Source of the DNA: a virus | IMG/VR virus record: IMGVR_UViG_3300045006_000094 | Span: 1 to 34,274 of that record | DNA length: 34,274 bases | Reading direction: 5' to 3' (one strand) | In this document: positions 1 to 34,274 of the stretch, piece by piece | Position numbering within the stretch: the stretch's first letter is position 1 | Layout: each line of letters starts with the position of its first letter | Translations under genes and position numbers: made by a program | Notes under the pieces: generated by a model | The model's database searches: none | What the model saw: the letters and a program-made list of their open reading frames with translations, nothing else | Told to the model about the DNA's origin: nothing

Positions 1-126
1 GACGTGAGGGGCGGACCATTTACCGGATCGTTGGTGGCAACCGCCTCCGACATGATGAGTTGGGCGAAAACGATGATATTGAAGTTGCGCGATAACCCGG
101 CCATCGTGCCGGGGGAGGAACCATGA
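1..126 (+). CDS. 3' end of an unidentified gene (5' end outside window)
   Basis: The first reading frame is open from the window edge to a TGA at 124-126. That stop overlaps the next ATG by four bases (ATGA), the junction style used by nearly every following gene, and this is the main reason for choosing this frame. The 41 visible residues end in NPAIVPGEEP and match no family I recognise. The frame starting at base 3 is also open, to a TAA at 93-95, and reads like a plausible protein end, so the frame choice is uncertain. Confidence 0.35.
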   Translation, partial: DVRGGPFTGSLVATASDMMSWAKTMILKLRDNPAIVPGEEP

Positions 127-362
127 GGGGCGGCTGGCTCAGATACAGGTGTCGGACGTGCGGCGAGACATATGATCACCTTCACACTCCCGATGTCGCT
201 GTTGCAGTAGCGGCAATAGCGGAGACGCACGATCACGTCTATAGGTTGGCTGGGTGCGGGTTTGTCCCCGGACTTTTCAATACGCACTACTGTCTCAACG
301 GACTCATTGGTCTTGCAGATTTCACGGGGGCGAGGCTAGACACCAAGGAGGACAAGCCATGA
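123..362 (+). CDS. Hypothetical 79-aa protein with an N-terminal CxxC
   Basis: The ATG at 123 follows GGGGGAGGA at a good ribosome-site distance. The protein has a CRTC motif near residue 10, a later CGF, and a HYC near residue 56. This could be a small metal-binding knuckle, but the cysteine spacing fits no zinc finger I can name. Its stop overlaps the next start (ATGA at 359-362), so it is probably translated in series with the lipoprotein gene that follows. I do not recognise the family. Confidence 0.55.
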   Translation: MRGGWLRYRCRTCGETYDHLHTPDVAVAVAAIAETHDHVYRLAGCGFVPGLFNTHYCLNGLIGLADFTGARLDTKEDKP

Positions 363-739
363 GGATCACGCTGTTTCTGGTAGCGGCGTTGGTCGCGCTC
401 GCCGGGTGCGGGGCTACAGTCCGACCGCCCATTGTCTGGACCGTGGCCGGGACGATGGACGATGGCGAGGATTGCATCGCCACGAACGACACGACGCCCT
501 GGCCCGCGACGGCGAGCCGCACGCTCATCGTGCAGGCGCGGCGGGTCGGCACGACGACATGGGCCGAAGTGCTCCGGGTCGCGGCGGCGGCGGGGACGAT
601 GCAGCCGGAGATCGCGGTTGCGTCGTTTGGAATGTGGGAGATCAGGGGCATGGTTGCAGATTCGACTGGTGCCGGATGCTGGAGCGATACGGTGTCACGT
701 ATCGCCATGACTCGGCCGAGCAAGGTGGGTGCGCGGTGA
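359..739 (+). CDS. Small predicted lipoprotein (126 aa)
   Basis: The start is placed at the ATG at 359, not the longer upstream reading from 254. The shorter start follows AAGGAGG with ideal spacing, gives a four-base overlap with the upstream gene, and places a classic lipoprotein signal at the N-terminus: basic MR, a hydrophobic run, then LAGC with the lipidated cysteine at about residue 18. The mature part is a small, probably beta-rich domain with the segment RVGTTTWAEVLRV, weakly like a fibronectin-type fold. Phage lipoproteins often act in superinfection exclusion or host envelope modification, but nothing in the sequence assigns a role. It overlaps the next gene by GTGA. Confidence 0.72.
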   Translation: MRITLFLVAALVALAGCGATVRPPIVWTVAGTMDDGEDCIATNDTTPWPATASRTLIVQARRVGTTTWAEVLRVAAAAGTMQPEIAVASFGMWEIRGMVADSTGAGCWSDTVSRIAMTRPSKVGAR

Positions 740-966
740 TCTGGAGTCGTGAGCGCCGTGGCGTGACGTGGCGCGTCGAAATCACGCGCTTCGGTCTGTC
801 GGTGGAGCGCCGGACGATGTTTGTGGCCAGAGTGGTCGGGCTAAACGTGCCGATGATCTGGTGGGGCAAGTGGGTCACCATGACAGAGGCCATGCCGAAC
901 ACAGCGACATCGCCAACGATTGATTCGCTTCGTGAGATGGCGGCGATGCTGGAGCGTGACCGATGA
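736..966 (+). CDS. Hypothetical 76-aa protein, GTG start
   Basis: The GTG at 736 overlaps the upstream TGA and lies behind AAGGTGGG. The same frame is open further upstream, but there it overlaps the lipoprotein gene completely, so the short form is preferred. The N-terminal half is rich in Arg, Val and Trp (WSRERRGVTWRVEITRFGL), suggesting a small beta-sheet protein. The C-terminal third is a predicted helix (SLREMAAMLERDR). The stop overlaps the next start (ATGA at 963). No family is recognised. Confidence 0.55.
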   Translation: MIWSRERRGVTWRVEITRFGLSVERRTMFVARVVGLNVPMIWWGKWVTMTEAMPNTATSPTIDSLREMAAMLERDR

Positions 967-1193
967 TCCCCGCCTTGCTGCTGGCTGCTGTTGCGGGGGG
1001 ATTCTCCCCCGCGAGCGGCGCTGGGGCGCAAGTGCGGCACATCGTGATCCTGCCGCGCACCTGCCACGTTGCGCGGGTCAGCGGCGAGGTCGCGGCGCGG
1101 GGCGCGGGCGTGCTGGAGTTCATGACGGTTGGCCCTGTTACGGTGACAGTCGTGTCGTGTGGGGCGCAACCAAGCAGGGTCGGGGCAGAATGA
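963..1193 (+). CDS. Small predicted exported protein (76 aa)
   Basis: The protein begins with a hydrophobic stretch (MIPALLLAAVAGGF) followed by small residues and an ASGAGAQ segment that could be a signal peptidase site near residue 22. It lacks the usual basic start, so the signal peptide is tentative. The remaining 50 or so residues are Val-rich with two cysteines and are probably a small beta domain. It overlaps both neighbours by ATGA and ends in RVGAE, echoing the VGAR ends of the genes at 359 and 1190. The function is unknown; position suggests an envelope role alongside the lipoprotein. Confidence 0.5.
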   Translation: MIPALLLAAVAGGFSPASGAGAQVRHIVILPRTCHVARVSGEVAARGAGVLEFMTVGPVTVTVVSCGAQPSRVGAE

Positions 1194-2119
1194 TACTCGG
1201 GGCCGATGCGCGTAGCCTACCGCTGCGAGACGCAAGCGTTCATTGCTGCGTCACGTCGCCGCCGTACTGGGGGTTGCGGGACTACGGGGCGGCAACTCAA
1301 ATCGGCCTTGAGGGTACGCCCGATGAATACGTTGCCACGATGGTCGCGGTGTTCCGCGAGGTCTGGCGCGTGATGCGCGACGATGGAACGCTCTGGCTGA
1401 ATCTGGGGGATTGCTACCAAGACAAGAATCTCATCGGCATTCCCTGGCGCGTGGCGTTCGCCCTACAGGTGGACGGATGGTATCTCCGCTCCGACATCAT
1501 CTGGGCGAAACCGAACCCGATGCCGGAGAGCGTGACGGACAGGCCGACAAAATCGCATGAGTACGTTTTTCTGCTGTCGAAGTCAGCTCGGTATTACTAC
1601 GACGCCGACGTCATTGCGACACCGCCGGCAGAGGCGAGCGTTGCGCGGTTGTCGCAACGCAACCTACATAACCAGCGAGGTTCTTATCGGTGCCCCGGAA
1701 AAACGAACGGTCCCATGCGAGCGGTTCTTGGAGGACGGAACAAGCACGCGGGATACGAGAACAGAATGATGTCCGGGCGAGAAGACGATGGGCGTTACCT
1801 GGAGCGGGGCGTGAACATGCGGGATGTTCTTACGTTAAGTACCGCCTCTTTCAAGGGGGCGCACTTCGCGGTGATGCCTGAGCGTCTTGCAGCGATATGT
1901 GTCCTCGCCGGATGTCCAGAGGGCGGGACGGTTCTTGACCCGTTCTGTGGTAGCGGCACGACCGGGGTTGTTGCCGCTAAGTATGGGCGGCGGTTTGTTG
2001 GCGTGGACGTCAGCGCGGAGTTCTGCCGGATGGCGTTCAAAAGAGTAGCGCCGCACTACTCTCAGGGCGGGTTGTTAGCGCCGTGCGGGTCCGCGCCGGG
2101 GAAGGTGGGGGCGAGATGA
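1190..2119 (+). CDS. DNA amino-methyltransferase (N4-cytosine or N6-adenine), beta group
   Basis: This 309-residue enzyme should transfer a methyl group from S-adenosylmethionine to an exocyclic amine in DNA. The catalytic motif IV (TSPPYWG, residues 22-28) comes first and the AdoMet-binding motif I (DPFCGSGTTG, residues 250-259) comes near the end, the beta-group order of the N4/N6 DNA methylase family. HFAVMPERL at 225-233 fits the conserved segment just before motif I. The middle (about 145-220) is the likely target-recognition region. SPPY is commonest in N4-cytosine enzymes but also occurs in adenine enzymes, so the product is left open. The start at 1190 is set by the ATGA overlap and removes 90 spurious upstream residues. 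No restriction endonuclease is adjacent, so it is probably an orphan enzyme that protects phage DNA or marks its own sites. Confidence 0.9.
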   Translation: MILGADARSLPLRDASVHCCVTSPPYWGLRDYGAATQIGLEGTPDEYVATMVAVFREVWRVMRDDGTLWLNLGDCYQDKNLIGIPWRVAFALQVDGWYLRSDIIWAKPNPMPESVTDRPTKSHEYVFLLSKSARYYYDADVIATPPAEASVARLSQRNLHNQRGSYRCPGKTNGPMRAVLGGRNKHAGYENRMMSGREDDGRYLERGVNMRDVLTLSTASFKGAHFAVMPERLAAICVLAGCPEGGTVLDPFCGSGTTGVVAAKYGRRFVGVDVSAEFCRMAFKRVAPHYSQGGLLAPCGSAPGKVGAR

Positions 2120-2277
2120 AGCGAATCATCGGATGGGCGATGTTGTGGATACCCGCTGCGGTGTTGGCGGTTCTTGCGTACCATGCCGGGGTCTTGTGGC
2201 CCGCCCTACTTATCATCGGGGGTGCGGTCGTGGTGGCAGCGTGGATTTTTCTCGGGATCTGGTTGGTGTCCGAATGA
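2116..2277 (+). CDS. Small two-helix membrane protein (53 aa)
   Basis: The ATG at 2116 follows GGGGAAGGTGGGGG and overlaps the methyltransferase stop (ATGA). The protein is almost wholly hydrophobic, with a basic start (MKR), one membrane helix at about 6-25 and a second at about 27-50 (WPALLIIGGAVVVAAWIFLG). It could be an inner-membrane protein active against the host or competing phages, or a small holin-like protein away from the main lysis group. No family is recognised. The longer upstream reading was rejected because it lies within the methyltransferase gene. Confidence 0.55.
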   Translation: MKRIIGWAMLWIPAAVLAVLAYHAGVLWPALLIIGGAVVVAAWIFLGIWLVSE

Positions 2278-2402
2278 CCGCCCGTTGCGCGTGGTGCGGT
2301 GGGGACAATGGAGAGCTAGTCTGGCTCACGGAGTTCCTGGTGTGGCTGCACAACACGCCAGAGTGCGCTGCGGGCTTCTTCCGGCGGGGGGGGGTGACAT
2401 GA
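2274..2402 (+). CDS. Mini zinc-ribbon-like protein (42 aa)
   Basis: A 42-codon frame begins at an ATG overlapping the previous stop (ATGA at 2274-2277) and ends in an ATGA overlap with the next gene. It carries CAWC near the N-terminus and a single later cysteine in TPEC, a partial zinc-binding pattern. The perfect coupling on both sides is the main reason to believe it is translated. The function is unknown. Confidence 0.45.
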   Translation: MTARCAWCGGDNGELVWLTEFLVWLHNTPECAAGFFRRGGVT

Positions 2403-2623
2403 GGTGCCCCAAGTGCGGGAATGAAGTGCTCTGGGCCGATTACGCCTCAACCACAGGCGGTTTCAAGATCACGGAGGGGTGCGGCGCTTGCGGGTGGTCG
2501 CAAGAGCGCGAGCCCCCGAAGGAAGAATACGTCATTACCGGGTCGGGTGGGCGCTTCTGGTTGGAGCGTGCGGGCAAGCGACCGGACCCGATGATCCCGG
2601 ACAGAGAGTGGCCGGAGGACTGA
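2399..2623 (+). CDS. Zinc-ribbon protein (74 aa)
   Basis: The ATG at 2399 overlaps the previous stop. The protein opens with CPKCG (residues 3-7) and has a second pair, CGAC, near residue 28, giving the four cysteines of a zinc ribbon. The C-terminal half is charged and Pro-rich. Small zinc ribbons of this kind in phages often bind nucleic acid or host transcription proteins, but no partner is visible. It is followed after seven bases by another small gene. Confidence 0.6.
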   Translation: MRCPKCGNEVLWADYASTTGGFKITEGCGACGWSQEREPPKEEYVITGSGGRFWLERAGKRPDPMIPDREWPED

Positions 2624-2630
2624 GGGGGAT

Positions 2631-2825
2631 ATGGGGAAGGTGAAGATCACGAAACTGAGTCCCGGAGAATCGCGCTCCAGCGGGTCCTTCCCGCGCTCGG
2701 CGAAAGCCGAGCCTGCGAAGACCCATCCATCGAAGTGGTGGGTCCACATACCTGTCATTGACGCGCCGACACCGTCCGGGCGTATCGCCTTGGGCGCTTC
2801 CGGGAAGAGGAGCGGTAGGCGATGA
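2631..2825 (+). CDS. Hypothetical basic 64-aa protein
   Basis: The start lies just behind a GAGGGGG ribosome site, and the stop overlaps the start of the nuclease gene (ATGA at 2822). The protein is basic, Ser- and Pro-rich, with one hydrophobic patch (WWVHIPVIDAP) and an Arg/Lys-rich end. It has no known domain. Coupling to the RuvC-like gene suggests shared expression and possibly shared DNA-related work, which is inference. Confidence 0.5.
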   Translation: MGKVKITKLSPGESRSSGSFPRSAKAEPAKTHPSKWWVHIPVIDAPTPSGRIALGASGKRSGRR

Positions 2826-3967
2826 ACAGAGATCGGGTGAGGTTCTTCTACTGCGGGTTCGACCCCGGCTTGGAGCGAACCGGCGCCGTTCTCGTCAGAG
2901 CGGAGGCAGCCAACGGTCCCTTTGCGATGGTGGAGTGGGCCACGTGGTCCGAGCCCCCGGACAACTCGATGTCCGACCAGCAGCGGATCGCCCGCCTTAC
3001 GGACGATGCTTCAGAGTGGGCCGGTAGGGTCATGAACAGCACCGACGTCTGCGAGTCGGACGCCCTCTATGTCGCCATCGAGTACCCCACCACGGCGAAG
3101 AACGTCGCCTCCCTCATGAAGCAGGCCGGGATCTTACAGTCCCTGTGGGAGAAGGTGAGGCGATCCATCCCAACGCACGGGGTTGTTGTCGTCGTCAGTC
3201 CGTCCCGGGCGAAGTTGGCCATGACCGGATCGGGTACGGCGAAGAAGGCGGTGATCGAGGGGTACGCTGCCCGGTACATCCAAGGGTTCCCGAATCTGGA
3301 GGATCCGCACATGAGCAAGTCGAAGAGGGAGGCTGTTGCTGATGCCGCAGCCATTGCGATGGCCGCGGCGTCTTACCACAAGTCGCGCTTGGTCGTCGGT
3401 GCGGGGTCGTCCTTCATCCCATCGGGGCGGTCGGCGGGCGCACCCGGCAAGGACGGAGGGTTCGGCAGGAGGTCGGGGCGCGGGAGGCCGCCCGGCCTGA
3501 TCTCCGGCCAAGTGTCGCTGGAGACCTTCCACGCCATCACCGACCTGACCCAGACCCTCAAGAGGGGACCCTTCATCGAGGAACTGTGCGCCGCCCTCAA
3601 GGTGCACAAGGAGACGGCACGGGCCCGGGTGATCAGCCTCCACAAGAAGGGGTTCGTGAAGCCGTGGACGAGCAGGAAGGACCCCATCGTCCTCTCTCAC
3701 CCGATTGGCTCGGCGATTCCTCCAGCACCAGACGCCATGACCACCCTTGAGAGGGCGGCCCTTGTCTACATCCTTGACTACTGGGACCGTGAGGGTCAGG
3801 CCCCCCTTCTCCATGAGATCGGGAAGGCCATCGGGGTCTCACGCGGGAGCGCCCACTACCAAGTGAAGCGCCTCATCGGGCACGGCCACCTCATCAGGGT
3901 GCGCGGCGCTACGAGAGGGATCGAGCCGACGCCGGAGGCCAGACTGTGGCTCTTGGGGGTGAAGTAG
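2822..3967 (+). CDS. RuvC-type Holliday-junction nuclease fused to winged-helix domains
   Basis: Residues 8-185 match the RuvC/RNase H fold. The first catalytic Asp is D14 in GFDPGLERTG, the strand YVAIEYP carries E87, and SPSRAKLAMTGSGTAKK at 126-142 matches the RuvC segment VTGxGxAxK. The terminal acidic pair is E170 and D174 in REAVADAAAIA. It should cut branched DNA during phage replication or before packaging. A Gly/Arg-rich linker (about 193-228) leads to a likely winged helix (about 231-293). A second one (about 307-370) closely follows the LexA DNA-binding domain pattern: TLERAALVYILDYW, PLLHEIGKAIGVSRGSAHYQV, then GHLIRV. Ordinary RuvC is about 170 residues and lacks these additions. 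They may target the nuclease to particular DNA or make it a transcription regulator; both are inference. It is the last rightward gene before the convergent junction. Confidence 0.85.
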   Translation: MNRDRVRFFYCGFDPGLERTGAVLVRAEAANGPFAMVEWATWSEPPDNSMSDQQRIARLTDDASEWAGRVMNSTDVCESDALYVAIEYPTTAKNVASLMKQAGILQSLWEKVRRSIPTHGVVVVVSPSRAKLAMTGSGTAKKAVIEGYAARYIQGFPNLEDPHMSKSKREAVADAAAIAMAAASYHKSRLVVGAGSSFIPSGRSAGAPGKDGGFGRRSGRGRPPGLISGQVSLETFHAITDLTQTLKRGPFIEELCAALKVHKETARARVISLHKKGFVKPWTSRKDPIVLSHPIGSAIPPAPDAMTTLERAALVYILDYWDREGQAPLLHEIGKAIGVSRGSAHYQVKRLIGHGHLIRVRGATRGIEPTPEARLWLLGVK

Positions 3968-3970
3968 AAA

Positions 3971-4018
3971 GGGGCGCCGCCGCCCCGCGGACGGAGGATG
4001 AGGCTGACGGGGCGGCGA
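3971..4018. terminator. GC-rich hairpin region between convergent genes
   Basis: GGGGCG at 3971-3976 pairs with CGCCCC at 3981-3986 around a four-base loop. The alternative arm CGCCGCCCC (3978-3986) can instead pair with GGGGCGGCG at 4009-4017. Read leftward, the first hairpin is followed by TTTCT, a weak U-tract; read rightward there is none. Its place between the ends of two convergent blocks favours a termination role, but it is not a textbook terminator. Confidence 0.35.
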
Positions 4019-4067
4019 CGGTGGTGCCAATAGGGAATCTACACGGGATCCCCGGTTTCGTCAAGGG

Positions 4068-4571
4068 CTACTTTACGGGCGCCATGCCGCCCAGAATCAG
4101 GCTCAGTTCCCACCCACCAGCCTCATCGTCGGGCCCGTAGTAGGTCCCGCGTATCCCGATTCGGCCAGCCGTCTCGTCCGTTCCCGGAATGCCAAAGATT
4201 GCCATGAGACCGCAGGAGGCCCCCACGCCCGGCCCGTCGAACAGGGTTCTCGAATCAACGCCCAAGTGCGGGAAGATCCACTCGTCGAAGAGGGCTCCGA
4301 ACCAGACCCCGGCCGCCGCTCCGCTGGATGGCTTGATTTCGGCTAGAACCCCGATCTTCCGCTTCATGTAGAAGGCGTCGAGCGACCCGGCGACCGCGGC
4401 GTCGCCCGCCACACCGTCTCGGATCTCGAACGACGTTCGCACCGCTCCGCCGTAGTCGAACACGCCGACGTACTCGGACTTCCCGGAGTAGGATGGCCCC
4501 TCCGGCCACGCCGCCGCCGCGGAAGCCCACATCACCAGACCTACGGCGCATAGCGCCAGAATCTTCTTCAT
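4068..4571 (-). CDS. Small exported protein, last gene of the leftward block (167 aa)
   Basis: A clear signal peptide begins MKKILALCAVGLVMW with a likely cleavage after AAAA near residue 21. The mature 145 residues are rich in Gly, aromatic residues and alternating hydrophobic positions, suggesting a small beta-barrel or beta-sandwich. The ATG sits behind GGAGGG and overlaps the stop of the holin candidate. Following the lysis genes directly, it may act at the envelope late in infection. I do not recognise the family, and no lipobox is present. Confidence 0.65.
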   Translation of the reverse strand: MKKILALCAVGLVMWASAAAAWPEGPSYSGKSEYVGVFDYGGAVRTSFEIRDGVAGDAAVAGSLDAFYMKRKIGVLAEIKPSSGAAAGVWFGALFDEWIFPHLGVDSRTLFDGPGVGASCGLMAIFGIPGTDETAGRIGIRGTYYGPDDEAGGWELSLILGGMAPVK

Positions 4572-4882
4572 TGCTGCCCTCCGTTCTTCTTGCGGATGGC
4601 CTCCGCACTCTTGCCCGTGTCGGCGAGACCCTGACCGATCACGTAGGCGATGAGCGACGCCACCATGATCCTGACCGTCTCGGTGTCAATCCCGGCCTTC
4701 GGGCCGAAGATTCCCACCAGCAGGGCCAGGACCGTGGCTGCCGCCTTCTTCCAAGACAACGTTCCGTTCATCTGTGCCTCCCTCCATGCGCCCATCACCC
4801 GCGAGACGAGCCTCGCGGTCTTCACAGCCTTCAGGGCCCCGTAGGGCTTGAAGACCCAGTCGTCGAAGCCCATCCTGTTCAT
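4568..4882 (-). CDS. Putative holin, two membrane helices (104 aa)
   Basis: The protein has a charged N-terminal region of about 40 residues, then two hydrophobic segments (AAATVLALLVGIFGP and VRIMVASLIAYVIGQGL), then a charged Lys-rich tail. This layout is common in class II holins, which form membrane lesions that release or activate endolysin. Its position next to an amidase and a membrane coil protein supports a lysis role. A GTG at 4888 is in frame, but the ATG at 4882 is better placed behind AAGGGG and is preferred. Sequence alone cannot prove holin activity. Confidence 0.6.
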   Translation of the reverse strand: MNRMGFDDWVFKPYGALKAVKTARLVSRVMGAWREAQMNGTLSWKKAAATVLALLVGIFGPKAGIDTETVRIMVASLIAYVIGQGLADTGKSAEAIRKKNGGQQ

Positions 4883-4884
4883 CG

Positions 4885-5322
4885 TCACCCCTTCAGCATC
4901 CTGTCAACGCAGGCTTGGGTGATGAGTCCCGGGCAATCCGTCGGCCAGAACTCGTTGTGGAGGTAGAGCCTCTCGCGGGGGATGAGGAATATCTGCATGA
5001 GCGGCTTCACAAGAACACGTCCCGCGAACAACAGCATCTCCTCCGGCGGAGGCTTGGCGATGTAGTTTCCAACGAAACAGATCCCGATGGAGCGGCCGTT
5101 CAGCGGGATGCAATGAGCCCCCCGCATCGGAAGCGGGCGCCCCACCATCGCCTCATAGCGGGCCCCGATCTTCTCGATCCCGAAGTGGTATCCGATGTCC
5201 TCCCACCCCTTGCCGAGCGGCTCCGGGGTTGTGTGGTAGCGGCGGATGTCGCCCCATGAGGCGTCGGGACCATCTTCTGTCGCCGAGTGGTGGAACACGA
5301 TGGACTCTATGCGGCGAGACAT
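4885..5322 (-). CDS. Endolysin: N-acetylmuramoyl-L-alanine amidase (T7 lysozyme/PGRP type)
   Basis: This 145-residue enzyme should cleave the bond between N-acetylmuramate and L-alanine in peptidoglycan. The amidase_2 pattern is complete: an FHHSAT strand with H11/H12, DIGYHF with Y45, the core SIGICFVGNY, and HNEFWPTDCPG near the end with H122 and C130. These correspond to the zinc ligands and catalytic Tyr of T7 lysozyme. The length also matches that enzyme. No signal peptide is present, so it needs a holin to reach the wall. The start is the ATG sharing one base with the upstream TGA (TGATG); a GTG one codon earlier is possible. T7 lysozyme also inhibits the phage RNA polymerase, but no such polymerase is seen here. 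Confidence 0.93.
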   Translation of the reverse strand: MSRRIESIVFHHSATEDGPDASWGDIRRYHTTPEPLGKGWEDIGYHFGIEKIGARYEAMVGRPLPMRGAHCIPLNGRSIGICFVGNYIAKPPPEEMLLFAGRVLVKPLMQIFLIPRERLYLHNEFWPTDCPGLITQACVDRMLKG

Positions 5323-5600
5323 CACGGCTCACCCCTGTGGTGCAGATCGCGGAGCACGCCCTCGATGCGCGTCGTCCGCGTGAGAAGGGTGTCCAGTTTG
5401 ACCTGGTTGGAGGCCAGGATCTTGTCCTGAGCCTCAACACGGGCGCAGACCAAGGCGACCTCCCTCTCTGTCTCTGAGTAGGTCTCTCGCGGAACGAACA
5501 GCCGATCAGCCAGCAGGAAAAAGGCGCCAAGCGCCGCGGCCACCACCACAATCACCTTGGCGACCTTGCCGTTTCCGTTGGATCCGCGAGCCTGAGTCAA
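5322..5600 (-). CDS. Membrane-anchored coiled-coil protein, Rz-like inner spanin candidate (92 aa)
   Basis: The start is a TTG at 5600, chosen because AGGAGG lies at the right distance and no ATG is available. After a short basic stretch, a single membrane helix (about 15-33, VIVVVAAALGAFFLLADRL) is followed by about 45 residues of heptad-like helix and a polar end. A short N-terminal anchor plus periplasmic coil is the layout of inner-membrane spanins, which disrupt the outer membrane in Gram-negative lysis. No nested outer spanin lipoprotein was found in the other frames, so the role is inferred from topology and from the amidase that follows. Confidence 0.55.
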   Translation of the reverse strand: MTQARGSNGNGKVAKVIVVVAAALGAFFLLADRLFVPRETYSETEREVALVCARVEAQDKILASNQVKLDTLLTRTTRIEGVLRDLHHRGEP

Positions 5601-5609
5601 TGGGTCCTC

Positions 5610-5936
5610 CTACTGGATGTCTTCCTGTTCGAGGATCGCCAGGATGTCGTCGAACCGAAGGATCGTGTGCTCCGTCTTCTCGATGAACGGGTTCAACTTC
5701 ACCGTGACCCCGGCGAACCGGCTGAACAGGACGCGGTCCCCGACCTTGACGGGGCTATCGTTCAGCCTGTTTCCGATCCACGCTCCTTCGCCGACAGCCA
5801 CGACCACTCCCCGGCACGGTGGGGCCTGCGCCGTCTCCGGGATGTGAATGCCACCCCTACTCACGCCCTCCGCTTCGTCCGGCAGAACAACGATCCTGTC
5901 CCGAAGCGGGATGGCCTTCTCGCGCCCTTCTGACAT
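5610..5936 (-). CDS. groES: Phage co-chaperonin GroES (Cpn10)
   Basis: The 108-residue protein follows the Cpn10 pattern along its length: KAIPLRDRIVVLP at the start, a mobile loop (about 22-42) with GGIHIPETAQ, the core GVVVAVGEG, KVGDRVLFSRFAGV, and the characteristic ending ILRFDDILAIL. The hydrophobic tripeptide that docks into GroEL appears as IHI at 30-32. It should cap a GroEL ring, almost certainly the host's since no groEL is in the window, to help fold capsid or other large phage proteins, as T4 gp31 does. It follows AGGAGG and lies between the giant polyvalent gene and the lysis genes, so it is expressed late. Confidence 0.93.
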   Translation of the reverse strand: MSEGREKAIPLRDRIVVLPDEAEGVSRGGIHIPETAQAPPCRGVVVAVGEGAWIGNRLNDSPVKVGDRVLFSRFAGVTVKLNPFIEKTEHTILRFDDILAILEQEDIQ

Positions 5937-5948
5937 CTCGCCCTCCTT

Positions 5949-8900
5949 TTAGTGCCTTCGCCTTGAGCGGCTTCGACCGGAACTGACCTTCGGACTTGCG
6001 AACGACGGCGGAGAGAACCCGGAGAAGTATTCCGGGAACCACTCCTTGGCCCTCTGTCGCACCTCCGTCTCGCTCCACTTGTACTTGGTCATGAGATCCG
6101 TCATGGCCCTCATCCGCGGATCATCCCTTGGTGGGCTCTCCAGCGCAACGATTTCCTTCAGTTGCTCCAAGACGTCCCACATCTTGCGCTCGCGGACCGC
6201 CTTCTTCGTATCAACCCCGAGAGCCTCAGAGATCACCCCGGGTCTGGAAATCGTCCTTGCGGTCCTTGGGACCCTCTTTACTCCGATCTCCGATGACACC
6301 CAACGCTCGCGTTCAATCTTGCCCGTGTTCCACGCACGAAGAAGGGTCGCCACCTTGGCGGGGTATCGCGGCCGGAAGAAGTACGGGAGGCGATTCATGG
6401 CGAGATCGAGCCTTCCGTCGGCTACGAGTCTCCACGTCTCGCCGACGGCCGCCCACGGTGAGTCCACCCTGCTCAGTCTGGCCTTCCATCTCGGGATGGT
6501 GAGCGACGGGACGGTGAACGTCTTCTGCATCTCGCTGAGGCCCGCCCCCATGGATTCGGTCACAAGCCGCATCGTGGGCGTCAAACGCCCCTGCGTGATG
6601 GCCGTGGCGCGGGGGAAGATCCCGACCCCGATGTCTTGGGTGATGTCAACGCCCACGCGGTCCAAGCCCATCTGTATCAGCCCCAACGTCCCGAAGAACT
6701 GGAGAAGGCGCGTGCGCTCCGCAACGTTGGGGACCTCGATCTTGCCGACGCCCAGTTCGGCCCGCGAGAACTTGCGGCCCGACAGCAGGGACTTCGCTAT
6801 CTCCATCTCGCCGTTCGCCGCCCAGTAGGCCCACATCTCCGCCTGCTTGGCCCAGAAGGACGTGAACTGGGCGAACGGCCTGAGAAGGGGCTCCTGGAGA
6901 TAGGGGCTCATCCCCACGCGTCCGTACTCGAACTGGGTCTCCCGGATGATCTGCTGTGCGTACCGGATCGCCTGTTCGTGCGTGAGCCCCCGCTGCGTCG
7001 CTTGGCGGTACGCCCAGAACCCTGTGGCTCCGCGGTTCACGGCCTCGACGTACTGGAACGGGGCAAGGATGATGTCGTCGTGCTTCTTCCAGAACGCGCT
7101 GCTCTGCTCCAGGTTGAACACGTCCGCCGTCGTTATCTCGGTCTCGTCGTAGAACTCGCCACGCAGATCGCGGAGTTTCTTGAGCGCCTTGGAGCGGCGG
7201 AATCCGGGAAGGCGGGCCGCCGCGGCACCGATGGCTTCGGAGTACCCCTTGACCAACTGGTCGGGCCTGTAGGTGAGGCCGAGCCGGATGATCGAGTTGA
7301 ACGCCTGCGTCGAGTTGATGAAGGCGCTGTCTATGGCGGCCCCCAAGAGAAGCCTGTACCACCAGCGCATCATCGCGGCGGAGGCCCTCTTGGATGGGCG
7401 CCCGGCCGTAAGGCTCCTCTCGATACCGCGGAAGAGCGGCCCGAGAGTCCTGTCGGCCGCGGGCATCCGATCCAAGGTCGCGGAGGCCCTCTTGGACATC
7501 GCCAAGATGGGCTTGGACATTCTTTGCAGGAGGAGATCCGTCCCCTTCTCGATGGCGCTTGGCTGTCCCAACATGACGTGCTTCATGTAGGACTCCAGGT
7601 AGCCACGCTCCGTCACCCACGACGACCCCTGATACCCAAGGGACTCGATGCGGTTCATGAGCCCACCGGCGTACTTCACGGCGGGCTCCGTGTAGAGTCT
7701 GCGGAGGCTGCCCCGGAGGTAGGCCCTCATGGCGTGATCGGCGCGGAGCGTGTACCCCGGGGCTCCCTTCCGCGTCAGGGCTCCGGGGAAGAACATCTCC
7801 CGCGGGGGAACGAACCGCCCCGTCTCCAGGGCCTCAAGGACGCGCTCGCGGCTCATCGGGATGCCGTTCTCATCCACCCATGTGTGGTGGAAGAAGTCCT
7901 CGATGGCCTCGATGGGGCTGATCTCGCCCGTCACGGGACTACGCACCAAGAGGCGCCGGTCCCTCATCTGCTGAATGATCTCGTCGTAGATCTTGCGGTG
8001 CTCCAGCGCGATGTAGAGGTGCCGACCCGTGAGCCCGAAGTGGCGGGCCCACTTGATCGGGTCTTGGCGGGACCCGCGCGTGTTGAGGAACGCACCTATC
8101 TTGATCCAGTCGGGAGCCGACAACGATCCCGTGTGCATCGGGATTCTCGGACTGACGCCGTGGATGTCCCGATGGTAGTCGGCCATGGCGAGAGCCCTGT
8201 CCGTGAGTTGCATTTTCAACCCAACGACGGGCTCGCCCTTCTCGACACTAAGGTAGTGCGGGATGGCATCACTCTCACGGCGACCGAGACGGGCCTGAGC
8301 CGCTTGAAGGCGCTTCAGGTAGGCCGAGTAGTGGCGCAACTTGATGCGCTCGCTGTTTCGGAAGACGTTGCTCATCTGTCGGGAGGCGGGCGAGAAGAAC
8401 TCCGGGCTGACGACCACGGTGAGCGGGCTCATGCGGCCCCGGTAGGTCTCCGGCCCATCTCCGAATCCACGCCATTGCCACTCTCCGATGTCCGGCCCAA
8501 CGGGGTACTCGCCAGACTTCGGGCTCAGGAACTCACGTGTGGACCAGCGCCACGGGTTCGGCTCCTCTTGGATGGCACGAAGAACCGTGATGGCTTCGGT
8601 CTCGTCGAGAGCGTCAACGCGAGACTTGGTGGACCCGCCATAGAAAGAGGCCAACCGGCTGGTGTGGTATCGGAGGAACCTCTTCCTCAGCCTCGGGGAC
8701 AACTCGATGGTGCTGAACAACTCGTTGATCTGGCTCTTCAGGCGCTCGCTCGCGGGCGGCCTGGAGGGCGGCATCCGTGGCGGCTCCGGCGGCGGCCCGG
8801 CCGAACGTGGCGGCCCTCCGGGTGGAGGTGGTTCTGGGCCGGACGGAGGCGTGGCGGTGGATCGAGAGCCTCGCTCCTCCCACGGGGCGACTTCGGGGAA

Positions 8901-11900
8901 GGGTGTGTCGTCGGGTGGAGGCCCGTCGAGAGGGTTCCTCCCTGTGGCGATCTCTTCAAGTTGCGAGCGGGAGGCGGCCGTCATGACCTCCTCGGAGGGC
9001 GCTACCGGGAGGCGTCTGGTCGCCTCTCTCGCTCGCATTTCAGCCGGACCAGCGTTGGGGACGATGTTCACTCTGGTTCCGCCGCCTTGGACGCCCATGT
9101 TGAGCAGCGGCCTCGGTTGCGGAACCTGCCGGATCCCCGGGATTGACTCTTCCACCATGAGGTCGTAGAGCCTTCTGGGCTCGCTCCCGGCCCGCATGGC
9201 CATGACGACGCGTTCGTTCTTGGCGGCCGCGGCGGCCGTCTCGTCCGATAGGGACGCGAGCCACAGGCGGCTCTGGTACTTCGTGGACTCCCCAAGGAAG
9301 CCACGCCAGAACTTGGACTCCCTGATTCGGTTGTGGAGTCTTTCCTCGAAGGTTCTGAGGGCGCCCGATTCAGACGCGACGATGGGGTGCGATCGGGACA
9401 CCGCCCCGAGAGTCGTCCCCTCCAAGTCGAGCGTCGGCCGTGCTGATGGGAGCGGGAAACCGCGCTGAGACATGATCTCGAAGATCCGCCGTGGCGGCTC
9501 GCCGTCCCTGAGCGCCTTCATCGCCGATGGGACCCTGGCGATCTTGATGGCGTCCTCACGCCTCATGAGCCCGATCCACGACTTGGTGTTCGGGTTGGTT
9601 GCGGCGCGGAGCATCTCGTTCCAGAAACTCGAAAGTTGAGGGTCGGGCCCCTCGAAGACCTTCCCCGCGAAAGTGGGCTCTATCACGTCGAACCGCGCCG
9701 AACTCTTCCCCGTCGAAGCCCGCCGCCTGATGAAGGCGTCCATGTTCCCGGCGTTGCGAAGAGCCTGGAGGTGCTGTTCCGCGGCCTTCAACACCCTGTG
9801 CGACTGGATCAGACGCTCAGACGGAACATTCCCGGCTCCGGGTGTCTTCGCAGCGACGAGGACCTCAAGAGGTGTCGGAGGGAGCGGGTCACTCTTTCCG
9901 GTGGGAGTGATGACCTCCGGGACAACCTCCGGCTCTGGAATGTGGATCGGCGGCTCGGCGGGGGCGGCGACCGCGGCCGGGGTCACGATTCTGGGGGGTT
10001 CCCCCTCGATGAGGGGCCCGCCGAAGGCTTCCGTGGCGGCCGCTTCGGGACGCACCAAGATCGCGGAGAGTTCGGACCCACGCGATGACGGCGGAGCGAA
10101 GAAGTCAGACCCGTGCGCTGCGGCATCAATGGCCCTGTCGGAGTAGAGCCTCATGGCCCTCTTGAACTTCAGGGGGCCGAGCGTCTCCAGCGCCTTGGCG
10201 AACTTCAGGACGGGGAGATCGGGCTGGTCGAACATCCCGATCTGCGCGGCGAGCCCCTCGACAGAGAGGCCGTCAGCCTTGGCGCGAGTCACAAGAGCCG
10301 CGGCGCGTTGCAGGGCCTCCGTGACGGACCACGCCGGACCAGCGGACTCGGCGCGGAGGATGTCAGGCAGGGCCGCAGCGATTTTCTGGCGGAGACTGGC
10401 CGGGAGAGCCGACAGGAGTGCCGGGTCGTCAATGACGCGGCCGACCAGAAGGGCCTCGATGAAACTGGCCCCGTGATCTGTGAGGGCCCCCGTCTTGGCG
10501 TGCCGCATCGTCGGCATGTCGCGCCACAGGATGGCCCCGTCTCCCATGAGGCGGCCAAGGAGGACCTTTCCGTTCTCGGTCTCCAAGAAGGCTCGGAGGT
10601 TCGGCTCCTCCATGGCCTCCAAGTTGGCCCCGATCCACCGGAAGGTCTCATCGTCAACCTTCCGCCCGCGAACGACAGCCAGAGAGTGCATGTCGAGCCC
10701 GGGAGCGGGATCCACGTTGAGGTCGTCGGAGAGACTCATCAGGTCGTCTACGGTCTTCGATGACTTGTCGAAGACCCGCACCAAGATGGGCTCCTTCATG
10801 GCCTCGAGGTCGGCCGGGTCCAAGCCGAACGTGGCGGCCCGCTGGATCAGAGATTGCCGGTAGAGTTGGCCCGGCTCACCAGCGGCGTAGAGGCGCCGGA
10901 TGAGGATGGTGCGCCCGTTGCCCCCGATGACGAGACCACTCCGAAATATCTGGGGCCCTCCGTCCTTGGGGCTCGGGGTGTCAGCCAAGAGGAGGTCGAG
11001 ATCGGGGTCCTTCTCGTAGGCAGCCAACTTCTGGCGTTCGGCGACCCCCCGTGTCGGAGATCCGTACTCGCGCCCCTGGACTCTCTTCGGGTAGACCGGG
11101 TTCACGCCGAGAGAGAACGGGTCGTGGCTGGTCTGGAGGTCGCTCGCTTCGACGGCGGCGTAGCGGGCGCCCATCTTGGGCTTCACGCCGGGGCGCTCCG
11201 GGATCCTCACGTGAGTCTTCCGGCCGAGAACAATCCCCACCTTCCGGGGAAGCCTGGCGGCTGGCTCTGCCGGGAGCGATGCGAACGCCTCTTGGATCTG
11301 GCTGGCGAGTTCGGGGTCACGACGGACGATCCTGTCCATCTGACCTTCCATGAGTCTGGACAGGTGGGCCCGCTCGATGGGGTCCGGTTCGTTCGTCATC
11401 GCCTCAAGGATGGTCCTGATCCTCTTGGCTTGCGGTTTGCCCTCCAAGAGCCCTAGGGCCCTCGCAGAGGCGACTTGGCGTGGGTCCATGTGTCCAGCCA
11501 CGGCGCCTATCGCAAACGCCCCTCCGAGCCCCAGAACGTCCTTGGCGGAGAGTTTGGTGCCCCTCACCCCCGGGGGCATCTTCCCGCCTTGGCGCTTGAC
11601 GATGGAGAGTTCGGGGAGTGTCGGGATGGTGGACGGTGTGAACCGCCCGGAGGACTCCTTGGCGAACCCCGGGAGCCCGGCCTCGAACTCCCTGGCTGGC
11701 TTCCTGGTCCGAATGGCGATCTCGCCCTCCGGGATATAATCAGAGATGACCCCGGGGATTTCAGCCATGAGCGGACCAACAGCGTGCCACGGGGCGGCCA
11801 GCGGGTGGAGCCCAAGGGCGGCCAGACCGCTCCTGAGCCCCCACGCCCCGGTCGAGAGCGCAGCCCTCCCGGGGGACTCCATGATGGACCGGAAGGTCCT

Positions 11901-12251
11901 TGCGGGATGCGTGATGGCTCTAAGCGGCGCCCCGGGGATGTTCAGGAGTTCGCGCGCATACCCGCCGAAGTACGCGGTCGCCTCTTCCGGTGGGCGCACC
12001 TCTCCAGCGAACGAAGGCATGGCGGTTCCCAAGAGGGCCCCGAGGGCCATCTCGGGATAGGCCGGGGACGCCTCCACGCCTCTGGAGAGTTTCCCAGCGG
12101 ACATGAGGAGCCGGGCGACGGTCTTCCCACGCCTGCGCTCAAGGTCGGCCCACCACGGATGAGACGGGTCCCTGGCAAGGTCAATGGCACGCTGCCTGTC
12201 GGACTCGATCTCAAGCGCCGCCTTAAGGCGGGACTTCAGCGGGAAGTCCAT
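5949..12251 (-). CDS. Giant polyvalent/ejection protein with DdrB-ParB-like domain (2100 aa)
   Basis: A single 2100-codon frame without a break. Residues about 360-500 carry a ParB-superfamily domain of the DdrB type described in phage and conjugative-element polyvalent proteins: VEASDLQTSHDPF, later NPVYPKRVQGREY, then GLVIGGNGRTILIRR, and EPILVRVFD. Residues about 873-1045 contain two diverged copies of a roughly 70-residue helical unit. A Pro-rich linker spans about 1115-1170. The remaining 900 residues are largely helical; the stretch around FAQFTSFWAKQAEMWAYW resembles conserved parts of other very large phage proteins. Position after the tail genes and two smaller putative ejection proteins matches the T7 gp16 slot, so it is probably packaged in the virion and injected with the DNA. 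No lytic transglycosylase or protease motif was found. The DdrB-like domain may blunt host defences, which is inference. Confidence 0.85.
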   Translation of the reverse strand: MDFPLKSRLKAALEIESDRQRAIDLARDPSHPWWADLERRRGKTVARLLMSAGKLSRGVEASPAYPEMALGALLGTAMPSFAGEVRPPEEATAYFGGYARELLNIPGAPLRAITHPARTFRSIMESPGRAALSTGAWGLRSGLAALGLHPLAAPWHAVGPLMAEIPGVISDYIPEGEIAIRTRKPAREFEAGLPGFAKESSGRFTPSTIPTLPELSIVKRQGGKMPPGVRGTKLSAKDVLGLGGAFAIGAVAGHMDPRQVASARALGLLEGKPQAKRIRTILEAMTNEPDPIERAHLSRLMEGQMDRIVRRDPELASQIQEAFASLPAEPAARLPRKVGIVLGRKTHVRIPERPGVKPKMGARYAAVEASDLQTSHDPFSLGVNPVYPKRVQGREYGSPTRGVAERQKLAAYEKDPDLDLLLADTPSPKDGGPQIFRSGLVIGGNGRTILIRRLYAAGEPGQLYRQSLIQRAATFGLDPADLEAMKEPILVRVFDKSSKTVDDLMSLSDDLNVDPAPGLDMHSLAVVRGRKVDDETFRWIGANLEAMEEPNLRAFLETENGKVLLGRLMGDGAILWRDMPTMRHAKTGALTDHGASFIEALLVGRVIDDPALLSALPASLRQKIAAALPDILRAESAGPAWSVTEALQRAAALVTRAKADGLSVEGLAAQIGMFDQPDLPVLKFAKALETLGPLKFKRAMRLYSDRAIDAAAHGSDFFAPPSSRGSELSAILVRPEAAATEAFGGPLIEGEPPRIVTPAAVAAPAEPPIHIPEPEVVPEVITPTGKSDPLPPTPLEVLVAAKTPGAGNVPSERLIQSHRVLKAAEQHLQALRNAGNMDAFIRRRASTGKSSARFDVIEPTFAGKVFEGPDPQLSSFWNEMLRAATNPNTKSWIGLMRREDAIKIARVPSAMKALRDGEPPRRIFEIMSQRGFPLPSARPTLDLEGTTLGAVSRSHPIVASESGALRTFEERLHNRIRESKFWRGFLGESTKYQSRLWLASLSDETAAAAAKNERVVMAMRAGSEPRRLYDLMVEESIPGIRQVPQPRPLLNMGVQGGGTRVNIVPNAGPAEMRAREATRRLPVAPSEEVMTAASRSQLEEIATGRNPLDGPPPDDTPFPEVAPWEERGSRSTATPPSGPEPPPPGGPPRSAGPPPEPPRMPPSRPPASERLKSQINELFSTIELSPRLRKRFLRYHTSRLASFYGGSTKSRVDALDETEAITVLRAIQEEPNPWRWSTREFLSPKSGEYPVGPDIGEWQWRGFGDGPETYRGRMSPLTVVVSPEFFSPASRQMSNVFRNSERIKLRHYSAYLKRLQAAQARLGRRESDAIPHYLSVEKGEPVVGLKMQLTDRALAMADYHRDIHGVSPRIPMHTGSLSAPDWIKIGAFLNTRGSRQDPIKWARHFGLTGRHLYIALEHRKIYDEIIQQMRDRRLLVRSPVTGEISPIEAIEDFFHHTWVDENGIPMSRERVLEALETGRFVPPREMFFPGALTRKGAPGYTLRADHAMRAYLRGSLRRLYTEPAVKYAGGLMNRIESLGYQGSSWVTERGYLESYMKHVMLGQPSAIEKGTDLLLQRMSKPILAMSKRASATLDRMPAADRTLGPLFRGIERSLTAGRPSKRASAAMMRWWYRLLLGAAIDSAFINSTQAFNSIIRLGLTYRPDQLVKGYSEAIGAAAARLPGFRRSKALKKLRDLRGEFYDETEITTADVFNLEQSSAFWKKHDDIILAPFQYVEAVNRGATGFWAYRQATQRGLTHEQAIRYAQQIIRETQFEYGRVGMSPYLQEPLLRPFAQFTSFWAKQAEMWAYWAANGEMEIAKSLLSGRKFSRAELGVGKIEVPNVAERTRLLQFFGTLGLIQMGLDRVGVDITQDIGVGIFPRATAITQGRLTPTMRLVTESMGAGLSEMQKTFTVPSLTIPRWKARLSRVDSPWAAVGETWRLVADGRLDLAMNRLPYFFRPRYPAKVATLLRAWNTGKIERERWVSSEIGVKRVPRTARTISRPGVISEALGVDTKKAVRERKMWDVLEQLKEIVALESPPRDDPRMRAMTDLMTKYKWSETEVRQRAKEWFPEYFSGFSPPSFASPKVSSGRSRSRRRH

Positions 12252-12254
12252 TGG

Positions 12255-13892
12255 CTACCTTTTCTTTGCGAACTCTGACGGCTCTGCGCCGAACTTGCTG
12301 GAGAACGCGCTCTTGATGGCCTCCCACTTCCTGAGTCCATCCGCCTCAGAGAGGATGCCGATCTGACTCTTGAGCATGGCCTCTGCGACCCTCTTGGCCG
12401 ATTCGGAATCGGTGGAGGCGCCTTCGAGTTCCTTCAGGGCCTTCCGGTACACCCCGGAGATGTCGAGAAGGGACTGGGAGTTCAGAACGAGTTGGTTCGC
12501 AACCCCCGTGTCGCCCGTGAGGAATGACACTTCAGTCCCGAACCGCAGCGAAGCCTCATGAGCCTCCTGTGGATTCAGCGGACGACCGGATTCACCGGGC
12601 GTGATGGAGGCTGTGTAGATGGGGTCGGGAACCCCGGTCTCCGGGTCGGGCTCGCCGGACGCGATGCGCTTCCATCGAGTGAAGGCTGCGGCGCGCTCGG
12701 CCCCTTCGATCTCGCCGAGCCTCTGGGAGGGATCCACCATGGAGCCGAACACCTGAGCCATCCACGGCGTCAGCGTCCCGCTCACGTAAGCCCTCTGGGC
12801 CTCCCCGAGTTGGAAGTAGTCGGTGGAGAGTTTGGCGAAGTTGCTGGCAAGCGCGAACGCCCTCTCATGGTGAACCTTGAGCGTCTCCAGCGCCCTGGCC
12901 CGAACCTCTGGGTTGGGGTCTCCGATGGCCGTCCTGAAAATCTCGCGGATCTCCGGCGACATCTCGCGGGCCTCACGCTCGATCTCGGCCTGAGCCTTCT
13001 GGGCCTCTATCACGATCCGCTGGCCCTCCTGATCCAACTGTCTGGTCTTGAAGTCCTTGTCGGACTTGGATTCCTCCTCGCGGAGTTTCAGGAGCCCTTG
13101 GTCCACCGCCAGACGGGCCCGCTCCATCTCGTCCTGCTTGGCTTGGCGCTCGCGCTCGTCCCTCCTGGACTGAGCCTGCTGGAACCCTTGGCCTATCCCC
13201 GAAAAGAGCCCCGTGGCGTACTCTTCGCCCTTGCCCTGCTTCGACGCGATCAGGCCGCCGATTCCGGCCAGCGCCGCGAGCCCGAGAAGCCCCGGGGCCT
13301 CGGGGACCTTCATGAGCGAGCCGAGACCGCGGAGGAGGGGGTTCTTGCTGGCGACAGCCATCGCGTCAGAGAACGTCCACGGCGGTCCCTCCGATGGCGG
13401 AACGTCCATCGGCTTCTCATGGGGCATGTCTGGCACGTCGCCGGAGGGGCGGCGCTCACGCTGTGGCAGGTCGTCAGGCATGTGCCTTCGGATGTACGAA
13501 CCCTCATCGAACGGCGGAGCGACCGGACTTCTCCGAGGCACATCCACCAAGAAGTCTGGGTCCAGAGGCGGGAACGAAACCGAAGTCCCCATCCCTCCAG
13601 CGATGGCCTTGGAGAATGATCGCGGCTCACCCGATGGGAATGGAAAGGACATGATGGGACGATTCCACGGATCATAAAAAAGTGTGCTGTTGTGTTTGTC
13701 GTAGCCCCTGTCAGGGTAGATGTAGATTCGGTCAAGGGTGCCGGGCACCCAACTAGGCATCACGAAATCTTCATCTTCTGTGGTGTCGGGCGGGGGGGCA
13801 AGCGCCTCTGGCGGCGGACCCAAGTGCGGGGCGCTCTTCTTGCGCTTCTTCTCCCAGATGTCCGTCACGGGACTCCATCTTACGGGCGTCAT
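12255..13892 (-). CDS. Putative internal virion (ejection) protein, gp15-like position (545 aa)
   Basis: The ATG at 13892 follows GGAGG with good spacing. The first 170 residues are Pro-rich and probably disordered. A Gly/Leu/Ala hydrophobic segment at about 198-217 could insert in a membrane. A strongly charged heptad region (about 240-312, QSRRDERERQAKQDEMERAR and onward) is a coiled coil. The final 230 residues are helical. I know no homolog by name. Membrane-active segments plus long helices, between a glycine-zipper protein and a giant protein, fit an ejection protein that helps form a DNA channel across the host envelope. That assignment rests on context. Confidence 0.6.
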   Translation of the reverse strand: MTPVRWSPVTDIWEKKRKKSAPHLGPPPEALAPPPDTTEDEDFVMPSWVPGTLDRIYIYPDRGYDKHNSTLFYDPWNRPIMSFPFPSGEPRSFSKAIAGGMGTSVSFPPLDPDFLVDVPRRSPVAPPFDEGSYIRRHMPDDLPQRERRPSGDVPDMPHEKPMDVPPSEGPPWTFSDAMAVASKNPLLRGLGSLMKVPEAPGLLGLAALAGIGGLIASKQGKGEEYATGLFSGIGQGFQQAQSRRDERERQAKQDEMERARLAVDQGLLKLREEESKSDKDFKTRQLDQEGQRIVIEAQKAQAEIEREAREMSPEIREIFRTAIGDPNPEVRARALETLKVHHERAFALASNFAKLSTDYFQLGEAQRAYVSGTLTPWMAQVFGSMVDPSQRLGEIEGAERAAAFTRWKRIASGEPDPETGVPDPIYTASITPGESGRPLNPQEAHEASLRFGTEVSFLTGDTGVANQLVLNSQSLLDISGVYRKALKELEGASTDSESAKRVAEAMLKSQIGILSEADGLRKWEAIKSAFSSKFGAEPSEFAKKR

Positions 13893-13912
13893 ATCAGTCC
13901 TCCAGCCGAGCC

Positions 13913-14620
13913 TTAGAACAGCCCGGGGTTGCCCATGAGTCCGCCGAAGCCCATGCCCACGATCCCACCCAGAGCGGCCCCCCAGCCGGGCTTGCTGGCC
14001 TTGGCGGCGTCCTTCTGCGCCTTGGCTTGAATCCTGGCGATCTCGATGTCGGTCAGGCGGTTCAACTCCGGGCTCGCTCTCATGGACATCATCGAGGGGA
14101 GCAGCATGTTGCCCAAGAGACCTGCCTTGAACTGCTGCTGCCCGAGCGCCGTTTCCAGTTTCTGCTGGCGGACACCGCTGCCGATTCGCCCGGCCTCCTG
14201 AGCCAGCGATTGCATCATCTGCTGGTCAACGAGCCCGCGTGACGCGGCGTTCCACGACGACCCCGCGATCCCCATGGACGCGGCGTTAGCCGTCTCTTGG
14301 TTCTTCTGGCGGGCCGCGCTCGCCTCAAGAGCCTTGGTGATGGAATCGAGTTCCATGGCCCCAGCCTCTTCGATCTGGCGACCCATCTCGGGGTCGAACG
14401 TCGGCTTCATGAGAGACTCGAACGACAGCTCCCCACCCTCCCCCATGAGACCGGCGCCGCCCTGACCGAACAGGAGATCGTAGAGTGCATTGTCAGCGCC
14501 AGCGACGTTATCCTCCAGCCTGGTCCGTCGCTCCTGCAACTTCGCCACGCGCACCTTCTCCGTCAAACCTTCTTGGACGCTAGCCCCTACCCTCGATCGG
14601 AGGCCTTTCATCCAGCTCAT
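13913..14620 (-). CDS. Putative internal virion protein with glycine-rich hydrophobic tail (235 aa)
   Basis: The start is the ATG at 14620, directly behind AGGAGGG; the frame extends 27 codons upstream but that part has no ribosome site and reaches into the tailspike gene. The protein is helical, rich in Gln, Ala and Met, and ends in a glycine-zipper segment (GWGAALGGIVGMGFGGLMG). This is typical of the first of three podovirus ejection proteins (T7 gp14-like), which enter the outer membrane. Similarity is in composition and position only. Confidence 0.6.
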   Translation of the reverse strand: MSWMKGLRSRVGASVQEGLTEKVRVAKLQERRTRLEDNVAGADNALYDLLFGQGGAGLMGEGGELSFESLMKPTFDPEMGRQIEEAGAMELDSITKALEASAARQKNQETANAASMGIAGSSWNAASRGLVDQQMMQSLAQEAGRIGSGVRQQKLETALGQQQFKAGLLGNMLLPSMMSMRASPELNRLTDIEIARIQAKAQKDAAKASKPGWGAALGGIVGMGFGGLMGNPGLF

Positions 14621-14642
14621 CGTGTTTCCCTCCTGGGCAACC

Positions 14643-16106
14643 CTAGACAGCGTTGTCCGTGCCCATGACGGCCGGGAACGTGTTCGTGGCGGACGCGTCA
14701 ATGTTGATCGCGCCCGTCAGGTTCCCACGGCAATGATTCCCGAACACCATCGTGCCATCTATGGCACCAGCGCCCACGTTGACCCCGTACCCTCCTGAGT
14801 TCCGAATCCTGTTCCCGGAGATGTTGCATTGGGCCGTGTTGAGAAGCCCGGCAGAGATCACGGAGACGCCGTGAGCCGTGGCCCCTCCGTTCCCCACGTC
14901 TTCGATCACGTTCCCCGAGACCTCTGTGTAGGCCGAACGGACTTCGATCCCGCTCCCGGATGTCGCCGATCCGACGATGTAGCAGCCCGAAGCGACGTTC
15001 CCGGACCTTCCAGCTCCGGCCGGACAGTCGAAGGCAATCCCCACACCACCCACCCCACCGTAACTTATCACGCACCCTGAGATCACATTCTGGCTCCCGT
15101 TCACACGGCACGCGTAAGTCGTGCCGCCCGTAAACGTGCACCCGACGATGCGGTTCCTCTGCGGGATGTCGGCGCCGCCGCCGTAGACCAGGTACACACC
15201 CCCGGCACCTCCGCCGACGTTGCACCCCACAACGCCCACGTCCTCCGGGTCTATCAGATAGACGCCGCAGCCGATGGATTGCGTGGCGGAAGACCCCGAG
15301 ATGACCCCGCGCACCCACATCGTCCCACGGAACGCACAGGAACCGACCGACGACGCCGAGCAGTTCGAGATGACGTTGTCGGCGTTGTATCCCGTCCCGG
15401 TCCCGTAGAAGTCAACCCCGTAGTCCCTGTTGTTGTAGAAGTGACAGTTCGAGATGTGGACATAGGAACAGTCGTCCGTCCTGACCCCCATGGAGAACCT
15501 GGAGAAGTGGCAGTTGTGGAACCGGACGAACGACGCCGCGTTCACACGAACGCAGGCCCCGCGTATCATGAGGGCCACGGTCGAGTCGCTCCCGATCTTC
15601 AGGTTCTCGACGTTGATGTGCGACCGCCGCGTCGTCCCGTTCCCGATGTCGAAGAAGTTCGTCGGGCAGAGCATCCCCCCGGTCAGTTCGTAGCGGATGT
15701 AGGACGCTCCGGGCCCCGCCCCAAGAAGTGTCACGTTGTTCACATCGAGCGTGAACACGGGCAGGACGGAACTGTCCAAGACGCAGCGGTAGTTGCCGGG
15801 GGGGAAGAAGAGGATGCCCCCGGCTGACATGTCCGTCAGGGCCGCTTGAATCGCGGCCCGATCATCCGTCACTCCGTCGCCAGTAGCGCCGTAGGCGCGA
15901 ACGTCCCGCATCCCGAGGATCTGGCGAAACCCCGTGATGTTGTAGAGGTTGCTGCCGGTGATGTTCCCGGAAAAGTTCAAGGGGTAGTTGAAGTCAGCCC
16001 CCGACCACCCGTTGATCTTGGTCTCGATGGAAGCCATCGCGGTGTCCAGCATGGCATCCGTGAGAACAACGTGGTCGGCCCATGGCTTTGTGATCGTCCA
16101 AGGCAT
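14643..16106 (-). CDS. Tailspike with pectate-lyase-type right-handed beta-helix (487 aa)
   Basis: Residues 1-65 form a probable particle-binding head. Then comes DVRAYGATGDGVTDDRAAIQ (68-87) followed by GILFFPPGNYRC, the signature entry to the pectate lyase 3 / phage tailspike beta-helix. The rest (about 120-480) shows repeated short strands with Asn, Gly and Cys turns such as NCHF, GCVI and GNVIEDV, one per helix coil. It should recognise and perhaps degrade a host surface polysaccharide. Catalytic residues cannot be placed by eye. The ATG at 16106 overlaps the upstream TGA (TGATG); a TTG one codon earlier is less likely. Confidence 0.85.
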   Translation of the reverse strand: MPWTITKPWADHVVLTDAMLDTAMASIETKINGWSGADFNYPLNFSGNITGSNLYNITGFRQILGMRDVRAYGATGDGVTDDRAAIQAALTDMSAGGILFFPPGNYRCVLDSSVLPVFTLDVNNVTLLGAGPGASYIRYELTGGMLCPTNFFDIGNGTTRRSHINVENLKIGSDSTVALMIRGACVRVNAASFVRFHNCHFSRFSMGVRTDDCSYVHISNCHFYNNRDYGVDFYGTGTGYNADNVISNCSASSVGSCAFRGTMWVRGVISGSSATQSIGCGVYLIDPEDVGVVGCNVGGGAGGVYLVYGGGADIPQRNRIVGCTFTGGTTYACRVNGSQNVISGCVISYGGVGGVGIAFDCPAGAGRSGNVASGCYIVGSATSGSGIEVRSAYTEVSGNVIEDVGNGGATAHGVSVISAGLLNTAQCNISGNRIRNSGGYGVNVGAGAIDGTMVFGNHCRGNLTGAINIDASATNTFPAVMGTDNAV

Positions 16107-16501
16107 CAAAGCCTCCCATAGGCGGCCCAGTAGACCTTGGCCTGCCCGTCGAATGTGCCATTGATGTATGAACTCCCAGAGAGAACGGGCGTCACCAGCG
16201 TGACCCTGAACCGCCCCGGGTAATCACGTTGGTTGGAAATCTCGACATTGGGAACGATGAACTTGAGCGTCGGCCGCGTCGAGGTCCTCTCCGGCGTTGC
16301 GTTTGCCACAATAGAGAGGACCTCGAACAACTTGGTGCCGATGGTCGTCGTCCCCGATCCGCCCTCCGGCATCGTGAACGACCCGAACTCGACCCCGTAG
16401 CCACGGCCCAAGGTGCAGGCCGTCGCCGTATCGAAGCGGTCCCTCTGCTCCTTGGAGACCTCACCCACGGACGTACTCGCTGTAGACCCCGGCCGGGACA
16501 T
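16106..16501 (-). CDS. Hypothetical tail-associated protein (131 aa)
   Basis: The gene lies between the nozzle and tailspike genes, overlapping the first by 41 bases and the second by one. The protein is beta-rich with TIGTKLFEVLSIVANATPE and RPTLKFIVPNVEIS and a C-terminal QAKVYWAAYGRL. It may attach the tailspike to the tail tip, suggested by its position alone. An in-frame GTG at 16468 would cut the overlap to eight bases; neither start has a convincing ribosome site. No family is recognised. Confidence 0.6.
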   Translation of the reverse strand: MSRPGSTASTSVGEVSKEQRDRFDTATACTLGRGYGVEFGSFTMPEGGSGTTTIGTKLFEVLSIVANATPERTSTRPTLKFIVPNVEISNQRDYPGRFRVTLVTPVLSGSSYINGTFDGQAKVYWAAYGRL

Positions 16502-18110
16502 GTTCCACGTGATACCCGACCACCTTCAGGTCCGCGTCGGATTGTTCGATTCTCAGTTTCAGGATCTTGGCCTGTTCGTTGATCGGGATTCGGACGGCTA
16601 TGGACGCCAAGCGAGCCACATCGTCCGAATACCCAAGTTCACACTCGCCGAGCGTTCCCGTTGCCTCCCCGAGAACGAACCCGGTCATCGTGATCGGGAC
16701 GGAGGCGTTGACGTGGACCTCTCCGCGCCCGTCGGGGTCGTAGTAGAAATCCAGGCCCGTCGCCGCGTTGCTTTGGACATAGAGGACGGCATCGCGGAAC
16801 GACTTCATCGTGTCCACGTCGCCGCCACCCAAGTAGCCGGTCCCCATCTTGGCTGTGTAGTCCGTTGAGCCGTAATCCTTCGACCCGGAATCGAACAGGG
16901 CGTCAAGGTAGCCATCATAACGGCCTATGACGGTCTCGAAGGATGAGTACCGACGCCAGCCGATGTTATCTATGGCGACTCTTGCGAGACACCCGACCGG
17001 CATTGTCCACGGCCCCATCCAAGACCGCCGGGCGTAGTTGTACGCGAAGATCCGGCCCGTCCTTACGCCCGAGATGGTTTGTGGCACGCCCAAGAGATAG
17101 AGACGCTTCTCGGGAACGTGAACGGCCCACGCGTTCTGGAAGTCCTCTTTGTCGAGAGCGTCGAACTGGTCCTGAATCGGGAAACTCAGGGCCCGCTCTT
17201 CGACATCTCCGAACCTCTGCGAGGCCGACAGGGACTGAACGCCGCTGTATGACAGAAAGAGCACATCAGACCCAATGTTCACGACGGTTTGGCCCGACAC
17301 AGCCCCGGTGGCCCGCGATGCCGATGTGACGTGGAATGGCGCGGTCGCGCCAATAACTCGCCAGATGGACTCCCTCTTGAAGACGTAGAGGTCTCCCAAG
17401 AAGTGACAGAGCCCCGTAATCATGTCGTCTTCGTCAGATCCGATGTATACGTACCCGGGGCCGATGTTGGGATCCGAACCGTAGAGGATGAAGTTCAATG
17501 GGTCGCGGATCGCGGAGTACCAGAGTTTGCTGTGATGGTTGAAGTCAGAGAGAAGCACGTCGTCACCGGAACCCCAGAGCCGGTCTGCGTGGGAGCAGAC
17601 GTGCTTGAAGCACGTGGGGGCAAAATCCATCGGGATCTGGTCCCAGATGAGGTACTCCAAGGCTCCCACGTTGGAGGTGTCGGCCCATATCGTCGGCGTG
17701 TCCTCGCTTTCGCTCGACGCCGCGAATACGATGTAGCGACCCGTGCTCACCGCGCTGATGGGGCTCGTACCCGAGCCCCACCTTGTCGCCCCCCCGATTG
17801 CGCTAAGGCACGGCACCCACAACGCAATGCCGTCAAAGAACCTCCACGGATACACACTAAAGAGGAACCCCCCACAGGAGATGGCGAGAATCCCGTTGGC
17901 CTCCAAGGCTACTTGGATGGTGTTCGATCCGCCCGCCTGCCCGTAGATGGCCCGCTTCCTGGCCCCCCGCTTCCGCGGCGCGCCGTCGAGATCGGGATAG
18001 CACTCCTCCGCTATCAGCATGGCCTCTGGAGGAATGAGGATGGGGCTGACCGGGGAAAAGAGGCCCTTGTCCCACGGCATGGCCCCAAACCTCTGGCGAT
18101 TGTCAGGCAC
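16461..18110 (-). CDS. Tail nozzle / tubular-protein-B-like beta-propeller protein (549 aa)
   Basis: The sequence consists of repeated short beta blades with aromatic and Gly/Asp turns, for example DRLWGSGDD, LWYSAIRDP, LYVFKRESIWRVIG, GSDVLFLSYSGVQSL and GRIFAYNYARRSWMGPW. VFKRESIW and the SYSGV blade are typical of podovirus nozzle or stabilisation proteins, which form the distal tail tube. It follows the adaptor gene at once, the usual podovirus order. No enzymatic motif is visible. The family call is by pattern and synteny rather than by a named homolog. Confidence 0.7.
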   Translation of the reverse strand: MPDNRQRFGAMPWDKGLFSPVSPILIPPEAMLIAEECYPDLDGAPRKRGARKRAIYGQAGGSNTIQVALEANGILAISCGGFLFSVYPWRFFDGIALWVPCLSAIGGATRWGSGTSPISAVSTGRYIVFAASSESEDTPTIWADTSNVGALEYLIWDQIPMDFAPTCFKHVCSHADRLWGSGDDVLLSDFNHHSKLWYSAIRDPLNFILYGSDPNIGPGYVYIGSDEDDMITGLCHFLGDLYVFKRESIWRVIGATAPFHVTSASRATGAVSGQTVVNIGSDVLFLSYSGVQSLSASQRFGDVEERALSFPIQDQFDALDKEDFQNAWAVHVPEKRLYLLGVPQTISGVRTGRIFAYNYARRSWMGPWTMPVGCLARVAIDNIGWRRYSSFETVIGRYDGYLDALFDSGSKDYGSTDYTAKMGTGYLGGGDVDTMKSFRDAVLYVQSNAATGLDFYYDPDGRGEVHVNASVPITMTGFVLGEATGTLGECELGYSDDVARLASIAVRIPINEQAKILKLRIEQSDADLKVVGYHVEHVPAGVYSEYVRG

Positions 18111-18113
18111 GCG

Positions 18114-19073
18114 CTAGACCCCCGCCACCCCGGGAGGAAGATTCGCCGCCTGGAGCGTCCTGTCCGACGTGGTCGGGACGAACCCCGCCTGCGTGGACGT
18201 GGCATCGAGTTCCGCTTGGAACTGCTGGAGGAGCCGGGTGGCCGTTTGGTCGGCGATCTGCGCTCTCGGGTCGTCCTTGAGGTCGCGGTACGCGTCCGCC
18301 ATGACCATCTGGATCAGGGCGTTCACGAAGCGATCCGGCATCAGCAGCGTGTCCGTGTTCGACGAGAGCGTGTTCGCCGTCCGCACGTAGTAGTACCGGA
18401 TGTTGTAGACGTCGTCCGGCGCGGGGTCCAAGATGCAGTAGCGCGTGAGGTCGAACGTGCCCGAGTCGGTCTTGATCCCGAAGATCGTCGCCTGCTTCGG
18501 CTCCCCGGCCGTCCAAGCGTCCGACCCGCGGAGCGCCCGGCGGCGCAGGAGTTCCTCGATGGACACCAGATCAACGTTCCAGGACCCCGCGTTGCCCGCC
18601 GCGTCGAAGTACCGGGTTCCGGCGATGGGCTTGTCGAAGTCCGATGCCATCGGGCACTCATCGAAGAAGAGCGAGAACGTCTTGTTGGACTCGTTCGAGG
18701 CGTAGGCGAGATCCACCGTGATGCTCGTCGTGGGAACGACCGTCGTGATGCGTGCGATGTCGTTCTGGGCGGTCGTGTTCGTGTAGCGGAACTTCCCGCC
18801 GAGCCACGTGGCTAGGGGGCTCCCGCCGCCCGAGAACGTCACGACGGCCCCCGTGTTCGACGCCGTCCCCGTCGAGTAGTTGGCGATTGTGCGGATGACC
18901 CCCTGCTTCTGGCGCCACTTCCAGTCCGCCATGTAGAAGAGGTCTTCGTACTTCTCAGCGATCATCGTGATGACATCCCCGCGGATGTCCGTGTTCCCAG
19001 CGACGTTCGAGACGGTCTGGAGATGAAGACGCCGAAGCACTCGGTTCGACATGTCCAGGTACGAGATAGCCAT
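18114..19073 (-). CDS. Head-tail adaptor (tail tubular protein A / gp4-like), 319 aa
   Basis: The protein begins with a helix (SYLDMSNRVLRRLHLQTV), then IAEKYEDLFYMADWKWRQKQ, a pattern common in phage adaptor proteins that sit under the portal. A beta-rich middle follows, then YYYVRTANTLSSNTDTLLMPDRFVNALIQMVMADAYRDL, and a final long helix. That arrangement, followed by the nozzle gene, supports an adaptor role. The ATG overlaps the TAA of the coiled-coil gene (TAATG). I could not identify one specific family, so the name reflects role rather than orthology. Confidence 0.7.
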   Translation of the reverse strand: MAISYLDMSNRVLRRLHLQTVSNVAGNTDIRGDVITMIAEKYEDLFYMADWKWRQKQGVIRTIANYSTGTASNTGAVVTFSGGGSPLATWLGGKFRYTNTTAQNDIARITTVVPTTSITVDLAYASNESNKTFSLFFDECPMASDFDKPIAGTRYFDAAGNAGSWNVDLVSIEELLRRRALRGSDAWTAGEPKQATIFGIKTDSGTFDLTRYCILDPAPDDVYNIRYYYVRTANTLSSNTDTLLMPDRFVNALIQMVMADAYRDLKDDPRAQIADQTATRLLQQFQAELDATSTQAGFVPTTSDRTLQAANLPPGVAGV

Positions 19074-19963
19074 TACACCTTCCTCCCGACCCTCCAGGGT
19101 CTTGTCGAAAGAGACTGACTCTCCCGCGAGGGCGGGATAAGTTCTCGCTCTCGGGTTTTCTCCATGGCGCTCTTGATGGCGGCGCCAATCTCGCCGCGGA
19201 TCGTCTCACGATCCGCCATGAGTCTCCGATTCCAAGCGTCGAGGCGGCTCTGCTCCCGAGCGATGGCCTCCGCCTTGAGGTCCAGTTCGGCCCGTCGCAC
19301 CGCCAAGGTGGCCTCCTCAACCTCCGCGACCTTGAGGGCCGCCCTTGCTTTTTCTGCGGCACGCTCCTTCACATCGAGGGACTTCTGGGCCTCTTCTATC
19401 TTCTGGTTCTCGACCTCGAGAGCCCGCGCCATCGCCTCCAGAGCGGCCTTCCGGCTCGCAAGGTCGAGCGAGAGCGCGGTGAGATCCGCCTGTCTCTTCT
19501 CAGCGTTCGCCGCGGAGGCCGCCGCTTCAGCCCCGGAGGCCGCAAGGCGGGCCTCACCGTCCTTGACCGCCTTCTCTCTGGCTTGGAGGGCGCGGTTGGC
19601 CTCTTCGATCTCCTTCTTGGCGCTCGCAGCAACCTCTGCATCGCGGGCCAGAGCCACCCTGTAGGCCCGTATCTTGTCCCGCTCCCGCTTGACCTCAGCC
19701 TCGGCCGTCGAGACGGCCTCCCGCCTCTCGCCAAGGAGCACCATCGCGGCCTCCGACCGTCGAACCGCGTTGGAGGCGTCCTTCTCCCTGGCTTCGCACG
19801 CAGCCAAGCGCACCTTGATGTCGTCCTCTGCGGCGCTGACCTTGCGGCGCCGGCCCTCGACCTCATCGGCCAGCACATCCAGATCGGCCTTGCGCCGGAG
19901 GAGATCGTCCGCCATCGCGGACAGTTCCATCTCCTTCTGTGACGCGCCCGGATGTTCCGTCAT
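19073..19963 (-). CDS. Long coiled-coil protein (296 aa)
   Basis: Nearly the whole protein from about residue 8 to 260 is charged, Ala-rich helix with heptad spacing (for example KEIEEANRALQAREKAVKDG and LEVENQKIEEAQKSLDVKER), predicting a very long coiled coil. It has no signal peptide or membrane helix. Its place between the phosphoesterase-spike gene and the adaptor suggests a fibrous virion part or an assembly factor; a coil of this length could be a trimeric fibre shaft. It overlaps the upstream gene by ATGA and the adaptor by one base. No enzyme motif is seen. Confidence 0.75.
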   Translation of the reverse strand: MTEHPGASQKEMELSAMADDLLRRKADLDVLADEVEGRRRKVSAAEDDIKVRLAACEAREKDASNAVRRSEAAMVLLGERREAVSTAEAEVKRERDKIRAYRVALARDAEVAASAKKEIEEANRALQAREKAVKDGEARLAASGAEAAASAANAEKRQADLTALSLDLASRKAALEAMARALEVENQKIEEAQKSLDVKERAAEKARAALKVAEVEEATLAVRRAELDLKAEAIAREQSRLDAWNRRLMADRETIRGEIGAAIKSAMEKTRERELIPPSRESQSLSTRPWRVGRKV

Positions 19964-22365
19964 GGGTAGATATACTCCTCTGGCCCGATGTCAATGCACG
20001 ACCCCCCACCCGGGGGAACTGGGAATCCAGGATCTCCGTGATCCACAAGATAGGACCCCGGATCGAGATCCCAAGAGAACTCTTTCCATAGACCGCCGGC
20101 ACGGAGCCACGTGGGATCTTGGGCAACGCTCTTCCCAAGGTCCTCATGTCCCGTCGCGGCGCGGTAGTCCGCGATGGTGTCGTACCCTGTCCCGCCGTAC
20201 TGGAACCAATGGTTCGTGGGCGATCCGGGGCACTCGGGGCTTTCGGCGGACTCCACGGCCCCCGGGCGCCAGAAGCAGTTGTATTCCGAGCCGAAGGTCG
20301 CGTCAGCCGCCACGTAGGAGTCCACGGAGTAGAACCAATCGCACGACGTCAGGATGTTGTTCCTGAGGGTCACGTAGCGTGAGGTGCGGGTTATCCCGCC
20401 CGAGTTGTACCTCTCGATGACACCAGCCCCGTTGTCATGATCCCCGTGGGCATAGAAGACGTTGTTGTAGACCGCGCACGTCTCGACACCAGCCAGATAG
20501 AACATCTCTTGGTTGTTCCAGCAGGCGTTGTTCTTGAAGGTGATCCCCCGGGCGTACCGCCCGATGTAGATTCCGTGGTTCGGGTTGTCGTAGATGAGGT
20601 TCTCCGACAAGACGTGCTGGCGCGTCAGGTGGCTGCTCCCAGAGGTGTCTGAGGTGATGTCCACCCCGTTATCGCACCCGTATATCTGGCACCCCGTCAG
20701 GGTGGAGCAGTACGTGCCGTTTCCGAAACTGACACCCGTGTTCGGAGAGGCCGACCCCTTGGGTCCGTAGTCTCCTTCGACGATGCACAGGTTCACATCA
20801 ACGTGGTGCGTGGAGATCCAAGAGCCGTGAGGGTTGTACTCTTCCAGTTTCAGGCTGGCCCCACCCTCGAACGTGCATTCGGAGAACGTCAGGTGGTGGG
20901 AACCTTGAACCATGACGCTGGCGCCCCGGTAGTTCACCCCCTGAAACCGAACGTAGGCCAACTCTTGGTACTTGATGTACCCCGTAGTAGACGTGAGAAG
21001 TGCAGCGGGGTCCCCGATAACCACGATGGGCTTGGCGGCTGTCCCCGATACGCCGGACGTGTCGGATTCCACGTAGTCGCCAGCCTCTATGAAGACGGTG
21101 TCCCCGGGAGACGCGGCTCGCAGAGCGCCAGCCAGCGTTCTCTTCGGATAGAAGTAGGACCCCGGATTGTTGTCGTTTCCGAACTTGGTCACATAGAGGT
21201 TGTCCGGCTCCGGCTCCTGGTTGACCACGAACTCGTAGAGAAGCGGGTCCGGGTTCACGGGGTCAGAGTAGTAGAACCCCGTCCAGACTCGATCCCCTGT
21301 GAACTGCATGACGGCATAGACCACGTCGCTCACCGCCGAGTAGGTTCCATCTATCCAGTCGTACCACGTCGGCGGGATGTCCAGCCAGTCGTTCGCCAGA
21401 GGGTCCCACATCAGCGAGTCGCGCCCCGTCCCGTGACAGGAGAGGTAGGTCGTCCCGGGGCCGCTCACCACAAGAGCGTCCCCCTTGATGGGCTTCGTCA
21501 CGAACGCCGCGTGCGGGTCAGCCTCCCACGCATGGGACGCGTAGGGCTCGAAGGCGGACACCAGCGAAAGCGGGTCCCCACCGCGATTCCGAATCATGGG
21601 TCTGCCGTCAAACACGATGCGGCTGTTGTAGAACGACCGTCCGCTGAAGACGATCTTGTGCCGCGCTGGCGACTGGCGGAGCAGCGACGAAAGCCACGCC
21701 TTCTGCTTGCTGTTGTAGTAGATCCCGGGGTAGTCGGAGTTGGTCCCATAAGACGGAGAAAACCATCCCGGCGGGCACACGCTCCCGTAGATGTAGTCTC
21801 CCGACGAGTTGGTCGTGTCCGCGTTGGTGTTCAGAAACACCAGGAGAACGTCTCCAAACGACGCGGCACCCCAACCCTGCGGAGACACCTCCGGGAAGAT
21901 CGAGGCGAAGTGGCTGTAGGGTGCATCCGTCGTATCGGAATCGCTGGGGAAGCAGTGCTGGTAGGGGGCCAACCCATAAGGGGCCAACGGATCGGATGCC
22001 GGATCTGCATCGTGGTTCCCCGGCGCTCCGTAGACCTCTATCCCAGCGTCTCTCAGAGGGTCCAAGAAGATCCTGAAGGCCTCGTCTTCGTGCGCACCCT
22101 CCCCAGTCGGGATGTCGGCATTCAGAACAAGAGCCCTGGCGAAGGGGTCGTTCAGAATCGTCTGGGCGAGAGCCTCTTCTCCGGCATTGCTCCCGAAAAA
22201 GGCTCCGCAATGCGCGTCCGGCAGAACGTAGATCCGGTCCCGGTTCAAGACCTTGGCCGGGACGCTCGTTCTCGACGGCCGTATCCCGGCCTCCGCAACA
22301 AGGAAGGCCAGCGCCAAGAGCGCGAGACTACTGCACGCCCCAGCCGCCCATGCTGATCTTCGCAC
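19960..22365 (-). CDS. Exported calcineurin-like phosphoesterase fused to a beta-helix (801 aa)
   Basis: The GTG start at 22365 is preferred because AGGTGGAGGT lies just upstream and it gives a clean signal peptide (MRRSAWAAGACSSLALLALA). A TTG at 22398 is the longer alternative. Residues about 45-330 resemble a calcineurin-type metallophosphoesterase: VLPDAHCG (D50, H52), LNADIPTG (D84), and the hallmark GNHD at 116-119. The later histidine motifs are poor: the usual HHP strand reads FSGRSFYNS and no GHxH is present, so activity is doubtful. From about 400 the protein becomes a right-handed beta-helix, starting DNLYVTKFGNDNNPGS and PGDTVFIEAGDY, with many Asn/Cys turns. It may be an appendage or a secreted surface-modifying protein. 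The gene overlaps its upstream neighbour by 38 bases. Confidence 0.8.
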   Translation of the reverse strand: MRRSAWAAGACSSLALLALAFLVAEAGIRPSRTSVPAKVLNRDRIYVLPDAHCGAFFGSNAGEEALAQTILNDPFARALVLNADIPTGEGAHEDEAFRIFLDPLRDAGIEVYGAPGNHDADPASDPLAPYGLAPYQHCFPSDSDTTDAPYSHFASIFPEVSPQGWGAASFGDVLLVFLNTNADTTNSSGDYIYGSVCPPGWFSPSYGTNSDYPGIYYNSKQKAWLSSLLRQSPARHKIVFSGRSFYNSRIVFDGRPMIRNRGGDPLSLVSAFEPYASHAWEADPHAAFVTKPIKGDALVVSGPGTTYLSCHGTGRDSLMWDPLANDWLDIPPTWYDWIDGTYSAVSDVVYAVMQFTGDRVWTGFYYSDPVNPDPLLYEFVVNQEPEPDNLYVTKFGNDNNPGSYFYPKRTLAGALRAASPGDTVFIEAGDYVESDTSGVSGTAAKPIVVIGDPAALLTSTTGYIKYQELAYVRFQGVNYRGASVMVQGSHHLTFSECTFEGGASLKLEEYNPHGSWISTHHVDVNLCIVEGDYGPKGSASPNTGVSFGNGTYCSTLTGCQIYGCDNGVDITSDTSGSSHLTRQHVLSENLIYDNPNHGIYIGRYARGITFKNNACWNNQEMFYLAGVETCAVYNNVFYAHGDHDNGAGVIERYNSGGITRTSRYVTLRNNILTSCDWFYSVDSYVAADATFGSEYNCFWRPGAVESAESPECPGSPTNHWFQYGGTGYDTIADYRAATGHEDLGKSVAQDPTWLRAGGLWKEFSWDLDPGSYLVDHGDPGFPVPPGGGSCIDIGPEEYIYP

Positions 22366-23326
22366 GGTTGACCTCCACCTTCTTGGTCGCCAGAACAAGG
22401 GTCGGCCTGAGTCGCACGTCCGACCAACTTGTCCCGAAGAAGGACAGCGCGTAGGTGGACACCTCCGGGGCGTAGATAAGGAGGTGCCCCCGATTGGGAC
22501 GCCGCCCGTGCTGCCAATCCCGGTAGGACTCCGACACGTCTATCTCGATCACCTGCATCAACTGGCCAACAACACCGCCCTCCGTGTACGTCAGTTCTCG
22601 AAATGTGCCGCACTCGGAAGCCGTCATTCGGTCGCAGAGCGAAGTATCGGGCGTCGAAAACGCCCCCATGCCGGTGCTCTTCATGATGTCCGAAAACCCG
22701 CTCGCGTTGTACCGGGCCCACGAATCGAGCGAGTCGTCGCTGGCCGTGTAGACGGTGCTGCCCCACGCCACCGAGTCATTCCCACACCCGGCCACATCCC
22801 ACAGCAGTTTCCCGGAAGTCGTCATGCCGTGGTTCTGGTTGTAGGTGACGTTGTTCTCAAGCCATGGCTTCACGATGCGAAACGCCTGGATGGACTGCCG
22901 GGTCCCCCACCCACCAGTGCCTACGGTGCTCTTTGTAGTCAGCCGGTAGATCGCGTGGACGATCTCTTCATCGGCGGGGACGATGTGGGCGATGTCAAAC
23001 CAGACCAGGGCGCGGTGCCGCCCTGCTCCGCCCAAGTATCCGAGAAGGAACGTGTCCGGGTCCGCGAAGTTGCTCGTCGTTGCGTTCCCCTTGATCCACG
23101 CCATCTTCATGTAGGTGCTGTCGAAGAGGGCGTCGGGGAGCGAGTCCCGGACGGCCACGCGGATCGTGTACCCGTCGGCCACCCAGTTCCGCCCCATCCC
23201 GTCCGTCTGGGCATCGGCATCCGGGACTTCAGAGATCATGAGGAAGACCAGCACGAACAGGATCGCCACCAAGCCCACGGCCAGGAGCGCGTAGACCGCG
23301 CGCCAGAACTTCTTCGACCGTTTCAT
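22328..23326 (-). CDS. Membrane-anchored DNRLRE-like (CBM96-type) protein (332 aa)
   Basis: A basic start (MKRSKKFWR) and a 22-residue hydrophobic helix (about 11-32) form a signal anchor. The outer part fits the DNRLRE/CBM96 beta-sandwich: RHRALVWFDIAHI, then ADEEIVHAIYRLTTKS, QAFRIVKPWLENNVTYNQ, and a late VIEIDVSESYRDW. Such domains occur in large surface proteins and some bind carbohydrate. It sits between a small secreted protein and the phosphoesterase-helix protein, so the three may act together at a cell surface or on the virion. The ATG shares a base with the upstream TGA (TGATG). The family call is moderate. Confidence 0.65.
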   Translation of the reverse strand: MKRSKKFWRAVYALLAVGLVAILFVLVFLMISEVPDADAQTDGMGRNWVADGYTIRVAVRDSLPDALFDSTYMKMAWIKGNATTSNFADPDTFLLGYLGGAGRHRALVWFDIAHIVPADEEIVHAIYRLTTKSTVGTGGWGTRQSIQAFRIVKPWLENNVTYNQNHGMTTSGKLLWDVAGCGNDSVAWGSTVYTASDDSLDSWARYNASGFSDIMKSTGMGAFSTPDTSLCDRMTASECGTFRELTYTEGGVVGQLMQVIEIDVSESYRDWQHGRRPNRGHLLIYAPEVSTYALSFFGTSWSDVRLRPTLVLATKKVEVNRAKISMGGWGVQ

Positions 23327-23742
23327 CAGAACCTCGGTGTCGAGTAGATGATGGCCCTACCCGTAGCCGGAAGCGTGTAGTCCACCCGGATCTTCCAGAG
23401 CCGAAGCGGCAGGCTGATGGAATCACCCGGATAGAGAGGAAAGGCGTTCGTCGAGTCGGCGTTGGCCGTGATGCCCCAGAAGTGGAGCGAGAACGGCCCA
23501 GAACTCGTCGCGTCGTTGATGATGTGGAACGCCGCGATGTTCAGGGTGTCACCCGAACAGTCCAGACCGGCCCTGGCCTGGATGTACGTGTCCGTGGTCC
23601 CCGAGAGGTTGACGACACAGAACTCGTCTGGCTGTTCCACCCAGTTGGCGATGTCTTCGATGCCGTAGTGGATCCCGACCGCCCACGCAGGAAGGGGCAG
23701 CAGGAGCGCGGCCGCCGCGAGGACGGCGAGAATCGTCTTCAT
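23326..23742 (-). CDS. Small secreted protein (138 aa)
   Basis: The ATG follows GGAGGAAGG. A textbook signal peptide (MKTILAVLAAAALLLPLPAWA) predicts cleavage near residue 21. The mature part is beta-rich with two cysteines that could form a disulfide, and the phrase GTTDTYIQARAGLDCSGD. It is first in a run of three exported or membrane-anchored proteins inside the structural block. No family is recognised. It may be a subunit or chaperone of the larger proteins that follow, which is inference. Confidence 0.65.
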   Translation of the reverse strand: MKTILAVLAAAALLLPLPAWAVGIHYGIEDIANWVEQPDEFCVVNLSGTTDTYIQARAGLDCSGDTLNIAAFHIINDATSSGPFSLHFWGITANADSTNAFPLYPGDSISLPLRLWKIRVDYTLPATGRAIIYSTPRF

Positions 23743-23759
23743 CCTTCCTCCATCCGGCT

Positions 23760-23796
23760 GGGGCGGCAGACGGGTCCCATCAACGCCCGCCGCCCC
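23760..23796. other. 8-bp GC stem-loop between structural genes
   Basis: GGGGCGGC at 23760-23767 pairs exactly with GCCGCCCC at 23789-23796 around a 21-base loop. It fills most of the 78-base gap before the secreted-protein gene. No U-run follows in the leftward direction, so it may tune mRNA stability or cause partial termination after the capsid genes rather than act as a full terminator. Confidence 0.4.
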
Positions 23797-23820
23797 ATCC
23801 GGGGTTTACCGCACCGACCC

Positions 23821-24258
23821 TTAGGCCGGAACGAAACACATGGTCACGGACCCGACGCCTGGCGGTTGCGCCCCGCTGATGAGGTTGACGACCACGGAGT
23901 CACCGGCCGCAAACGACAGGGAGGCCGAGGTGGTTGTCAGCGTCGGCGTGGCGTTCGTGTTGGCCGTGATGCCGCTCTCCAGGTTCAGGTTCACCGCCAG
24001 CAGATCCGAGCCAGACCCGGCCGCCGTCCCAGAACCACACTTCTCGAACATGACGGTCTTCCCGGTCGCAGCCGCCGCCGTGACACACCGTAGCGTGAGG
24101 CGCTTCAGCGTGCAGGCGAACGGGGCCGTGAACAGAACCATCCCGTCCACCCACATGTTGGTCGGGCTCATGCAGACGGTTGTGTAGAACGCCCCCGGGT
24201 TCTCGTAGTCGTAGGTCGAGTTCTCCCGCACAAGCGGGCCCTTCAGATGCGTGTTCAC
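23821..24258 (-). CDS. Stand-alone copy of the decoration-protein C-terminal domain (145 aa)
   Basis: The start is the GTG at 24258, behind GGAGGGA; the TTG four codons upstream overlaps that ribosome site and is less likely. From about residue 45 the protein parallels the last 110 residues of the decoration protein: LFTAPFACTLKRLTLRCV, AAAATGKTVMFEKCGSGTAA and a late SFAAGDSVVV match FWTAPRPMRVVGIRAFV, AAAATATTHTLALEKCTGTAA and LLATGDRLGQV there. It is therefore probably a small beta-sandwich exposed on the virion. It follows the major capsid gene, fitting a head decoration or short head fibre. Confidence 0.68.
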   Translation of the reverse strand: MNTHLKGPLVRENSTYDYENPGAFYTTVCMSPTNMWVDGMVLFTAPFACTLKRLTLRCVTAAAATGKTVMFEKCGSGTAAGSGSDLLAVNLNLESGITANTNATPTLTTTSASLSFAAGDSVVVNLISGAQPPGVGSVTMCFVPA

Positions 24259-24281
24259 TCTTCCCTCCAAGGGAGCCGAGC

Positions 24282-24300
24282 CGGGGGGCGCCCACCCCCG
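24282..24300. other. GC hairpin after the major capsid gene
   Basis: CGGGGG at 24282-24287 pairs with CCCCCG at 24295-24300 around a seven-base loop, about 13 bases beyond the capsid stop codon in the direction of transcription. No U-run follows. It could protect the capsid message 3' end or cause partial termination, keeping capsid expression high relative to the genes that follow. Confidence 0.4.
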
Positions 24301-24312
24301 ACCGCTCTCCTA

Positions 24313-25215
24313 CTAACTGGCCGCCCACCCCCGCCAGTCGCTCCACCCGGACGAGAACCGTCCCACGATGGTCGTCAGGCCCGTGAGGGTCCGGCTGTCC
24401 GTGTCGTGGGCGGTCGTGAACGGCTTCCTCCAGTAGAACCACATCTCCGTCTGCTCCTTCTCGGCCTGGACGAACCAATGGGTCGTCGAGGAGAGGTAGT
24501 GGAGCACGACGTACTGCATCCGGTTCCGGCGGAGCGGGTTGACGGCCCGGTCCGCGGTCTCGGGATGGTCGGGGCTCGCCAAGAGGCGCTCCGCGCTCCA
24601 CGCGAGAGCCGTCGGAACGAACAGGGTGCGCCCCAGCATCATCATCGGGAGCCCCCGCTCGTTCTTCGTGTCCTCCAGGAGCGTGAGGACGGACTGCATG
24701 GATGTGACACCGAGTTCCGCCGTCGGCGAGAGGTAGTTCGAGAGCGACCCGGCCGCCACGGAGGCATGGGTCGTCGAGAACAGGGCCTCACCCCTTGGGT
24801 TCGCGGTTGCGGTGGTGAACCCGTTGTTGAGGTTGTCGATGGTCACGCGCTCGACCGTGGCCCTCGAAGAGAAGGCCAGGGCCGGGGCCAGGCGCTGGAT
24901 GGAGGCGTCGAGATCGTCTTCGGCGGCCTCCATGCTCACCTCGTACCCGAGAGCGTAGGTGACGTGGGTGTAGTTGCGCGACGGAAGGGCCGTCACCTTG
25001 TCGAGCGTGACCGAAGACCCTTCGTTCTTCGTGGACAGATAGCCGAACCCCGACACGCCTGTCGTCTGCTCCGTCATCCGTCGGCTCGACTTCACGCGGC
25101 AGTACCGGCTGTACTCCTCCGGCCACTCCTTGATGATCTTGCCGATGATGTGGTCGATGTAGGGCAGGCGGCTCGCGTAGAGGTCTGCGAGATCGCTGCG
25201 ATAGAGCGTGGACAT
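24313..25215 (-). CDS. Major capsid protein, HK97 fold (Mu gpT-like), 300 aa
   Basis: The protein follows the Mu gpT-like capsid pattern: an N-terminal helical arm, YEVSMEAAEDDLDASIQRLA on the spine helix, NNGFTTATANPRGEALFSTTH, then MMMLGRTLFVPTALAWSAERLL, and the ending GRFSSGWSDWRGWAAS, very like the RFSxGWxDWRG terminus of gpT-type proteins. It forms the icosahedral shell. There is no N-terminal scaffolding domain, consistent with a separate scaffold gene. The start has a strong GAGGAGGA site. It follows the decoration gene after a 20-base gap. Confidence 0.9.
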   Translation of the reverse strand: MSTLYRSDLADLYASRLPYIDHIIGKIIKEWPEEYSRYCRVKSSRRMTEQTTGVSGFGYLSTKNEGSSVTLDKVTALPSRNYTHVTYALGYEVSMEAAEDDLDASIQRLAPALAFSSRATVERVTIDNLNNGFTTATANPRGEALFSTTHASVAAGSLSNYLSPTAELGVTSMQSVLTLLEDTKNERGLPMMMLGRTLFVPTALAWSAERLLASPDHPETADRAVNPLRRNRMQYVVLHYLSSTTHWFVQAEKEQTEMWFYWRKPFTTAHDTDSRTLTGLTTIVGRFSSGWSDWRGWAAS

Positions 25216-25235
25216 TCCTCAGTTCCTCCTCGCCG

Positions 25236-26126
25236 TCACCACGGCACCATGTCAACGTGAACGACCATGCCCGCCAGGGCCGTGACAGGCGAGCCCGACG
25301 TGGCGATGACTTGGCCGAGACGATCCCCCGTCGCCAGGAGAAGGTCGGCCGCCGTGGCCGTGAGGGTCGCCGCCGTGACGGTGTTCGCCACGATGGTCAG
25401 AAGGTTGATGGTCCCGGTCATGAGGGTCGTCCCACCGCCCGGGGCCGCCGTTCCCGTGCACTTCTCCAGGGCGAGCGTGTGGGTCGTGGCCGTTGCGGCC
25501 GCGGCGCTCACGAAGGCCCGGATGCCGACGACCCGCATCGGCCGCGGCGCCGTCCAGAAGTTCCTGGTGACGACGTTCGTGGTCGCGTAGGGGTCGGCGA
25601 AGGAGACCGTGGTGATCTGGCTCTGCGTCTTGGCGAACTTCTGCGGGTTGATCGTGACGATCACGTCCGCGTTGGCACCGAGAGCGTTGCCGACCTCCGG
25701 GGACAGAGCCTCGATGAAGAGCAGCGACGGCTTGGTGTTGGAGTAGGTAGCCTGGTCGATCTCGATGGTGGACCACTTCGTCGTTGCGTCGAGGCCCGTC
25801 GCCGTCTTCAGGTTGCACCAGGTCCCGATGTGGGTCTGGGCGACGGTCCCCTCAGCCTGGATGAGGTACTTCTGCTTCGGGTCGTCGTAGACCTTGATCG
25901 TTCCCCCAGAGTTCGCGGCCTTGTACTCCGCAGCGACGCCCAAGATCGCGCCGTCGGGCGGCGCGACGGCCGTGGAGGCGTCCGCGTACCCGAGTTCGTT
26001 GCGGAGGACCAGCGAGTTCTGAGCGATGACGGTGTTGGCCGCCGCGAGGTCATACGACGTGACCCGCGGAGGGGCACCGTCCCCCGACCACGGACGAAGG
26101 CCGTAGGCGAAGTCTGTGTTTGCCAT
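25236..26126 (-). CDS. Capsid decoration/stabilisation protein (296 aa)
   Basis: The first 150 residues resemble phage capsid-cement proteins: MANTDFAYGLRPW, a YDLAAANTVIAQNSLVLRN strand, AILGVAAEYKAANSGGTIKV, then YDDPKQKYLIQAEG. Such proteins lie on the outside of the shell and strengthen it. The last 120 residues form a separate beta domain that also occurs alone in the gene at 23821-24258. Location next to the major capsid gene supports the role. The start is behind AAGGAG. The N-terminal family call is by pattern, and the C-terminal domain has no name I know. Confidence 0.72.
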   Translation of the reverse strand: MANTDFAYGLRPWSGDGAPPRVTSYDLAAANTVIAQNSLVLRNELGYADASTAVAPPDGAILGVAAEYKAANSGGTIKVYDDPKQKYLIQAEGTVAQTHIGTWCNLKTATGLDATTKWSTIEIDQATYSNTKPSLLFIEALSPEVGNALGANADVIVTINPQKFAKTQSQITTVSFADPYATTNVVTRNFWTAPRPMRVVGIRAFVSAAAATATTHTLALEKCTGTAAPGGGTTLMTGTINLLTIVANTVTAATLTATAADLLLATGDRLGQVIATSGSPVTALAGMVVHVDMVPW

Positions 26127-26149
26127 GTCGTCTTACTCCTTCCCTTGAT

Positions 26150-26683
26150 TCACTCTTCTTCCGACCCCGAGAACATGGGGGCGGGCTTCTTTCCTGATCC
26201 CGGAGGTCTTCCGCGCCTTCGGGGTGCTGGTGCCGCCGCCCTCATGTGCTCCTCAGCCACCCCGGTGATGGCGACCGAGCCGATGACTCGCGCTTCGGCG
26301 CCCGGGATGGCCTCGTTCGTCCTGTCGGCGGAGGCTTGCATGTCGGAACTCTGGCCCAAGATGTGGGCCATCTGTTCCCTGTGAACCGACAGTTCGGCGG
26401 CTTCCTGCGCCCTGGCTCGCTCTATCGGGCGCATGACGAGAATCATCTCCCGTTCCCGGAGGATGCTGTCGGGGCTCGGCCCGAGAGCGTCGGACCCTTT
26501 TTCGATGAGCCCCATCTCTTCCGCCTGCTGCCGTGTGACCGGCGTGTAGTCCTCGAGGCCCATCGCCATGTCCTTGCGCTGGGCCTCGTTCAGCCATCGA
26601 AACTCCTTGTCGGGGTGCATCTCGGCCCACTCCGGGTGGTGGAGCGGGATCCTGCTTGTGTAGTCCCGGACGATGTCAGTCAT
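26150..26683 (-). CDS. AT-hook-bearing protein of the head module (177 aa)
   Basis: The start is the ATG at 26683, eleven or so bases after GGAGGT and overlapping the scaffold stop by eight bases; the longer open frame upstream lies inside the scaffold gene. The N-terminus (MTDIVRDYTSRIPLHHPEWA) and the predicted helix around residues 75-110 are not known to me. Near the C-terminus, RRRGRPPGSGKK (155-166) is an AT-hook-like motif with the GRP core that binds the DNA minor groove, followed by an acidic end. It may link DNA to the inside of the head or regulate packaging, both inferred. Confidence 0.6.
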   Translation of the reverse strand: MTDIVRDYTSRIPLHHPEWAEMHPDKEFRWLNEAQRKDMAMGLEDYTPVTRQQAEEMGLIEKGSDALGPSPDSILREREMILVMRPIERARAQEAAELSVHREQMAHILGQSSDMQASADRTNEAIPGAEARVIGSVAITGVAEEHMRAAAPAPRRRGRPPGSGKKPAPMFSGSEEE

Positions 26684-27578
26684 TGGTCTTGTACCTCCGC
26701 GAGGCGTAGTGCTCCTTCGCCTTCGCCAGTTGGGCGAGTTCCTTCCTGTCGGTGATCCCGTAGTCCTCAGCCAAGGCGAGTTCCTTCCTGGAGAGCCCCA
26801 AGCGGGCCGCATCGCGGCTGCGCTGGGAGTCGGACCCCGACAGCATGGACTCGCGGGCCGGACGGGGATCGCGCTTGCGGCGGCGCTCCTCCTTGGCCCT
26901 CTTCAGCGCGGCCTTCAGGTTGCCCTCCTTCTTCTCGCCCTTCGGGCGTGCGCCGGACTTCTGGGCGGCCCGGTAGGCGGCCAGAAGCACGTTGGCCGGG
27001 TTCGTCGGGTCGGAGGCGTTCAGGCGGTTCCACTCGGCCTCCGTGGCCGCGTAGAAGTCGGAGGCCGGGTTGCGGAGGTCCGGGAACTCCGCCCTGGCCA
27101 CCTCGGCGTACCGCTGGGCCCTCTGGACGACCCGCTGATCGGCGCCGTACTGGGCCCTCAGTTCGTCGGCGGCCGCCTGAGCCTCCTGCCGCGCCAAGAT
27201 CCGCACCGCCTCAGCCGTCTTCCCCTCCTCGATCAACTGCTCGATCTTCTCGACAGGGACGGACTCCCGGGCGGGCCCGCCATCGGGGTCCCCCTGCCTC
27301 TGGAGCGCCGCGGCGAGAAGGTTCTGGAGTTGCTGGTTGTTGCTGGAAAGCATCTCGACCTTCGCCGAGAGGTCCCTCAGCCTGCTCTCGATGTCCCCGT
27401 CCCCGCCGGAGTCGTCCTCGTCCTCTTCCTCCTCCTCGTCGTCCTCCTCCCCCTCATCGCTCTCAGCGGACTCGTCTTCGTTCTCGGGGATGTCGTCGTC
27501 GTCGAGTTCCTCGTCCCCCTCGAAGTCGAGTTCCTCCTGGTCCCCACCCTTGGCCTTCGGGTCCTTCTCCTTGTCCAT
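26676..27578 (-). CDS. Capsid scaffolding protein (300 aa)
   Basis: The first 60 residues are extremely acidic, with runs of Asp and Glu. A coiled-coil segment follows (IESRLRDLSAKVEMLSSNNQ and onward, about 63-95), then helices, and a strongly basic C-terminal region (about 210-245, including KRAKEERRRKRDPRP). An acidic start, helical middle and basic end are typical of podovirus scaffolds, whose basic end binds the coat protein. The place between portal and capsid genes is standard. No protease is fused, so the scaffold is probably released intact. Confidence 0.82.
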   Translation of the reverse strand: MDKEKDPKAKGGDQEELDFEGDEELDDDDIPENEDESAESDEGEEDDEEEEEDEDDSGGDGDIESRLRDLSAKVEMLSSNNQQLQNLLAAALQRQGDPDGGPARESVPVEKIEQLIEEGKTAEAVRILARQEAQAAADELRAQYGADQRVVQRAQRYAEVARAEFPDLRNPASDFYAATEAEWNRLNASDPTNPANVLLAAYRAAQKSGARPKGEKKEGNLKAALKRAKEERRRKRDPRPARESMLSGSDSQRSRDAARLGLSRKELALAEDYGITDRKELAQLAKAKEHYASRRYKTND

Positions 27579-27612
27579 GAGCCGTCCTTCCCTTCTTCGC
27601 GCCCTTCGGCGG

Positions 27613-27795
27613 CTACGCGGCCTTCCTGCCCTTGGGTGACTTCTTCGGCTTGCCCTTGATCTTGAGCGTCCCCTTCCGGCGCTCAGAGACCATCTTCTCC
27701 TTCTGGTTCGCCGTCAGGGGCGACCCCCCCGACATCAGGAACCGGAACTGCCGCTCCGACTTCTCCTTCTTCAACGACGGCGGACGGTGGACCAT
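27613..27795 (-). CDS. Small Lys-rich protein (60 aa)
   Basis: The ATG at 27795 shares a base with the upstream TGA (TGATG); an in-frame GTG one codon earlier is possible. The protein is very basic, with SLKKEKSERQFRFLM, SPLTANQKEKMVSERRKG and a tail of KGKPKKSPKGRK. It is likely to bind nucleic acid or act as a minor head protein. No family is identified. Confidence 0.6.
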   Translation of the reverse strand: MVHRPPSLKKEKSERQFRFLMSGGSPLTANQKEKMVSERRKGTLKIKGKPKKSPKGRKAA

Positions 27796-28115
27796 CACGT
27801 GACCTCCTCATCCGGCTGCTTGGCGATCTCCAACAGGTGCTGCCAGTACCACAGCACCGTCTCCAGACCCGACAGGAACCCCACCAGATGCTGGTACCTG
27901 TCGAACGTCATCCCTTCCTCATGAAGGATCATGTGCCGGGTGTCCAGAATGGCCTCCGTGACCGCCCTCAGCCATAGAGACACCGCGGGACTCGCCTGCG
28001 CCTGGAGGTACTCCCCCTCAGCCATGTCCCGCGCCAGGTCGTAGGTACTCGCCCCGGCCGGAGCCCATGGAGTCAGACTCTCAGGCGGCCTCAACTCCGG
28101 TGCGTTCTTTCCCAT
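27795..28115 (-). CDS. Hypothetical helical protein between portal and scaffold (106 aa)
   Basis: The start follows AGGAGGG. After a Pro-rich beginning, the protein is helical with many aromatic residues (SLWLRAVTEAILDTRHMI and LSGLETVLWYWQHLLEIA). Small helical genes at this position in podoviruses sometimes encode portal- or scaffold-associated factors, but this one is not recognised. It overlaps the next small gene by one base. Confidence 0.6.
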   Translation of the reverse strand: MGKNAPELRPPESLTPWAPAGASTYDLARDMAEGEYLQAQASPAVSLWLRAVTEAILDTRHMILHEEGMTFDRYQHLVGFLSGLETVLWYWQHLLEIAKQPDEEVT

Positions 28116-28124
28116 CGCGCCCTC

Positions 28125-30419
28125 CTACGTGCCCACTGCCGGCTGTCCAGACACCCCGGCCGGGCCCGGCGCTCCAGCCGGTGGCCCAGGCATCGGGGGC
28201 GTTGCGGCCCCACCGCCGGGTAGCGGGGCCATCGGCTGCTGTCTCGGCTCCCCGAACCCCGGCGCCGACGGAATCATCGGCTGCGGCTGGCTGGCCTGCA
28301 TCGCGGCCATCGCCTCATGGGCCTTGATGAGGTCCACCATGTTCGCCACACACTCGGGCGGGATCGGGGTCGTCTTCAGGAAGTTCACGTGATGCTCCAG
28401 GTGCGCCGCGTGGTCCTGGTTCGGAGTCGGCAGAACCTTCACACCCTGAAGGATCAGCAACTCCTCCCTCTCCGGGCTCATCGGCTGCGCCGCCTCCAAC
28501 TCCTCCGGGCTCGGCAGAACCTCCTCCAGCCTCTCCCGCTGGAACGCCCGCAGGGCCATCCGCGTCAACTCCAACTGCAACCGCGGCGTCTGCAACACGA
28601 CCGGGTCCGACCGCATCAGCGTGTAGAGCGTCACGTCCTCCTGCCGCGCCATCAGCCGGTTCGTGTTCAGACTGTTCGCCGTGAACACGAAGTCGTACCG
28701 CCTGCGGAAGTCCTCCTTCGGGATGGACGTGATCGTCTGCGACCCCGTGATCCGAAACTCCTTCGTCGGAGGAAGGTGCTGCCCGTACAACGCGAAGTTC
28801 TGCTCGAAGATGTCCCGCAAGACCCCGTTCTTCAGCCGGTCTATCATGTGCTGATACCGCACCCCGGCCTCCTGCAACAGCGCCACCGTCGCCCCATACG
28901 TCCTTGGAGCGTTCGGCCTCGACGGGCTCCGCCCCTGCACCATGTCGTTCACCGGCGACAACCCCTCCGCGAACGCCATCAGCATGTTGATGTCCTGGAT
29001 CCCCGTCATGTCCCTCTGCGCGAACGTCGGGAACAGGATCCCCTGCGTCGAGTTGACGGGGATCATCTTCCCCGGCGTCACGCGGATCGCCTCACCCTTC
29101 AGGCCGCTGCGGGGCTCGAAAAACCCGAACGGGATGTTCGTGATCGTGTCCCGGTCCACCTTCTGGTTGAACCGCGTGTTCAACGCCACGTTCACCGGCG
29201 CCAGCAACTCCGGCACCCCGATCCCCCAGAACGACCCGCGCCGGGGAATCAACTGGAACGCCCCGAACGGCCGCCTCCCGGCCGCAAACACCTGCTCCAG
29301 CCGGTGCACCCCCAGCAACTTCTCGCTCCGGCGCTCTACGAAGGCGATGATCTCCTCCTCGTACCCGTCCCCATCAATGTCCCAGCGCCGGTAGAAATCC
29401 AACACCTCGAAGTCCCATTGCTGCGACCGCAGCGAATCCACCCCCGTGGACTGCTCCTCCTGATCCCTCACCCCGCGCTCATCCCACGTCCCACGCTGCG
29501 GCTCCTGCCCCGCCCGGGTGGACCACTCCTGCCGGTACTCGTCCACCTCGTCCTTCGTCAGCAACGGGAACAACCCGTTCTTCCACCCCCGCATCATCCC
29601 GTCCATGGACAACGACCGCCGGTACAGGATGTGGTGCGCCCGCTGAAGATCCCGCGGCGCGTTCCCCGGCACGTAGAAGTCGTCTATCGGAACCGTCACC
29701 AGATCCGGAGCGTCGTAGAACACCTCCTCGCGCTCCATCTCCACCTCGATCTCCAACAGATTCTCCGTCTCACGCTCGATCCGCACCTGCACCTCGTCCG
29801 GCCTGCCCCCCACCAGCAACGTCACCGCATACCCCCAGCGACGCGGCCGGACCTGCAACACCTCCACGTTCCCCCCGTCTACAATCCCCAACACCTCCCG
29901 CAGGATCTCCTCGTCCCCCTTCTCCTGCCGCCCCTCCGTCCCCTCCACGTACTTCTCTATCGTCCGCGAGAAACTCGACCTCCGCACATCCCTCCGCCAC
30001 GGCTGGAAACACACCGCCGTCCCGTCCTGGATCGCACTCAGCAGGAACTCGTCCATCTTCGAGTACGCGCCAATCTCGTTCACGAAACTCCAGTCCATGA
30101 ACCGCTCCACCCGCCGCGCACTCTCCATGTCCTCCACACCCACCGGCAACACGTTGCACGCCGGACTCACCCCGAACACCGCCTGCATCAGCCTCGGGTG
30201 AATCGTCAACGTGTGCGACCGCACCAACGGCATGTGGAAGTTCGACGCGTTCGGCCACGGATCATCCTTCCTCTCCGTGAACCCCTCGTACAACCGCACG
30301 AACGCCTGAATCGCGTCAATCTTGCTGCCCCTGTCCGACCTGTCGTTCTGAAGGTTCGTCAGAGCGTTCACCACCAACCGCTCTTCCTCGTCCCCCGGCA
30401 ACCGGATCACCCGAGCCAT
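28125..30419 (-). CDS. Portal protein (764 aa)
   Basis: The ATG at 30419 shares a base with the terminase stop (TGATG), so the 12 upstream codons in frame are not used. The protein has the features of large podovirus portals: WPNASNFHMPLVRSHTLTIH near residue 60, an acidic, Arg-rich wing region, the stem and clip region with VPIDDFYVPGNAPRDLQRA, FGAFQLIPRRGSFWGIGVPE, and helical segments towards the end. The final 60 residues are Pro-, Gly- and Gln-rich and probably disordered. It forms the dodecameric DNA gate of the head. Position directly after terL is standard. Confidence 0.86.
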   Translation of the reverse strand: MARVIRLPGDEEERLVVNALTNLQNDRSDRGSKIDAIQAFVRLYEGFTERKDDPWPNASNFHMPLVRSHTLTIHPRLMQAVFGVSPACNVLPVGVEDMESARRVERFMDWSFVNEIGAYSKMDEFLLSAIQDGTAVCFQPWRRDVRRSSFSRTIEKYVEGTEGRQEKGDEEILREVLGIVDGGNVEVLQVRPRRWGYAVTLLVGGRPDEVQVRIERETENLLEIEVEMEREEVFYDAPDLVTVPIDDFYVPGNAPRDLQRAHHILYRRSLSMDGMMRGWKNGLFPLLTKDEVDEYRQEWSTRAGQEPQRGTWDERGVRDQEEQSTGVDSLRSQQWDFEVLDFYRRWDIDGDGYEEEIIAFVERRSEKLLGVHRLEQVFAAGRRPFGAFQLIPRRGSFWGIGVPELLAPVNVALNTRFNQKVDRDTITNIPFGFFEPRSGLKGEAIRVTPGKMIPVNSTQGILFPTFAQRDMTGIQDINMLMAFAEGLSPVNDMVQGRSPSRPNAPRTYGATVALLQEAGVRYQHMIDRLKNGVLRDIFEQNFALYGQHLPPTKEFRITGSQTITSIPKEDFRRRYDFVFTANSLNTNRLMARQEDVTLYTLMRSDPVVLQTPRLQLELTRMALRAFQRERLEEVLPSPEELEAAQPMSPEREELLILQGVKVLPTPNQDHAAHLEHHVNFLKTTPIPPECVANMVDLIKAHEAMAAMQASQPQPMIPSAPGFGEPRQQPMAPLPGGGAATPPMPGPPAGAPGPAGVSGQPAVGT

Positions 30420-31966
30420 CAGTACCCACCCCACAAACCACGGCCCTGCGCCCACTCCGATTCCACGGACATCACCCGCTCCCGCTCCACCGGGGCCCGC
30501 GCCATGTCAAACGTCGGCTCCGACGCCGCCAAATACATCGCGCAATCCACCAGGTCGTCCTTCCCCCTCCGCAACCGGCCCGGCGACGGCAACCCGCTCC
30601 CCATCTTCGACCGCTCCCACGTCAGATACAGCAACTCCCGGATGAACCCCCCACACCGATCCATCACAATCAACTCCGGCACCCCCGTCATCGGGTCCGG
30701 CCGGAACATCTGGTGCAACAACGAAAACCTGTGCGCCTTGTCCCCCTTCGCCACCCCCCGCGTCTCCACCCCGTACTCCCGAAACGCGTCCGCCAACGTC
30801 CCCCCACTCGACCGCTCCCGAGCATGAGCCGACGTGTCGATCAACCGATCACACACCACCCCCCACTCCCGCTCCTTCGCGTGTATCGCCTCCGCCACGT
30901 CCGCCACCGTCACCAGCGACGCATCCTCCAACTCGTCATACGCCACCTTCCGCCCCATCGGATCCACCACCCACCACAAACACGACACCGGCTTCTGCGG
31001 GTGCGGGTCTATCGCCATCACCCGCGGCCACCCCTCCGTCCTCTCCCGCCACCGACCCACATCCACCGGACTCTCCATCACCCACGGCTCCGTCCGCCGA
31101 AACAACTTGAACACCCGCCCCGATAACTGCCGGTAGTTCCCCCGCAACCGCGACTCCCGCTCCTCCGGCGTCAAATCCCTCTCGAACTCCTCCACCTGCC
31201 TCCGCGACAACCCGCCCCCATGCTCCACCAAGTTGTCCCACGTCTCCATCACCGTCACCCAGATCCGCTCCGGCTCCTGGAAACTCCTCTCCCACAACTC
31301 CTCGAACATCCACGCATCATCCACCGGCGTCATCGTCACCCACAACCGACCTCCCCTGTCCACCAACCCACGACGATTCGCCATGTAATGAGCCCGCGGC
31401 GGCGGCTCGTCAAAGTGCAACCAGTCCACCGCCTGACCCTCATGCTGCTTCACCTCCTGCGCGTACACCAAGAACTGCATCCGACTCCCATTGCTCCACA
31501 CAATCTCCGTCGTCATCCCCGCCTGATTCCGCTTCTCCTGCACAATCCACGGAAACCCGTCACCATTCCCCCGCTTCGGCGCCATCTCCTTCACCTTCGG
31601 CACCAACACCTGACTCACCGCTATCGGATAATCCTCCCCCAACACACGCCCCACATTCGGCACCCGCACGCCCACCTCGTACCCCTCACTCCCCGGCTCC
31701 ATCCAAATCCGCTTCCCTATCGCGTGCGCGATGTCCTCCGCCACACCCCAATGCGTCTTCCCACTCCTGTTCCCACCCTGCACCACCCGAATAGCCTGCT
31801 TCGCCAAATGAGCAGGCCCCTGCTTCCTGTGCGGCCGGTAAAACCCCAACGGACATAACTCCTGAGCCCGCCGCACCACCTCCAACCACCCCACCACCTC
31901 CGCCAATACAACCCCGCGCTCAACACCCCCATCCACCTGCCCCCGCTTCACCTTGCGCCGCCCCAT
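30419..31966 (-). CDS. terL: Terminase large subunit (packaging ATPase and nuclease), 515 aa
   Basis: The packaging motor cuts concatemeric DNA and pumps it into the prohead. The Walker A motif is GGNRSGKT near residue 65, Walker B is WLHFDEPP near 185, and the RNase H-type nuclease is marked by VMAIDPHP, CDRLIDTSAH and GKDDLVDCAMYL with its acidic residues. ATG codons at 31972 and 31966 are both in frame; the second is preferred because GGAGG lies eight bases upstream, whereas it is only two bases from the first. Codons here end mainly in G, unlike the capsid genes. No small terminase gene was recognised next to it. Confidence 0.93.
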   Translation of the reverse strand: MGRRKVKRGQVDGGVERGVVLAEVVGWLEVVRRAQELCPLGFYRPHRKQGPAHLAKQAIRVVQGGNRSGKTHWGVAEDIAHAIGKRIWMEPGSEGYEVGVRVPNVGRVLGEDYPIAVSQVLVPKVKEMAPKRGNGDGFPWIVQEKRNQAGMTTEIVWSNGSRMQFLVYAQEVKQHEGQAVDWLHFDEPPPRAHYMANRRGLVDRGGRLWVTMTPVDDAWMFEELWERSFQEPERIWVTVMETWDNLVEHGGGLSRRQVEEFERDLTPEERESRLRGNYRQLSGRVFKLFRRTEPWVMESPVDVGRWRERTEGWPRVMAIDPHPQKPVSCLWWVVDPMGRKVAYDELEDASLVTVADVAEAIHAKEREWGVVCDRLIDTSAHARERSSGGTLADAFREYGVETRGVAKGDKAHRFSLLHQMFRPDPMTGVPELIVMDRCGGFIRELLYLTWERSKMGSGLPSPGRLRRGKDDLVDCAMYLAASEPTFDMARAPVERERVMSVESEWAQGRGLWGGY

Positions 31967-32023
31967 ACGCATACCCTCCTACCACCCACACCACCCCACT
32001 CAAGAACTTTCTCGCTATGGGCT

Positions 32024-32051
32024 AAGATTCATTTCCCGCTTTGCGGGTCAA
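32024..32051 (-). promoter_or_regulatory. Possible sigma70-like promoter for terL with an overlapping palindrome
   Basis: On the minus strand a TTGACC -35-like box (32046-32051) is followed after 16 bases by AATCTT (32024-32029), a poor -10 with three of six matches. The palindrome CCCGC-TTT-GCGGG at 32035-32047 lies in the spacer, where a repressor or activator could bind. The element is about 58 bases upstream of the terL start. The match is weak and could be chance. Confidence 0.3.
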
Positions 32052-32158
32052 GCCTCTGGGACACCCGGCTGGAGAGGGGGGAGGGTTTCTAGGTGTTAGA
32101 GGCCAGAGCGGAGCCCTCAGCAAGGGGGACTTGGTGACTCCGACGGCAGGAAGAGCGG

Positions 32159-32239
32159 GAGACAGAGGTTGAGTGGTAGAGAAGGCAGACCGTAGAGACG
32201 GAGACTCATCTAACGACAGGGAAAGCAGGAGACGGAGAC
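32159..32239. repeat. Short direct repeats of GAGACGGAGAC type in a GA-rich tract
   Basis: GAGACGGAGAC occurs exactly at 32195-32205 and 32229-32239, and a shorter related copy, GAGACAGAG, at 32159-32167. The starts are 36 and 34 bases apart, roughly three to three and a half DNA turns. They lie in a stretch strongly biased to A and G on the plus strand. Regular spacing suggests a protein-binding array, but low complexity makes chance repeats more likely than usual. Confidence 0.45.
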
Positions 32240-32340
32240 AAAAAGGAAAGGTAGCCTAAAGAGAAGCCGACAAAGAAAAAGCATTGTTAGCGAAAAGATA
32301 GCGCCCCCCCTGTGGTCCCCCCATCATTACGCGGCACCTG

Positions 32341-32483
32341 AGGCCGTTTTGCGCCCCAACGGGAGCCGTTGGCGCGTGACCGAGTAGCGTGGGCCGCGAC
32401 CTCGAGCAAGAGCCGCGGCCGGACCCCGCGCCCTCTAGTGGCGCGGACGGTCCGGCCGCAGGCCGAGCCTACGTTAGCGGCCT
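32341..32483. other. Strongly folded multi-branch element (RNA or DNA structure)
   Basis: AGGCCGTT at 32341-32348 can pair with bases 32476-32483 to close the element. Inside, bases 32351-32362 pair with 32366-32375 (10 pairs, 2-base bulge, GAG loop). Bases 32415-32432 pair with 32440-32459 (18 pairs, 2-base bulge, loop CTCTAGT), extendable by three pairs. No U-run follows either way, so it is not a simple terminator. It lies between the VWA/membrane-protein genes and terL. Confidence 0.5.
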
Positions 32484-32484
32484 G

Positions 32485-32589
32485 TCACGGCCCGCCGCAC
32501 CGCCTCAGGTAGGCGACGACGCCCGCGAGCAAGGCCGAGAACCACGCCACGGCAGCACCCCGAATCAGCCATCGGCCTCCCGTCGTCAT
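32485..32589 (-). CDS. Candidate 34-aa single-helix membrane protein
   Basis: The ATG overlaps the stop of the VWA gene (ATGA), the coupling seen widely in this genome. The 34 codons give a basic start (MTTGGRWLIRG), a hydrophobic helix (AAVAWFSALLAGVVAYL) and a basic end (RRCGGP). The ribosome site (GGTGGGG) is modest. The membrane pattern and coupling argue for a real gene, but at this length chance cannot be excluded. Confidence 0.45.
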   Translation of the reverse strand: MTTGGRWLIRGAAVAWFSALLAGVVAYLRRCGGP

Positions 32590-34274
32590 GGCCCCACCGC
32601 CCATTCAAGCGCCGCGACCAGATCGGAGACACCGCCGTGAGGCACGGCCCGATATTCGACGTCCTCATAGCCCGCTGGAGCCTGAGTCGCGGAGACGCCG
32701 AGCATGATGCACCTAACCTCTACACCGCACGCCTTGGCATGGCGCACGGCCCACCGCGTGAAGTCCACCGGACCCTTCGCCCGGGACTCCCTCCACCCGT
32801 TGCAGGCCGGCTGACCGTCGCAGACCATAACGACACGCTCAAGACCCTTGACGACGCACCGATCGACGACAGCCTCAATCGCATGCCCGTCGGAGTTGTT
32901 CGCCATCATCCATTCGGACATGCGCTGAAGGCTTGCGGGACTGTCCAGCTCATAGACTACCGACCGCTCGCCGCGCCCGGTTAGCGTCGTCGTATGGCCG
33001 AACCAGAGACACCGACCGCGACCCGCGCCCCGCTCTATCATCATCCCCGCCGCACAGGCCATGGAAGATTTGCGGTCACGCGTTCCGATGATGCCCTGCC
33101 GCATGGACCCTGAAAGGTCCAGCAACACAGCGCACGACGGCAGACGCTCCAGCCCACGGTCGGACCCGTCACGGTCGAAACATCGCGCCGGTCCCTCTTC
33201 GATGAGACGCTCCACCGACAGAGACGACCCCGACCGCGACCACCTCGCTGACGAGTCACGGCCGCGAACCTTGACCTTTGCCGCCTCTCCGAGTAGACGC
33301 CGAACCTCGTCAGGTGGCGCCATTACGCAGCCCTTGCCGTAGATAGCGAGAGAGGGGCCCCGTAGGCCACCGTACCACCTGTAGCGTTCCACGCCTTCCC
33401 GCTCGCCCCTCACGATAGCGGGGGTCGGATAGACCATCAGCTCACGGCCCCCAACCCAGCGCCGCAAGTCCTCCACTCTGGAAAGGTCGAGGTTGGCCTC
33501 CACCTCCGTCCACCCTTGCGCGATCTGGACCCCCGTCCCCCGGTAGGACGTGTCACACACGCCCGCAGGCTTCTCCTGCTGCTTGCCCTCCGTAATCTCG
33601 CCGCCGCCGTCCCCGTCGTTGTACGCAGGCCCTCCGACCTCGAGGGCTTCGACCTTGACCTTACCGCCACCGCCACCGCCGCCGCCCGTCACAGCCGCCC
33701 TCGGACACGCCAGAATCAGCGCGGCCCGCGAACGCGGAGACGGCAGACGCCCCCGCGTGATAGCCCGAGCGACCTTCAGACCCCACGCCTCAAAGTCGGC
33801 AGCGTTCTCCAGCATCGCCCGCCCTTCGACCATCGACCCCTGAATCGCCAGATAGGCGACCGGGGGCACCGCGTAGCCCTTCGAGCGTGCCACGCCCGCC
33901 ACTATGACCTTGAGGAGATACCCCTTCAGGCCACCGACGACCAGACACGCTTCGCAGATGTACGCAACCCACTCATGCCATCGCCAGGTCGGCAAGCCCA
34001 CCGACGGATGAAACAGGCAAACATCCTCCACCCACTGAGCGGCCTGCCGTACGAGAGCAGCCCGCTCCTTGGACGCCGCGCCCCGCTTCAGGGAGCGGTT
34101 GACGGACTCCATCGCGGCCGACGAGTCAATCCGCAGGTGAAGCCCCTCATGGATTGCCGTGGAATAGTCCGTTTCGCCCGCCACCGTCACCAGAGCCACC
34201 GGCCCCTTGCTGATGGACGCCCCCAACGTGTCCCCATTCAGATGGGCCGCGACCATCACCGGCCGCCGCGCCAC
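32586..34274 (-). CDS. CobT-like protein: HEXXH metallopeptidase motif plus VWA domain (5' end outside window)
   Basis: The visible part is 562 residues; a GTG lies exactly at the window edge, so the true start may be outside. HEGLH at about residues 42-46 of the visible part is a zinc-metallopeptidase HEXXH motif. A poly-Gly run (about 197-204) and a variable middle follow. Residues about 380-555 form a von Willebrand A domain with an intact MIDAS: DLSGS at 386-390 and the later metal-site Asp in MVCDGQP (D486). This resembles CobT-like and DUF2201-like proteins that pair with MoxR/CobS-type AAA ATPases, whose gene may lie beyond the window. CobS/CobT-like pairs are known from other phages, where they are not thought to make cobalamin. 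The role here is unknown. Confidence 0.75.
   Translation of the reverse strand: MARRPVMVAAHLNGDTLGASISKGPVALVTVAGETDYSTAIHEGLHLRIDSSAAMESVNRSLKRGAASKERAALVRQAAQWVEDVCLFHPSVGLPTWRWHEWVAYICEACLVVGGLKGYLLKVIVAGVARSKGYAVPPVAYLAIQGSMVEGRAMLENAADFEAWGLKVARAITRGRLPSPRSRAALILACPRAAVTGGGGGGGGKVKVEALEVGGPAYNDGDGGGEITEGKQQEKPAGVCDTSYRGTGVQIAQGWTEVEANLDLSRVEDLRRWVGGRELMVYPTPAIVRGEREGVERYRWYGGLRGPSLAIYGKGCVMAPPDEVRRLLGEAAKVKVRGRDSSARWSRSGSSLSVERLIEEGPARCFDRDGSDRGLERLPSCAVLLDLSGSMRQGIIGTRDRKSSMACAAGMMIERGAGRGRCLWFGHTTTLTGRGERSVVYELDSPASLQRMSEWMMANNSDGHAIEAVVDRCVVKGLERVVMVCDGQPACNGWRESRAKGPVDFTRWAVRHAKACGVEVRCIMLGVSATQAPAGYEDVEYRAVPHGGVSDLVAALEWAVGP
33661..33689. repeat. GGN trinucleotide run inside the VWA gene
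   Basis: A short run of GCC and ACC units on the plus strand encodes eight consecutive glycines on the minus strand, in the linker between the metallopeptidase-like and VWA parts. Such runs can change length by slippage and probably give a flexible hinge. Confidence 0.6.

Follow-up and report, generated by a model that had tools for sequence, protein, structure and literature searches.

Does a gene placed among those for the capsid and tail of an uncultured phage, whose product begins with a signal peptide, continues as a phosphoesterase-like domain and ends as a beta-helix, encode an enzyme, a part of the virion, or a module that attaches to the surface of the bacterium? The gene belongs to virus record IMGVR_UViG_3300045006_000094, whose 34,274 bases, analysed here in full and called the window, also encode a terminase, a portal, a major capsid protein (MCP), an SU10-type adaptor and a stopper-like protein; IMG/VR contig L004 is one further IMG/VR copy, identical (100%) across 14,307 bases. 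The answer that we prefer, tentatively and with somewhat less than even confidence, is that of an exported, Sec-dependent surface-binding module, in which a pseudo-enzyme head of the purple acid phosphatase (PAP) type is carried on a beta-helix.

The gene and its reading frame

The limits originally predicted for the gene were confirmed, with a GTG start at 22365, a GGAGG ribosome site six bases upstream of it on the minus strand, a stop at 19960–19962 and a product of 801 residues (Table 1). The 801 codons are open, the GC content by codon position (0.57/0.49/0.79) is of the coding type, and the gene overlaps both the end of the upstream gene and the start of the next one. Its third-position GC (0.787) is slightly lower than that of the other genes of the window (0.82–0.91).

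Table 1. Positions in the window of the gene, its domains and motifs (residues in 801-residue numbering) and its neighbors.
Feature	Position	Strand	Evidence or remark
Gene for signal peptide, PAP-like phosphoesterase domain and beta-helix, 801 aa	19960..22365	−	GTG start 22365, stop 19960–19962
Signal peptide, residues 1–26, putative cleavage after ...VAEA	22288..22365	−	By eye and simple hydrophobicity rule
Predicted calcineurin/PAP-type domain, about residues 44–370	21256..22236	−	Pfam, profile scores, alignments, guided model
Motif I, D50-A-H52, kept	22210..22218	−	Alignment
Motif II Asp, D84, kept; GD changed to AD	22114..22116	−	Alignment
Motif III, G116-N117-H118-D119, kept	22009..22020	−	Alignment and profile
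Motif IV position, His changed to G242, then R243	21640..21642	−	Inside the 34.6-bit profile alignment
Motif V position, GHxH changed to A282-D283-P284-H285, probable relic	21511..21522	−	Three MAFFT alignments
Right-handed beta-helix, about residues 389–801, starting with a DUF1565-like NLYVTKFGNDNNPGS...GDTVFIEAGDYVE segment	19963..21201	−	Pfam, PHROG
Signal-peptide protein, 332 aa, weakly CBM96/DNRLRE-like	22328..23326	−	Pfam and hydrophobicity rule
Signal-peptide protein, 138 aa, decoration-like by eye	23326..23742	−	Hydrophobicity rule
Major capsid protein	24313..25215	−	Phage_capsid_4 37 bits, PHROG head proteins, relatives in related phages
SU10-type tail adaptor	18114..19073	−	38.3 bits, cut-off 27

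A phosphoesterase fold in the front half

The Pfam family Metallophos (PF00149) matches the protein just under its curated cut-off (19.2 against 21.5 bits, residues 55–175 in an 812-residue numbering), and for that reason the fold was tested by other means. A profile of six bacterial PAP-like proteins, chosen for a common layout of Q..WL, motif IV and GHxH, five of them from among PF00149 matches, gives the domain 22.9 bits, when the highest of 2,000 shuffled sequences reaches 2.7. The addition of 12 PAP-like domains from viral contigs, which were found with the bacterial queries and not with the window protein, yields a profile of 18 phosphoesterases, with which the domain reaches 34.6 bits (E 8.7e-9 in a set of 13,621 sequences), whereas the maximum is 4.7 bits in 5,000 shuffles and 8.4 in 8,620 open reading frames of related phages; in both profiles the choice of the subfamily was guided by the sequence of the window, a mild selection bias, and in both the score far exceeds the shuffles. 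A chance GNHD motif outside any such domain is ruled out by these scores. A marginal independent match was given by a phosphoesterase of Bryobacteraceae (head residues 18–93, 37% identity, E 8e-4 within that genome), and neither tblastn nor pattern searches of phages, plasmids, viral contigs, genome contigs and 396 Acidobacteriota genomes found a close relative of the domain.

From the single sequence, AlphaFold2 gave a pLDDT of 38.9, and the Foldseek matches of that model were without meaning. Guided by the alignment with the 12 viral domains, it gave a model (pTM 0.69, core pLDDT 82–91) with the four-layer alpha/beta/beta/alpha fold, which superposes on rat PAP with a Z of 20.1 (3.1 Å over 245 residues), the Plasmodium protein GAP50 being tied with it at 20.0; as the alignment steers this model, it supports the fold but is not independent evidence of it. 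The calcineurin fold that the original prediction had placed in residues 45–330 was thus found by structure prediction, through a model guided in that way. Taken together, profiles and guided model indicate that the front half of the protein is a calcineurin/PAP-type fold, an assignment with a wider basis than GNHD.

A half-lost metal site

In this superfamily, metal 1 is bound by the Asp and His of motif I, the Asp of motif II and the second His of GHxH, and metal 2 by the Asp of motif II, the Asn of GNHD, the His of motif IV and the first His of GHxH. The early motifs of the protein were correctly predicted to be kept, given that D50, H52, D84 and GNHD (residues 116–119) are in register with the family motifs in the larger alignment; motif I reads DxH, where most comparators have DxG, and GNHD itself is lost in one of the 18 comparators (L170, GEYD). 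The later histidine motifs, as had also been anticipated, are changed: at motif IV the window protein reads IVFSGRSFYNS against IvffHHPlYsS in the family, so that G242 takes the place of the His, and there is no GHxH anywhere in the 801 residues, while the motif IV His and [GS]HxH are both retained in 18 of the 18 comparators. Because of these two losses, the sequence gives good support to the view that metal site 2 is crippled.

The stretch that aligns with motif V contains ADPH, although the sequence statistics of that stretch alone fall short of significance (27 of 5,000 shuffles do equally well). If ADPH were motif V, the His of metal 1 would be kept as H285 and that of metal 2 would have become Asp (D283). 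GRSF (residues 242–245), which one early alignment placed at motif V, was rejected, since the preceding Q..WL helix marks it as motif IV in the larger alignments.

The beta-helix and the interval between capsid and adaptor

The second half of the protein scores 36.1 bits with Pfam Beta_helix (cut-off 25.9), which bears out the beta-helix of the original prediction; residues 400–446 match a tail-fibre family (phrog_17885), and the C-terminus reads DIGPEEY. The gene lies, as had been said of it, in a capsid/tail operon, with the MCP gene upstream and that of the SU10-type adaptor downstream. In related phages, defined via portal, terminase and capsid protein, this interval is variable, and contains ConA-like, fibre-like, glycosyltransferase, beta-helix-like and also decoration-like genes. 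The beta-helix-like genes, found there in related environmental phages (L054, L050, L026, L010, L049, L035 and L025) and called so by eye and not by family search, have an N-terminal segment resembling that of the window protein (of the GNDGNxG...GDVI type) but lack the phosphoesterase domain; one of them (L025 14138–15478), without Pfam or PHROG match, joins a signal peptide to what is by eye a beta-helix.

Other genes of the minus strand complete the picture of this virus. A second beta-helix protein, of the pectate-lyase type (14643–16109), matches tail spike families and is likely the true tailspike. The 2,100-residue protein at 5949–12251, probably an internal virion protein by its position, has no relatives among the open reading frames of related phages. 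A phage-encoded GroES (5610–5936; Cpn10, 79.9 bits) has its parallel in related phage MW202601, which has a gene annotated cpn10; there are also an Amidase_2 endolysin (4885–5325) followed by a signal-peptide protein (4068–4571), and, at the window edge (32586–34274), a VWA-domain protein by eye (LLDLSGSM).

On the plus strand, 254–739 contains a start of the lipoprotein type (MRITLFLVAALVALAGC) and could be a spanin or an exported lipoprotein. This lipoprotein-type signal suggests, on sequence grounds, a Gram-negative-type host. Teichoic acid, which the original prediction named as a possible ligand, is not supported, as nothing found here speaks for it and the host sign points the other way.

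Signal peptides on virion-type genes

The N-terminus of the protein, MRRSAWAAGACSSLALLALAFLVAEA, is clearly recognized as a signal peptide on inspection and under a simple rule of hydrophobicity, with the N-region, hydrophobic core and small-residue cleavage site of the Sec type, in agreement with the original prediction, which placed one ahead of the domain but drew nothing from it. The gene is, moreover, the third of three successive signal-peptide genes (23742–19960, minus strand), two of them with good ribosome sites. Signal peptides are also found on genes next to that of the MCP in other phages (L056 16747 and 18276, L012 14533, L008 17566, L047 17282 and 18691); those of L056, L012 and L008 are on fibre-like proteins of the MCP–adaptor interval, and L056 16747–18264 has an N-terminus typical of phage fibres (NYNLAKPSDGSTTWGASIRDDLDTIDAQ) behind a clear signal peptide. 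Near the capsid gene, L047 18691–19116 and L026 16044–16421 are decoration-like homologues (43% identity over 120 residues), of which only the L047 protein has a signal peptide, behind a good ribosome site; this pair is the cleanest hint of a clade-wide export of virion-type proteins. By count, signal peptides occur in 10 of 169 genes downstream and 16 of 453 upstream, which is no clear excess, under a crude rule whose counts also take in lysis-type genes and false positives. As a pattern, the signal peptides carried by virion-type genes close to that of the MCP are suggestive only.

It is conceivable, although we would rather doubt it, that an environmental podovirus-like clade adds Sec signal peptides to decoration, fibre and beta-helix proteins and exports them in infection, in which case the 801-residue protein would be the most elaborate example, with the phosphoesterase fold as its binding head.

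Proposed function and rival explanations

According to the proposal that we prefer, the protein would be expressed late by the phage and its signal peptide would lead it, together with the two adjoining signal-peptide proteins, through Sec export across the inner membrane; its role there, within the envelope or on the surface of the cell, would be that of a binding module. The PAP-type domain would hold one metal ion at most and have little or no hydrolase activity, and it may have been retained as a pseudo-enzyme head that binds phosphate or phosphoglycan, with the beta-helix as a stalk or a second binding surface. As the gene occupies an interval that in relatives contains fibre, decoration and beta-helix genes, the protein probably comes from cell-surface recognition or still serves it, in adhesion, receptor masking or superinfection exclusion. 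The earlier proposal of binding in place of cutting agrees, by inference, with the half-lost metal site; with this qualification, we think that the protein probably binds a component of the bacterial surface. For this proposal speak the profile scores, the lost metal ligands, the three signal-peptide genes and the fibre and beta-helix cassette of the relatives. Against it are the location in a virion operon and the virion-type relatives found there, which favor a virion role; the alignment of motif V, which is without statistical confidence; and the lack of a close homologue in any collection searched.

The main rival, to which we give a real but minor share of probability, accepts this virion role and supposes an adhesin borne by the particle, a head or tail fibre or spike whose hydrophobic N-terminus would serve for attachment or for membrane contact at infection, or which would join the particle at lysis, and whose head would bind a surface polymer. 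It draws on the position between MCP and adaptor, with what relatives carry there, on the tail-fibre match within the beta-helix, and on the PAP-like domains of tail proteins in other phages (stopper-like in L171–L174, behind a T7-type fibre N-terminus in L175 and L176). What weighs against it is that a cleavable-looking signal peptide, present also on the two preceding proteins, would remove the protein from the cytoplasm, where tailed virions form, and so argues against simple assembly into such a virion; a separate beta-helix spike is, besides, already encoded in the window (14643–16109).

The remaining alternatives are less likely than either an exported binder or a virion adhesin. That the protein is an active secreted phosphoesterase whose metal-2 site is altered, with Asp283 and Arg243 standing in, and which cuts phospho-glycans or releases phosphate, seems improbable: DxH, D and GNHD are intact and the second His of motif V may persist (H285), but the histidine of motif IV and GHxH, universal in the comparators, are gone. 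Even so, one lost metal site need not mean an inactive domain, as Asp283 or Arg243 could step in, and the catalytic inactivity of the domain is something that we infer from its sequence. Very unlikely, finally, is a cellular secreted gene, recently acquired and decaying without a phage function, as the cellular look of a secreted beta-helix (DUF1565-like start, C-terminal DIGPEEY) and the slightly lower third-position GC might suggest; such a gene would hardly be expected to retain its 801 open codons, a good ribosome site, a compact operon in which it overlaps the start of the next gene, and its overall fold.

If the exported binder is the right reading, a phage would have reused an enzyme fold for a binding head that it exports, and a testable pattern would follow, of signal peptides on genes of the virion type that lie next to that of the capsid; were that pattern true, some tailed phages would remodel or guard the surface of their host with proteins resembling their own fibres.

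Comparison with known systems

With the purple acid phosphatases and PF00149 (1qfc, 1ute) the window protein has in common the fold, the order of the motifs, DxH/D/GNHD and the Q..WL helix before motif IV; it differs from the PAPs in the Gly for His of motif IV, the absence of GHxH, DxH instead of DxG, and the fusion to a beta-helix. Plasmodium GAP50 (3tgh), a eukaryotic protein without a beta-helix, has the PAP fold and works as a membrane-side anchor (PMC8949495). Since it is reported to have acid phosphatase activity (PMC8949495), it offers an analogy of use and not a proven dead enzyme.

In the literature consulted, the calcineurin-like proteins mentioned for phages are nucleases, enzymes of nucleotides or of RNA repair, or a conserved protein with no stated role; in a search that covered few subscription journals, nothing turned up about virion proteins that bear a phosphoesterase, nor about virion-type proteins with a signal peptide. 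In the sequence collections, 15 viral loci carried PAP-like domains. In L171–L174 (L174 being a fragment) a stopper-like tail protein carries the domain, with intact motifs, at its C-terminus, and the L171 fusion comes directly after an adaptor-like gene and has a weak phrog_3287 match, as does the stopper of the window; in L175 and L176 the fibre N-terminus ahead of it is phrog_1640, “tail protein”; and in L170 (571–6330) it is embedded in a protein of 1,921 residues, T4-like by eye. For the domains of L171, L175 and L165, tblastn found no relatives among 50,697 named phage records.

These proteins share with that of the window the domain family and its presence on phage structural proteins, but they have no signal peptide, their motifs are mostly intact, and the partner of the domain is stopper-like, fibre or T4-like and not a beta-helix. 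PAP-like phosphoesterase domains thus recur on the tail proteins of uncultured phages, so that the fusion in the window, which the original prediction had rightly called unusual, is not unique. The parts, in summary, are known, and it is their combination, a signal peptide, a crippled PAP-type domain and a beta-helix within a virion operon, that is new to the collections searched.
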